Source of the DNA: an uncultured Bacteroidales bacterium
GTDB taxonomy: Bacteria; Bacteroidota; Bacteroidia; Bacteroidales; Bacteroidaceae
Length of the DNA stretch: 52,168 nt
Assembly (NCBI GenBank): GCA_902782245.1
Contig: CACZMI010000037.1
Span: 1-52,168 of the forward strand
Direction of reading: 5' to 3'
The notes under the pieces were generated by a model. That model saw only the letters and a list, made by a program, of their open reading frames with translations, was not told the origin of the DNA and did not search any database. The translations under genes and the position numbers were made by a program. Of the stretch, positions 1 to 52,168 are shown piece after piece. Positions within the stretch are counted from its first letter, which is position 1. Each line of letters begins with the position of its first letter.

Positions 1-3000
1 GAACTTGTGCTCGGCAATCATGTCCATCACCTTGTTCTCGCCGTCCTCGTCGGGCCATGATACTGCCGTTGCGGGGATGTTGTTGTCCTCGAAGAACTTC
101 GCTGTGCCTCGTGTGGCGTAAATCTTATAGCCATAGTCATGCAGAATATGGGCGGCATCCAGCAGGTCAATCTTGGACTTGGTGGGGCCCGAAGACAGCA
201 GTATGCCCTTATCCTTGGACGGAACGCGGGTACCTACCGATATCATGCTCTTGAGCAGCGCCTCATGGTAATTGTCACCTATGCAGGCCACCTCACCGGT
301 GGATGCCATGTCAACGCCCAGTATGGGATCGGCCTTAAGCAGACGCGCAAACGAGAACTGTGAGCACTTTACACCCACATAGTCGATATCGGCAAACGTC
401 TTTCCGAAAGGCTCAACCTCCTTGCCCAGCATAATCTCGGTAGCCATACCTATGAAGTTGAACTTGGTGATCTTACTTACAAATGGGAACGAGCGTGATG
501 CACGCAGGTTACACTCAATAACCTTGATGCTGTTCTCCTTAGCCAGGAACTGTATATTGAAGGGGCCTGATATGTTCAGGGCTGCTGCAATCTTCTTGGA
601 AATCTTCTTGATCTGACGGATGGTCTCGTAGTAGAGCTTCTGAGCCGGGAACACCACTGTAGCATCGCCCGAGTGTACGCCGGCAAACTCTATATGCTCA
701 CTGATTGCGTAGCACTTTATCACGCCGTTCTGTGCCACAGCGTCAATCTCTACCTCCTTGGCACGCTGCAGGAACTCGGTCACCACAACGGGGTGCTCCT
801 GGCTTACCACAGCGGCGTTATTCAGCGCGGTCTCAAGCTCTGCACGGTCACTTACAACACGCATGGCGGCACCTGACAGTACGTATGACGGACGGATAAG
901 CACAGGCAGACCCACCTCATCCACAAAACTCCAGATATCATCCATGCTGGTAAGCTCTTTCCAGCGGGGCTGGTCTATGCCCAGCGAGTCACACATCTCG
1001 GAGAATTTCTGACGGTCCTCGGCCATGTCTATACTCTTGGCCGATGTACCCAGAATGTTGATTCCCTCATTGTCCAGCAGCAGAGCCAGGTTGTTGGGAA
1101 TCTGTCCACCGGTGGATACTATCACGCCCTTGGGAGCCTCCATATCACAGATGTCAAGTACACGCTCAAGCGTAAGCTCATCAAAGAACAGACGGTCACA
1201 TGTATCGTAGTCAGTACTTACGGTCTCAGGGTTGTAGTTTATCATGACAGCCCTGTAACCCATCTCCTGTATCTTTTTTACGGCAGCCACACCGCACCAG
1301 TCAAACTCTACTGATGAGCCTATGCGATAAGCACCGCTACCCAGAACGATTACGGACTTACTGTCCTGCTCAAACGTAACATCGTTCTCCGTTCCGTTAT
1401 AAGTAATGTACAGGTAGTTGGTGAATGCGGGATACTCGCCTGCCAGCGTATCAATCTGCTTGACCACCGGCAGAATACCCAGTCCCTTGCGGTATTTACG
1501 TACTGCTGCCTGTTTCTCGTGAGGATTAAGTTTATCACCCGATATGGTAAGCTTACCAATCTGATAATCACTGAATCCCATACACTTGGCCTCACGCAGC
1601 AGATCCTCACCTACATTCTTTAAATCACCGGCCTCGGAGAGTTGCTCCTTGATGCGGTGTATGTTGTAAAGGCGCCACAGGAACCACTTGTCAATCTTGG
1701 TAAGGTCATGCAGCTTATCCACGGTATAACCCTGGTCAAAAGCCTGCTCTATGGCCGGCAGACGACGGTCGGTAGGATTAACCAGCTCAGCCTCAATATC
1801 GGGAACATGAACGTTGTTGCATACAAATCCGTGCAGTCCCTGTCCAACCATACGCATACCCTTCTGGATAGCCTCCTCGAAGGTGCGGCCTATGGACATG
1901 ATCTCGCCCACAGACTTCATGCTGGAGCCTATCAGACGTGACACGCCCTCAAACTTACCCAAGTCCCAACGGGGTATCTTACAAACCACATAGTCCAGGG
2001 CAGGCTCAAAGCAGGCCGATGTAACCTTGGTCACGGAGTTGGGAATCTCATCCAAGCCATATCCCAAGCCTAGTTTGGCAGCCACAAAAGCCAGCGGATA
2101 ACCTGTAGCCTTTGATGCCAGGGCCGATGAACGGCTCAGGCGGGCATTGACCTCAATCACGCGATAATCATCGGAATTGGGGTCCAGTGCATATTGTACG
2201 TTGCACTCTCCAACTATACCCACATGACGTATTATGTCGATTGCTATGCGGCGCAGCTTGTGGTACTCATGGTCGCTAAGTGTCTGTGACGGAGCCACAA
2301 CCACGCTCTCGCCGGTATGGATGCCCAGCGGGTCAAAGTTCTCCATGTTGCACACGGTGATGCAGTTGTCATAGCGGTCACGTACCACCTCGTACTCAAT
2401 CTCCTTCCAGCCCTTGAGTGACTCCTCGACCAGAATCTGCGGAGAGTATGAGAAAGCCGATGCTGCCACCTTCTTGAGTTCCTCGTCATTGGAGCAGAAT
2501 CCGGAACCCAGACCGCCCAGTGTATAGGCGGCACGTACGATAACCGGATAACCTATCTCCTTGACAACCTTAAGTGCCTCCTCCATGTTGTTTACAGCCT
2601 CGCTGCGCGGGGTCTTGACGCCTATGGAGCGCATCATATCGGCAAAGAGCTCGCGGTCCTCGGTATTGATTATGGCCTGTACCGGAGTTCCCAGCACCTT
2701 GATTCCGTATTTCTCCAGTATGCCGCTCTTGTAGAGCTCCACACCGCAATTCAACGCTGTCTGACCGCCGAATGCCAGCATGATACCGTCCGGATGCTCC
2801 TTCTGAATAACCTTCTCCACAAATGCAGGAGTTATGGGCAGATAATAGATGGCATCGGCCACACCCTCGGATGTCTGGACCGTTGCCACATTGGGGTTTA
2901 TAAGGATTGTGAACTTGCCGTCCTCACGCAGTGCCTTGAGCGCCTGCGAGCCTGAATAGTCAAACTCACCTGACTGACCTATCTTGAGTGCCCCTGATCC

Positions 3001-3030
3001 GAGCACAAGTACTCTCTTTACATCTTCCAT
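1..3030 (-). CDS. carB: Carbamoyl-phosphate synthase large subunit (3' end beyond window)
   Basis: Makes carbamoyl phosphate from bicarbonate, ATP and the ammonia released by CarA, feeding pyrimidine and arginine synthesis in the cytoplasm. The minus-strand frame opens with ATG at 3030 and stays open for exactly 1010 codons to the window edge; the family is about 1075 residues, so roughly 65 C-terminal residues are missing. The protein begins MEDVKRVLVLGSGALKIGQ and shows the two homologous synthetase halves, the second starting near residue 550 with VIVLGSGAYRIGSSVEFD. Both ATP-grasp halves look intact, and the visible C-terminus has entered the MGS-like allosteric domain. It starts 4 nt after the carA stop, so the two are surely cotranscribed at the end of the gltB-gltD-dapF-dapL-carA series. 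Confidence 0.97.
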   Translation of the reverse strand, partial: MEDVKRVLVLGSGALKIGQSGEFDYSGSQALKALREDGKFTILINPNVATVQTSEGVADAIYYLPITPAFVEKVIQKEHPDGIMLAFGGQTALNCGVELYKSGILEKYGIKVLGTPVQAIINTEDRELFADMMRSIGVKTPRSEAVNNMEEALKVVKEIGYPVIVRAAYTLGGLGSGFCSNDEELKKVAASAFSYSPQILVEESLKGWKEIEYEVVRDRYDNCITVCNMENFDPLGIHTGESVVVAPSQTLSDHEYHKLRRIAIDIIRHVGIVGECNVQYALDPNSDDYRVIEVNARLSRSSALASKATGYPLAFVAAKLGLGYGLDEIPNSVTKVTSACFEPALDYVVCKIPRWDLGKFEGVSRLIGSSMKSVGEIMSIGRTFEEAIQKGMRMVGQGLHGFVCNNVHVPDIEAELVNPTDRRLPAIEQAFDQGYTVDKLHDLTKIDKWFLWRLYNIHRIKEQLSEAGDLKNVGEDLLREAKCMGFSDYQIGKLTISGDKLNPHEKQAAVRKYRKGLGILPVVKQIDTLAGEYPAFTNYLYITYNGTENDVTFEQDSKSVIVLGSGAYRIGSSVEFDWCGVAAVKKIQEMGYRAVMINYNPETVSTDYDTCDRLFFDELTLERVLDICDMEAPKGVIVSTGGQIPNNLALLLDNEGINILGTSAKSIDMAEDRQKFSEMCDSLGIDQPRWKELTSMDDIWSFVDEVGLPVLIRPSYVLSGAAMRVVSDRAELETALNNAAVVSQEHPVVVTEFLQRAKEVEIDAVAQNGVIKCYAISEHIEFAGVHSGDATVVFPAQKLYYETIRQIKKISKKIAAALNISGPFNIQFLAKENSIKVIECNLRASRSFPFVSKITKFNFIGMATEIMLGKEVEPFGKTFADIDYVGVKCSQFSFARLLKADPILGVDMASTGEVACIGDNYHEALLKSMISVGTRVPSKDKGILLSSGPTKSKIDLLDAAHILHDYGYKIYATRGTAKFFEDNNIPATAVSWPDEDGENKVMDMIAEHKF

Positions 3031-3034
3031 AGCA

Positions 3035-4114
3035 TCATTTCTTAGAGTAATTGATCATATTCTCCACAAACATACCGAACAGATTGCCTGTATCGGTAGG
3101 TCCGCTCGATGCCTCCGGATGGAACTGAGTTGAGAAGAAGGGTTTGACCTTATGCTTAATGCCCTCATTCGTGCCGTCGTTCAGATTCTCGAACATACGC
3201 TCCCAATCGGCGGGCAGAGTACTGTCATCAATGGCAAAACCGTGGTTCTGTGATGTCACAAAGCACTTATGGGTGCCGGGAATACGTACAGTCTGGTTGT
3301 GTCCGCGGTGTCCGTACTTGAGTTTGTAGGTCTTGGCTCCTGCTGCAAGTGCCAGCAACTGGTTTCCCAGGCAGATACCCATGATTGGTTTGTCCTGCTG
3401 CAGAGCCTTGCGTATGTTTGCAATGGTATCGGTGCACATGGCGGGGTCACCAGGGCCGTTTGATATGAACAGGCCGTCATAATCCTCACCGCTGAAATCA
3501 TAGTTCCAGGGCACACGCTTAATCTGCACATCATAATCAAGCAGACAGCGCAGTATATTGTTCTTCATGCCGCAGTCCACCATCAGGACCTTGTACTTGC
3601 CGTTTCCGTAGTGTTTTATCTCGGGGCATGAAACCTGAGCCACCAGGTTGTCCTTGTTGGGGTCATAAAAGGGGATATCCTCATCACCGAAAACTATCTT
3701 GCCCAGCATGGCGCCTTTCTCGCGCAGGCGCTTGGTAAGAGCCCTTGTATCAATACCGTAGATACCGGGAACCTCCCACTTCTTAAGCCATTCACCCAAG
3801 CTCTTGGCCGAGTCCCAATGGCTGTATTCGGCCGAGTACTGAGAAATGACAAGAGCCGAACACTGTATCCTGTCCGACTCATAGAATTTTGAAATACCAT
3901 TGACAACCTCATCACCGGGAACTCCGTAATTGCCTATCAGAGGAAATGTAGGCACCAGGATCTGTCCCTTGTATGACGGATCGCTTAGACTCTCCGGATA
4001 TCCGGTCATGGCTGTGTAGAAGACCAACTCGCCCGATACGGACTTCTCATAGCCGAACGAGCGGCCACGGTACCGGGTACCGTCTTCAAGAATTAGAACT
4101 GCTTCTCTGTCCAT
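3035..4114 (-). CDS. carA: Carbamoyl-phosphate synthase small (glutaminase) subunit
   Basis: Hydrolyses glutamine and channels ammonia to CarB. The 359-residue protein has the family's N-terminal CPSase domain (about 1-150) followed by a class I glutamine amidotransferase domain. The triad is visible: Cys248 in GICLGNQ, and His332 and Glu334 in QFHPEA. It lies 9 nt after the dapL stop and 4 nt before carB, a tight operon arrangement. The intact HPE motif here contrasts with pyrG in the same window, where it is missing. Confidence 0.98.
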   Translation of the reverse strand: MDREAVLILEDGTRYRGRSFGYEKSVSGELVFYTAMTGYPESLSDPSYKGQILVPTFPLIGNYGVPGDEVVNGISKFYESDRIQCSALVISQYSAEYSHWDSAKSLGEWLKKWEVPGIYGIDTRALTKRLREKGAMLGKIVFGDEDIPFYDPNKDNLVAQVSCPEIKHYGNGKYKVLMVDCGMKNNILRCLLDYDVQIKRVPWNYDFSGEDYDGLFISNGPGDPAMCTDTIANIRKALQQDKPIMGICLGNQLLALAAGAKTYKLKYGHRGHNQTVRIPGTHKCFVTSQNHGFAIDDSTLPADWERMFENLNDGTNEGIKHKVKPFFSTQFHPEASSGPTDTGNLFGMFVENMINYSKK

Positions 4115-4123
4115 CTATATCTA

Positions 4124-5320
4124 TTACAATATCTTCTTTATTCTCTCCATTGCCTCTATGGTACGCTGTCGGTCTGCAAACGATGTTATGCGGAACCAAC
4201 CTTCGCCGGCCGGGCCGAAACCCGATCCCGGGGTAACCACTACCCCTGCTTCGGCAAGCAGCCTGTCAAAGAACTCCCACGAACTTATGCCGCCCGGAGT
4301 CTGTGCCCAGATATAGGGAGCGTTCTCGCCGCCCAGGGCTTTCAGGCCTGCCTCATTAAGGCTCTGACGAATTATGCGTGCCGTTTCAAGGTAATAATCT
4401 ATTGTGGAACGTATCTGTTTCTGACCCTCGGAGGTATACACAGCCAGCGCTCCGCACTGTGATATGTAAGAGGCACCGTTGAACTTGCAACTCTGCCTGC
4501 GCTCCCACATTCCGTTCAGTGCAATCTTTCCGCCGTTACCGTCACTTACCTCAAGCTCACGTGGCACTACCGTATAACCGCATCGTACACCAGTGAATCC
4601 CGCTGTCTTTGAAAAACTGCGGAACTCAATTGCGCACTTCTTGGCTCCCTCAATCTCGTAGATTGAATGGGGAATTAGGGGATCACGGATGAATGCTTCA
4701 TAAGCGGAGTCGTACATAATCAGAGAACCGTTCTCCAAGGCATAATCGACCCACTTCTTGAGCTTACTGCGGGTAATAACTGCACCCGTCGGATTATTCG
4801 GGTAGCAAAGGTACACAATATCCAGTTTTTCTGTAGGGATATCGCCCGTAAATCCGTTCTCTTCATTGCAAATTATGTATTTGATATTGAAACCGCGCAT
4901 CAGGTTGGTATCAACATACACAGGATATACAGGATCGGTAATACCGACAAGGTTATCGGACGACAGTATATCACCTATGTTTCCGGTATCGCTCTTGGCA
5001 CCGTCATTGATAAAAATGTCATCGGCCGAGAGTTCTACGCCAAGGGGTGCATAATCACCTTTTACTATAGCCTCACGCAGCCACTGGTAACCGCGCTCGG
5101 GACCGTAGCCGTGGAATGTGGACTTGTCGGCACACTCGTCGACAGCCTTGTGCATGGCGTCAATCACTGCGGGAGCTAGCGGACGTGTAACGTCGCCTAT
5201 ACCCATGCGGATGATGTCTGCCTCGGGGTGTTTCTCACTGTAAGCCGCTACCCTCTTGGCAATGTCAAGAAAGAGGTACCTCTGCGGCAGTTTTGAAAAG
5301 TTCAGATTAGCTTTAACCAT
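4124..5320 (-). CDS. dapL: LL-diaminopimelate aminotransferase
   Basis: PLP enzyme of the short lysine/meso-diaminopimelate route, converting tetrahydrodipicolinate to LL-DAP with glutamate as amino donor, in the cytoplasm. The 398-residue length suits the family. Visible features are the PNNPTG motif near 174-179, YDSAYEAF near 203-210, and the PLP lysine Lys238 in [10 protein letters not shown]. Its ATG shares one base with the dapF stop (TAATG at 5318-5322), so translation is probably coupled. It acts just before DapF in the pathway, and its glutamate requirement fits a position inside a GOGAT operon. Confidence 0.96.
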
Positions 5321-6156
5321 TATTCTGTAACTGTTCCGTCAAATACAAATTCTGCGGCACCGGTCATCAGGACCTCCTTGGTATCAGGATTCCACTGGAC
5401 CGTAAGCGTACCGCCGTCCATTATCACATCACAACCGTCAGCATCAGTATATCCCTGCATGGCCGATGCCACCGCCGTAGCGCATGCGCCGGTACCGCAG
5501 GCAAAGGTGATGCCGCTGCCGCGCTCCCATACACGCATACGTATATGTTTACGGTCCAGGACCTGTGCAAACTCAATGTTGGCACGGTCCGGGAACATAC
5601 TGTGGTGTTCCATAAACGGCCCCACCTCATCAACACGGGCCTTCTCTGCATCCGTCACGAACATAACCAGATGCGGATTGCCCATATCTATGGCGGAGCA
5701 TACGGTAGGTCCTTCACCCACATTGAGGGTCTCGCCTACCAACGTGCCTGAACCGTGATTCACCTTGAGCGGCAGTCCCTGGCCCATGTTGACGGTAACG
5801 GTATCAACCGTTCCGTCCTTGGCCAGATGCAGTTTGAGTATCTTGATACCTGAAAGGGTCTCAAGCCTGATCTCGGTCTTATCGGTCAAACCCTTGTCAT
5901 GAAGGTATTTACCGACACAGCGCGCACCGTTTCCGCACATGCGTGCCTCAGAGCCGTCAGCATTGAAAATGCGCATGCTGAAATCGGCAATGGCTGACTT
6001 ACCGATCATGATAAGTCCGTCTGAGCCGATGCCCTTACGGCGGTCACTCCAGCGTATGGAGAACTGCTCGGGATTGCTTATGGGACACTCCATGACATTG
6101 ACATAGATATAGTCATTGCCAAGGCCCTGCATCTTTGTGAAACGGATCACGCCCAT
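5320..6156 (-). CDS. dapF: Diaminopimelate epimerase
   Basis: Interconverts LL- and meso-diaminopimelate for peptidoglycan and lysine. The start chosen is the ATG at 6156 (278 residues, beginning [11 protein letters not shown]), which leaves a 1-nt gap to the gltD stop. A start nine codons upstream would overlap gltD by 26 nt and add a non-conserved extension (MTHTLRTND). The two catalytic cysteines are seen in MCGNGARC (Cys74) and FACGTGACA (Cys220). Gene order dapF-dapL places the two consecutive LL-DAP steps together between the GOGAT genes and carAB. Confidence 0.95.
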
Positions 6157-6157
6157 A

Positions 6158-7504
6158 TCATTTGTTCTTAAGGTATGCGTCAACCTGTGCGGCCACCTCG
6201 CGTCCGCTTGCCAGAGCCCTTACAACCAGGCTGGCACCGTTCTTGGCATCACCTGCCAGGAACACGTTCTCAGCGTACTGAGGATGCTCGGGCTTAAGGA
6301 ATCCCATAGCCAGCAGCACCATATCGCAATCAATTATCTCCTTGTTGCCTGTAGGTTTCATCTGGGGACGGCCGCCGTTAGGATCCGGTACCCACTCCAC
6401 AGTCTCAACCTCAACGCCCTTAAGATTGCCCTTGCCGTCATCCAGGAACTTGTTGGATGTAAGGCACCAGCGGCGCTCGCAACCCTCCTCATGACTGGTT
6501 GTGGTCTTAAGGATGTTGGGCCACTGCGGCCACGGTGTTGCGGGGTTGTAACCAACTGGAGGCTTGGGCATAATCTCAATCTGAGTAACGCTTACGGCAC
6601 CCTGACGGTGACATGTGCCGATGCAGTCGCTACCGGTATCACCGCCGCCTATCACAAGCACCTTCTTGCCCTTGGCCGATACGGTTTCATCGGCACTGAA
6701 CTCCTGTCCTGCCAGACGCAGGTTCTGCTGTGTAAGCATCTGCAGGGCAAAATATACGCCCTTGAGTTCACGTCCGGGAATCTTGAGGTCACGTGCGGTT
6801 GGAGTTCCGTTGGATATGATGTATGCGTCAAAGCCCTCGGGCAGTTTGTTTAAGTCAACGGGTGTGTTGAACTTGAACTTTATACCCTCCTGCTCCATGA
6901 TCTCCATACGGCGGTCTATCACATACTTGTCAAGTTTGAAGTTAGGTATTCCGTAACGTACCAGACCACCTGCTGAAGGCATCTTGTCAAACAGTGTCAC
7001 CTCATAACCCAGTGCGTTAAGACGTACTGAGGCACTCAGTCCTGCAGGACCTGCACCGATTACGGCAACCTTCTTACCGTTACGCTCATATGTCTTGGGC
7101 TGGATATAACCCTCGCGGAAAGCATGCTCAATGATGGAGCACTCGTTCTCGCGTATAGTTACGGGAGCATCGATGCAAAGGTTCAGCGCGCAACTCTTCT
7201 CGCACAGAGCCGGGCAGATACGGCCCGTAAACTCGGGGAAGTCATTGGTGGCTGAAAGCAGTTTGTAAGCCAGTTCCCACTTGCCTTTATAAACGGCATC
7301 CTGCCATTCCGGCTGTTTGTTGCCCAGCGGGCATGCCCAGTGGCAGAACGGTACGCCGCAGTCCATGCAGCGTGAAGCCTGCTGCTGACGGCTGCTGTCG
7401 TTCAGCGTCTGCTCCACCTCACTGAAATCAGCTATTCTCTCATGTATCGGCCTATGACCGGCTTCCTGTCTGGGAACGGTCAGAAAAGCTCTTGGATTTC
7501 CCAT
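6158..7504 (-). CDS. gltD: Glutamate synthase (NADPH) small subunit
   Basis: Electron-input subunit of GOGAT; passes electrons from NAD(P)H through FAD and iron-sulfur clusters to GltB. The 448 residues show an N-terminal double cysteine-cluster region (Cys46, 49, 54, 58 in [13 protein letters not shown] and a second set around 97-110), an FAD Rossmann motif at about 147-155 ([10 protein letters not shown]) and a second nucleotide site later ([11 protein letters not shown]). It starts 20 nt after gltB and ends 1 nt before the chosen dapF start. Confidence 0.97.
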
Positions 7505-7524
7505 AGTAGTGTCACTTTTAAGAT

Positions 7525-10500
7525 TTAATAATCACGCTGAACATTGTCAATCTTCTGCTGCAGCGCTTTCATCCTCTCCTCCTGCAGGATACGGCGGTAC
7601 TCGATAGGAGTAACCTGTATGAATTCACCTACATACTGACTCCAGTTGTCCAGCATCTTCTTGGCCAGAGCCGAGCCGGTATATTTGTAGTGCTTCTCAA
7701 TCAATCCGCGCAACTCGTCACGACCGGCCTTGTCCTCAATAATGTCAAGCTCAATCATATCCATGTTGCAATAGTAGTCAAAGTTGTGGTTCTTGTCCCA
7801 TACATAGGCAAGACCGCCCGACATACCGGCAGCAAAGTTCCTGCCTGTAGTACCAAGCACAACCACGCGACCGCCGGTCATATACTCGCAGCAGTGGTCG
7901 CCTGCACCCTCAACTACGGCTGTGGCACCTGAGTTACGTACGGCAAAGCGCTCACCTGCACGACCGTTTATGAATATCTCACCGCTGGTGGCACCGTACA
8001 GGATGGTGTTACCTGCTATGATGTTCTCGGATGCGTCAAACTTGGATTCAGCGGGAGGGCATATGGCGATACGGCCACCGGAGAGGCCCTTGCCGACATA
8101 GTCATTGGCCTCACCTTCCAGCCTGAAGTTAACACCCTTCATAAGGAATGCGCCAAAGCTCTGTCCTGCCGATCCCTTAAAGCTTACGTTGATGGTATCA
8201 TCGGCCAGACCGTCATGTCCGTAACGGCTTGCTATCTCACCTGAAAGCATTGCGCCTGCGGCACGGTCTGTGTTGATTATATCATATGAGAGTTCAACCT
8301 TGCTGCCGCTCTCAATTGCCTTGGCGGATTCCTTTATGATCTTCTGGTCAAGCACCTGACTCAGGTCATGTATCTGATCCTTAACCTTGTAAAGGTCACC
8401 GTCAATCTTTGTAAGCAGGCGGCTGAAATCAAGGCCCTTGGTCTTATCGGTGAACTTGGCTGTATCAATCTCAATAAGGTCCGTACGGCCGATGATATCC
8501 TCAAACTTACGGAATCCCATCTGAGCCAGAAGTTCCCTTACGCCCTGAGCCATAAACATATAGTAGTTGATAAGGTACTGGCTGTGACCGCGGAACTTGG
8601 CCCTCAGAGCCGGATCCTGTGTGGCAACACCTACAGGGCAGGCGTTGGTATGGCACTTACGCATAAGCAGGCATCCCAGAACAATCAACTGGCCTGTTCC
8701 GAATCCGAACTCGCCGGCACCCAGCAGAGCCATTGAAATGACGTCACGCGGGGTCTTTAACTGACCGTCCACCTGAACCTCAATCTCACCGCGCAGACCG
8801 TTCAGAACCAGAGTCTGCTGTGTCTCGGCCAAGCCTATCTCAGGTGATATACCTGCATAACGGATTGATGATGCGGGGGATGCACCTGTACCGCCCTCGG
8901 ATCCTGATATTACAACCAGGTCAGCCTTGGCCTTGGCCACACCGGCTGCAATGGTACCTACTCCGCTCTCGGCCACCAGCTTTACGCTGATCTTGGCCTT
9001 GGGGTTGACGTTGCGCAAATCATAGATGAGCTGTGCCAGGTCCTCGATTGAGTAGATGTCGTGATGAGGAGGAGGCGAAATCAGTGAAATGCCGGGAATT
9101 GAGTTACGTGTACGGGCAATGATCTCGTTCACCTTGAATCCGGGAAGCTGACCACCCTCTCCCGGTTTTGCGCCCTGGGCCACCTTGATCTGGATTTCCT
9201 GTGCGTTGACCAGATACTCGGCAGTGACGCCGAAGCGGCCCGATGCCACCTGCTTGATGCGGCTGCTCAGTGATACGCCGTCCACGTCAGTGTGGAAACG
9301 CTCGCTGTCCTCACCGCCCTCACCGGTATTGCTGCGTGAATCCAGTGTGTTAAGGGCAATTGCGATAGCCTCGTGAGCCTCCTTGCTGATGGCACCGAAT
9401 GACATGGCGGCACCGATAAAGCGCTTAACGATATTCTCAGCCGGCTCTACCTCATCAACGGGAATCGGGTTGGTCTTGAATTTAAAGTAGTTACGCAAGA
9501 ACAGCGGCTCCTGACGGTCATCTACTATGGAGCAGAACTCCTGGAATTTCTTGTAGCTGCCCAGACGGGTAGCAAGTTGCAATGTTGAAATGGCTTCGGG
9601 TGTCCATGCATGACGTATGCCGTCCTTGCGGAATGCGTACTGGCCGATGAACGGAAGCACACCGTCGGGCTCGGCCTGGCCGAATCCCTGCTGCTGCATG
9701 CTTACGGCATCCTTGCAGATCCTGTCGAACGATATGCCTCCGATTGTGGATGAAGAGGTTCCGAAATACTTGGAAAGAACCTCCTGGCTTATACCTATAG
9801 ACTCGAATATCTTGGCACCGCGGTATGAACGTATGGTGCTGATACCCATCTTACTCAAAATCTTCTTGAGACCCTTGTCAACTGCCTTGATGTAGTTGTG
9901 CTGTGCGGTCTCATAGTCAAGTTGTATCTCACCCTTCTTGACCAGGTCATCGATGACTGCAAATGCCATATACGGGTTCACGGCACTTGCACCGTAGCCC
10001 ATGAGCAGAGCCACATGCATAACCTCACGGATCTCGCCGCTCTCAACGATCAGAGCGGTCTGGACACGTTTCTGGATCGATACCAGATAGTGGTGTATGG
10101 CGCTTACTGCAAGCAGTGAAGGAATGGCGGCGTGAGTATCGTCTATACCGCGGTCACTCAGGATGATGTAGTTGATGCCTGCGTCAACAGACTTTTCGGC
10201 TTCATGGCAAAGATTTTCAATAGCATCGGACATACCCTTGGCTCCCTTTGATTTCTCAAACAGGATGGGCAGGACCTCAGTGTTGAATCCCTTGTAACGG
10301 ATGTTGCACAGGGTATCCAGTTCAGTGTTGGTAAGTACCGGCTGCGGCAGACGTACCATCTTGCAGTGACCCTCGCTGGGAGTAAGGATATTCATGCCGA
10401 CTGCACCGATATACTCGGTAAGTGACATTACCAGTTCCTCACGTATGGGGTCTATAGGCGGGTTGGTAACCTGCGCAAACTGCTGTCGGAAATAGTTGAA

Positions 10501-11991
10501 CAGCAACTGGGGACGCTCCGACAGGGCTGCCAACTGGGTGTCGTTACCCATTGATGAAAGAGGCTCCTGAGCCGTCTGACACATGGGAACAATCACACGG
10601 TCAATATCCTCACGGGTAAAGTCAAATGCGCGCAGACGGCGTGCATAGTCCTTTACGTCATTGGGGGCCTTACGGCCGCTCTTGAGTTTGCCAAGTTCCA
10701 CACGGCCGGCGCTGAGCCACTCGCCGTAGTTGAACTCACTGGCCAACTTATCCTTTACCTCATCGTTGCGGAATATCTGTCCGTTATCGGTATCTATAAG
10801 CAGTATCTTACCGGGCTGAAGTTTGCCTTTCTCCGTGATGGTGGCGGCATCCACATGGATGCAACCGGCCTCGGATGCCATTATGAGCATGCCGTCGGAT
10901 GTGATAAGATAGCGTGAAGGGCGCAGACCGTTGCGGTCCAACATACCTCCGGCGTAACGGCCGTCGGTAAAGAGCATGGCAGCGGGTCCGTCCCACGGCT
11001 CCATGAGTATTGAATGGTACTCATAGAATGCCTTGAGCTTATCGCTTATGGGGTTTTTCTCATTGAAAGACTCAGGGATCATCATGGCCATTGCATGCGG
11101 CAGGCTCATACCTGAACGTACAAAGAACTCCAGCGCATTGTCAAACGAAGCACTGTCGCTCATATCGGGCTGTACGATAGGATGAATGTCCGATACACTG
11201 CCCAGGGCCTCCGATGACAGAACGCTCTCACGGGCCTCCATCCAGCCGCGGTTGCCGCGAATGGTGTTGATCTCGCCGTTGTGAGCCAGCATTCTGAAAG
11301 GCTGGGCCAATGACCATGTAGGGAATGTGTTGGTGCTGAATCTGGAGTGCACCATTGCAAGACCGCTGGTAAAGTTTGGACTGCTCAGGTCCGGATAGTA
11401 CTCACGGAGTTGGGTCGATGTGAGCATACCTTTATATACCATGATTCGGCTTGACAGTGACACGATGTAGAAATCGTGGTCACTTATGCGCTGTTCGGTA
11501 TGCTTGCGGATCTTGTAGAGAAGTGTGTCAAGACCTTCAGTCTGGGTGGCACCGGTCACGAATATCTGCACTGTGCAGGGCTCGGTAGCTCTTGCTGCCT
11601 CACCCAGGATATTGCTGTTTACCGGAACCTGACGCACGTTTGACAGTTCCAGACCCATCTTTGCGGTCTCCTCACGGATAATGTCAAGGTACTGTTCCTG
11701 TTTTGACTTGTCCTGCGGCAGGAATACCAGTCCTGTACCGTAGTGAAGACGCTCCGGAACGGGAATACCCTGAAGCAGAATGAACTCATGAGGTATCTGG
11801 ACCGTGATTCCGGCTCCGTCACCTGATTTGTTGTCGGCTGCCTCGGCGCCGCGGTGCTTCATGTTCTCAAGCAGCGTCAGGGCCTCATCTACAAGCTGGT
11901 GCGTCTTGTTTCCCTTCAGACTGACCATCATGCCTATTCCGCAGGCATCATGCTCGTTCTGGGGGTCATATAATCCCTGTGTCTTTTTCAT
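7525..11991 (-). CDS. gltB: Glutamate synthase large subunit
   Basis: Catalytic subunit of GOGAT, forming two glutamates from glutamine and 2-oxoglutarate. The 1488 residues match the usual ~1500. A 16-residue propeptide precedes the expected N-terminal nucleophile Cys17 (ACGIGM), so maturation by cleavage is likely. Class II amidotransferase domain (17 to about 420), central domain, FMN-binding synthase domain with the 3Fe-4S cysteines in CLLMRKCHTNACPVG, and the C-terminal Gly-rich beta-helix are present in order. It lies 91 nt downstream of glnN with a hairpin in between that may tune readthrough. Confidence 0.98.
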   Translation of the reverse strand: MKKTQGLYDPQNEHDACGIGMMVSLKGNKTHQLVDEALTLLENMKHRGAEAADNKSGDGAGITVQIPHEFILLQGIPVPERLHYGTGLVFLPQDKSKQEQYLDIIREETAKMGLELSNVRQVPVNSNILGEAARATEPCTVQIFVTGATQTEGLDTLLYKIRKHTEQRISDHDFYIVSLSSRIMVYKGMLTSTQLREYYPDLSSPNFTSGLAMVHSRFSTNTFPTWSLAQPFRMLAHNGEINTIRGNRGWMEARESVLSSEALGSVSDIHPIVQPDMSDSASFDNALEFFVRSGMSLPHAMAMMIPESFNEKNPISDKLKAFYEYHSILMEPWDGPAAMLFTDGRYAGGMLDRNGLRPSRYLITSDGMLIMASEAGCIHVDAATITEKGKLQPGKILLIDTDNGQIFRNDEVKDKLASEFNYGEWLSAGRVELGKLKSGRKAPNDVKDYARRLRAFDFTREDIDRVIVPMCQTAQEPLSSMGNDTQLAALSERPQLLFNYFRQQFAQVTNPPIDPIREELVMSLTEYIGAVGMNILTPSEGHCKMVRLPQPVLTNTELDTLCNIRYKGFNTEVLPILFEKSKGAKGMSDAIENLCHEAEKSVDAGINYIILSDRGIDDTHAAIPSLLAVSAIHHYLVSIQKRVQTALIVESGEIREVMHVALLMGYGASAVNPYMAFAVIDDLVKKGEIQLDYETAQHNYIKAVDKGLKKILSKMGISTIRSYRGAKIFESIGISQEVLSKYFGTSSSTIGGISFDRICKDAVSMQQQGFGQAEPDGVLPFIGQYAFRKDGIRHAWTPEAISTLQLATRLGSYKKFQEFCSIVDDRQEPLFLRNYFKFKTNPIPVDEVEPAENIVKRFIGAAMSFGAISKEAHEAIAIALNTLDSRSNTGEGGEDSERFHTDVDGVSLSSRIKQVASGRFGVTAEYLVNAQEIQIKVAQGAKPGEGGQLPGFKVNEIIARTRNSIPGISLISPPPHHDIYSIEDLAQLIYDLRNVNPKAKISVKLVAESGVGTIAAGVAKAKADLVVISGSEGGTGASPASSIRYAGISPEIGLAETQQTLVLNGLRGEIEVQVDGQLKTPRDVISMALLGAGEFGFGTGQLIVLGCLLMRKCHTNACPVGVATQDPALRAKFRGHSQYLINYYMFMAQGVRELLAQMGFRKFEDIIGRTDLIEIDTAKFTDKTKGLDFSRLLTKIDGDLYKVKDQIHDLSQVLDQKIIKESAKAIESGSKVELSYDIINTDRAAGAMLSGEIASRYGHDGLADDTINVSFKGSAGQSFGAFLMKGVNFRLEGEANDYVGKGLSGGRIAICPPAESKFDASENIIAGNTILYGATSGEIFINGRAGERFAVRNSGATAVVEGAGDHCCEYMTGGRVVVLGTTGRNFAAGMSGGLAYVWDKNHNFDYYCNMDMIELDIIEDKAGRDELRGLIEKHYKYTGSALAKKMLDNWSQYVGEFIQVTPIEYRRILQEERMKALQQKIDNVQRDY

Positions 11992-12037
11992 CAGATATAA
12001 CTATAGTAAAGTTAATGCAACGGTTGGTTTTCTCAAA

Positions 12038-12069
12038 ACAGATCTTCCCACTATCCGGGGAAGACCTGT
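12038..12069 (-). terminator. Hairpin between glnN and gltB (weak terminator or processing site)
   Basis: On the minus strand, 13 nt after the glnN stop, arms ACAGGTCTTCCC (12069-12058) and GGGAAGATCTGT (12049-12038) form a 12-bp stem with one G-U pair and an 8-nt loop. Only a short T run follows before GAG. This looks like a leaky terminator or a stabilising 3' end that would leave glnN mRNA more abundant than gltBD. No promoter was identified between here and gltB. Confidence 0.6.
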
Positions 12070-12082
12070 AGATGGGGCTCCA

Positions 12083-14269
12083 TCAGTTAATAAAGAGCAG
12101 CTCACGATACTTAGGCAGCGGCCACATATCGTTGTCCACAATCTCCTCAAGCTTATCAATGGTCTTGCGGAGCGGGAACAGGCTCTCTGCAATCTCATGA
12201 TATGCAAGTGCCTTCTTGTACTCGTCCTCAATGGCGTTGGCCTTCTTGCGGGCCTCAACCATTGCGTCAACCTGCTGACGCAGATCGGTAACAAGTTCCG
12301 AAATGTTGGTAACCAGACCCATGCTTACGCCTGCCATAGCCGAGTAGTTATCGGCAAACACCTCCTTCATAGCGGTGATGTTCTTGAGCAGTTTGGTCTG
12401 ATATGCAAGTGCAGCGGGAATGATATGGTTGATTGCCATACGGCCAATCACGCGGCCCTCAATCTGTACTTTCTTGGTATATGTCTCCCACTTGACCTCG
12501 TTGCGGGCCTCAAGTTCCTTCTCTGAGTAAACACCCAGCTTGGTAAAGAGGTCGATAGCCTTCTTGGTAGTGAATGACTTGAACATCTTGGGAACGTTGG
12601 TCTCAACATCCAGACCGCGTTTCTTAGCCTCCTTCTTCCACTCATCGGTATAACCGTTGCCGTCAAAGCAGACAACATCGATTATGCTCTTGATGATAGG
12701 CTTAAGGGTATCCATGATTGCTATGTTCATGGGCTTTCCGGCCTTCATTGCCTTATCCACATCCTTTTTGAATGCTATGAGCTGCTCGGCAACGGCTGCA
12801 TTCAGGGTTGTCATGGCACCTGCGCAGTTGGCGCTTGAACCTACGGCACGGAACTCAAAACGGTTACCCGTGAATGCGAACGGTGATGTACGGTTGCGGT
12901 CGGTGTTATCCACGAATATCTCAGGTATCTCAACCAGACCCAGTGACTTGCCCTTCTTGCCGGCAATCTCAATGGGAGTATCGGACGGAACCTCAAGCAG
13001 TTTCCTCAGGACTGATGTCATGGTCTTGCCAAGGAATGCCGATACTATTGCGGGAGGTGCCTCGTTGGCGCCCAGACGATGTGCGTTGGTGGCGGTTGCG
13101 ATAGATGCTTTGAGCAGGTCATTGTGCTTCTGTACTGCAGCCAGAACGTTTACAAAGAATGTAACGAACTGCAGGTTACCCATGGCATCCTTACCGGGAG
13201 CCAGAAGCAGTGTGCCGGTATCTGTACCCAATGACCAGTTGTTGTGCTTACCTGATCCGTTGATGCCGTCAAAAGGCTTCTCATGGAACAGAACCACGAA
13301 CCCGTGCTTGCGGGCAATGCTGTTCATCACGTTCATCATCTGCTGGTTCTGGTCGTTTGAAAGGTTGGTCTCACCGTATATGGGAGCCAGCTCAAACTGG
13401 TTGGGAGCGACCTCGTTGTGACGGGTCTTAAGCGGAATACCCAGCTTGTAACCTGCTATCTCTATATCGCGCATGAAAGCTGCCACACGTGAAGGAATGG
13501 CACCAAAGTAGTGGTCATCCAGCTGCTGGTTCTTGGATGATGCATGACCCATCAGCGTACGGCCAGTAAGCATCAGGTCGGGACGTGCGGCGTAGAGGTC
13601 CTCATCGACCAGGAAATACTCCTGCTCCCAGCCCAGGTAGGACATAACCTTGTTTACCTTGGGATCAAACATGCGGCAGATAGGCAGGGCTGCGTCGTTG
13701 ACAGCCTTAAGAGCCTTCTTGAGCGGTGTCTTGTAGTCAAGAGCCTCGCCGGTATATGATATGAATACGGTAGGTATGCAGAGTGTGTCATCCTGTATGA
13801 ACACAGGTGATGTGGGATCCCATGCTGTATAGCCACGAGCCTCGAATGTGGCACGGATACCGCCGCTGGGGAATGATGATGCATCGGGTTCCTGCTGAAC
13901 GAGTGCCTTGCCGTCAAAAGTCTCAATCATTCCGCCCTTGCCGTCATACTCCATGAATGAGTCGTGTTTTTCGGCAGTACCGTCGGTAAGAGGCTGGAAC
14001 CAGTGAGTAATGTGTGTAACGCCATGCTCAAGGGCCCATGTCTTCATACCTGCGGCAACGCCGTCGGCAGTCTCGCGATCCAGATGAGCACCGTTGTCGA
14101 TGCAGTTAACCAGAGCATTGAAAGTCTTGGCATCAAGATACTTGTGCATCTTGTCACGGTTGAATACCAACTCTCCGAAATATTCGGAAATCTTTCCTGC
14201 AGGTGTCTCCACAGCAGCTGCCTTCTTCTTGAAAGCATCCTGCACCACATCAAATCTAAGTTTACTCAT
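12083..14269 (-). CDS. glnN: Glutamine synthetase type III
   Basis: ATP-dependent amidation of glutamate with ammonium. The 728-residue length and N-terminus (MSKLRFDVVQDAFKKKAAAV) are those of the large GSIII family typical of Bacteroidota and cyanobacteria, not the ~470-residue GSI. The GS catalytic block is recognisable in the middle (for example EVAPNQFELAPIY and NGSGKHNNWSLG). It stands as its own unit between asnB and gltB with a promoter flanked by an inverted repeat at 14301-14348 and no leader peptide, unlike asnB and glnK. Confidence 0.97.
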   Translation of the reverse strand: MSKLRFDVVQDAFKKKAAAVETPAGKISEYFGELVFNRDKMHKYLDAKTFNALVNCIDNGAHLDRETADGVAAGMKTWALEHGVTHITHWFQPLTDGTAEKHDSFMEYDGKGGMIETFDGKALVQQEPDASSFPSGGIRATFEARGYTAWDPTSPVFIQDDTLCIPTVFISYTGEALDYKTPLKKALKAVNDAALPICRMFDPKVNKVMSYLGWEQEYFLVDEDLYAARPDLMLTGRTLMGHASSKNQQLDDHYFGAIPSRVAAFMRDIEIAGYKLGIPLKTRHNEVAPNQFELAPIYGETNLSNDQNQQMMNVMNSIARKHGFVVLFHEKPFDGINGSGKHNNWSLGTDTGTLLLAPGKDAMGNLQFVTFFVNVLAAVQKHNDLLKASIATATNAHRLGANEAPPAIVSAFLGKTMTSVLRKLLEVPSDTPIEIAGKKGKSLGLVEIPEIFVDNTDRNRTSPFAFTGNRFEFRAVGSSANCAGAMTTLNAAVAEQLIAFKKDVDKAMKAGKPMNIAIMDTLKPIIKSIIDVVCFDGNGYTDEWKKEAKKRGLDVETNVPKMFKSFTTKKAIDLFTKLGVYSEKELEARNEVKWETYTKKVQIEGRVIGRMAINHIIPAALAYQTKLLKNITAMKEVFADNYSAMAGVSMGLVTNISELVTDLRQQVDAMVEARKKANAIEDEYKKALAYHEIAESLFPLRKTIDKLEEIVDNDMWPLPKYRELLFIN

Positions 14270-14300
14270 AGCTTTATGTTTTTGGTGTTTTTATTTGCCT

Positions 14301-14348
14301 GTGTACAAAACGATGCAAAATTAAGCATTATTACTACTTTTTGTACAC
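14301..14348 (-). promoter_or_regulatory. glnN promoter within a perfect 10-bp inverted repeat (candidate operator)
   Basis: GTGTACAAAA (14301-14310) and TTTTGTACAC (14339-14348) are exact inverted copies 28 nt apart. Between them, on the minus strand, lies the Bacteroidota -7 element TAATTTTG (14323-14316). No TTG -33 element sits at the usual distance; the upstream half-site occupies that position. A dimeric regulator bound to both halves would cover the -33 region and the start site. The same half-site was not seen at the other nitrogen promoters here. Confidence 0.6.
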
Positions 14349-14418
14349 ATAACGTTAATTATATTCTCAAATTGATACTTAAAATATGTTTAAATCAAAA
14401 TAATGTCACTTTACGCAC

Positions 14419-16035
14419 TTATTTATAGGCATTTTCATGCACACCCTTTACCGCACGTCCGCTGGGATCGTTCAGTTTACTGAAACTTGCATCCCATTTG
14501 AGTGCCTCGGCAGTAGAGCAGGCAACACTTGGAACACTGGGTACGCAACGTGCGGCAGACTCACTTGGAAAATGCTCCTCAAATATTGAGCGGTAGTAAT
14601 ATTCCTCCTTGTTCATGGGAGTGTTGATTGGGAAACGCTCTGCCGCATGGGCCATCTGCTCATCACTTACGGCGGCCGATGTTATCTCCTTCAGAGAGTC
14701 GATCCAGCTGTAACCCACTCCGTCGCTGAACTGCTCTTTCTGGCGCCATGCAACGCTCTTCAGACGCATTGCCACATCCAGGAACTCCTTGTCCAGGAAA
14801 GGTACGCGGCCCTCAACACCCCATGCTGCAAGTGACTTGTTTGCACGCAGGCAGTCATAAAGGTGCAGTTTGGAAATCTTACGCACGGTCTCCTCATGGA
14901 ATGCCTGTGCATCGGGCGCCTTGTGGAAATAGAGATAACCTCCGAATACCTCATCGGCCCCCTCGCCGCTCAGCACCATCTTGATACCCATGCTGCGGAT
15001 TACGCGGGCAAGCAGGTACATGGGAGTGCTGGCACGTACCGTGGTAACATCATATGTCTCAATGAAATAGATTACGTCTCTTATAGCATCCAGACCCTCC
15101 TGGACGGTGTAGTTGATTTCATGGTGTACGGTACCTATATGCTCGGCCACCTCACGGGCCTTGGCCAGATCCGGAGCACCCTTAAGGCCCACAGCAAACG
15201 AGTGCAGACGGGGCCACCAGGCCTCCTGCTGGTCATCGGTCTCAACACGGCGTGCGGCGTTTTTCTTGGCAATGGCCGATATCACCGAACTGTCCAGACC
15301 GCCGGACAGAAGCACTCCGTAAGGAACATCGCACATGAGCTGACGCTTTACTGCAGCCTCAAGGGCATCGTGAAGTTCCTTTATATCGGCCTTGTTATCC
15401 TTGACGGCATCATACTTGAACCAGTCACGGGTGTACCAGCGCTCCACCATTCCGGTGCGGCTGCTCAGGAAATGGCCCGGCAGGAACGGCTCGTACTCAG
15501 TGCAGATGCCCTCAAGAGCCTTCAGTTCACTGGCTACGCAAATGTGACCTTCCTTATCCTTACCGATATAGAGTGGAATAACGCCTATGGGATCGCGGGC
15601 AATCAGGTATTCATCACGCTCTGCATCGTACAGAGCAAATGCAAAGATGCCGTTCAGACGCTCCAGCATACGGATAAAATCCTCCTGGCTGCCTCCGGCA
15701 CGCACAGCATCACGATAAAGCGCCAAGATAACCTCGCAGTCACTGCCGGTACTGAACGTGTATCGGCCCTCATACTCACGACGTATTGCCTGATGGTTGT
15801 ATATCTCACCGTTTACGGCCAGCACCTGCAGACGATCCTCGCTGAAAAGGGGCTGACCGCCCGACTGAGGGTCCACAATACTCAGACGCTCGTGAGCCAG
15901 TATGGCAGAGCCTCCACACCAGATTCCGCTCCAGTCCGGACCGCGGTGACGAATCCTGCGACTCATTTCCAATGCCTGCTGTCGGAGCTGCTCTGACTGC
16001 TGCTTAATCCTGAAAATTGAAACTATTCCACACAT
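14419..16035 (-). CDS. asnB: Glutamine-hydrolysing asparagine synthase (AsnB type)
   Basis: Converts aspartate to asparagine using glutamine and ATP. The 538-residue protein starts MCGIVSIF with catalytic Cys2 of a class II amidotransferase domain (1 to about 200), followed by the PPi-loop motif SGGLDSS at 244-250 and the synthetase domain (ERYRSIF-type C-terminal region present). The gene follows an Asn/Gln-rich leader peptide and hairpin, so it is likely controlled by attenuation. It is followed by 149 nt without a hairpin before glnN, which has its own promoter. Confidence 0.96.
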   Translation of the reverse strand: MCGIVSIFRIKQQSEQLRQQALEMSRRIRHRGPDWSGIWCGGSAILAHERLSIVDPQSGGQPLFSEDRLQVLAVNGEIYNHQAIRREYEGRYTFSTGSDCEVILALYRDAVRAGGSQEDFIRMLERLNGIFAFALYDAERDEYLIARDPIGVIPLYIGKDKEGHICVASELKALEGICTEYEPFLPGHFLSSRTGMVERWYTRDWFKYDAVKDNKADIKELHDALEAAVKRQLMCDVPYGVLLSGGLDSSVISAIAKKNAARRVETDDQQEAWWPRLHSFAVGLKGAPDLAKAREVAEHIGTVHHEINYTVQEGLDAIRDVIYFIETYDVTTVRASTPMYLLARVIRSMGIKMVLSGEGADEVFGGYLYFHKAPDAQAFHEETVRKISKLHLYDCLRANKSLAAWGVEGRVPFLDKEFLDVAMRLKSVAWRQKEQFSDGVGYSWIDSLKEITSAAVSDEQMAHAAERFPINTPMNKEEYYYRSIFEEHFPSESAARCVPSVPSVACSTAEALKWDASFSKLNDPSGRAVKGVHENAYK

Positions 16036-16079
16036 AGTATTTATTGTTTTTGTTGTTTATTCCTCTTGCGGTATGGAAC

Positions 16080-16112
16080 AAAAAAAAGACTGATCAAATT
16101 GACCAGTCTTTT
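16080..16112 (-). terminator. asnB attenuator terminator with competing antiterminator
   Basis: On the minus strand a 13-bp stem (AAAAGACTGGTCA with TGATCAGTCTTTT, one G-U pair, 3-nt loop) ends in a run of eight T, only some 45 nt before the asnB ATG. The 5' arm segment CTGGTCAA (16106-16099) can instead pair with TTGGCCAG (16161-16154) in codons 32-34 of the leader peptide: eight pairs with one G-U. Ribosome position on the leader would decide which hairpin forms. Confidence 0.85.
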
Positions 16113-16141
16113 ATGTTTTGTTCTTTATATACCCTGAATGA

Positions 16142-16255
16142 TTAGCTTTCCCGCTGGCCAAAAGAAGTAACCATCCGAACCTGATTATTATTCTGGTTCT
16201 GATTCTGCTGGTTATTCTGATTATTATTGGCGGTGTATGCCAAAATTCTAGCCAT
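16142..16255 (-). CDS. Asn/Gln-rich leader peptide of asnB (37 aa)
   Basis: A 37-codon ORF with ATG at 16255 and TAA at 16144-16142. Residues 10-25 are only Asn and Gln (ten Asn, six Gln; NNNQNNQQNQNQNNNQ), followed by VRMVTSFGQRES. It ends about 30 nt before the terminator. The last Asn/Gln codon of the run is six codons upstream of the antiterminator segment, so a ribosome waiting there would leave that segment free, whereas one at the stop codon would cover it. This is the layout of amino-acid biosynthetic leader peptides. It is not in long-ORF range and would be missed by standard gene callers. Function is inferred from structure and position; the near-identical glnK leader supports it. 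Confidence 0.85.
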   Translation of the reverse strand: MARILAYTANNNQNNQQNQNQNNNQVRMVTSFGQRES

Positions 16256-16282
16256 TGATCTTGTTTTTGCTAATTACGAATG

Positions 16283-16313
16283 CAAAATTACACACTCTAT
16301 TTTAAACAGCCAA
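16283..16313 (-). promoter_or_regulatory. Promoter of the asnB leader transcript
   Basis: Minus strand TTG (16313-16311), 20-nt spacer, TAATTTTG (16290-16283): the Bacteroidota sigma-ABfr form. Predicted start near 16275, about 20 nt before the leader ATG. The rest of the 16036-16426 gap holds the leader, its terminator and AT-rich sequence after glsB. Confidence 0.75.
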
Positions 16314-16426
16314 GCCATTTGGCAATAAAATATCACTTTATCACCAAAAATTTTCTTGTACTTACATTTTGACACCTTTATATATAATAACCTTACTTTT
16401 TGTTTTTGGCGAAATTATAGGAACCG

Positions 16427-17401
16427 TCAGTATTTCCTGCGCAACAGATTGCGGAGCGGAATGAGCAGTTTGGGTGTCAAGGTCTTGACGTGACGATCCT
16501 TCTTATCTTCGGCAATATATTTGAAAGGTATCAGGATTCCGGAATCATATATATCCCCGAATTCATCGTTTATACCGGTTCCGAAATACTGCATCTTGAG
16601 CGACAGGTTCATATAGGAGTTGACCAGAGGCGGTATGTTCACGCCAAAATCCGATACGAACGACTTGAGATTACGGTAATCATCCTTGAATGTAAGTCCC
16701 TTAAGCACCTTCATGTATTTGATGGGGCGCTTTACCCTGGCGGGGTTGACCAGTTTGACGCGGCGCATCTTGGCCGCCCCGAACCATTTGTTAAGGAATA
16801 CCTGGATCATCTCACGAGCCGGCGTGGGATACTGGCGGTATATGGTCATCTTGCCAAAGAAGTATTTCATCCTGCCCTTGTACATCACCATCAGTGCCCC
16901 AAGTCCGTCAAAAAGATTGTCAAGAGCAAAAATGCTTTTGGCACCGCCCTTACTGCTCTGATAGTCTATGGTCACAAATGAGCGGCCCAGTTCAATCGTG
17001 TGCTTAAGTTCGTTTCTGATAAATTTCTTTGAGAACCGGAACATATGCGATGATGTCAGCATGGGCTGGCCGTTTTCGTCATAGACAATCTCATCGCACA
17101 GCACGTAACGGTATCCGCCTATGATACGCTCAGCCTCAGGATCCCAAAGAACCAGCTGCTTGTATCCGTATGCGGCATCGGTATCAAACTTGTCAATATC
17201 GAGTTCGCGGCCGGTGCCTCCGCCTCCCGCACGGAATGCCTCCTCGCGCAGACGGCCAATCTCGCGGATTACATCCGGAGCATTGGTGTTATCAACCACA
17301 TAAATCTCGTTACCTCCGTGGTTGGTTGTACGCAAAAACCTGTCTTTGGTCAGTTGAGATTTAAGCAAATCCGTGCTGACCGGATCAATTATCTTTTTCA
17401 T
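16427..17401 (-). CDS. glsB: Glycine N-acyltransferase for glycine lipids (GlsB/OlsB-like)
   Basis: Predicted GNAT-fold N-acyltransferase that joins a 3-hydroxy fatty acid to glycine, the first step to the glycine lipids of Bacteroides. The 324-residue protein has the OlsB/hemolysin-like acyltransferase pattern: substrate-binding lead-in (IREIGRLREEAFRAGGGGTG, 46-65), GGYRYVLCDE, ELGRSFV and the long C-terminal part. It overlaps glsA by 4 nt (17398-17401), and the partner performs the O-acylation. No terminator hairpin was seen downstream. Confidence 0.85.
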   Translation of the reverse strand: MKKIIDPVSTDLLKSQLTKDRFLRTTNHGGNEIYVVDNTNAPDVIREIGRLREEAFRAGGGGTGRELDIDKFDTDAAYGYKQLVLWDPEAERIIGGYRYVLCDEIVYDENGQPMLTSSHMFRFSKKFIRNELKHTIELGRSFVTIDYQSSKGGAKSIFALDNLFDGLGALMVMYKGRMKYFFGKMTIYRQYPTPAREMIQVFLNKWFGAAKMRRVKLVNPARVKRPIKYMKVLKGLTFKDDYRNLKSFVSDFGVNIPPLVNSYMNLSLKMQYFGTGINDEFGDIYDSGILIPFKYIAEDKKDRHVKTLTPKLLIPLRNLLRRKY

Positions 17402-18174
17402 AGCGAATACGTTATGTTTTTTATCTGTTCTACCTGTCTGTTTATGTCTCCGTTACGGTCAAATGAGTCCCACGGTATAGGCCTGCCTATTACCATGCGG
17501 TAAGTCTTGCCCTGTGAACGGTATATTTCATCGGGCAGGAATATCATTCCCAGCGGAAACTTGAGCTTAAGAATCTGCTGGATGCGTCCCATACGGTAAA
17601 ACCGCCTGGAATTGGTGCCGTAAAAGTGGATAGGTACAATATCCCTATGCGTCTCGATGCTTTTTACCAAAAATGTCTTGCTCCAACGGCGGTCGGCTAT
17701 AACACCATGATTACGGCGTGAGACCTGCCCTGCCGGGAAATCCAGGATGTGAGTACTCCCGCTGTAAGCATTGTCAATGCCCTGTTTCAGGGTGCGGCTC
17801 TGCATACCTATCTTGTTTACCGGAACTATCATCGGCCTCAAACCTTCAAGGTTGGTAAGAAAATCGTTAGCAAGCAGCATCACATCCCCCTTTTTCCCGA
17901 TTACCGACAACAGCGCAAGCCCGTCGGCGCCACCCAGAGGATGGTTTGAGACAAAGGTATAGGGACCGCCGTCAGGAATCTCCCCTTCCACCTGCAGTGT
18001 AACACCAATGTAATCCAATGCCTTGTCACAGAATTCCAGACCGGAATACCCCTTTTCCAGGAAACAGTTCACAAAATCCTCATGAAAAAGACGCCTCAGA
18101 TACCACAGCAAAAGCCGCGGTACCCTTCCTTTCCGGGAACGTTTTTCCAGCATTGACTTAATATCAAGTTTCAT
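17398..18174 (-). CDS. glsA: O-acyltransferase for glycine lipids (GlsA/PlsC-like)
   Basis: PlsC-family acyltransferase of 258 residues, predicted to O-acylate the N-acylglycine made by GlsB. The motif SNHPLGGADG places His78 and Asp84 as the catalytic pair, in the HPLGG form typical of this subfamily, with an acyltransferase block FPAGQVSR at about 146-153. It is first in a two-gene operon with glsB. The N-terminal part is basic, which suits peripheral membrane attachment. It could be annotated as a generic 1-acyl-glycerol-3-phosphate acyltransferase, but the pairing with glsB favours the glycine-lipid role. Confidence 0.82.
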   Translation of the reverse strand: MKLDIKSMLEKRSRKGRVPRLLLWYLRRLFHEDFVNCFLEKGYSGLEFCDKALDYIGVTLQVEGEIPDGGPYTFVSNHPLGGADGLALLSVIGKKGDVMLLANDFLTNLEGLRPMIVPVNKIGMQSRTLKQGIDNAYSGSTHILDFPAGQVSRRNHGVIADRRWSKTFLVKSIETHRDIVPIHFYGTNSRRFYRMGRIQQILKLKFPLGMIFLPDEIYRSQGKTYRMVIGRPIPWDSFDRNGDINRQVEQIKNITYSL

Positions 18175-18261
18175 ATGGATCCTGTATTTGCAACGCTAAG
18201 GTAAGAATAATTATAAGCTGTTCCTATCATAAAGTATTTTATGGAAAATATTACCACAAAC

Positions 18262-18300
18262 AAAAAGGCGCGCAGAATCTGGTTCTTCTGCCACGCCTTT
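18262..18300 (-). terminator. Terminator after the glnK-amtB-porin operon
   Basis: Minus-strand hairpin with arms AAAGGCGTGGCAGAA (18300-18286) and TTCTGCGCGCCTTT (18277-18264), a small internal irregularity, an 8-nt loop and a following T5 tract. It lies 30 nt beyond the porin stop. Confidence 0.75.
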
Positions 18301-18330
18301 AAGCCGGACATTACCGAATGAATGCTCTTT

Positions 18331-19023
18331 TCAGAACGATATGCCCACGGTAAGATAACTCATCTCTGAACACGGGTTAACTGTCAGTCCGGCCGATAAA
18401 GGCAAACTGAAACTCTCTGTTATCTCCAGTTCTTTTGAAGCTGTCAGTGATATGTTGGTTACTGCAAAGCCTTCGGTCCCATAGAGCGGGCTTTCAAAGG
18501 GGACAAATCCCAATGCTGCAGTCCATTCCGCACCACCCAGACTGAAAGGTGCAGCCAGTTCACAATAGGAACTGAAAGCGCTGCTTCCATCGGCCTTTAG
18601 GTCATTGCCTGCAAAGTTTGTATACCAGCTTATTGATGCAAACCCCAAGTCATAACCTGCAAATGCCTCAAACACATGGTTTGTGCTTTCCTTTGCATAC
18701 TTGAAATAACGTCCGTAAGGCTCCGGTCCAACATTGAACCAATAATCGGTAACTCCAACGCTCAATCCGGCAACACTGTAACTGAGAGTGATATCAAACT
18801 CTTTTGTATCGGTCCAGTTGACTATTCCGGTGCTCCCCCATAGTGACAGGTCAAAACCGGCTGCACTTACGCCAAGTGTGGGTTGTATGGCAGCCTCACC
18901 AAGATCACATCCACGCCATATATATCGGCTTACGATATCGGCGCCAACTGTTGTTTCAATCTCTGCGTGCAACGGGCAGACCGCTGCTATCATAATTATT
19001 GCTATTGAGAAAATCTTTTTCAT
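18331..19023 (-). CDS. Outer-membrane porin-like protein of the AmtB operon
   Basis: The start at 19023 gives 230 residues beginning with a clear signal peptide (MKKIFSIAIIMIAAVCPLHA); an upstream start would put 20 unrelated residues in front of it. The mature part begins with VGADIVSRYIWRG, the signature of the TorF/Gcw_chp putative porin family, and alternates in beta-strand fashion to a terminal aromatic (VGISF), as expected for an outer-membrane barrel. It lies downstream of glnK-amtB on the same strand before a shared terminator, so it may let ammonium or another small nitrogen source through the outer membrane. That role is inferred from context only. Confidence 0.75.
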   Translation of the reverse strand: MKKIFSIAIIMIAAVCPLHAEIETTVGADIVSRYIWRGCDLGEAAIQPTLGVSAAGFDLSLWGSTGIVNWTDTKEFDITLSYSVAGLSVGVTDYWFNVGPEPYGRYFKYAKESTNHVFEAFAGYDLGFASISWYTNFAGNDLKADGSSAFSSYCELAAPFSLGGAEWTAALGFVPFESPLYGTEGFAVTNISLTASKELEITESFSLPLSAGLTVNPCSEMSYLTVGISF

Positions 19024-19199
19024 AGTTTTATTATTGATTATGGTTATTGATTTAATTATTAAATAATTGAAAACCGAATCCAAAGAACCGGGAATTCATT
19101 CCACCCAATCATTATGGACATAGTAAAGATTTTAAATACGAATCAAATACAGATCGAACAAACTCCGTATGTTCCGGATCCGGCTTTCAATTAAAGGAA

Positions 19200-20444
19200 T
19201 CAGATGTTGTAGGCTGTCTCTCCGTGCTCATAGATATCCAGACCCTCCTCCTCTACTCTGGGCTCAACGCGGATACCGTGAACCTTCTTGAGGATTATGA
19301 ATGTAAGCAGTCCAAGACCGAATGACCATACGCATGTTACAAGCGAGCCGAGAGCCTCAACACCCAGGAAGTGCCAGCCGCCACCGTAGAACAGGCCGCC
19401 GTCAACGGCAAACATTCCGGTCATGAGTGTACCCAGGATACCGCATACTCCGTGAACCGATACAGCACCAACGGGATCATCAATCTTGCAGATCTTATCT
19501 ATCAGGGCAACTGAACCAACCATTGCAACACCGCATACAGCACCAATGATTGCTGCACCGCCTATTGATACCAGATCGCAACCTGCCGTGATACCTACCA
19601 GACCTGCCAGGATGCCGTTGCATACCAGTGAAAGTGAAGGTTTGCCGAATACCAGCCATGTAAGGAACAGAGTTGCCAGTCCGCCTGTGGCAGCAGCCAT
19701 GTTCGTTGTGCACATTACGTGGGAGATTGCGATTGCGTTTTCAGCACCCTCGGCAGCCAGCTGTGAACCGGGGTTGAAACCAAACCAACCGAACCAGAGG
19801 ATGAACACGCCCAGAGCGCCGAATGTAAGGTTGTGACCGGGAATAGCGCGTGATTCGCCTGTCTTTGAGTATTTACCGATACGGGGACCAAGCACCATTG
19901 CACCGGCAAGAGCAATCACGCCACCGCAGGAATGAACGACTGTTGAACCGGCAAAATCATGAAAGCCAAGCTCGCTCAGCCAGCCGCCGCCCCATGTCCA
20001 GTGGCCCTCAATGGGATAGATAACCACTGAAATAATGATTGATATCAGAATATACATGGAGAACTTGGTCCTCTCGGCCATACCGCCCGATACTATAGTA
20101 GCGGCAGTGGCACAAAATACTGTCTGAAATATCAGAGTACACTCGGCAGGAACATTTGAGTCACCAATGAATGACCAGTCAAACAGATGCAGGCCACCTA
20201 TAAAACCGTTGTTGGCTCCATGCATCAAACCAAAACCTATCATCCAGAAAAGGAAGGATCCCACCATGAAATCCACAAAGTTTTTCATGAGTATGTTGGC
20301 AGTGTTCTTGGAACGGGTAAAGCCTGCCTCCACCAGCGCGAAACCGGGCTGCATAAAGAACACCAGCATTGCTGCTATCAATACCCAGACTGTGTCCAGT
20401 CCGCTTATGCTACTCTCACTTACTGTTGTAATAATGTCTTCCAT
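19200..20444 (-). CDS. amtB: Ammonium transporter
   Basis: Inner-membrane ammonium channel of the Amt/MEP/Rh family, 414 residues with about 11 hydrophobic spans. The twin-histidine pore residues are recognisable in STVVHSCGG and VSVHGVCG, and the family motif FMQPGFALVEAGFTR is near the N-terminus. It lacks a long signal peptide and starts with a short periplasmic segment. It begins 21 nt after glnK, and the pair shares the leader-peptide control region upstream. Confidence 0.97.
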   Translation of the reverse strand: MEDIITTVSESSISGLDTVWVLIAAMLVFFMQPGFALVEAGFTRSKNTANILMKNFVDFMVGSFLFWMIGFGLMHGANNGFIGGLHLFDWSFIGDSNVPAECTLIFQTVFCATAATIVSGGMAERTKFSMYILISIIISVVIYPIEGHWTWGGGWLSELGFHDFAGSTVVHSCGGVIALAGAMVLGPRIGKYSKTGESRAIPGHNLTFGALGVFILWFGWFGFNPGSQLAAEGAENAIAISHVMCTTNMAAATGGLATLFLTWLVFGKPSLSLVCNGILAGLVGITAGCDLVSIGGAAIIGAVCGVAMVGSVALIDKICKIDDPVGAVSVHGVCGILGTLMTGMFAVDGGLFYGGGWHFLGVEALGSLVTCVWSFGLGLLTFIILKKVHGIRVEPRVEEEGLDIYEHGETAYNI

Positions 20445-20465
20445 AATTCAATGATTTAACCGTTT

Positions 20466-20813
20466 TTACTTTTTGTCGGCCAGAACCGTATCACCGTGTT
20501 CTCCGGTACGAATTGACCATGTGTCATCTACAGGGCTTACGAATATTCGGCCATCACCCACCTGACCGGTGCGGGCTGCTCCCATGATGGCATCGATGGC
20601 AGGCTGTACAAACTGATCACGGCAGATAATTGTTATCTCAATACGCGAAATGATATCAGTGCTGTACATCACACCACGGTAGATACGATCCTGACGGGCC
20701 TGACCGATAGCATGAACCTCTGCGTAAGAGAACCAGTTGATGTCGGCCTCAAAGAGCGCCTCCTTCACATCTTCAAACCGGGTTTTCCGGATGATTGCTT
20801 CAATCTTTTTCAT
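20466..20813 (-). CDS. glnK: PII nitrogen regulatory protein
   Basis: PII-family sensor of energy and 2-oxoglutarate that blocks AmtB when nitrogen is plentiful. The 115 residues start MKKIEAIIRKTRFEDVKEAL, keep the T-loop with Tyr50 (RGVMYS), and carry TGQVGDGRIFV and RIRTGE-like motifs (SIRTGEHG). First gene of the glnK-amtB-porin operon, preceded by an Asn/Gln-rich leader peptide and terminator. The T-loop sequence (AIGQARQDRIYRG) departs from proteobacterial GlnK, as often in Bacteroidota. Confidence 0.95.
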   Translation of the reverse strand: MKKIEAIIRKTRFEDVKEALFEADINWFSYAEVHAIGQARQDRIYRGVMYSTDIISRIEITIICRDQFVQPAIDAIMGAARTGQVGDGRIFVSPVDDTWSIRTGEHGDTVLADKK

Positions 20814-20861
20814 TGTGTTTTGATTTGAGGTTAATTATTGTGTTTTGATGCATCGTTAAAC

Positions 20862-20892
20862 AAAAAAAGGCCGGTCTAAAAAGACCAGCCTT
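20862..20892 (-). terminator. glnK-amtB attenuator terminator with competing antiterminator
   Basis: Minus-strand 11-bp stem (AAGGCTGGTCT with AGACCGGCCTT, one G-U pair, T4 loop) followed by a T-rich tract, about 50 nt before glnK. GACCGGTC in leader codons 36-38 (20939-20932) can pair with GGCTGGTC of the 5' arm (20890-20883): eight pairs, two of them G-U. This matches the arrangement at asnB. Confidence 0.85.
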
Positions 20893-20921
20893 AATTCTTT
20901 TTTCTTTATCTAAATCAACAG

Positions 20922-21044
20922 TTACATACCTGACCGGTCAAAAGGTATAACCATCGGAACCTGATTATTATTCTGGTTCTGATTATTCTGCTGCTGATTA
21001 TTATTCAGCTGAACAGTGGTTATATTCTTAAAACCGATAAACAT
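20922..21044 (-). CDS. Asn/Gln-rich leader peptide of glnK-amtB (40 aa)
   Basis: A 40-codon ORF from ATG at 21044 (preceded by TTTTT) to TAA at 20922. Residues 14-28 are only Asn and Gln (NNNQQQNNQNQNNNQ), followed by VPMVIPFDRSGM. From 20981 to 20948 it matches the asnB leader at 33 of 34 nucleotides, and the peptide motif QNQNNNQV-x-MV-xx-F is shared. An upstream in-frame ATG exists at 21110, but it would lie upstream of the predicted start site. Seven codons separate the last Gln from the antiterminator segment. Role as a translation sensor is inferred from layout and from the paralogous leader at asnB. Confidence 0.85.
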   Translation of the reverse strand: MFIGFKNITTVQLNNNQQQNNQNQNNNQVPMVIPFDRSGM

Positions 21045-21075
21045 AAAAATGTATTGTTGTTTCTGATTTCTGGTG

Positions 21076-21083
21076 CAAAGGTA
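21076..21083 (-). promoter_or_regulatory. -7 element of the glnK leader promoter
   Basis: TACCTTTG on the minus strand fits TAnnTTTG exactly, with a predicted start about 24 nt before the leader ATG. No TTG lies at the standard 19-21 nt distance (the nearest is 24 nt upstream), so an activator may assist. The 20814-21270 gap thus holds this promoter, the leader and attenuator, and the divergent promoter at 21212-21242. Confidence 0.6.
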
Positions 21084-21211
21084 CAACGCATTCTGATACA
21101 TTGTTCTCAAAAAGACGAAAATTTTTACCTAATTCTATCAAATTTCCAAAATTTCTGACATTTAGTAAGTACAACTAACAAATTTGCAACATCTTGATAT
21201 ACGACATCAAA

Positions 21212-21242
21212 TTTGTCATCTCTATGAAAATGAGTATATTTA
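21212..21242 (+). promoter_or_regulatory. Promoter of the CotH/LTD surface protein gene
   Basis: TTTG (21212-21215), 19-nt spacer, TATATTTA (21235-21242), close to the Bacteroidota consensus, 29 nt before the ATG at 21271. It is divergent from the glnK leader promoter. Confidence 0.65.
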
Positions 21243-21270
21243 CATCCAATAAAAAGGAACTGACCTGATT

Positions 21271-24200
21271 ATGAAACTCTCAAACTACCTTTCGGTCATG
21301 GCCGTGCTGACCATAATGGCAGCAATGCCCGCTAAAGCACAGATTATAATAAATGAGGTACTGGCATCAAACGGCAGCACCAATACGGATCCTGATTACG
21401 GGGCAAACGCTGACTGGATAGAACTGCACAATGCCGGACAGGCCGATGTAAACCTGCGCGGATGGTCAATCACAGACAACCTGAACAAACCCGCCAAGTT
21501 CGTTCTGCCCGACACAACCGTCAATGCCGGAGGCTTTCTGCTGATATGGTGCGATGACTTGGGTACCGGACTACACGCCGGATTCAAGTTGAGTGCCGAC
21601 GGTGAGGAGGTGGGTCTTTTTGATGCTGACGGCAAGATGGTTGACAGCATGTCATTCGGACCGCAATACGGCGATGTGAGTTTTGGCCGTTCCTTAGATA
21701 ATGCCGGATTGCCGGTCTTCTTCATGATCCCCACTCCCGGTGCCGCCAACACCACTCAGGGGTATACAGGCAGATCCAACCAGCCGGTTATACAGACACA
21801 GGGCGGAGCCTATGCGGGATCCGTTACGGTAACGGTCACCAATGATCAGGGAGGTGTGGTTTATTATACCACTGACGGTTCAGAGCCTACTAAAGAGTCA
21901 AATGTATATACTTCTCCCCTCACCTTCACCCAGACTACGGTATTCAGGGCACGCATACTGGAGGACGGCAAGATGCCCGGTCTGACCAAGACCATGACAT
22001 ATTTCCTTAATGATGAGTTCCAGGGCCACAGTCTGCCCATAGTATCGCTGGCAACTGAGAGCGGCAACTTCTGGGACTCCGAGCATGGAATTTACGGTTG
22101 GACCAACGCACATAACGAAAAGGCCGATTTTGAGATTCCGGTAAACATAGAACTCTATGAGAACAACGGCAGCGACAGGGCTGCGTTCAACGAGCCTGCA
22201 GGCGTAAAGATAAACGGCCTGTATGCATGGCAACTGCCGCAGAAGATGCTTGGAGTATATTTCAAGAAGAAATACGGCGAGAGCAAACTGTCATACCAGC
22301 TGTTCCATGACGACGGGCGCAACGAGTTTGATGATTTTGCGCTGCGCGCATCGGGCAACGACTGGAACTACACCATGTTCCGTGACGGCCTGCTCCAGCA
22401 GGCATGCCGCAGGGGCGGGCTCAATCTGGCCCTGCAGGCGTTCCGTCCTTCGGTAGTATATCTTAACGGAGAATTCCTGGGAATCCACAATATTCGCGAA
22501 AAGGTCAACGAGGAGTATATAGAAACCCGTTACGGCCTTGAAGCCGGTACATTTGACATGATTGAAGGCGACCAGAACGTCGAGGCCGGCGATTGGGAGG
22601 AGTGGAACCATTACAAGGAACTGTGGCAGAAAGACCTGAGCGTACAGAGCAATTATGACGCTCTGGCTGCCATTATGGACGTGGAGAACTACACCGATTT
22701 CATGGTTGCACAGATTTGGAGCCACAACACATCGGTCAACCACAACCCTATGGCCTGGAAGCCTAAGGAAGGAGGCGTATGGCGCTGGATATTTACTGAC
22801 GGCGACCGTGGTTTCAACAATTATGCCGATGACTATACCGACTGGTATGCCGGTAAGGCCAACATGCCTTTCGGATCAATGCTCAAGAATGAAGGTTACA
22901 GCAGGTATTTCTGCAAACGTGCCGCCGACCTCCTGTTCACGGCGTTCAATCCGGAGGAGATACAGCGCCAGGTGACAGAGCACAGCAAGGATATAGAGCC
23001 GCTCATGGAGCAGCAGGTTCAGAGATGGCTGGGCACCAGCAGTTCCTACAGCGGCAATGCCCTTACATCGACCCGTCAATGGCGCAGCCGTATCAGTTAT
23101 CTGCGTGATTTCTGCAACGGCCGCCCCATTGTACTGCTTTGGGATATGTATGAGAACTACGGTACCGGAGCTCCAGCCCTGCTCACCCTTACCGGCAAGA
23201 ATGGTTTTGAGTTCAACGGCCTGGCTATCAACAAGGACAAGTGGTGCGGATCATACCCCACCGATATGGAGATAACCCTTACCGCCCGACAGCGTGTAGG
23301 TTACACGTTCAAGGGTTGGCGTGAAAATGCAGTTAAAAAACTGATTTCCACCGGCAACGAATGGAAATATCTTGATGACGGAAGCACCCCCGCATCATGG
23401 TATACCACCTCTTTTGATGACTCCGGATGGAAAGCGGGAGCATCACCATTAGGATATGATACCGACAACAAGATGACAGACCTGATAAAAACCACCGTGA
23501 ACTACGGATCGGAAAACTCCAAATATGTCATCACATATTTCCGCCGCAAATTCACGGTTGAGGATGATCCCGCATCTTACCTGCAGATAAAGCTCCGCCT
23601 TCTGCGCGATGACGGCGCGGTTGTTTACATTAACGGCAAGCAAATCATCCGCAGCAACCTCAGGGAGAACTTTGAATCCAATCCGCTGGCTGACAATTAC
23701 GCCATTCCCAAGCGTGCCGCAATAAGATATGTCACGTACGATATCGACCCGTCCTGGCTGCATCAGGGAGAAAACACCATAGCAGTGGAGGTACACCAGA
23801 CATCAAGGAGCAGTTCCGATATCATTATGGACGTTGAACTTCTTGCGGTGCTTAACCAGACTGCATCACAGAACCGGCTGAGCGGACAAAACAGCCCCAC
23901 AATCAAGTTATCCATTGATTCCGATATAGCAGTGGAGGCCATGTATGAGCCATCCGGCCTTAACATGCTTCCCGATACCATATTCACCGATATCACCCTG
24001 CAAAAGTCCAAGTCCCCCTATTATACCGCGGCCGATGTCACCATCGTCAAAGGCGCACGCCTTACCGTCGAGCCGGGTGTAGAGATCCGGTTTGCACCAA
24101 ACTCATGCATGATCGTGCATGGAGGCCTTACCGCACAGGGCACCAGTTCGGACAGCATACGTTTTGTACTCAACCCGCAATATGCCGGACAGTCCTGGGG

Positions 24201-25611
24201 AGCCGTCTGCTTCATAAACAGCGATTCCAAGTCAACGCTCAGCTATGCCACCATGCGGGATGCCTGTCAGGGTCCTCGCCTTTACAACTGCGTGGCAGCC
24301 ATATCGGCCTACAACTGCCGGCAACTGGTGCTTGACCATCTGAACATAACGGATGTAACCAGCAATCCCATCGCTGCCCGTTACAGTGACGTGACACTTA
24401 CAAACAGCATAATACACAGCCGTGTTACCGGTGACCTGATTAACATCAAGTACGGTTCCGGACGTGTGGAGCACTGCACTTTCATAGGCAATGACCAGGT
24501 TGACACCGATGCCATTGACTTTGACGGCATAAACGGCGGAATAATCAGGGATGTGGTGGCGCACCACTTCCTTGGTGACAACAGTGATGCCGTGGATATA
24601 GGAGAACAGGCTATTGGCGTGATCATTGACAGCCTTCTGGCATACACCATAACCGACAAGGGTATCAGTGTTGGCCAGCGCTCGACCGTAAAGGTGAGCA
24701 ACTCAACGTTCATTCAGACCAATATGGGCGTTGCCGTGAAGGACTCATGCCATGCCGATGTGGACAAGTGCACATTCTTTGCCGTTGCTACTCCGGTGGC
24801 ATGCTATGAGAAGGTTGACGGCCGTCTGGGCGGAAATGCAGTGGTTACTGAATGTATCCTTTCCAACAGCTACGATCTGACATACCAGTGCGATGAGAAT
24901 TCAAGCATCAGGTTCAGCGGATCGCTCTCAGACGGTGACACGCTCTCTGCAGGCAACCTGTACGGTGACCCGCAGTTTGCATCGGCCACCAACTACATGC
25001 TCACACCGGCCAACCTTATGATCGGTTCCCGGTATATGCCTGAGACCCCGCAGACAGAGCCTGTCATAAGCGAGATATGCTACCACCCCACTCTTGACTC
25101 CGAGTCAGAGTACATAAGGATTTACAACCCGGCCGATGTGCCTTTTGACATAAGCGGATACATACTCAGTCAGGCCTTTGACTTCACATTCCCCGAAGGA
25201 AGCCTTATTCCGGCGCAAAAGAGCATCTATGTAGCGGCCAATGCCTCAAAACTCTCGCCTAGAGTAAACGGCGATAAGGTATGGCAGTGGACCGACGGAA
25301 AGCTCTCCAATGACGGTGAGTCTGTGCGCCTTAGCAATCCGGCAGGCATAGTCGTTGACCAGGTTACATACATGAGCGTGGCTCCGTGGCCTGTATCGGA
25401 ACAATCCGGCACTACGGTACTGCTGCTGCGTGACCTGAATACAGACAACCACATGGCTGCCAACTGGACCCTCAAGCAGTATCCTACCGATGTGGAGCTG
25501 ATTCCTGCAGCGCCGGGTTCAGATATGATCTACGACCTTAACGGCCGTCCTGTTGAGGGCCAGCCCCGCGGCATCGTAATCATCAACGGCAAGTTGTATT
25601 ATCACAAATAG
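21271..25611 (+). CDS. Large exported multidomain protein: LTD, CotH kinase-like, beta-helix, LTD
   Basis: A 1446-residue exported protein with signal peptide (MKLSNYLSVMAVLTIMAAMPAKA). Domains in order: lamin-tail domain (about 25-160, IIINEVLASNGS), a chitobiase-C-like beta domain (about 190-240, VVYYTTDGSEPT), a CotH kinase-like region (about 250-550, with WRWIFTDGDRGFNN as candidate catalytic segment), a beta-sandwich segment near 690-860, a right-handed beta-helix (about 890-1250, repeated short strands), a second LTD near 1265-1380, and a C-terminal tail MIYDLNGRPVEGQPRGIVII typical of surface proteins of Prevotella-like bacteria. Substrate unknown; probably cell-surface, structural or phosphorylating. 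Its strand is opposite to its neighbours, and its 3' end is convergent with pyrG. Confidence 0.8.
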   Translation: MKLSNYLSVMAVLTIMAAMPAKAQIIINEVLASNGSTNTDPDYGANADWIELHNAGQADVNLRGWSITDNLNKPAKFVLPDTTVNAGGFLLIWCDDLGTGLHAGFKLSADGEEVGLFDADGKMVDSMSFGPQYGDVSFGRSLDNAGLPVFFMIPTPGAANTTQGYTGRSNQPVIQTQGGAYAGSVTVTVTNDQGGVVYYTTDGSEPTKESNVYTSPLTFTQTTVFRARILEDGKMPGLTKTMTYFLNDEFQGHSLPIVSLATESGNFWDSEHGIYGWTNAHNEKADFEIPVNIELYENNGSDRAAFNEPAGVKINGLYAWQLPQKMLGVYFKKKYGESKLSYQLFHDDGRNEFDDFALRASGNDWNYTMFRDGLLQQACRRGGLNLALQAFRPSVVYLNGEFLGIHNIREKVNEEYIETRYGLEAGTFDMIEGDQNVEAGDWEEWNHYKELWQKDLSVQSNYDALAAIMDVENYTDFMVAQIWSHNTSVNHNPMAWKPKEGGVWRWIFTDGDRGFNNYADDYTDWYAGKANMPFGSMLKNEGYSRYFCKRAADLLFTAFNPEEIQRQVTEHSKDIEPLMEQQVQRWLGTSSSYSGNALTSTRQWRSRISYLRDFCNGRPIVLLWDMYENYGTGAPALLTLTGKNGFEFNGLAINKDKWCGSYPTDMEITLTARQRVGYTFKGWRENAVKKLISTGNEWKYLDDGSTPASWYTTSFDDSGWKAGASPLGYDTDNKMTDLIKTTVNYGSENSKYVITYFRRKFTVEDDPASYLQIKLRLLRDDGAVVYINGKQIIRSNLRENFESNPLADNYAIPKRAAIRYVTYDIDPSWLHQGENTIAVEVHQTSRSSSDIIMDVELLAVLNQTASQNRLSGQNSPTIKLSIDSDIAVEAMYEPSGLNMLPDTIFTDITLQKSKSPYYTAADVTIVKGARLTVEPGVEIRFAPNSCMIVHGGLTAQGTSSDSIRFVLNPQYAGQSWGAVCFINSDSKSTLSYATMRDACQGPRLYNCVAAISAYNCRQLVLDHLNITDVTSNPIAARYSDVTLTNSIIHSRVTGDLINIKYGSGRVEHCTFIGNDQVDTDAIDFDGINGGIIRDVVAHHFLGDNSDAVDIGEQAIGVIIDSLLAYTITDKGISVGQRSTVKVSNSTFIQTNMGVAVKDSCHADVDKCTFFAVATPVACYEKVDGRLGGNAVVTECILSNSYDLTYQCDENSSIRFSGSLSDGDTLSAGNLYGDPQFASATNYMLTPANLMIGSRYMPETPQTEPVISEICYHPTLDSESEYIRIYNPADVPFDISGYILSQAFDFTFPEGSLIPAQKSIYVAANASKLSPRVNGDKVWQWTDGKLSNDGESVRLSNPAGIVVDQVTYMSVAPWPVSEQSGTTVLLLRDLNTDNHMAANWTLKQYPTDVELIPAAPGSDMIYDLNGRPVEGQPRGIVIINGKLYYHK

Positions 25612-25614
25612 CAC

Positions 25615-27372
<1,758 letters not shown>

Positions 27373-28755
27373 TCAGCTTTTGTGATTGTAAAGGTTTGTC
27401 GGATAATCGCCGTTAAAGCAGGCGGTGCAGAGTTCGCATCGGCCCATATCCCTGCCCGATGCCTTGTAAAGTGATTCAAGTGAGAGATAGTACAGTGAGT
27501 CGGCGCCTATGTAGTCACGTATCTCCTCCACGGTATGGCTGGAGCCGATAAGTTCCTCGGATGTACCCGTATCGACCCCGTAATAACAGGGATATGCGTA
27601 TTTGGGACTTGCAATGCACACATGGACCTCAGTAGCCCCCGCCTCACGCAGCATACCCACAATACGGCGCGATGTGGTGCCGCGCACAATGGAATCGTCA
27701 ATAAGAATCACTCGCTTGCCGTTCACTATGCTGCGTACGGGCGACAGTTTCATACGGACGCCCTTGTCACGCATCTGCTGCGTAGGCTGAATGAACGTGC
27801 GCCCCACGTACTTGTTCTTGAGCAGACCCATCTCATACGGTATTCCGCTTGCCTCGGCATAACCCATAGCCGCACTGAGACTAGAATCGGGCACACCCAC
27901 CACGATATCTGCATCGACCGGATGCTCCTCATAGAGCAGACGGCCCGACAGTTTACGGAACGAGTGCACGTTACAGCCCTCAATGTCGCTGTCAGGACGA
28001 GCAAAATAGATATACTCCATCACACACATACGGTGGCTGCGGAGTTTTGAATAGTCATTGGAACGGATTCCGTGATGGTCTATGGTTATTATCTCACCCG
28101 GATTGACATCACGTATGAACTCTGCGCCTATGGCGTCGAATGCGCAGGTTTCGCTGGCCACGACATACCCTTCGCCCAGTTTTGCTATCGAGAGCGGATG
28201 GAATCCGTACTTGTCGCGGCAAGCATAAATGCGGTTTGGAGTCATTATGACCAGTGAGAATGCGCCCTCAATCATGTTCAGGGCATTGATAAGGTTTATT
28301 ATGCGGTCCTCCTCGGTGGGATCCTTCTTGATAAGATGCGCAAACAGCTCGCTGTCCGATGTGGTCTGCAGCAGACTGCCGCGGCGCTCCAGATACATGC
28401 GCAACTCATGGGAGTTGATGATGTTTCCGTTATGGGCAATGGCAAAATTCCCGGTATAATGATGGAACGTGAACGGCTGTATGTTCTCCAGACCGCCCAC
28501 ATTGGTAGTGGGATAACGCACATGACCAATGGCAATGTTGCCGGTCAGTTCGTCCAGGTTCTTCTCGCCGAAAATCTCTATCACCAGACCGGCACCCTTG
28601 TGAAGATGGAACTGTCCCTGATCATCGGCCGATACAATTCCGCACCCCTGCTGACCGCGGTGCTGCAGGCTGTGAAGGGCATAATAGGCATACTGTGCGG
28701 CGTTCTCCACGCCGTAAATGCCAAACACTCCGCATTCGTGATGTATTTCTTCCAT
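27373..28755 (-). CDS. purF: Amidophosphoribosyltransferase
   Basis: First step of purine synthesis: PRPP plus glutamine to phosphoribosylamine. The start at 28755 gives 460 residues beginning MEEIHHECGVFG, a short propeptide before nucleophile Cys8. A longer open frame extends 51 codons upstream but runs into glmS and has no family similarity. The PRPP loop VILIDDSIVRGTTSR and the late cysteines (CELCTAC) suggest the Bacillus-type iron-sulfur enzyme. It lies 10 nt after glmS and 3 nt before pyrG, so three glutamine amidotransferases are in one operon under one leader peptide. Confidence 0.96.
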   Translation of the reverse strand: MEEIHHECGVFGIYGVENAAQYAYYALHSLQHRGQQGCGIVSADDQGQFHLHKGAGLVIEIFGEKNLDELTGNIAIGHVRYPTTNVGGLENIQPFTFHHYTGNFAIAHNGNIINSHELRMYLERRGSLLQTTSDSELFAHLIKKDPTEEDRIINLINALNMIEGAFSLVIMTPNRIYACRDKYGFHPLSIAKLGEGYVVASETCAFDAIGAEFIRDVNPGEIITIDHHGIRSNDYSKLRSHRMCVMEYIYFARPDSDIEGCNVHSFRKLSGRLLYEEHPVDADIVVGVPDSSLSAAMGYAEASGIPYEMGLLKNKYVGRTFIQPTQQMRDKGVRMKLSPVRSIVNGKRVILIDDSIVRGTTSRRIVGMLREAGATEVHVCIASPKYAYPCYYGVDTGTSEELIGSSHTVEEIRDYIGADSLYYLSLESLYKASGRDMGRCELCTACFNGDYPTNLYNHKS

Positions 28756-28765
28756 ATTGAGGATA

Positions 28766-30610
28766 TTATTCAACGGTAACTGATTTGGCCAGATTACGCG
28801 GCTGGTCCACGTCACGGCCCTTGGCAATGGCAATGTGATACGCAAGCAACTGCAGCGGAATGACTGAGAGCAGCGGCACCAGACACTCCTCGGTATCCGG
28901 AATCTCAAACGAGTAGTCCGATATACCCTTAACGTCCTTATCGCCCTCGGTCACAATGCTTATTACCCTACCCTTACGAGCCTTCACCTCCTGAATGTTG
29001 CTCAGGATCTTGTCATAATGACCGCGCTTGGGAGCTATAACCACCACAGGCATCTCTTCATCTATCAGGGCAATCGGTCCGTGTTTCATCTCGGCTGCGG
29101 GATAGCCCTCGGCATGTATGTATGATATCTCCTTGAGTTTGAGCGCACCCTCCAGAGCAATCGGATAGTTGTAACCGCGTCCCAGGTAGATAAAGTTGTG
29201 CGCATATGTGAATGTCTTGGCCAGCTCGGATATCTGCCTGTCATGCTTAAGTATCTTCTCTATCTTGGCAGGAATACGCGGCAGTTCGGCAATGATGCGT
29301 TTACGGAGTTCGTCCGATACGGTTCCCTTCTCCTGCGCGATGTTGAGTGCAAGCAGCAGCAGAGTCTCAACCTGGGCGGTAAATGCCTTGGTCGATGCCA
29401 CACCTATCTCGGGGCCGGCATGGGTGTAACAGCCTGTATCGGCAGCACGTGCGATCGATGAACCCACCACGTTGCATATTCCGAACAGGAACGCGCCCGA
29501 TGCCTTGGCCAGCTGCATGGCTGCCAGAGTATCGGCCGTCTCACCCGACTGCGATATGGCAATCACCACATCATCGGGATAGATAACCGGATTGCGGTAT
29601 CGGAACTCCGATGAGTACTCCACCTCGACCGGAATGCGGGTAAGCTCCTCAATCATGTATTTGCCTATGAGCGCTGCGTGCCACGATGTTCCGCAGGCGC
29701 ATATTATGATGCGGCGGGCCTTGAGCAGACGGTCCTTGTGGTCAATGACACCTGACAGCTTAACTATTCCCAGTTCCGGATGCAGTCGGCCGTTCATTAC
29801 GGTCCGTGCCGTATCGGGCTGCTCATGAATCTCCTTTAGCATGAAATGGGCAAAACCGCCCTTCTCTATCTGACTCAGGTTGAGTTCCAGTTTCTTGATC
29901 ACGGCAGTCTGCTCAACACTACGCAGATCAGTGATCTTAAGATCCTTGCCGCGCTCAATGAAAGCTATCTGCTCCTCGCCCAGATATACCACGCGGTCAG
30001 TGTATTCAATGATCGGGGTGGCATCGGACCCTATCAGGAACTCGTCATCGCCCACACCTATTATAAGAGGACTTCCCTTGCGGGCGGCAATCATGCGGTC
30101 GGGCTGGGTCTTATCTACAATCACAATGGCATAGGCGCCTATCACGCTGTTCAGGGCCAGCGGCACAGCCTCCTCGAGAGTGATTGAGTGGCTGTCCATT
30201 ATATACTGGATTAGCTGGATTATAACCTCCGTATCGGTCTCACTCTTAAAGTGATAGCCCTGGTTCTGGAGTTCCGTCTTTAGTGAGCGGTAATTCTCAA
30301 TGATACCGTTGTGTATGAGCGCCAGGTTACCGGATTCAGAGAAATGGGGATGAGCGTTGATATCGTTGGGTTCTCCGTGAGTTGCCCAACGGGTATGCGC
30401 TATACCCACACTGCCACTGATATCCTTCCCTTCTATGGCCTTTTCCAGATCAGCCACCTTACCCTTGGTCTTGTAAATGACCAGATTACCGTTGTCATTG
30501 ATAAGCGCCACACCCGCGCTGTCATAACCTCTGTACTCCAGGCGAGAGAGCCCCTTGAGCAGTATAGGGCAAGCCTGCCGTTTACCGATATAGCCTACAA
30601 TTCCGCACAT
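28766..30610 (-). CDS. glmS: Glutamine-fructose-6-phosphate aminotransferase
   Basis: Forms glucosamine-6-phosphate from fructose-6-phosphate and glutamine, the entry to cell-wall amino sugars. The 614 residues start MCGIVGYIG with catalytic Cys2, a class II amidotransferase domain (to about 240), two SIS sugar-isomerase domains (about 290-590) and the invariant end LAKSVTVE. It is the first gene of glmS-purF-pyrG and lies behind the third Asn-rich leader peptide and hairpin. Confidence 0.97.
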   Translation of the reverse strand: MCGIVGYIGKRQACPILLKGLSRLEYRGYDSAGVALINDNGNLVIYKTKGKVADLEKAIEGKDISGSVGIAHTRWATHGEPNDINAHPHFSESGNLALIHNGIIENYRSLKTELQNQGYHFKSETDTEVIIQLIQYIMDSHSITLEEAVPLALNSVIGAYAIVIVDKTQPDRMIAARKGSPLIIGVGDDEFLIGSDATPIIEYTDRVVYLGEEQIAFIERGKDLKITDLRSVEQTAVIKKLELNLSQIEKGGFAHFMLKEIHEQPDTARTVMNGRLHPELGIVKLSGVIDHKDRLLKARRIIICACGTSWHAALIGKYMIEELTRIPVEVEYSSEFRYRNPVIYPDDVVIAISQSGETADTLAAMQLAKASGAFLFGICNVVGSSIARAADTGCYTHAGPEIGVASTKAFTAQVETLLLLALNIAQEKGTVSDELRKRIIAELPRIPAKIEKILKHDRQISELAKTFTYAHNFIYLGRGYNYPIALEGALKLKEISYIHAEGYPAAEMKHGPIALIDEEMPVVVIAPKRGHYDKILSNIQEVKARKGRVISIVTEGDKDVKGISDYSFEIPDTEECLVPLLSVIPLQLLAYHIAIAKGRDVDQPRNLAKSVTVE

Positions 30611-30629
30611 AAATTACCTTCAATAAAGG

Positions 30630-30662
30630 GTGAAGGCTGATTCTAACTGAACCAGCCTTCAC
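30630..30662 (-). terminator. glmS leader hairpin (candidate attenuator, poor T tract)
   Basis: Minus-strand 13-bp stem (GTGAAGGCTGGTT with AATCAGCCTTCAC, one G-U pair, 7-nt loop), ending 19 nt before the glmS ATG. It is followed by CCCTTTATTG, not a solid T run, so it may terminate weakly or act by blocking translation initiation. ACCAGTC in leader codons 28-30 (30713-30707) can pair with GGCTGGT (30657-30651) of the 5' arm, seven pairs with one G-U, as at asnB and glnK. Confidence 0.7.
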
Positions 30663-30696
30663 TCAAATTATCCAATAAGTATTTCCAAAATCTCCG

Positions 30697-30795
30697 TCAT
30701 ATTATCCGACTGGTGAAACAACACGTATTATTATTCAGATTCTGCTTGTCATTCATCTGATTTGACAGACAGTTATATGTAACTTTTCCCTCCAT
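30697..30795 (-). CDS. Asn-rich leader peptide of glmS-purF-pyrG (32 aa)
   Basis: A 32-codon ORF, ATG at 30795, TGA at 30699-30697, with seven Asn and two Gln, ending its rich part in three AAT codons (residues 21-23) before TCCFTSRII. It is less similar than the other two leaders but keeps the AAT-AAT-AAT block, the Phe-x-x-Arg ending and a C-terminal codon segment complementary to the hairpin arm. Four codons separate the last Asn from that segment. Very short ORFs can arise by chance, so the call rests on the repeated architecture. Confidence 0.7.
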   Translation of the reverse strand: MEGKVTYNCLSNQMNDKQNLNNNTCCFTSRII

Positions 30796-30813
30796 TGTTA
30801 TTTCAAAACGTCG

Positions 30814-30843
30814 CAAAAATACGCAGAAAATTCCTATTTGCAA
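30814..30843 (-). promoter_or_regulatory. Promoter of the glmS leader transcript
   Basis: Minus strand TTG (30843-30841), 19-nt spacer, TATTTTTG (30821-30814), a very good Bacteroidota promoter. Predicted start about 10 nt before the leader ATG. Confidence 0.75.
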
Positions 30844-30881
30844 TCAAATATGATAAAAAAGTTTCAATTTGACATATAATC

Positions 30882-32114
30882 CTATTTCTTATTGGGAGTT
30901 AGGCGATACATCGCCACATCGTGACCGGGAACCGTAACCTTGAGAGCCTTCTTGGTGTTACCCACTTTGGCCTTCTTGGCATTCTGCTCCCACAGATTCT
31001 CAATATTGTAGGTGATGGCATCAAATGATGTAGAGAGATGGCTTACCTCATCATCGGTCAGGTTGTAATCCTGCCAGTTGATATTGCATTCAACAGGCTC
31101 TGTACCGCGGTTGAGCAGGCAGAATGCCCAGTCACCGCCCTCAAGGGGCTTGAACCAGTATTCTATATCACCTTCAGTCTTATAACGCAGTCCCTGCACT
31201 CCCAACTTATCCTGATCGATGGCTATCACTTTCTTGTTCAGTATTATGGCGCGGGTCTCATCGGTCATCTTAGACAGGTCATTGCCCAGGATAAGCGGAG
31301 CGGCCATCATGCACCACATGCTGAAATGGGCGCGGTCCTCATTCACGCTCATGCCGTTGCCTATCTCAAGCATATCGGGATCATTCCAGTGTCCCGGACC
31401 TGCATACTTGCGCAGCGGAGCGTTCTGGTCAATGATGCTCAGTACCGTCTGTCCCCAGCCGCGCTGACGCGGGTTACCTGCAAAACGGGCGGTGATATCT
31501 CCTGTGGTACGCCATGAGTGACCTATGTTCTCGGCCCACTCCCAGGGCTTGTTGCTGCCCCACTCGCACATGCTGAAGAATATGGGGCGGCCTGCTGCAC
31601 GCAGTGCGTCACGCATCAGGGCGTATGCGCCGCGCGGGTTGATGTTCTCGCTTGAACACCAGTCATACTTGAGGTAGTCAATACCCCAGCGTGCATACTG
31701 CAGAGCATCCTGATACTCATGGCCGAAACTGCCTGTACGTCCGGCGCAGGTCTTGCGGCCGGCATCGGAATAGATACCCAGTTTCATACCCTTGGAGTGT
31801 ACATAATCTGCCAATGCCTCAATACCTGAAGGGAATGTCTTGGGATCGGGCTGAACGAATCCGTCGGCATCGCGCTCGCCGTGCCAGCAGTCATCCATAT
31901 TGAGATAGATGTAACCTGCCTCCACCAGACCCTCGGCCACCATGGCATCGGCCTGTTCACGGATAAGTTTCTCACTGATATTCTGTCCGAACTTGTTCCA
32001 GCTGTTCCAACCCATCTGAGGGGTATCTGCCAGACCTTCCCATTTCTGAGCTGCGCTCCATGCCGGAACCAGCATCAAAGCCGCTACAAGCAGCATTCCT
32101 GTAAGTTTTCTCAT
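30882..32114 (-). CDS. Alpha-galactosidase, GH27
   Basis: Exported retaining alpha-galactosidase, 410 residues from the chosen ATG at 32114, which gives a clean signal peptide (MRKLTGMLLVAALMLVPAWSA). The upstream ATG at 32201 would add 29 Cys-rich residues. GH27 marks: PQMGWNSWNKFG, the nucleophile Asp in YLKYDWC, the acid/base Asp in GHWNDPDML, and a C-terminal beta domain ending VAMYRLTP. Likely removes alpha-galactosyl side groups from galactomannan or raffinose-type sugars in the periplasm. Divergent from the S9 peptidase gene. Confidence 0.92.
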   Translation of the reverse strand: MRKLTGMLLVAALMLVPAWSAAQKWEGLADTPQMGWNSWNKFGQNISEKLIREQADAMVAEGLVEAGYIYLNMDDCWHGERDADGFVQPDPKTFPSGIEALADYVHSKGMKLGIYSDAGRKTCAGRTGSFGHEYQDALQYARWGIDYLKYDWCSSENINPRGAYALMRDALRAAGRPIFFSMCEWGSNKPWEWAENIGHSWRTTGDITARFAGNPRQRGWGQTVLSIIDQNAPLRKYAGPGHWNDPDMLEIGNGMSVNEDRAHFSMWCMMAAPLILGNDLSKMTDETRAIILNKKVIAIDQDKLGVQGLRYKTEGDIEYWFKPLEGGDWAFCLLNRGTEPVECNINWQDYNLTDDEVSHLSTSFDAITYNIENLWEQNAKKAKVGNTKKALKVTVPGHDVAMYRLTPNKK

Positions 32115-32138
32115 TTTTATTGTTGTTAGTAGTTTGCA

Positions 32139-32175
32139 CAAAGTTAATGAATGGCTGCAAAAATACCTACTTTTG
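32139..32175. promoter_or_regulatory. Divergent -7 elements for GH27 (minus) and S9 peptidase (plus)
   Basis: TAACTTTG on the minus strand (32146-32139) lies about 25 nt before the GH27 ATG, and TACTTTTG on the plus strand (32168-32175) lies 35 nt before the S9 ATG. Both fit TAnnTTTG; clear -33 boxes were not found for either. Confidence 0.5.
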
Positions 32176-32210
32176 CAGAAACAGTTTAAGCAATAAAACA
32201 CAGGAACGAT

Positions 32211-34298
32211 ATGAACCGACCCGGAATTATATGGATTGCAATCACTCTCATGCCGTCCACGCTGTCATTGACATACGCACAGTCAGACAACGGATTTGAA
32301 GAACTGTACAGGAAGGCTGATGAGAAAGTGCGTGCATATCTCTACAAGGACCAATACGGAGAAGTGGAACCTGTATGGAAAGACACTCATACATTCTGCT
32401 ACCAGACATCAGGCAGGGACAGTACGGAGTATTATAAGGTGGACCTGAAGACATTGACCAAAACACAGGTCTCCCGGGACACCCTTGATTCCTACCGCAC
32501 ACCTGAACGTCAGCGCGGCGCTTGGGGCGGATTCGGAGGCGGATATGCAGGCGGATTCGGAGGATTCCCAGGCAGGACTGATACCGGCACCAAATCACCT
32601 GACGGTCTGTGGGAATGCCTGATACGTGACCACAACATATGGGTTCGCAATGCAGAGAGCGGAGAACTGACCCAACTCAGTTTTGACGGAAACGAGCAGG
32701 ACTCCTACACTCAGTATTTCTGGTCACCAGACTCAAAGTTCATATCGGCCCTGCGCAAACAGGAACACAAGGAGCGTCAGATTCTGCTGCGCAACTCACG
32801 TCCTGACAACCAGGTGCAACCCACCTACCGATGGCTTGACTATGACAAGCCCGGAGATGCACTACCCCAGGCCGTTCCTGCCCTCTTCAGCATTGAAGAA
32901 CTCAGACAGATACCTGTCGATGCATCCGGATGGCAGAACCAGTATGACCTCACGCTTGGACGATGGTCACCGGACTCCAGGTTCTTTACCTTTGAGTACA
33001 ACCGTCGCGGCCACCAGCTCTATCAGCTTGTGGCCATAAACACGGACGGCACCTCACGCACGCTCGCCCAGGAGGAATCATCCACATTCATCTATTACAA
33101 CGACCTCTATCGGCACTGGATGGATGACGGGAAGCATATCCTGTGGATATCGGAACGTGATGACTGGCGTCACCTCTATATGATTGACGCCACGGACGGC
33201 AGCATCCGCCAACTCACAAAGGGCCAGTGGAACGTAAGGGAAATACAGCACATTGACGAGGAGAACGGCATAATACTCTTCTACGCCAACGGTTACCGTG
33301 CCGCAAAGGGTGAAGATCCTTACAACAAGCATCTGCTGCGCCTTGACATGAACAGCGGAAAGGTGACTGACCTCACCCCCGATGACGGCAATCACAAAGT
33401 AGCGTTCAACCGGGACTGGAGTGCATTTGTTGACAACTGGTCACGCCCCGATAAGCCAAATGAGAGTGTAGTACGCAGTTCAACTGACGGCAAGATACTG
33501 ATCAAGCTTCAGAAACAGGATATATCAGGAATGCTTGAACTGGGATACATACTTCCTGAAGTATTCCATGCCAAGGGACGTGACGGCAAAACCGATATCT
33601 GGGGCAACATATACCGCCCGACAAACATGGATCCGGGAAAGAAATATCCCGTTGTTGAATACATCTACGCTGGTCCGCATGACTCATTCGTAACCAAGGA
33701 TTTCTCTACATACGAGCGTTTCAGCCATCTGGTAGAGATGGGATTCATAGTTGTCACCATTGACGGCATGGGTACCGACAACCGTTCCAAATCATTCCAG
33801 GACGTATCGTTCCGTAACCTCAGGGATGCAGGATTCCCGGACCGCATACTCTGGATCAAGGCTGCCCAGAAGAAATACCCTTATATGGATACATCCAACA
33901 TGGGTATCTACGGTTATTCGGCAGGCGGACAGAACGCGCTCTCCGCCCTGCTTTTCTTCAATGATTTTTATAAGGTGTCAGTTGCCCTGTGCGGCTGTCA
34001 TGACAACCGCATGGACAAGATCTGGTGGAACGAGCAGTGGATGGGATGGCCCATCGGCCCCTGGTATTCCGAGAATTCAAACGTAGACAACGCATGGCGT
34101 CTGGAGGGAAAACTGTTCCTCATAAACGGTGAGATGGATGACAATGTCGATCCTGCCTCCACCCTTCAGGTAGTATCCGAACTTGTCAAATACGGCAAGG
34201 ACTTTGAGCAACTCTATCTGCCCGGCCATACCCATGACCTGGGCAGCGAATACCTCAAGAAACGCACCTTCCGTTTCTTCTACCGCAACTGCATGTAA
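32211..34298 (+). CDS. S9 family dipeptidyl peptidase (DPP IV-like), exported
   Basis: A 695-residue exported serine peptidase: signal peptide (about 1-23), beta-propeller DPP IV N-terminal domain, then the alpha/beta-hydrolase domain with the nucleophile Ser in GYSAGG, Asp in GEMDDNVDP and His in PGHTHDL. Likely cleaves dipeptides from peptide N-termini in the periplasm. Oddity: residues 103-122 form a Gly/Phe-rich insertion ([20 protein letters not shown]) in the propeller region, of a kind repeated in other exported proteins of this window. It ends at a bidirectional terminator shared with the GH43 gene. Confidence 0.93.
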
Positions 34299-34342
34299 AA
34301 AAAAGCGGCACAAAGGGAATTCTTCTTTGTGCCGCTTTTTTT
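34297..34342. terminator. Bidirectional terminator between S9 peptidase and GH43 genes
   Basis: Perfect 18-bp stem (A7 then GCGGCACAAAG; CTTTGTGCCGC then T7) with a 9-nt loop, running directly from the S9 stop codon. A and T tracts on both sides serve both strands. Confidence 0.95.
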
Positions 34343-34349
34343 CTGAATA

Positions 34350-36470
34350 TTATTTCACCACAATTCTGATTCGGGCTTTCTCCTTGCCGGGAATAACCTC
34401 CATCTCCAATGTACCGGTGTTCCTGGTACCCTCACCAAGCAGTGTTAGTTTGGCTGTCACTGTAGGCTTTGGATTGGCATCATTTGATATAACGTCTGCT
34501 TCAGAGAGCTGACCGGACCAGAGCACGGGACCGTATGAGTGGCTCAGTGTCCATGTTCCTGCAGTTATATCGTCAAACCAGTATTCGTTGACGTTCTCCT
34601 TAAGCATGATGTATCTGGTACCTGCACCCTGGGCATAGCCTGCATTGCCACCACCGCCACGCTGTGCAATCTGAAGTTCAGCACCCAAGCCGATGGTCTC
34701 GCGCGGGTTCTCGGTGTATTTGGGCAGACCGCTTGTAAATGCCTCGACCTCAAAATAGTACTCAGGTGATGTGTTGAGGCTGTGCATGTAAAGGTCATTC
34801 TTGCCGTATACTATGTAGCTGTTGTAGAGTTTCTTCTTCTCAATACCATAGCGGATAACATATCCGTCGGCACCTGCTACAGGCTCCCAAATTACGTTGG
34901 CCTCACGACGGTCCTCAGGATTGCGTACTGCCATGAACTTGGTAACCTTCTGGGTCTTCATCTTGGGTGTGGTACCGAACACGCGCAGATCCTTGATTGA
35001 GAACTTGGCGTTGTCATATGTAGCCACATTGACCACTTTTACATAACGGGCCTGTACAGGATTCTCCAGTTCATTGTAGTCATGCTTGAGTTCCATCTTG
35101 TTCTGGGGCTTGCTTATGATCTTGGTCCAGTTGGAGTTATCGTCCGATACGAACACCTCATAGCACTGGTACAGACGCTCAGCCTGAGCCTGCTGGGGTC
35201 TGGCTCCGCCCATCATACCTCCGCCGAATCCGCCACGGCCGCCGGCACGCTGTGCACCTATATGGTCCCAGTTAAGCTGGATGGCGTTGATGGTAGCCTT
35301 ATCACCCAGGTCAACGGTAAAGAACTCACCGGCATCGCCTGTGGCTGCTGCCCAGCAGGTCTTGAAATCCTCGTCCAGAGCCTGAGCGGGAGCATAGTTC
35401 TCAAATGTTGATGAAACTATTGCCTTCTTGTTTACTGACAGCAGTTTCCAGTCAACATAGTTATCAACTCCGCCTACCTCGCGCTCATCGGGATAATACT
35501 GGGGATAGTCACCCAGAGCGGTGTTGGAGTACATCACGCCCTGCTTATCCACTGCAGACGGATAGATGGCCAGTTCCGATCCGCGGCCGCCCTCACCGTA
35601 CTGCGCGGGAATCATGCAGATGGTCCAGAAATTGCCTTTCTTGTCCTTGAAGGTGCTGCCGTGTCCGGCACCTACCTGGAAACCGCTTGTCTTGAATGTG
35701 AGCGGGTTATGCTCACTGTATGTAAACGGGCCCATCGGACTGTCCGATACATAAACGCCATGTGAATAGGATATGAATTCAAGGCCGATGGCTGCGTACT
35801 GCAGATAGTACTTGCCGTTATGCTTGATCATGTAGGGACCCTCAATCCAGGGCAGTTCCTCGGGGCCGTAGTCACGGCGACCGTTGAATATCGAGTAGAT
35901 GACATCCTCGGGCTTGCGGACCTCGAATCCGTGGTTTTTGATGTCACTCCAGAACAGCGGTTTGGGCTCACCCTTCTCCTTGAAAGTCTCCTTGTCCAGC
36001 TCAACCACCTGGAACGGCATTATCTGTGACCAGCCGAAGTACATGTACAGGCGGCCGTCATCATCGACAAACATGTTGGCGTCACCGTATCGGTCACTAC
36101 TGAGTTCTCCTATCTTCTCCCACTCTCCCTTATAGGGATCAATGGCGCGATAGACGTTTCGGTTGTTCATGGAGCAGCCAATCAGCTTTCCGTCCATCTC
36201 CACGACCGATACCACACCGGCGGGATAGCCGGGAGCATCGACATAAGTCCAGTCACGGAAATCCTGTGAATACCAGTATCCGCGTCTGTGTGACACAAAG
36301 AGGAAATAGTTGTCCTCAAAGATGATTACTACGGGTTCACCGCCTCTGATAGCCGGTTCATTGCCAACCACCACATCAAGAGGATTGGCAAACGTGTGCT
36401 GGGCGTGCACGGAAATGCCGGCAAACATCATAGCCATGCCGGCAATAGTCCATTTGAAAAACTGTTTCAT
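34350..36470 (-). CDS. GH43-type glycosidase with F5/8 C-type and fibronectin III-like domains
   Basis: The start at 36470 gives 706 residues with signal peptide (MKQFFKWTIAGMAMMFAGISVHA). The five-bladed propeller region (about 20-330) resembles GH43 arabinosidase/xylosidase proteins (DANMFVDDDGRLYMYFG, WIEGPYMIKHNGKYYLQYAA); WIEGPY should carry the catalytic Glu. It is followed by a discoidin-like carbohydrate-binding domain (about 365-510) and an FN3-like domain (about 525-610). A Gly/Phe/Met-rich insertion lies inside the discoidin-like domain (about 406-428, AGGRGGFGGGMMGG then QQAQA), with a second small Gly patch near 630. Exact substrate not determinable; hemicellulose side chains are likely given neighbours. 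Confidence 0.82.
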   Translation of the reverse strand: MKQFFKWTIAGMAMMFAGISVHAQHTFANPLDVVVGNEPAIRGGEPVVIIFEDNYFLFVSHRRGYWYSQDFRDWTYVDAPGYPAGVVSVVEMDGKLIGCSMNNRNVYRAIDPYKGEWEKIGELSSDRYGDANMFVDDDGRLYMYFGWSQIMPFQVVELDKETFKEKGEPKPLFWSDIKNHGFEVRKPEDVIYSIFNGRRDYGPEELPWIEGPYMIKHNGKYYLQYAAIGLEFISYSHGVYVSDSPMGPFTYSEHNPLTFKTSGFQVGAGHGSTFKDKKGNFWTICMIPAQYGEGGRGSELAIYPSAVDKQGVMYSNTALGDYPQYYPDEREVGGVDNYVDWKLLSVNKKAIVSSTFENYAPAQALDEDFKTCWAAATGDAGEFFTVDLGDKATINAIQLNWDHIGAQRAGGRGGFGGGMMGGARPQQAQAERLYQCYEVFVSDDNSNWTKIISKPQNKMELKHDYNELENPVQARYVKVVNVATYDNAKFSIKDLRVFGTTPKMKTQKVTKFMAVRNPEDRREANVIWEPVAGADGYVIRYGIEKKKLYNSYIVYGKNDLYMHSLNTSPEYYFEVEAFTSGLPKYTENPRETIGLGAELQIAQRGGGGNAGYAQGAGTRYIMLKENVNEYWFDDITAGTWTLSHSYGPVLWSGQLSEADVISNDANPKPTVTAKLTLLGEGTRNTGTLEMEVIPGKEKARIRIVVK

Positions 36471-36504
36471 ATAGGTTGTAATAAGGTTAGCAATCAATAC
36501 CGTA

Positions 36505-36537
36505 TTTGCAAATATGAGAAAAAAATACCTAACTTTA
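36505..36537 (+). promoter_or_regulatory. Promoter of the SIMPL-rsmG-MBL-DUF1573 operon
   Basis: TTTG (36505-36508), 21-nt spacer, TAACTTTA (36530-36537), 39 nt before the ATG at 36576. Confidence 0.6.
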
Positions 36538-36575
36538 CACTCAGAATTAAGACATTTTTCAATAGTACAAACGTT

Positions 36576-37259
36576 ATGAAGAATTCAACCAATTTCTGGG
36601 GATTGCTGGCACTAGGTGTCTGCATCATTCTGTCTGTAAATAAGTTTACCGGCACAAAACGTGTTGTAAATGTAAAAGGCCTTGCCACACAGGAAGTTCT
36701 GGCCGACCATGTAATCTGGCCTTTGGTGATTCAGGATGTTGACAATGACCTGATCAGGCTCTACTCTACTATGGAAAAGAAGAGCAACGAGATTGTAAAG
36801 TTTCTTAAGGAAGGCGGTATCAAGGACAGCGAGATAAGCACAACCGCCCCTACCGTTTATGACCGTACCGCAAACCGCTACTCGAACGAGTACATTGCCA
36901 ACCGCTACCAGATGCAGCAGGTTGTAACCGTAAGTTCCGATAATGTGGATCTGGTCCGTCAGCTCATTCTCAAACAAGGCGAACTGCTCAAGAAGGGAAT
37001 TGCCATCGGCGGAAATGACTACGAGCATCAGATACAGTATGACTTCAACGGCCTGAACGAGCTCAAGCCTCAGATGGTCGAGGTTGCCACCCGTAACGCA
37101 CGTGAGGTAGCCCAGAAGTTTGCCGATGACTCCGGCTCCAAGCTGGGAAAGATACAGACCGCCTCTCAGGGTCAGTTCTCTATCTATGACCGCGACAGCA
37201 ACACTCCGTGGATAAAGAACGTCCGCGTCGTAACCTCTGTTACCTATTACCTTAAGTAA
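36576..37259 (+). CDS. SIMPL domain protein (DUF541), membrane-anchored
   Basis: Start chosen at 36576 (227 residues, MKNSTNFWGLLALG), giving one N-terminal hydrophobic anchor; the longer frame overlaps the divergent GH43 gene. The rest is a SIMPL/DUF541 domain (VKGLATQEVLADHVIWPL, with the usual EISTTAPTVYD and VVTVSSDNVDLV strands). Function of the family is poorly known; members are periplasmic or envelope proteins. The stop codon TAA is immediately followed by the rsmG ATG, so the two are cotranslated or coupled. Confidence 0.88.
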   Translation: MKNSTNFWGLLALGVCIILSVNKFTGTKRVVNVKGLATQEVLADHVIWPLVIQDVDNDLIRLYSTMEKKSNEIVKFLKEGGIKDSEISTTAPTVYDRTANRYSNEYIANRYQMQQVVTVSSDNVDLVRQLILKQGELLKKGIAIGGNDYEHQIQYDFNGLNELKPQMVEVATRNAREVAQKFADDSGSKLGKIQTASQGQFSIYDRDSNTPWIKNVRVVTSVTYYLK

Positions 37260-37883
37260 ATGGATCTTATCAGGAAATACTTTCCGGACCTGACGAGCCT
37301 TCAGTATGAACAGCTGGAGGCTCTCGGTCCGTTATATACCGACTGGAACAGCAAAATCAACGTCATATCACGCAAGGATATAGACAATCTGTACGAGCAT
37401 CACATACTGCATTCCATGGCCATCGCTAAGGTCATAAGGTTTGCTCCCGGCACCCGTCTGGCCGATGTAGGCACAGGCGGCGGACTGCCCGGCATACCGC
37501 TTGCCATCCTGTTCCCGGATTGCAGTTTCACGCTCATTGACAGCATCGGCAAAAAAGTCCGTGTAGCCCAGGATATTGCCACCCAGATCGGTCTTAAGAA
37601 TGTAGTCTGCCGCCATGAACGTGCCGAGGAGGACAAGGACAGGTATGAATTCATACTGTCACGCGGTGTTATGCCCCTGCCCGACCTCTGCCAGATTGCC
37701 GGCCATATGCTGGACCGGAAGACACAGCGCAACGCCTATCCCAACGGTGTGATCTGCCTCAAGGGCGGAGACCTGAGCGCCGAGACCGCCAAGTTCAAGA
37801 AGGTGGCCGAGATAACCGAGATAAGCCGATACTTCAACGAGGAGTTTTTTAAGGACAAGAAAACCGTATACGTGCAGATATAA
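37260..37883 (+). CDS. rsmG: 16S rRNA (guanine-527-N7)-methyltransferase
   Basis: SAM-dependent methyltransferase of the small ribosomal subunit, 207 residues. The motif DVGTGGGLPGIPLAI is the SAM-binding loop with the RsmG signature, followed by FTLIDSIGKKVRVAQDI and SRGVMPLPDL. ATG follows the SIMPL stop with no gap, and its own stop overlaps the next start by one base (TAATG). Confidence 0.95.
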   Translation: MDLIRKYFPDLTSLQYEQLEALGPLYTDWNSKINVISRKDIDNLYEHHILHSMAIAKVIRFAPGTRLADVGTGGGLPGIPLAILFPDCSFTLIDSIGKKVRVAQDIATQIGLKNVVCRHERAEEDKDRYEFILSRGVMPLPDLCQIAGHMLDRKTQRNAYPNGVICLKGGDLSAETAKFKKVAEITEISRYFNEEFFKDKKTVYVQI

Positions 37884-38515
37884 TGCAGGTCAAGTGTTTT
37901 GAATTCAATTTCCTCCCGGTCAATACCTACGTCATTTGGGACGATACCAAAGAGGCCGCGATCATCGACCCCGGCTGCTTCTATCCCGGCGAGACCGACA
38001 CTCTGGCTGCTTTCATCCGCGATAACGGCCTCAATGTCAAGCTTCTGCTGAACACCCATCTGCATTTTGACCATGTTTTCGGCAATCTGTTTGTCGAGGA
38101 GACATATCATGTCAAGGCCAGGGCTAATGACCTGGATATGCCATGGATCAAGACCATGAGCGCCAGATTATCGGTCTTTGGGATAAATTATGAAGGACAC
38201 GTCAATCCCATAGAACCCGGGAACGTGCTAAACGAGGGCGATACGGTCAGCTTCGGCAACACCACCCTGCACGTGCTTCACGTTCCCGGCCATTCGCCCG
38301 GAAGCCTGGTATTCTGGAACAAAGAGCAGAAATGCATGTTCACCGGCGATGTGATTTTCCAGGGCAGTTACGGCAGGACTGATTTTCCTGACGGCAACCA
38401 TGAGGCTCTTATGAACGGTATCCGCACAAAACTGCTCACCATGCCCGATGAGACTGTCGTATACCCGGGACACGGCCCCATTACAACTATAAGACACGAA
38501 AGAAACTACTATTGA
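37883..38515 (+). CDS. MBL-fold metallo-hydrolase (glyoxalase II-like)
   Basis: A 210-residue cytoplasmic metallo-beta-lactamase fold hydrolase. Metal ligands are visible in NTHLHFDHVFGN, in HVPGHSPGS and in FTGDVIFQGSYGRTDF, with the last His in VYPGHGP. This is the short form common in Bacteroidota, likely acting on thioesters such as S-lactoylglutathione analogues, but the substrate is not known. Third gene of the operon; one-base overlap with rsmG. Confidence 0.9.
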   Translation: MQVKCFEFNFLPVNTYVIWDDTKEAAIIDPGCFYPGETDTLAAFIRDNGLNVKLLLNTHLHFDHVFGNLFVEETYHVKARANDLDMPWIKTMSARLSVFGINYEGHVNPIEPGNVLNEGDTVSFGNTTLHVLHVPGHSPGSLVFWNKEQKCMFTGDVIFQGSYGRTDFPDGNHEALMNGIRTKLLTMPDETVVYPGHGPITTIRHERNYY

Positions 38516-38517
38516 AT

Positions 38518-39600
38518 ATGAAAGTCAGAACCATACTTGCCACATTATTTGCACTCTCATTCAGCATGGCCCAGGCGCAGGAAGAGCTCAACTCAGCCAT
38601 GGTATTTGAGACCTATGAATGGGATTTCGGCCAGATTGATGAGGCCGACGGCCCCGTCCAGCACACATTCAGGTTTGTAAACGTATCCAACAACCCCATA
38701 CAGATAGACAATGTAGCCACCAGCTGCGGATGCACCACAGTACTCTACTCCACCCAGCCGGTTGCAGGAGGCGAGTATGGCGAGCTGACCGTAGCATTCG
38801 ATCCCTCACGCACTGAGGGCAAGGTACTGCGCGAGGTTGAGATATTCACCAAGGACCGCCGCAACTATGCCAGTCTGATGATTACGGCCGATGTCAACCC
38901 AATCCCAATGGGTTTGGAACAGATATATCCCCACCTGCTGGTTGGTACGGTCAAGACCAATGCCAAGCGCTGCAATTTCGGTTATATCAATCAAGGCGAT
39001 AAGGTCACCAGGATAGTACGGGTTGCAAATGTAGGTGACAAGACCGCAAAGTTATCGGTCGTAACCACCGGTAACCGATATGGAATGACCGTAGAATGCC
39101 CCGAGATCGTAACGCCGCAAGATGTAGCCAGCATTCATATAACATATGACATTCCCAAGGGCAGGAACTGCTTCGGAATGGCACGTGACACCATCTGGGT
39201 CGTCGCTGACGGTGTACAGAGTCAGGAGCCTATCGTAGTGAACGCCATCCGCATAGAGAAGTTCTCTCAGGATGACAGCAAGCCCAAACCTGTACTGCGT
39301 ATAGAGCCCGCGTATGTTGATTTCGGAGAGAAGGCGCCCGGAAAGATTTACAAGAAAACCATCGTAATTGGAAACACCGGTAATGCCGACCTCATATTCC
39401 GCGACGTTGAGCCTATGGAAGGTACAGCCATCAGCATTGAGACCGGCCAGGTAATCAAGCCAGGCAAGGAACTCAAAGTCACGGTTGCCATCACCAACTC
39501 CAACCAACCCCGCACCGCGACCATGGGCTCCATCAACCTCACCACAAACGATCCCACCCGCCCCTTCCGCGAGTTAAGGTTGCAGGTAGATACAAAATGA
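38518..39600 (+). CDS. DUF1573 repeat protein, exported
   Basis: Starts at the ATG at 38518, just after the MBL stop (a TTG at 38512 is an in-frame alternative). The 360 residues have a signal peptide (MKVRTILATLFALSFSMAQA) and two or three DUF1573 immunoglobulin-like units: the first with FETYEWDFGQIDEADGPV and the motif TSCGCTT, and a later one with RIEPAYVDFGEKAPG. Such proteins are envelope-associated and of unknown function. The TGA stop lies inside the left palindrome of the REPIN-like element. Confidence 0.85.
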   Translation: MKVRTILATLFALSFSMAQAQEELNSAMVFETYEWDFGQIDEADGPVQHTFRFVNVSNNPIQIDNVATSCGCTTVLYSTQPVAGGEYGELTVAFDPSRTEGKVLREVEIFTKDRRNYASLMITADVNPIPMGLEQIYPHLLVGTVKTNAKRCNFGYINQGDKVTRIVRVANVGDKTAKLSVVTTGNRYGMTVECPEIVTPQDVASIHITYDIPKGRNCFGMARDTIWVVADGVQSQEPIVVNAIRIEKFSQDDSKPKPVLRIEPAYVDFGEKAPGKIYKKTIVIGNTGNADLIFRDVEPMEGTAISIETGQVIKPGKELKVTVAITNSNQPRTATMGSINLTTNDPTRPFRELRLQVDTK

Positions 39601-39672
39601 TACAAAAGGGGACAGACCCCAATTGTATCATTTTTGAAAACAGTACAAAAGGGGTCTGTCCCCTTTTGTACT
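39598..39672. repeat. REPIN-like pair of inverted palindromes
   Basis: Two palindromes sit 11 nt apart in opposite orientation. Right: AGTACAAAAGGGG-TCTGT-CCCCTTTTGTACT, a perfect 13-bp stem (39642-39672). Left: TGATACAA-AA-GGGG with ACAGA loop and CCCC-AA-TTGTATCA (39598-39630), two mismatches. Long-range, 39601-39620 and 39651-39670 are a perfect 20-bp inverted repeat. This is the form of REPINs spread by RAYT transposases; no RAYT gene is in the window. It fills the gap between convergent genes and could terminate both. Confidence 0.8.
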
Positions 39673-39677
39673 ATTTT

Positions 39678-42326
39678 TTACTTTACTACGAAGTCGAGTG
39701 ACTTTAAGTCTTTATCCAATGATGAGGGACCGTACAGAATCTGATAACGGCCGGGCATTGCCGACAGCTCGTCGATCTTCTCGTCGTAGTACTCGAAAGC
39801 CTTGGGCTCCAGGGTAATCTTAACCTGGGCGGTCTGGCCTGCGGGGATATTGACGCGCTTGAATCCCTTGAGTGACTTGATGGGAGCCTGCGGATTGTCA
39901 AGTGACTTGATGTAGATCTGAACGACCTCGTCACCGTCCATCTTACCTGTATTGGTTACAGGAACGGTAATGTCTACGGTACCGCCTGCCTTGATGCTCT
40001 GCTTTGACAGAGTTGCCTCACCGTATGAGAATGTGGTGTAGCTCAAACCGTAACCGAATGCGTACAGAGGCTCACCCTTGAAGTAACGGTATGTAAAGCC
40101 GTGATCCATGTTGTAGTCCTCCACATCGGGCAGCTGATCGGTGCTCTTGTAGAAGGTAACCGGCAGACGGCCTGCGGGGTTGTAGTCGCCGAACAGGACA
40201 TCGGCCACAGCCAGACCACCGGCCTGACCGCCGTACCATGCCTGCAGCAGTGCCTGATACTGGTTTTCTACAGCACCAAAGCCGATGGCAGAACCTGAGC
40301 AGTTAACCAGGATGACGGGCTTGCCTGTCTTGTACATTGCCTCAAGCAGGTTCAACTGAACCTTGGGCAGTTCAATCTTGGTGCGGTCACCGCCTGAGAA
40401 TCCCTCGTAGTTTACACGCATCTCCTCACCCTCCAGACGGGCCGATATGCCCGAAACCATGATGATTACATCGGCATCCTTCACCTTCTTGGCTACAGAC
40501 TCAAACTCGGCAAGCTTGCGCTGGCTGAGCTCGAATGTCAGGTATGCTGAACCGCTCTCACCCTTGGTGTACTGGAGTTCAATATTATAGGTACGTCCCT
40601 TGACAACCTTGAACGACGGAGCCTGAGCCTGCTGTCCGCGACCGAATCCGCCACGGCCCTGCATGGGCTGCTTCTGCTCGGCAATAACCTTTCCGTTTAC
40701 CATCAGTTTCCAGGTGTCGTTACCACGCAGGTTGTAACTAAGATCACCAGTAAAGTCAGCAACATAGGTACCGGTCATGCGGGCCGAGAAGTTGTTCATC
40801 TCTACATTATCGGCAAAACGGTAGTCACCCATGGTGCGCATGTTGATCTCATTGTAGAAACCTGCATTGACAGCCTTACCGCTCATGGTGGTGTTGTTCC
40901 AGAACTCTGCATAGAGTCCGCGGCCGTTGTTCAGGTCACCCAGATGGTTTACGGTCAGGTAGTCATCGGCCAGCTCGCATCCGCGCTCGTAGATAATGTT
41001 GGCATTAGGAGCCTTGGCACGGATTGCCTGCAGTATTGAAATCTGGTTCTCACGTGTGGGAGTACCGTTGTAGTTTCCGTACTGCATCGATACGTTATCG
41101 GCATTGGGACCTACGATTGCGATTGTCAGACCCTCCTTCTTGAGAGGCAGGATGTTACCCTGGTTCTTGAGCAGAACCATAGCCTCGTCGGCAGCCTTGT
41201 GAGCCAGAGCGGCATGTGCGGGGCTGCTTATGTCATCGGCACCCAGATCCTTCCAGGGATCCATCTCGACGGGATCATGCATGCCCAGCTCAAAGCGTGA
41301 ACGCAGGATTCGGCGCAGCGATACGTCTATATCGGCCTCATTTATCTTGCCGTCCTTCATAGCTTGAACCAGAGCGTTGTAGCTGGTTCCGCACTCTATA
41401 TCGGTTCCTGACAGTACGGCGTCGATACTTGCATCGGTGGCATTCTCATGGGTCTCATGCTGGCCACGGGTATAGAAGTTGTTGATGGCACCGCAGTCCG
41501 ATACAACCAGAGCCTTGAATCCCCACTTGTTGCGCAGGATATCGGTCAGCAGACGGTCACTTCCGCAGCAGGGCTCGCCCTCATAGCGGTTGTATGCGCA
41601 CATAACCTCCTGAACGTTAGCCTCGGTTACCAGAGTCTTGAATGCAGGCAGGTAGGTCTCCCACAGGTCACGCTGGCTTACGCTTACATTGAAGCGGTGA
41701 CGGTCAGCCTCCAGACCGCTGTGAACGGCATAGTGCTTGGCGCAGGCGTGTGTTTTGTAGTACTTGGGGTTGTCGCCCTGCATACCTTTTACAAGAGCGG
41801 TTCCCATCTTACCTGTCAGGTACGGGTCCTCACCGCTGGTCTCCTGGCCGCGTCCCCAGCGCGGGTCACGGAATATATTGATGTTGGGGCACCAGAACGA
41901 GAGTCCCTGATGCCATGCACCGCCGGTAGCGCGGGTCTTGCCGAACTGGTTGTGGTCCGATGTGTTCCAATGCGCGCGTGCCTCATCGGACACTGCGGTG
42001 TAAACCTCAAACTGCTGTGCATCGTCCCATGTGGCGGCAAGTGCGATTGCCTGCGGGAATACGGTAGCACCGTTCATGCAGATACCGTGGCAAGCCTCCG
42101 ACCACCAGTTGTAGGCGGGAATGCCAAGGCTGTCAACAGAGATTGAACCGTTCATCATGAGTCCCACCTTCTCCTCGGGGCTCAACAGTGAGAGCAGGTT
42201 CTCAACTCTCTTCTCAATCTTAAGATTGGGATTCTGGAAGGGATACTCATACTTGGAGTTTCCGCCTCCACATGCCGTTAGAGACAGCACTACTGCCCCT
42301 AAGGCCAATACTTTAACAATTCTCAT
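39678..42326 (-). CDS. GH3 beta-glucosidase/xylosidase lipoprotein with PA14 insert
   Basis: An 882-residue lipoprotein (signal peptide ending LTAC, Cys19, followed by GGGNS) likely at the membrane or cell surface. GH3 N-terminal barrel with YNWWSEACHGI, the KHYAVHSGLEADR segment and nucleophile Asp in VVSDCGAI; (alpha/beta)6 domain; a PA14 insert (about 450-600) and a C-terminal FN3-like domain. The YNWW-x-EA-x-HG pattern is that of xylosidase-like GH3. A Gly/Phe stretch with QQAQA (GRGGFGRGQQAQA, 40621-40680) interrupts the PA14 domain. The gene is flanked on the 3' side by the REPIN-like element. Confidence 0.92.
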   Translation of the reverse strand: MRIVKVLALGAVVLSLTACGGGNSKYEYPFQNPNLKIEKRVENLLSLLSPEEKVGLMMNGSISVDSLGIPAYNWWSEACHGICMNGATVFPQAIALAATWDDAQQFEVYTAVSDEARAHWNTSDHNQFGKTRATGGAWHQGLSFWCPNINIFRDPRWGRGQETSGEDPYLTGKMGTALVKGMQGDNPKYYKTHACAKHYAVHSGLEADRHRFNVSVSQRDLWETYLPAFKTLVTEANVQEVMCAYNRYEGEPCCGSDRLLTDILRNKWGFKALVVSDCGAINNFYTRGQHETHENATDASIDAVLSGTDIECGTSYNALVQAMKDGKINEADIDVSLRRILRSRFELGMHDPVEMDPWKDLGADDISSPAHAALAHKAADEAMVLLKNQGNILPLKKEGLTIAIVGPNADNVSMQYGNYNGTPTRENQISILQAIRAKAPNANIIYERGCELADDYLTVNHLGDLNNGRGLYAEFWNNTTMSGKAVNAGFYNEINMRTMGDYRFADNVEMNNFSARMTGTYVADFTGDLSYNLRGNDTWKLMVNGKVIAEQKQPMQGRGGFGRGQQAQAPSFKVVKGRTYNIELQYTKGESGSAYLTFELSQRKLAEFESVAKKVKDADVIIMVSGISARLEGEEMRVNYEGFSGGDRTKIELPKVQLNLLEAMYKTGKPVILVNCSGSAIGFGAVENQYQALLQAWYGGQAGGLAVADVLFGDYNPAGRLPVTFYKSTDQLPDVEDYNMDHGFTYRYFKGEPLYAFGYGLSYTTFSYGEATLSKQSIKAGGTVDITVPVTNTGKMDGDEVVQIYIKSLDNPQAPIKSLKGFKRVNIPAGQTAQVKITLEPKAFEYYDEKIDELSAMPGRYQILYGPSSLDKDLKSLDFVVK

Positions 42327-42350
42327 AAGGTTAATATTAGGGTTACTTGG

Positions 42351-43733
42351 TTAGTTTGAACTTGTACTGATTTCCTGACGGTAACTGCGGCGGGGAGTCT
42401 CCTCGACAGGTGTTTCGTCATGCGCCTTGAAATCCTCCCAATAGGCAATCTTGTCAAGATAGAACTTCTTTACATCCTCCCAGCGGTAATACGGGCGCTG
42501 CTCCTTACCCTTGGCGTCCTTGTAGAACGGAACCGACTCCGGAAGCGTTGCCTCCTGCTCATTAAGAAGGAACTTTACGATAACGCTGCCTTTCTTGTCG
42601 CGGAAGAATACCCACTGAACGTTACCGCCCATATAAGCCAGATTATATGCAGCCCAATGGTCGGCCACTGTCTCCAGGTCATCGGTGCTGTAACCGGAAC
42701 CGTTCAGGTCCAGCAGGCAGAAATAAGACATAAGTGTAACCTCATGACCGTAACGCAGCATCACGCTCACGCCGTTTCCGGCCAGGGCCTCATCGGCAAA
42801 ATCAATGAAGTTCTGCAGGGTTGCGCAGTGGCCGTAAGGCACCACGTTGTCGGTAAGCGGTGTATAACCGCCCTGTGAGTACCAGCGCATGTTGTTCATA
42901 AGGAACAGGTCATACCACTCGTCATATGTGAATACGTCATTAAGGTCAACACCGGGGTCCGATCCCTGCACATATGATGCCAAATCGTAAAGGGATGTAT
43001 AGAGACTGTTGCTCTGGTCACGTCCGCCGTTGGTCTTGATATACTCAGGATCCTTGAACAGGGCTTTCATGAGACGCTCCGGATGCGTGTGACGCTGGTT
43101 GAATTCCGATACGGCGGCACTGGCCTTCCGCTTATGGGCCGATACGCCCTTATCCTCGGTGTACATCCAGGGCTCGTCGTGGTTGCTGGAGTCATAGTCA
43201 AACTTTATCTTGGGACGCATGCGCAGAATCTGCATCAGGGCCGAATACTCACTTACCAGCACACGGTGTGATGTGGTGGAACGGGCCATGATAATCTTGT
43301 CATTGGTAAACAGTGACGGATAGTTCTCAACCATACGGCGGGCAATGTCCCGATGCTGCTGCATGCCTTTCTGAGTCAGGTCACCCGCACGCTGATCGGC
43401 CTCGGCGCGTATTATCTCCACGCGGCGCAGCACATCCTTTCCGAAATCGGTCAGAGCGCCGGCATCATCGGCCTCCTTAAGGATATTGTACGGACGGTCG
43501 TAATTGGACGCATTGTCCAGAAAACGTGATCCGTGACGTCCGAAATGTGTCAGATAAACGGGTTTGAATCCTTTGGGTGCCGCGGTAAGAGGTTCCGTAG
43601 GAGCCTGGTAAGCATACACTGAACCTGCCATTTTCTTAAGGTTACCGGCATTGACTTGGTCCTTTTTAATAATCTCAGCCTTAAGGCCTACTGTCAGAAT
43701 GAAGAATGACAGCACTACAAATACCTTTCTCAT
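42351..43733 (-). CDS. Histidine-type (multiple inositol polyphosphate-like) phosphatase, exported
   Basis: 460 residues with signal peptide (MRKVFVVLSFFILTVGLKA). The catalytic motif THFGRHGSRFL carries the phosphorylated His of the histidine phosphatase clan 2, and RYGHEVTL in the C-terminal half supplies the second His/Glu. Similar to the MINPP-type phytases of gut Bacteroides, which release phosphate from plant phytate in the periplasm. Substrate assignment is by family only. The stop lies 24 nt upstream of the GH3 ATG, so the two may be cotranscribed in the order phosphatase-GH3. Confidence 0.88.
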   Translation of the reverse strand: MRKVFVVLSFFILTVGLKAEIIKKDQVNAGNLKKMAGSVYAYQAPTEPLTAAPKGFKPVYLTHFGRHGSRFLDNASNYDRPYNILKEADDAGALTDFGKDVLRRVEIIRAEADQRAGDLTQKGMQQHRDIARRMVENYPSLFTNDKIIMARSTTSHRVLVSEYSALMQILRMRPKIKFDYDSSNHDEPWMYTEDKGVSAHKRKASAAVSEFNQRHTHPERLMKALFKDPEYIKTNGGRDQSNSLYTSLYDLASYVQGSDPGVDLNDVFTYDEWYDLFLMNNMRWYSQGGYTPLTDNVVPYGHCATLQNFIDFADEALAGNGVSVMLRYGHEVTLMSYFCLLDLNGSGYSTDDLETVADHWAAYNLAYMGGNVQWVFFRDKKGSVIVKFLLNEQEATLPESVPFYKDAKGKEQRPYYRWEDVKKFYLDKIAYWEDFKAHDETPVEETPRRSYRQEISTSSN

Positions 43734-43750
43734 AATGCGATTAGTAATTG

Positions 43751-43782
43751 TTTGTAAAGATAAGAATCTTAGATTATTTTTG
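43751..43782 (+). promoter_or_regulatory. Promoter of the MgtC-like gene and CE6-GH51
   Basis: TTTG (43751-43754), 20-nt spacer, TATTTTTG (43775-43782): an ideal Bacteroidota promoter, 22 nt before the ATG at 43805. Confidence 0.8.
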
Positions 43783-43804
43783 CAATAGAATAAGACCTGT
43801 TATT

Positions 43805-44290
43805 ATGCTGACCGAAAGTATTGCTATAACCAGAATCCTTATAAGTGCCCTGTTCGGCTGCTGCATTGGCGTTGAACGATACATACACAAACACCCCGCC
43901 GGAGTAAGGACATTCATGCTCATCTGCATGGCCTCGACGCTGGCCACACTCGCTTCTATATGGATTTGTCAGACCAATCTGAACCTGATAAACGGTGATC
44001 CGGGACGAATAGCCGCCCAGGTGGTTACCGGCATAGGCTTTATCGGCGCTGGTCTGATTATCAAGAACAAGTACGACGTATCCGGCCTGACGACCGCGGC
44101 CAGCATATTCGCAACCAGTATTATAGGTATTGCAGTCGGTGTGGGACTCATTTGGGTATCCGCATTGGTTACGTTCATTGTGATACTGGTGCTGGCATCA
44201 TCATTCCTTTTCCATGAGAACAACTCCCGCCAGAAAGCAATGGAACAGGAGGAGAAAGAAAGACTTGAAGCTTTAAAAGACAACAAATAA
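43805..44290 (+). CDS. MgtC/SapB family membrane protein
   Basis: Start at 43805 (161 residues, MLTESIAITRILISALFG), directly after the promoter; the longer frame would include promoter DNA. Four to five hydrophobic spans with the family motifs GVER near 21, PAGVRTFMLICMAS, GIGFIGAGLI and GLTTAASIFATSIIG. A charged C-terminal tail (QKAMEQEEKERLEALKDNK) is predicted cytoplasmic. Role in Mg2+ starvation or membrane-potential control is known for some MgtC proteins but not established for this branch. The next gene follows after 13 nt. Confidence 0.9.
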   Translation: MLTESIAITRILISALFGCCIGVERYIHKHPAGVRTFMLICMASTLATLASIWICQTNLNLINGDPGRIAAQVVTGIGFIGAGLIIKNKYDVSGLTTAASIFATSIIGIAVGVGLIWVSALVTFIVILVLASSFLFHENNSRQKAMEQEEKERLEALKDNK

Positions 44291-44303
44291 ACCCTATAAC
44301 TGT

Positions 44304-47300
44304 ATGAAAACAAAACTATTGCTGTTTGCGGCAACGGTCTTTACGGCTTTGTCGCTCCAGGCTCAGACGCCTGACCCCAATTTCTTTATCTACCTGTGCT
44401 TTGGCCAGTCCAATATGGAGGCCGGCGCCACTCCTGCCGATCAGGACAAGGATTGGAACGACCCAAGGTTCCAGTTTGTATCGGCCGTGGATATGCCGCG
44501 TTACAACCGCGTAAAGGGTGAATGGTATACCGCCACTCCTCCTATCTGCCGCCAGAGCAACAACATGGGTCCGGTGGATTTCTTTGGCCGCAAGATGATT
44601 GAGGAACTCCCCGAGCAGTACCGAGTAGGTGTCATCAACGTCTCTGTAGCCGGTGCCAAACTGGAACTCTGGGATAAGGACGCCTGTGAGGAGTACCTTG
44701 CAATGGAGGCCGCCGATCCCAGCCGCAACTGGCTTGTAAATATGGCCAAGGAGTATGACATGAACTGCTACCAGCGTATTGTCGATATGGCCCGCATTGC
44801 TCAGAAGAGCGGTGTGATCAAGGGAATGCTTGTACACCAGGGTGAGTCAAACCCCGACGATGACCAGTGGTGCGCACGCCTCAAGAAGATTCACGATGAC
44901 CTCTGCGCCGACCTGGGTCTTAATCCCGATGAGATACCTCTGCTGGCCGGTGAGCTCAAGCAGGCCGAACAGGGCGGTGTCTGCGCAGCATTCAACGAGG
45001 TAGTGCTGGCCAACCTGCCCAAGGTTATGAAGAACGGATACGTAATCTCATCACTGGGCTGCGAGAGCACCGGCGACCAGTTCCACTTCAGCACCGAGGG
45101 TATGCGCCTTATGGGATACCGTATGGCCGAGAAGATGCTCCAGTTGCAGGGATTCAAGCCCGTTCAGGAGCGTGAGGTTACCCTGAACCTCAAGAAAAAG
45201 GGTCTTGGAATTGAGGTAAGCCCCACTCTGGCCGGTATATTCTTTGAGGATATCAACCAGTCACTTGACGGAGGAATCTGCGCCCAGCTTATTCAGAACC
45301 ACTCTTTCCAGGCATACAACGTACCCGATGCACCCGTACGTGACAAAGAGAAGGAGTTCTCATATTCCGATACCGTATTCTTTGGCTGGACAGTAATCAA
45401 GAAGGACGGTGCTGCCGGTCTGGCTCACGCCGTTGCCGACAAACCCCTTGTAAAGGACCTTAAGCGTTACTATGACTTTGATCCTAACGATAAGTATGAT
45501 GATGAGTTGCGCTACGCACAGTACAGCGTCAAGTTTGATATTGAGGATGCCGGTCAGGGATTCGGAATAGCCGCCAACGGTTACGGCACCGCCCCCAATG
45601 ACCGCCGCGGATACTACTCAAACAACACCCAGAAGGCATCCATACCCGCCGTGCAGGGCGTAAGCTATGACCTGACCCTCTATCTGGCAGGCCAGTCATA
45701 CCCCGGCACCATCAAGGTTTGCCTTGAGGATGCAAACGGACAGGCCAACTCAAACGTAATCACAATATCAGGCCTCAAGAATGACTGGCAGAAATATACC
45801 GGCCAGCTCAAGGCCGAGCGCTCGGTTGACAGCCGTCTAAGCATCATGGCCGATGCAGCCGGTACATTCTGGCTTGACTACGTAACACTGTTGCCCGAGG
45901 CATCACAGTTGTGGCAGGAGGGTAAGTTCGGTCCCTTCCGTAAGGACCTGATGCAGGCTCTGGCCGATCTGCACCCCACATTCATGCGCTTTCCCGGCGG
46001 ATGCGCCAGTGAGGGTACCAACTACTTTGGCCAGCCCTTCTGGAAGAACTCAGTAGGCCCCGAAGAGGAGCGTATAGGATTCCGCAACCACTGGGGTTAC
46101 TGGACATCACAGTACGTAGGATTCTATGAGTATCTGCTTATGGCAGAGTCACTTGGTGCAACTCCCCTGCCCGTCCTCAACAACGGCGTAACCTGTCAGT
46201 TTGCAGGCCACCAGTACATTGCACCTTTGGAGACCGAGGCTGACCGCAAGCGCTTCCACGACATATTCGTTTGCGATGCACTTGACTTCATTGAGTTCTG
46301 CAACGGCGGCACCGATACCAAATGGGGTAAGCTGCGTGCCGATATGGGACATCCCGAGCCTTTCAACCTCAAGTACCTGGGCATCGGTAACGAGAACAAG
46401 GGACCTGAGTTCTGGGAGCGTTTTGACATCATATATAAAGAGGTGCAGGCCAAGTACCCCGATATAATCATAGTCTCAACCGCAGGTTCTGCAGCCGATG
46501 GTCCGGAGTTCAACGCCAACATGCATGAGATTGACACCAAGTATCAGAACACCGTGGTCGATGAGCACTACTACCGCAACAATCAGTGGTTCTACACCAA
46601 CGGTGACCGCTACCATGCCGATAAGGTTCGCGGTGCCGACGGTATCACATATGACCGCAATCGCCCCACCCGCGTATTCGTAGGCGAGTTTGCCAATAAC
46701 AACAGCAACAACGATTATGCATCGGCCATGGCTGAGGCCGCTTATTGGACCAGCCTGGAGCGCAACAGCGATATGGTTGTAATGGCAGCCTATGCTCCCC
46801 TGCTCTGCAAGAAGGGTTACAACAAGTGGAACTCCAACCTTATCTGGTTCGATAACCGCGGCATGTGGCGCACCACCAACTACTACTACCAGGCCCTCTT
46901 CAGCGAGGCCGGTAACCGCGCCTTCCAGATGACCGATGTAATGAATGGTTCCGAGGCCGATGCCACCGTATACACATCACCCACTGTTGACACCAACACC
47001 GGTGAGGTTTACATCAAGTTCGTGAACTCCGAGGCCGTGGATAAGGAACTCACCATCAACATGGGTAAGGGTCAGAAGCGCAAAAAATACACCGCTACCG
47101 TAGAGTTCATCTCATCACACGACACCAAGATAAAGAACCAGGGAGACCTGAACAGCTTTGCCGGAGCACAGCCTCAGGCACAGCAGCTGCAGGGAGGCCG
47201 CCCCGGCCCCTTCGGAGGATTCGGAGGCAACCGTAACCGCGTGAGCTACACTGAAGCCGTGGTACCCCACACCAAGAACTACGGAACCATCCAAAAGCAG

Positions 47301-47360
47301 TTCACCCTAACCCTCCCCGAAAACTCAATAGGCATCATCAAGCTCACTCCCACCAAGTAA
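44304..47360 (+). CDS. Fused CE6 acetyl esterase and GH51 alpha-L-arabinofuranosidase, exported
   Basis: A 1018-residue exported protein (signal peptide about 1-20). The N-terminal third (22-285) is a CE6/SASA-type carbohydrate acetylesterase with catalytic Ser36 in FGQSNM, the block HQGESN and Asp/His in DQFHFS. From about 290 a GH51 arabinofuranosidase follows, with acid/base Glu in GIGNENKGPEFW and nucleophile Glu in VFVGEFANN. One chain can thus remove both acetyl and arabinosyl groups from arabinoxylan-type polymers. Near the end lies another Gly/Phe segment (QLQGGRPGPFGGFGGNRNR, 47164-47240). It has a good terminator 24 nt downstream. Confidence 0.92.
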   Translation: MKTKLLLFAATVFTALSLQAQTPDPNFFIYLCFGQSNMEAGATPADQDKDWNDPRFQFVSAVDMPRYNRVKGEWYTATPPICRQSNNMGPVDFFGRKMIEELPEQYRVGVINVSVAGAKLELWDKDACEEYLAMEAADPSRNWLVNMAKEYDMNCYQRIVDMARIAQKSGVIKGMLVHQGESNPDDDQWCARLKKIHDDLCADLGLNPDEIPLLAGELKQAEQGGVCAAFNEVVLANLPKVMKNGYVISSLGCESTGDQFHFSTEGMRLMGYRMAEKMLQLQGFKPVQEREVTLNLKKKGLGIEVSPTLAGIFFEDINQSLDGGICAQLIQNHSFQAYNVPDAPVRDKEKEFSYSDTVFFGWTVIKKDGAAGLAHAVADKPLVKDLKRYYDFDPNDKYDDELRYAQYSVKFDIEDAGQGFGIAANGYGTAPNDRRGYYSNNTQKASIPAVQGVSYDLTLYLAGQSYPGTIKVCLEDANGQANSNVITISGLKNDWQKYTGQLKAERSVDSRLSIMADAAGTFWLDYVTLLPEASQLWQEGKFGPFRKDLMQALADLHPTFMRFPGGCASEGTNYFGQPFWKNSVGPEEERIGFRNHWGYWTSQYVGFYEYLLMAESLGATPLPVLNNGVTCQFAGHQYIAPLETEADRKRFHDIFVCDALDFIEFCNGGTDTKWGKLRADMGHPEPFNLKYLGIGNENKGPEFWERFDIIYKEVQAKYPDIIIVSTAGSAADGPEFNANMHEIDTKYQNTVVDEHYYRNNQWFYTNGDRYHADKVRGADGITYDRNRPTRVFVGEFANNNSNNDYASAMAEAAYWTSLERNSDMVVMAAYAPLLCKKGYNKWNSNLIWFDNRGMWRTTNYYYQALFSEAGNRAFQMTDVMNGSEADATVYTSPTVDTNTGEVYIKFVNSEAVDKELTINMGKGQKRKKYTATVEFISSHDTKIKNQGDLNSFAGAQPQAQQLQGGRPGPFGGFGGNRNRVSYTEAVVPHTKNYGTIQKQFTLTLPENSIGIIKLTPTK

Positions 47361-47383
47361 CCTTGGTTCCTCAAAACCCAAAG

Positions 47384-47416
47384 AACAGCGTTCATTCAAA
47401 TGAGCGCTGTTTTTTT
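47384..47416 (+). terminator. Terminator after CE6-GH51
   Basis: 12-bp stem AACAGCGTTCAT/ATGAGCGCTGTT with one G-U pair and a TCAA loop, followed by a run of T. Confidence 0.9.
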
Positions 47417-47442
47417 ATTCATCAGGATGGAAAGGTTCCTGT

Positions 47443-47612
47443 TTTGCACAATTAGGAAAAAGGGGTATGGGGCCCTGGGGAGTCTCGCACCCACGCGTGA
47501 CCAGTGGGAGGGGCCCGCGACAGGTTGTAGCTATTCTGGAACTAGGAACTTGTTCATAGTTTCGGAATAGATACAAGATGTTGTGGGAGGGCATTCTCCC
47601 CAATTGTGCAAA
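47443..47612. repeat. Structured non-coding element flanked by inverted repeats
   Basis: TTTGCACAATT (47443-47453) and AATTGTGCAAA (47602-47612) are exact inverted copies bounding 170 bp. The interior is GC-rich on the left with two GGGCCC palindromes (near 47470 and 47511) and GGGAGGGGCCC at 47506-47516, whose reverse complement occurs in the 25.6-25.8 kb element. No credible ORF. Together with the two terminators it fills the 47361-47688 gap between convergent genes. Confidence 0.55.
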
Positions 47613-47634
47613 TTGCAGACTCTCCCTAGGTGCA

Positions 47635-47669
47635 CAAAAAAACCAGGGGACCCGAAAGAGCCCCCTGAT
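47635..47669 (-). terminator. Terminator after the outer-membrane barrel gene
   Basis: Minus strand CAGGGG...CCCCTG stem with a 12-nt loop followed by G and seven T, 20 nt beyond the stop codon at 47689. Confidence 0.85.
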
Positions 47670-47688
47670 GTAAGCGTTGTGCAGATGA

Positions 47689-50600
47689 TCAGAACATCAT
47701 ACCGCCACCCATGCCGCCGCCGAAGCCGCCGCCGAAGCCGCCGCCCATGCCGCCGCCAAAGCCGCCCATGCCACCGCCGAAGCCGCCCATGCCGCCACGG
47801 CCACGGAGCTGCTGACGTGAGTTGCGGTCACCCATGAGTGACAGACGGTAAGTCAGAGTTGCCATGAAGTAACTGGTGATATTCTTGTTCTCTGTATCAG
47901 TACGTGAAGTAGCGCTCATTGAACGGCTAACGGTACTGCGCTGATGCAGGATATCATATGCTGCAAGTGACAGACTTGCCTTGTTACCCTTGAGGAATGA
48001 GAATGACAGTGAAGCATTCCAGATAAGCTCATCGGTATTCATCTCAGCGTTATAACCACGACGGCTGTTCATGTTGAGGTCAGAACCCAGACGCATGTTT
48101 CTCCAAGGAATGTAAGCCATGAAGCTGGTACCATAACTGAAGTCATAGGTATCCATGTTACGATCAGGCTGCAAGTCATTGGTAGAGTGCTGATAACGAA
48201 GAGATCCATCCAGTGATATTGTCAGATAGTCATCACGGTACTCAGCGCTCAAGCTCTCGTTTGCACCGGTTGTGTTGGTCTTACGAAGCTGTGCCTCCTG
48301 ACCTACGATTGAAGCCCAACCTTCCTGATGGCTGAAGTTACCTGATGTATTGGTCATGATAGAGTAACGGTCATCGGGGAATGTGTAGTTGTACATGATG
48401 CTTGCATTTGCATTCCAGTTAGCCCAGAAACCATCCATATTCTCAGGTCTGCTCTCGGTACCACCGTTTGCAAGAAGAGTAGTCTTGTTCTGAATCTGAC
48501 GGAGTGTATTGCTTACGCTTGTGTTGACATTGAAACTACCCATGGTAACAGGATTGTACTTCTGATAACCCAGACTCAACTGGTTGTTGAATGTAGGAAG
48601 CAGGTTAGGATTACCGCTTGATACACGCAGCGGGTTGCTGTCATCACGGATGTCAAGCAACTGTGACATCTGAGGCTGGCTTGAACGTCCGTTATAACGG
48701 ATGTTGATCTGCTCCTGACGGGTAACTCTGTAACGGAACTGTACAGTAGGAGTCCAGTTGAACACTGTACGCTCAAGAAGTGTATCTACAACACCCATAC
48801 CGGTGTAGTTCATCTTTGAATACTGAGGCAGGACAGACAGACCTACTGTGAAGTTGTATGACTGGTCAGTAGCGTTCTTACGGAACTGAATCTGAGCTGT
48901 CTGGTCAAGGTTGTAGTAATATGAGTTAGTGCTCAGCTTGCTGTTGATGACCTTCTCGTTATCCTCATAAATCCACTGGGGCTGATTCCAGGGATTACCC
49001 CATGTATCATTGTTGATATCGTAAGTTGAACGGTCACTGTTCTGCTTGCTGTACTGGAACTGATAACTGAACTGCAGATATGTTCCGGTTGAGATAGGCT
49101 CTGAATATGTAGCCTGAACACTCCAGTTTACACGATCACTGGGATTGTCATTCAAACGCTTAAGGTCTGTTGTATCCCTCTGTACTGTTGTGGCAGGAGC
49201 GCCTGAGCCACCGCCCATACCGGCACCGCCACCCATACCGGCACCGCCACCGAAACCGCCAGCCATCACATTATTTGATGTTATCTGGTAGTTACGCTGA
49301 TACTGATCACCGGACTGATTGCTTATGCTATATGTACCACGAACAGACACGTTACGTCCGCGGTTACCGAAACGTCTTACAAACTGGAGGTTACCGCTTG
49401 CAGATGTGCTTACATTGTTGCTCTTGTTAAGACTGTGCTGACTGTTCCAGAGAGCCTCGTTAAGAGAATCAAGATATGAAGCAGCAGGATCAAGATCCAG
49501 ATTGTTGGGATTATAAGTTGCAGAATAAACTGTAGATGTATCCAGAGGAGACAAAGCATAGTTGTATGGATCCTTGTTGAAAGTCTTTGACTCGCTCTCG
49601 CTGCCGCTGTTTGATTTGCTGTAGGAGAACTGAGGCTGGAAGAGCAGACTTGTATAGTTATCCTTGTTCCACTCTATACGGAGCTGGCCGCTCAGGCTCT
49701 CGCTACCGCTGTTGTTGCTGCTCATGCTGTTGGAGTATGTGTGCATACCGCCGGTATACCACTGCTCGCCTGATGACTTGGAACTTGACTCATTGTCACT
49801 GTGGCTCCAGTTTACACTACCACCTACCTCGTACTGATAGTTATCCGAAGAAACCTCCTTACCAAGGTTCATAGCAAAGTTGGCACCACCTGAGTAGCTC
49901 TTGCTGACGCCGCCTCCGCCGCCCATCATGCCGCCGAAGCCGCCGCCCATGCCCATGCCGCCCATGCCCATTCCGACACCGCCGCCCATACGCATGCCGC
50001 CGAAGCCACCCATACCGCCTGAAGACTGGCTTGCAGATCCCATAATGGTAAACTGCTTGTCCTCATCGAAACGGTTAAGTGAAGCGTTAACCTGGTAGAG
50101 TGCTGCTACATCAAAGCCCTCCTTCTCAAGAGGAGCACCACCACCAACCGAGAGGTTACCGAACCAACCCTTTGCCATACCCTTCTTAACCTGGAGGTCG
50201 AGCACTGTCTCTTCCTCACCATCGTCAATACCGGTCTGGCGGGCCAGGTCACTCTGCTTCTCATATGCCTTTACCTTCTCGATCATATCGGCTGTGAGCT
50301 GTGTCAGAGCAACTGTCTTATCGTCATTGAAGAACTCCTTACCGTTTACAAGGATTCTCGATACGGACTTACCGTTAACTGTGATGTTACCGTCACTGCC
50401 AATCTGTACGCCGGGGAGTTTACGGATAAGATCCTCAACAGATGAGCCCTCAGGAAGTTTGTAGGCTGCACTGTTGAACATAACGGTATCATTGATCATC
50501 TGAACCTTTGCCACAACTGCAGAAATGGCAACCTCATCCAGCATCTGACCGCCTCTCATGGTAATCTTACCAAGATCAGTAGTTCCTGAACCGGATCTGA

Positions 50601-50883
50601 GTGTGAAATTTTTGTCAGCATCATCATAACCGATGTAAGTAACATGTGCTACATAGTTACCTGCACTGAGGTTACCTACTGTAAATGCGCCGTCGTCATC
50701 AGTTGAGGTACCACCGATGTAGGTTGAGTCTGTACCTGAAATCTGATAAATCTGCACGGCGGCAGGTGAAAGGGGTTCAGCCGAGTCAAAATCGTAAACC
50801 GTACCCTTAACTGATAGATTCTGTGCCAGAAGCGCTGTGGCTGAAGTGGCAAGAAAAGCAAGCAGAGTGGCAATTCTTTTCAT
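47689..50883 (-). CDS. TonB-dependent-receptor-like outer-membrane barrel, glycine-rich
   Basis: Start at 50883 (1064 residues) gives the signal peptide MKRIATLLAFLATSATALLA. A CarboxypepD-regulatory-like domain (about 22-110, VKGTVYDFDSAEPLSPAAV) is followed by a plug-like region (about 110-250, LPEGSSVEDLIRKLPGVQI, NGKSVSRILVNGKEFF) and a large beta-barrel ending in MLMF-like aromatic residues. Three Gly/Met/Phe-rich low-complexity blocks interrupt it (near 49900-50030, 49195-49265 and the final ~40 residues at 47692-47815). This resembles the outer_membrane beta-barrel proteins of Bacteroidota, not SusC: no SusD gene is adjacent. Ligand unknown. Confidence 0.85.
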   Translation of the reverse strand: MKRIATLLAFLATSATALLAQNLSVKGTVYDFDSAEPLSPAAVQIYQISGTDSTYIGGTSTDDDGAFTVGNLSAGNYVAHVTYIGYDDADKNFTLRSGSGTTDLGKITMRGGQMLDEVAISAVVAKVQMINDTVMFNSAAYKLPEGSSVEDLIRKLPGVQIGSDGNITVNGKSVSRILVNGKEFFNDDKTVALTQLTADMIEKVKAYEKQSDLARQTGIDDGEEETVLDLQVKKGMAKGWFGNLSVGGGAPLEKEGFDVAALYQVNASLNRFDEDKQFTIMGSASQSSGGMGGFGGMRMGGGVGMGMGGMGMGGGFGGMMGGGGGVSKSYSGGANFAMNLGKEVSSDNYQYEVGGSVNWSHSDNESSSKSSGEQWYTGGMHTYSNSMSSNNSGSESLSGQLRIEWNKDNYTSLLFQPQFSYSKSNSGSESESKTFNKDPYNYALSPLDTSTVYSATYNPNNLDLDPAASYLDSLNEALWNSQHSLNKSNNVSTSASGNLQFVRRFGNRGRNVSVRGTYSISNQSGDQYQRNYQITSNNVMAGGFGGGAGMGGGAGMGGGSGAPATTVQRDTTDLKRLNDNPSDRVNWSVQATYSEPISTGTYLQFSYQFQYSKQNSDRSTYDINNDTWGNPWNQPQWIYEDNEKVINSKLSTNSYYYNLDQTAQIQFRKNATDQSYNFTVGLSVLPQYSKMNYTGMGVVDTLLERTVFNWTPTVQFRYRVTRQEQINIRYNGRSSQPQMSQLLDIRDDSNPLRVSSGNPNLLPTFNNQLSLGYQKYNPVTMGSFNVNTSVSNTLRQIQNKTTLLANGGTESRPENMDGFWANWNANASIMYNYTFPDDRYSIMTNTSGNFSHQEGWASIVGQEAQLRKTNTTGANESLSAEYRDDYLTISLDGSLRYQHSTNDLQPDRNMDTYDFSYGTSFMAYIPWRNMRLGSDLNMNSRRGYNAEMNTDELIWNASLSFSFLKGNKASLSLAAYDILHQRSTVSRSMSATSRTDTENKNITSYFMATLTYRLSLMGDRNSRQQLRGRGGMGGFGGGMGGFGGGMGGGFGGGFGGGMGGGMMF

Positions 50884-51045
50884 TTGATTGTATTTATTTT
50901 TTGTATTGTTTGTATGCACATTAATGAAATACACCTTTACTATAAAGCAACTGGCGGTTGGTTAAATGTGAAATTGACAAATTAACAAATAATTTACTTT
51001 TAGACATTAAATGTGCCCTATGGTTTAATCTCAACATTATTTTCA

Positions 51046-51053
51046 TAACTTTG
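51046..51053 (+). promoter_or_regulatory. -7 element of the esterase lipoprotein gene
   Basis: TAACTTTG fits TAnnTTTG, 27 nt before the ATG at 51081. A degenerate TTTA lies 18 nt upstream in the -33 position. Confidence 0.6.
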
Positions 51054-51080
51054 CAAATAACATTAACACTGTTTTTGATT

Positions 51081-51881
51081 ATGAAAAAAATATTCATATT
51101 TCTCACCTCTGTTTTTATGCTTTCGGCCTTCTTCTCCTGTAACCGTGGAGCATCATCTTCATCGGAATTCAGGGAATTTGAGATCAAATGCAAGGACGGC
51201 AAGGTCCGCAGCGGAGGCATTTATATTCCAAAGGGTACAAAAGCCAATGACAAGTTGCCGGTTATATATATGGCAGACGGTCTGGTATTCAAGGAGAGCG
51301 CTTTCAAGAGTATGATTGACTCAATGATAGATTTAAAGGATATCTCGCCGGTTGTCATTGCCTGTTCTTATGAGAACAAGAAGACCGTTCCGGGCTATGA
51401 CCTCGCATTCCGTAATGCCGAATACATAGAAGTGTTGGCCAAGAACGACAACACATTGGCTAAACTGTTTGAGAATCACTACGATTATTTTATCAATGAA
51501 TTCATACCTTATATAGAAAAGAACGCACCGGTATCCGCATCGGCCGATGACCGGACATTTTTCGGTACTTCAAACAGTGCGGATTTCGGCATAACGCTCA
51601 GTCTGCGTAATCAGGGACTGATAAACGAATATTGGTGCTTCTCTCCTGTATTCTCCGATATAAGTGAATACGGATTGCTGGAATCTCAGACCACATACAG
51701 AATATGCTGGGGTTCCAAAGAAGAAGCAGGTATGGATGATTACTTTCCCAACCTCATAAAGGATATCAGGAAAAGAGGCGGAAAGGTAAATACCTGGGTG
51801 TATGACGGCGGTCATGACCGTGGATGGTGGAAATTCTGGTTCAGCGAAGAACTGATAAGAAAGTACCCGTACCAACAATAA
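51081..51881 (+). CDS. Putative esterase-like lipoprotein (CE1/Esterase D family)
   Basis: Start at 51081 (266 residues), because only this ATG gives the lipoprotein signal MKKIFIFLTSVFMLSAFFSC (Cys20); the longer frame adds 41 residues that cover the promoter. The mature protein resembles the esterase (enterochelin/feruloyl esterase-like) alpha/beta-hydrolases: LPVIYMADG, YFINEFIPYIEKN, and a C-terminal His in YDGGHDRGWW. The nucleophile elbow reads FFGTSNSADFG, where the usual second glycine of GxSxG is replaced by Ser, so activity is open. Substrate not determinable. Confidence 0.75.
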   Translation: MKKIFIFLTSVFMLSAFFSCNRGASSSSEFREFEIKCKDGKVRSGGIYIPKGTKANDKLPVIYMADGLVFKESAFKSMIDSMIDLKDISPVVIACSYENKKTVPGYDLAFRNAEYIEVLAKNDNTLAKLFENHYDYFINEFIPYIEKNAPVSASADDRTFFGTSNSADFGITLSLRNQGLINEYWCFSPVFSDISEYGLLESQTTYRICWGSKEEAGMDDYFPNLIKDIRKRGGKVNTWVYDGGHDRGWWKFWFSEELIRKYPYQQ

Positions 51882-51916
51882 TCAAATGCAGTAAACTATT
51901 ATAACCCTAACCAAAT

Positions 51917-52168
51917 ATGAAACGTACGACAATTGCAATTGCACTTATCCTGGCCGCTGCATGCACTTCGGCCCAGGACAAACTGTATCACAACACATTC
52001 AACCTGAATCAGGTAGAGCTGCTTGAAGGCCCGTTCAAGCACGCCATGGACCTTAATGTAAAGGTTCTCCTGGAGTATGACACCGACCGCCTGCTGGCTC
52101 CTTTCCTTAAGGAGGCCGGACTGCCCAAGAAGGCGGAGTATTTTCCCAACTGGGCCGGTCTGGACGGA
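51917..52168 (+). CDS. GH127-type beta-L-arabinofuranosidase (5' part only)
   Basis: Starts with ATG at 51917 and runs 84 codons to the window edge. A signal peptide (MKRTTIAIALILAAACTSA) is followed by QVELLEGPFKHAMDLNVKVL, YDTDRLLAPFLKEAGL and PNWAGLDG, the well-conserved opening of GH127/DUF1680 enzymes. The catalytic residues lie beyond the window. It starts 35 nt after the esterase stop, so it is probably in the same operon and may act with it on arabinose-decorated, ester-linked plant polymers. Confidence 0.85.
   Translation, partial: MKRTTIAIALILAAACTSAQDKLYHNTFNLNQVELLEGPFKHAMDLNVKVLLEYDTDRLLAPFLKEAGLPKKAEYFPNWAGLDG

Follow-up and report, generated by a model that had tools for sequence, protein, structure and literature searches.

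Candidate asparagine/glutamine leader-peptide attenuators upstream of nitrogen and glutamine genes in an uncultured member of the Bacteroidaceae

The window analysed here, i.e. the whole stretch of 52,168 nucleotides from an uncultured Bacteroidales bacterium of the family Bacteroidaceae, contains three short open reading frames (ORFs) rich in Asn and Gln codons, located before asnB, before glnK-amtB and before glmS-purF-pyrG, all of which are nitrogen or glutamine genes (Table 1). The candidate targets in the window encode proteins that make glutamine or that import and sense ammonium, five glutamine amidotransferases (AsnB, GlmS, PurF, PyrG and CarA) and glutamate synthase (GOGAT), the exceptions to this nitrogen/glutamine set being the lysine genes dapF and dapL and a porin-like outer-membrane protein gene. 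How far control would extend past asnB is uncertain, since the 149-nt gap before glnN contains a TAATTTTG motif which may be a promoter of glnN's own.

The porin-like gene had no family match in Pfam or NCBIfam and is separated from amtB by at least 116 nt. Its relatives lie between leader and glnK at four loci (L172, L176, L244 and L245), and it is repeatedly linked to glnK-amtB in related genomes; its product may be a porin for some nitrogen source. The porin-like gene and the asnB leader are separated by two acyltransferase-type genes (PF13444 and PF19576, positions 16427-18174 of the minus strand), whereby the nitrogen genes of the window are split.

Table 1. Elements of the three putative attenuators and genes located behind them (positions in the window)
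Feature	Position	Strand	Basis or detail
Leader peptide ORF before asnB	16142..16255	-	37 codons, MARILAYTANNNQNNQQNQNQNNNQVRMVTSFGQRES, then stop
Control-codon run, 16 consecutive Asn/Gln (codons 10-25)	16181..16228	-	in asnB leader
Putative asnB attenuator promoter	16283..16313	-	TTG 16313..16311 and TAATTTTG 16290..16283; enrichment, genus alignment
Candidate asnB antiterminator segment TTGGCCAG, leader codons 32-34	16154..16161	-	complementarity; CCRG near stop
Predicted protector hairpin 1:2 of asnB leader	16138..16174	-	ATGGTTA 16174..16168 with TAATCAT 16144..16138, over stop codon
Predicted asnB intrinsic terminator	16080..16112	-	13-bp stem 16112..16084, loop 3, T tract of 8; 5' arm is the antiterminator partner
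-7-type promoter motif of glnK attenuator, TACCTTTG	21076..21083	-	sequence
Second Asn/Gln leader, MFIGFKNITTVQLNNNQQQNNQNQNNNQVPMVIPFDRSGM, before glnK	20922..21044	-	sequence, leader model
Candidate antiterminator segment of glnK attenuator, GACCGGTC	20932..20939	-	sequence, catalogue
Predicted terminator of glnK attenuator, 11-bp stem	20867..20892	-	terminator scan
-7-type promoter motif of glmS attenuator, TATTTTTG	30814..30821	-	sequence
Third Asn/Gln leader, MEGKVTYNCLSNQMNDKQNLNNNTCCFTSRII, before glmS	30697..30795	-	sequence, second leader model
Candidate antiterminator segment of glmS attenuator, ACCAGTC	30708..30714	-	sequence, catalogue
Predicted terminator stem of glmS attenuator, 14 pairs, weak T tract (CCTTTATT)	30630..30662	-	terminator scan
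asnB, glutamine-hydrolysing asparagine synthase	14419..16035	-	protein-family match
glnN, type III glutamine synthetase	12083..14269	-	protein-family match
gltB, glutamate synthase large subunit	7525..11991	-	protein-family match
gltD, glutamate synthase small subunit	6158..7504	-	protein-family match
dapF, diaminopimelate epimerase	5320..6183	-	protein-family match
dapL, LL-diaminopimelate aminotransferase	4124..5320	-	protein-family match
carA, glutamine-hydrolysing carbamoyl-phosphate synthase small subunit	3035..4114	-	protein-family match
glnK, PII signalling protein	20466..20813	-	protein-family match
amtB, ammonium transporter	19200..20444	-	protein-family match
Porin-like outer-membrane protein gene, 3' of amtB	18331..19083	-	"porin" is an interpretation
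glmS, glutamine--fructose-6-phosphate transaminase	28766..30610	-	protein-family match
purF, amidophosphoribosyltransferase	27373..28755	-	protein-family match; start read from sequence
pyrG, glutamine-hydrolysing CTP synthase	25798..27369	-	protein-family match

The region upstream of asnB had been interpreted, in a preliminary description made from the sequence alone, as an Asn/Gln leader-peptide attenuator controlling this gene. Its elements were recovered at the positions listed in Table 1: a 37-codon ORF in which 16 Asn/Gln codons follow one another, a 13-bp terminator followed by a tract of eight T, and an alternative helix between leader codons 32-34 and the 5' arm of the terminator (TTGGCCAG with CTGGTCAA), in which 8 pairs are read from the sequence and 7 when the pairing is limited to the detected stem. 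A promoter had also been claimed, and it holds as one of the Bacteroidota type, the TAATTTTG motif fitting TAnnTTTG, which we take to be the -7 form of this phylum; a sigma-70 promoter was set aside, the best minus-strand matches nearby being only 9-of-12. The predicted hairpin 1:2 encloses the antiterminator core in its loop. Within the runs of the leaders, the codon pair AAC CAG provides an ACCAG that is itself able to pair with the CTGGT of the terminator.

An origin of the asnB leader as a chance low-complexity ORF was set aside, as the Asn/Gln tract is too extreme and recurs before several nitrogen genes. When the genome from which the window comes was searched with the leader-peptide model, only two sites were retrieved at E<=10, both upstream of nitrogen genes, and a second leader model added the glmS leader. 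The phrase "controlling asnB" is too narrow, since like elements precede glnK-amtB and glmS-purF-pyrG in the same window.

Conservation was surveyed by searching 37 genomes of the genus, many of them incomplete, for asnB and glnK. Lack of conservation in relatives had been named as an observation that would speak against the attenuator; instead, asnB was present with its start in 22 of the 37 genomes, the leader, with its run, terminator and competing segment, recurs upstream of 20 of these 22 genes, and leaders also precede seven other nitrogen/glutamine genes. For glnK, likewise present in 22 of the 37 genomes, a leader lies directly upstream in 21, the exception being G015. Differences in run length amount to whole codons in 18 of the 20 asnB leaders. 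The frame is disturbed in 2 of the 20: in L089 (genome G033) it is shifted inside the Asn/Gln run, and in L091 (G032) 16 nt fewer separate the start codon from the run than in the window leader, which places the run out of frame. These disturbances are either real changes or errors in the assembly of the metagenome-assembled genomes (MAGs).

The two asnB genes without a leader, in G011 and G015, both have amtB directly upstream. Gene orders were confirmed by tblastn. The row in G011 (locus L112) is glmS, pyrG, glnK, amtB, asnB, glnN and gltB, with leaders before glmS and glnK only; this is a more compact arrangement of the nitrogen genes than that of the window. In G015 (L176, L181), a leader is followed by a porin-like gene, then by glnK and amtB, and a second contig carries the end of amtB with asnB behind it. 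Among the 13 genus genomes lacking both asnB and glnK, at least 10 were without a leader match among the matches listed, and the match in G024 (E 0.44), which falls inside a long ORF, was rejected as a chance match. In G017, G022 and G024 (96-98% complete), asnB, glnK and any convincing leader are all absent, as if the nitrogen set had been lost. In G019 (L166/L175), a TAA codon splits glnK and asnB has internal stops, and both leaders are present nevertheless.

Beyond the genus, model A2 matched 26 of 399 genomes of the family at E<=0.001, model A4 matched 34 of 301 at E<=0.1, and model A3 matched 55 of 399 at E<=1, many of the weak A3 matches (E 0.01-1, inspected in part) being likely due to chance. 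In searches across the order, A3 retrieved from 393 genomes the genome of the window itself and one weak match (G736), and A4 retrieved two weak matches (G457 and G658) from 286 genomes. Several matches were discarded upon inspection: that in G281 has no run of at least five Asn/Gln codons, those in G299, G034:C101 and G066 showed no Asn/Gln leader, and the stretch in G134 has one ORF and no convincing stem. At the inspected loci, leaders with a terminator were found before glnK (genera g1, g15, g22 and g30), asnB (g1, g30), glmS (g1, g30), pyrG (g1), purF (G014, g1), glnN (g30), gltB (g22) and a porin-like gene (g22, G015). The first genes behind leaders overall are asnB, glnK, amtB, glmS, purF, pyrG, glnN, gltB and the porin-like gene; with the exception of the latter, they make, sense or consume glutamine, or import nitrogen for it. 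In the gltB leaders of g22 (L279-L282 and L285), Asn codons are abundant, Gln codons are few and some Lys codons occur; the amino-acid specificity of these leaders may differ.

From a named collection of genomes, 23 were chosen, of which 18 have glnK; no Asn/Gln leader was found upstream of glnK or its porin gene in any of these 18 (1.8-3.3 kb searched in each), which include Prevotella communis, Bacteroides acidifaciens, B. caecigallinarum, B. cellulosilyticus, Phocaeicola plebeius, Leyella lascolaii and Paraprevotella xylaniphila. An ORF located 417 nt before glnK in L321, with a terminator-like stem behind it and few Asn/Gln codons, was excluded from the count. Leaders are nevertheless present in two MAGs of this collection: those of L072 precede a distant homologue of amtB (30% identity) and glnN, and that of L058 precedes glnK-amtB-asnB; the leader model matched both leaders of L072 and nothing in the genome of L058, whose leader was found only by the script used for the catalogue described below. 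In the glnK loci of other genera, a leader lies directly upstream in 6 of 28 (400 nt examined, except for one locus with 143). Within the genomes searched, the system is confined to several genera of one family and some of their kin.

A catalogue of 61 leaders (64 before the removal of three alternative-frame ORFs) was established using a CYGGT stem and a known target as selection criteria, ORFs that lacked such a stem or had no recognised target at a distance of up to 560 nt being left out; the terminator stem is therefore no independent finding in this set. The catalogue includes L089 with its disturbed frame, L106, which is L088 in truncated copy, and the near-identical L169/L170 and L217-L219. 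Of the 55 leaders with enough upstream sequence, 34 have the TAnnTTTG motif in the 55 nt preceding the leader ATG, against 2.1 expected from shuffles, the leaders being interrelated. A CCRG motif, which was not a selection criterion, was found between -24 and +12 of the stop codon in 57 of the 61 leaders, versus 15.9 expected from dinucleotide shuffles, a count that concerns related leaders and not 61 independent cases. Relative to the ORF, this motif is found in each of the three frames (0, 1 and 2) or, in L217-L219 of g15, after the stop codon; since it occurs in all three frames or past the stop, CCRG appears to be held as RNA and not as peptide. In L217-L219, the segment ACCAGTC stands just 3' of the leader stop codon rather than inside the ORF. 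In an earlier set of 45 leaders (one minus-strand ORF of L072 excluded), 36 contain a best complement of the terminator arm that is superior to those in dinucleotide shuffles (p<=0.05), and in 37 the start of this complement lies 14-21 nt upstream of the last base of the stop codon. The core pairing is CCGG:CCGG in the purF leader and in L058, and CCAG:CTGG in most others.

Covariation of the two helices, proposed in the preliminary description as a check, supported the terminator and not the antiterminator. Alignment A6 comprises 21 of 37 asnB, glnK and purF leaders (near-duplicates, L089, L106 and farther genera omitted), and in it the glnK row of the window is off by one base at the terminator. 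For the terminator, 95.6% of cells are paired, 10 cells are changed on both sides versus 2.0 in shuffled alignments (0 of 500) and the covariation score is 0.191 versus 0.107, bearing in mind that kinship alone can lift the covariation of related sequences above shuffles; two of five measures were not above shuffles (doubly changed pairs, 64 of 500; pair types, 277 of 500). For the antiterminator helix, whose core is near-constant and tolerates G-U pairs, there was no covariation above shuffles in either of two comparisons (385 of 456 cells versus 390 shuffled; 78.6% versus 79.9%). Hairpin 1:2 is paired in 95.2% of cells over 21 leaders of the asnB/glnK group, with no excess covariation over these leaders. 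Its loop, containing CCRG, measures 7-10 nt in 49 of the 61 leaders, and its mean energy is -14.0, versus -10.4 for mispartnered arms; it beats dinucleotide shuffles in 17 of the 61 only, the anchor for L217-L219 having fallen inside the run in this test. In two leader classes, RNAalifold, unprompted, predicted a hairpin with CCAGYC in its loop. The order region 1, CCRG, region 2 and terminator resembles that of the trp and his leaders.

Nascent folding was predicted for the 61 leaders, assuming a ribosome footprint extending 12 nt ahead of the A-site codon and counting all upstream pairing of the 5' arm of the terminator before its 3' arm is made. The mean pairing of the 5' arm with upstream sequence was 0.70-0.74 with the ribosome in the run and 0.30 with the ribosome at the stop codon, and 29 of the 61 leaders passed the threshold for a switch-like response. 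By a stricter count, limited to pairs between antiterminator and arm, the asnB leader of the window reached 0.05-0.16 expected pairs; in the predicted nascent fold of this leader with the ribosome at the first Asn/Gln codon, the run-internal ACCAG:CTGGT pairing appears. For the full transcripts of the three window leaders, the terminator wins at equilibrium whatever the position of the ribosome. Since the complete RNA folds to the terminator in every state, antitermination must be kinetic.

Conservation, helices and target genes all speak for the Asn/Gln leader-peptide attenuator of the preliminary description, and we consider it very probable that these elements are ribosome-mediated transcription attenuators sensing charged tRNA-Asn and tRNA-Gln; translation of the leaders, ribosome stalling, termination and the amino-acid response are what we infer from the sequences. 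According to this model, RNA polymerase would make a short leader in which the ribosome must read the cluster of Asn/Gln codons. When Asn and Gln are plentiful, the ribosome would reach the stop codon and cover the adjoining CCRG, the terminator would form and transcription would end before the structural gene. When Asn or Gln is short, uncharged tRNA would halt the ribosome in the run, region 1 just downstream would be covered or opened, and the antiterminator, left free, would pair with the 5' arm (CYGGT) before the 3' arm has been transcribed, so that the polymerase would read on. If the leader is not translated at all, hairpin 1:2 would mask the antiterminator and the terminator would form. 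Because Asn and Gln codons are interspersed, shortage of either amino acid should act.

An arrest of the ribosome by the nascent peptide, or a generally slow decoding of the Asn/Gln tract (translation stress), could take the place of tRNA charging with the rest of the attenuator unchanged. In its favour are the existence of leaders that arrest the ribosome through their peptide, the extreme character of the tract and the conserved QV that follows it in the leaders of g1; against this, the run is variable in length and order, most differences being whole codons, the peptide sequence behind it is not the same from one target class to another, and the first genes behind the leaders, the porin-like gene apart, belong to nitrogen and glutamine metabolism, all of which makes this mechanism improbable. 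The conservation of the leader ORFs in the genus might also be expected of genes for small proteins with a function of their own, whose transcripts the terminator would merely end or insulate. The peptides are alike mainly in the Asn/Gln cluster, however, and stand before eight different nitrogen/glutamine genes and a porin-like gene; moreover, at L112, where glnK-amtB-asnB-glnN-gltB form one run, asnB is leaderless and only the glnK leader stays, so that small-protein genes appear a very remote explanation.

Equally remote in our view is control of the terminator by a metabolite- or protein-binding RNA, such as a glutamine aptamer, with the short ORF being incidental. A glutamine riboswitch regulates glutamine synthetase in cyanobacteria, according to a title cited in PMC8632094; yet no match to Rfam, including its cis-regulatory families (T-box, glutamine riboswitch and others), was obtained in the window at the gathering score, and what the leaders share is Asn/Gln codons, a CCRG at the stop codon and a terminator, with no conserved aptamer core visible.

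Sensing of tRNA charging by attenuation could further be shared by the operons of a genome: several copies of the module, placed on operons that import ammonium, produce glutamine and consume glutamine, would constitute a nitrogen regulon in cis. Shortages of Asn and of Gln would both reflect the glutamine pool, since AsnB makes Asn from Gln. The induction of the glutamine consumers GlmS, PurF and PyrG by glutamine shortage needs an argument, which may be that their derepression would help to sustain amidotransferase flux. On balance we lean, with some reserve, towards a multi-operon regulon in cis in which the charging of tRNA-Gln and tRNA-Asn would be a global nitrogen signal, with no dedicated transcription factor, and in which a cassette with a fixed CCRG:CYGGT core would have spread among operons. 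If this is true, the genes under this signal are those for the import of ammonium, for GS-GOGAT, for the synthesis of asparagine and for the glutamine amidotransferases. To our knowledge, nitrogen sensing in these bacteria is poorly understood; if the proposal is correct, the charging of tRNA can act as a global signal for nitrogen, and ribosome-mediated attenuation includes Asn/Gln among the amino acids sensed and reaches beyond single operons to a coordinated set of them. The leader module is directly testable, with natural sequence variants at hand.

Ribosome-mediated attenuation is classical, and is exemplified by the trp, his, leu, phe and thr operons of enterobacteria. The leaders described here are like the enterobacterial attenuators in having a leader ORF rich in the sensed codons, a predicted protector hairpin, a predicted competition between antiterminator and terminator, and a stop codon beside the antiterminator segment. 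They differ from them in the amino acids predicted to be sensed (Asn/Gln), in the presence of several such operons in one genome, in the eight nitrogen/glutamine genes preceded by leaders across relatives, in the near-constant CCRG:CYGG antiterminator core and in the Bacteroidota promoter. T-box leaders and glutamine riboswitches are also cis-acting RNA controls of amino-acid or nitrogen genes, the T-box responding likewise to tRNA charging, and they differ in that the RNA binds the tRNA or the ligand directly, without a leader peptide; glutamine riboswitches appear among the references of PMC8632094.

No paper on an Asn/Gln leader-peptide attenuator was recognised from titles and abstracts in the open-licence PMC text. 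The mechanism is thus of a known kind, its Asn/Gln specificity and the scale of the regulon were not found in print within that text, and the novelty for Bacteroidota claimed in the preliminary description is uncontradicted there. In the same phylum, clues of leader-peptide attenuation before amino-acid biosynthesis operons have been given for Flavobacterium psychrophilum (PMC9723704), and small ORFs in long 5' UTRs, for which leader-peptide attenuation is suspected, for Bacteroides thetaiotaomicron (PMC7366714); the accessible text of the two names no Asn or Gln leader, and the word "asparagine" is absent from both main texts. The uORFC attenuation motifs are similar in that, by comparative genomics, the codons of an upstream ORF match the downstream gene (PMC8632094); unlike the window leaders, the example given has Cys codons before cysS in alphaproteobacteria, and neither "asparagine" nor words in bacteroid- occur in the main text of that paper.

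A physiological parallel is provided by Prevotella ruminicola 23, in which amtB, a membrane protein gene, glnK, asnB, glnN-2 and gltBD change 26.6- to 69.1-fold with ammonium supply, together with dapF, an aminotransferase gene and a glutamine amidotransferase gene, pyrG also changing with ammonium; the paper is internally inconsistent as to whether limiting or excess ammonium raises the expression of this set (PMC5552732). Words in attenuat- are absent from that paper, its accessible text names no transcription regulator for the response, and the genes are of the same kinds as those of the window. Since these genes respond to nitrogen in P. ruminicola 23, the target set described here forms one physiological unit in this related bacterium, irrespective of how it is regulated there.
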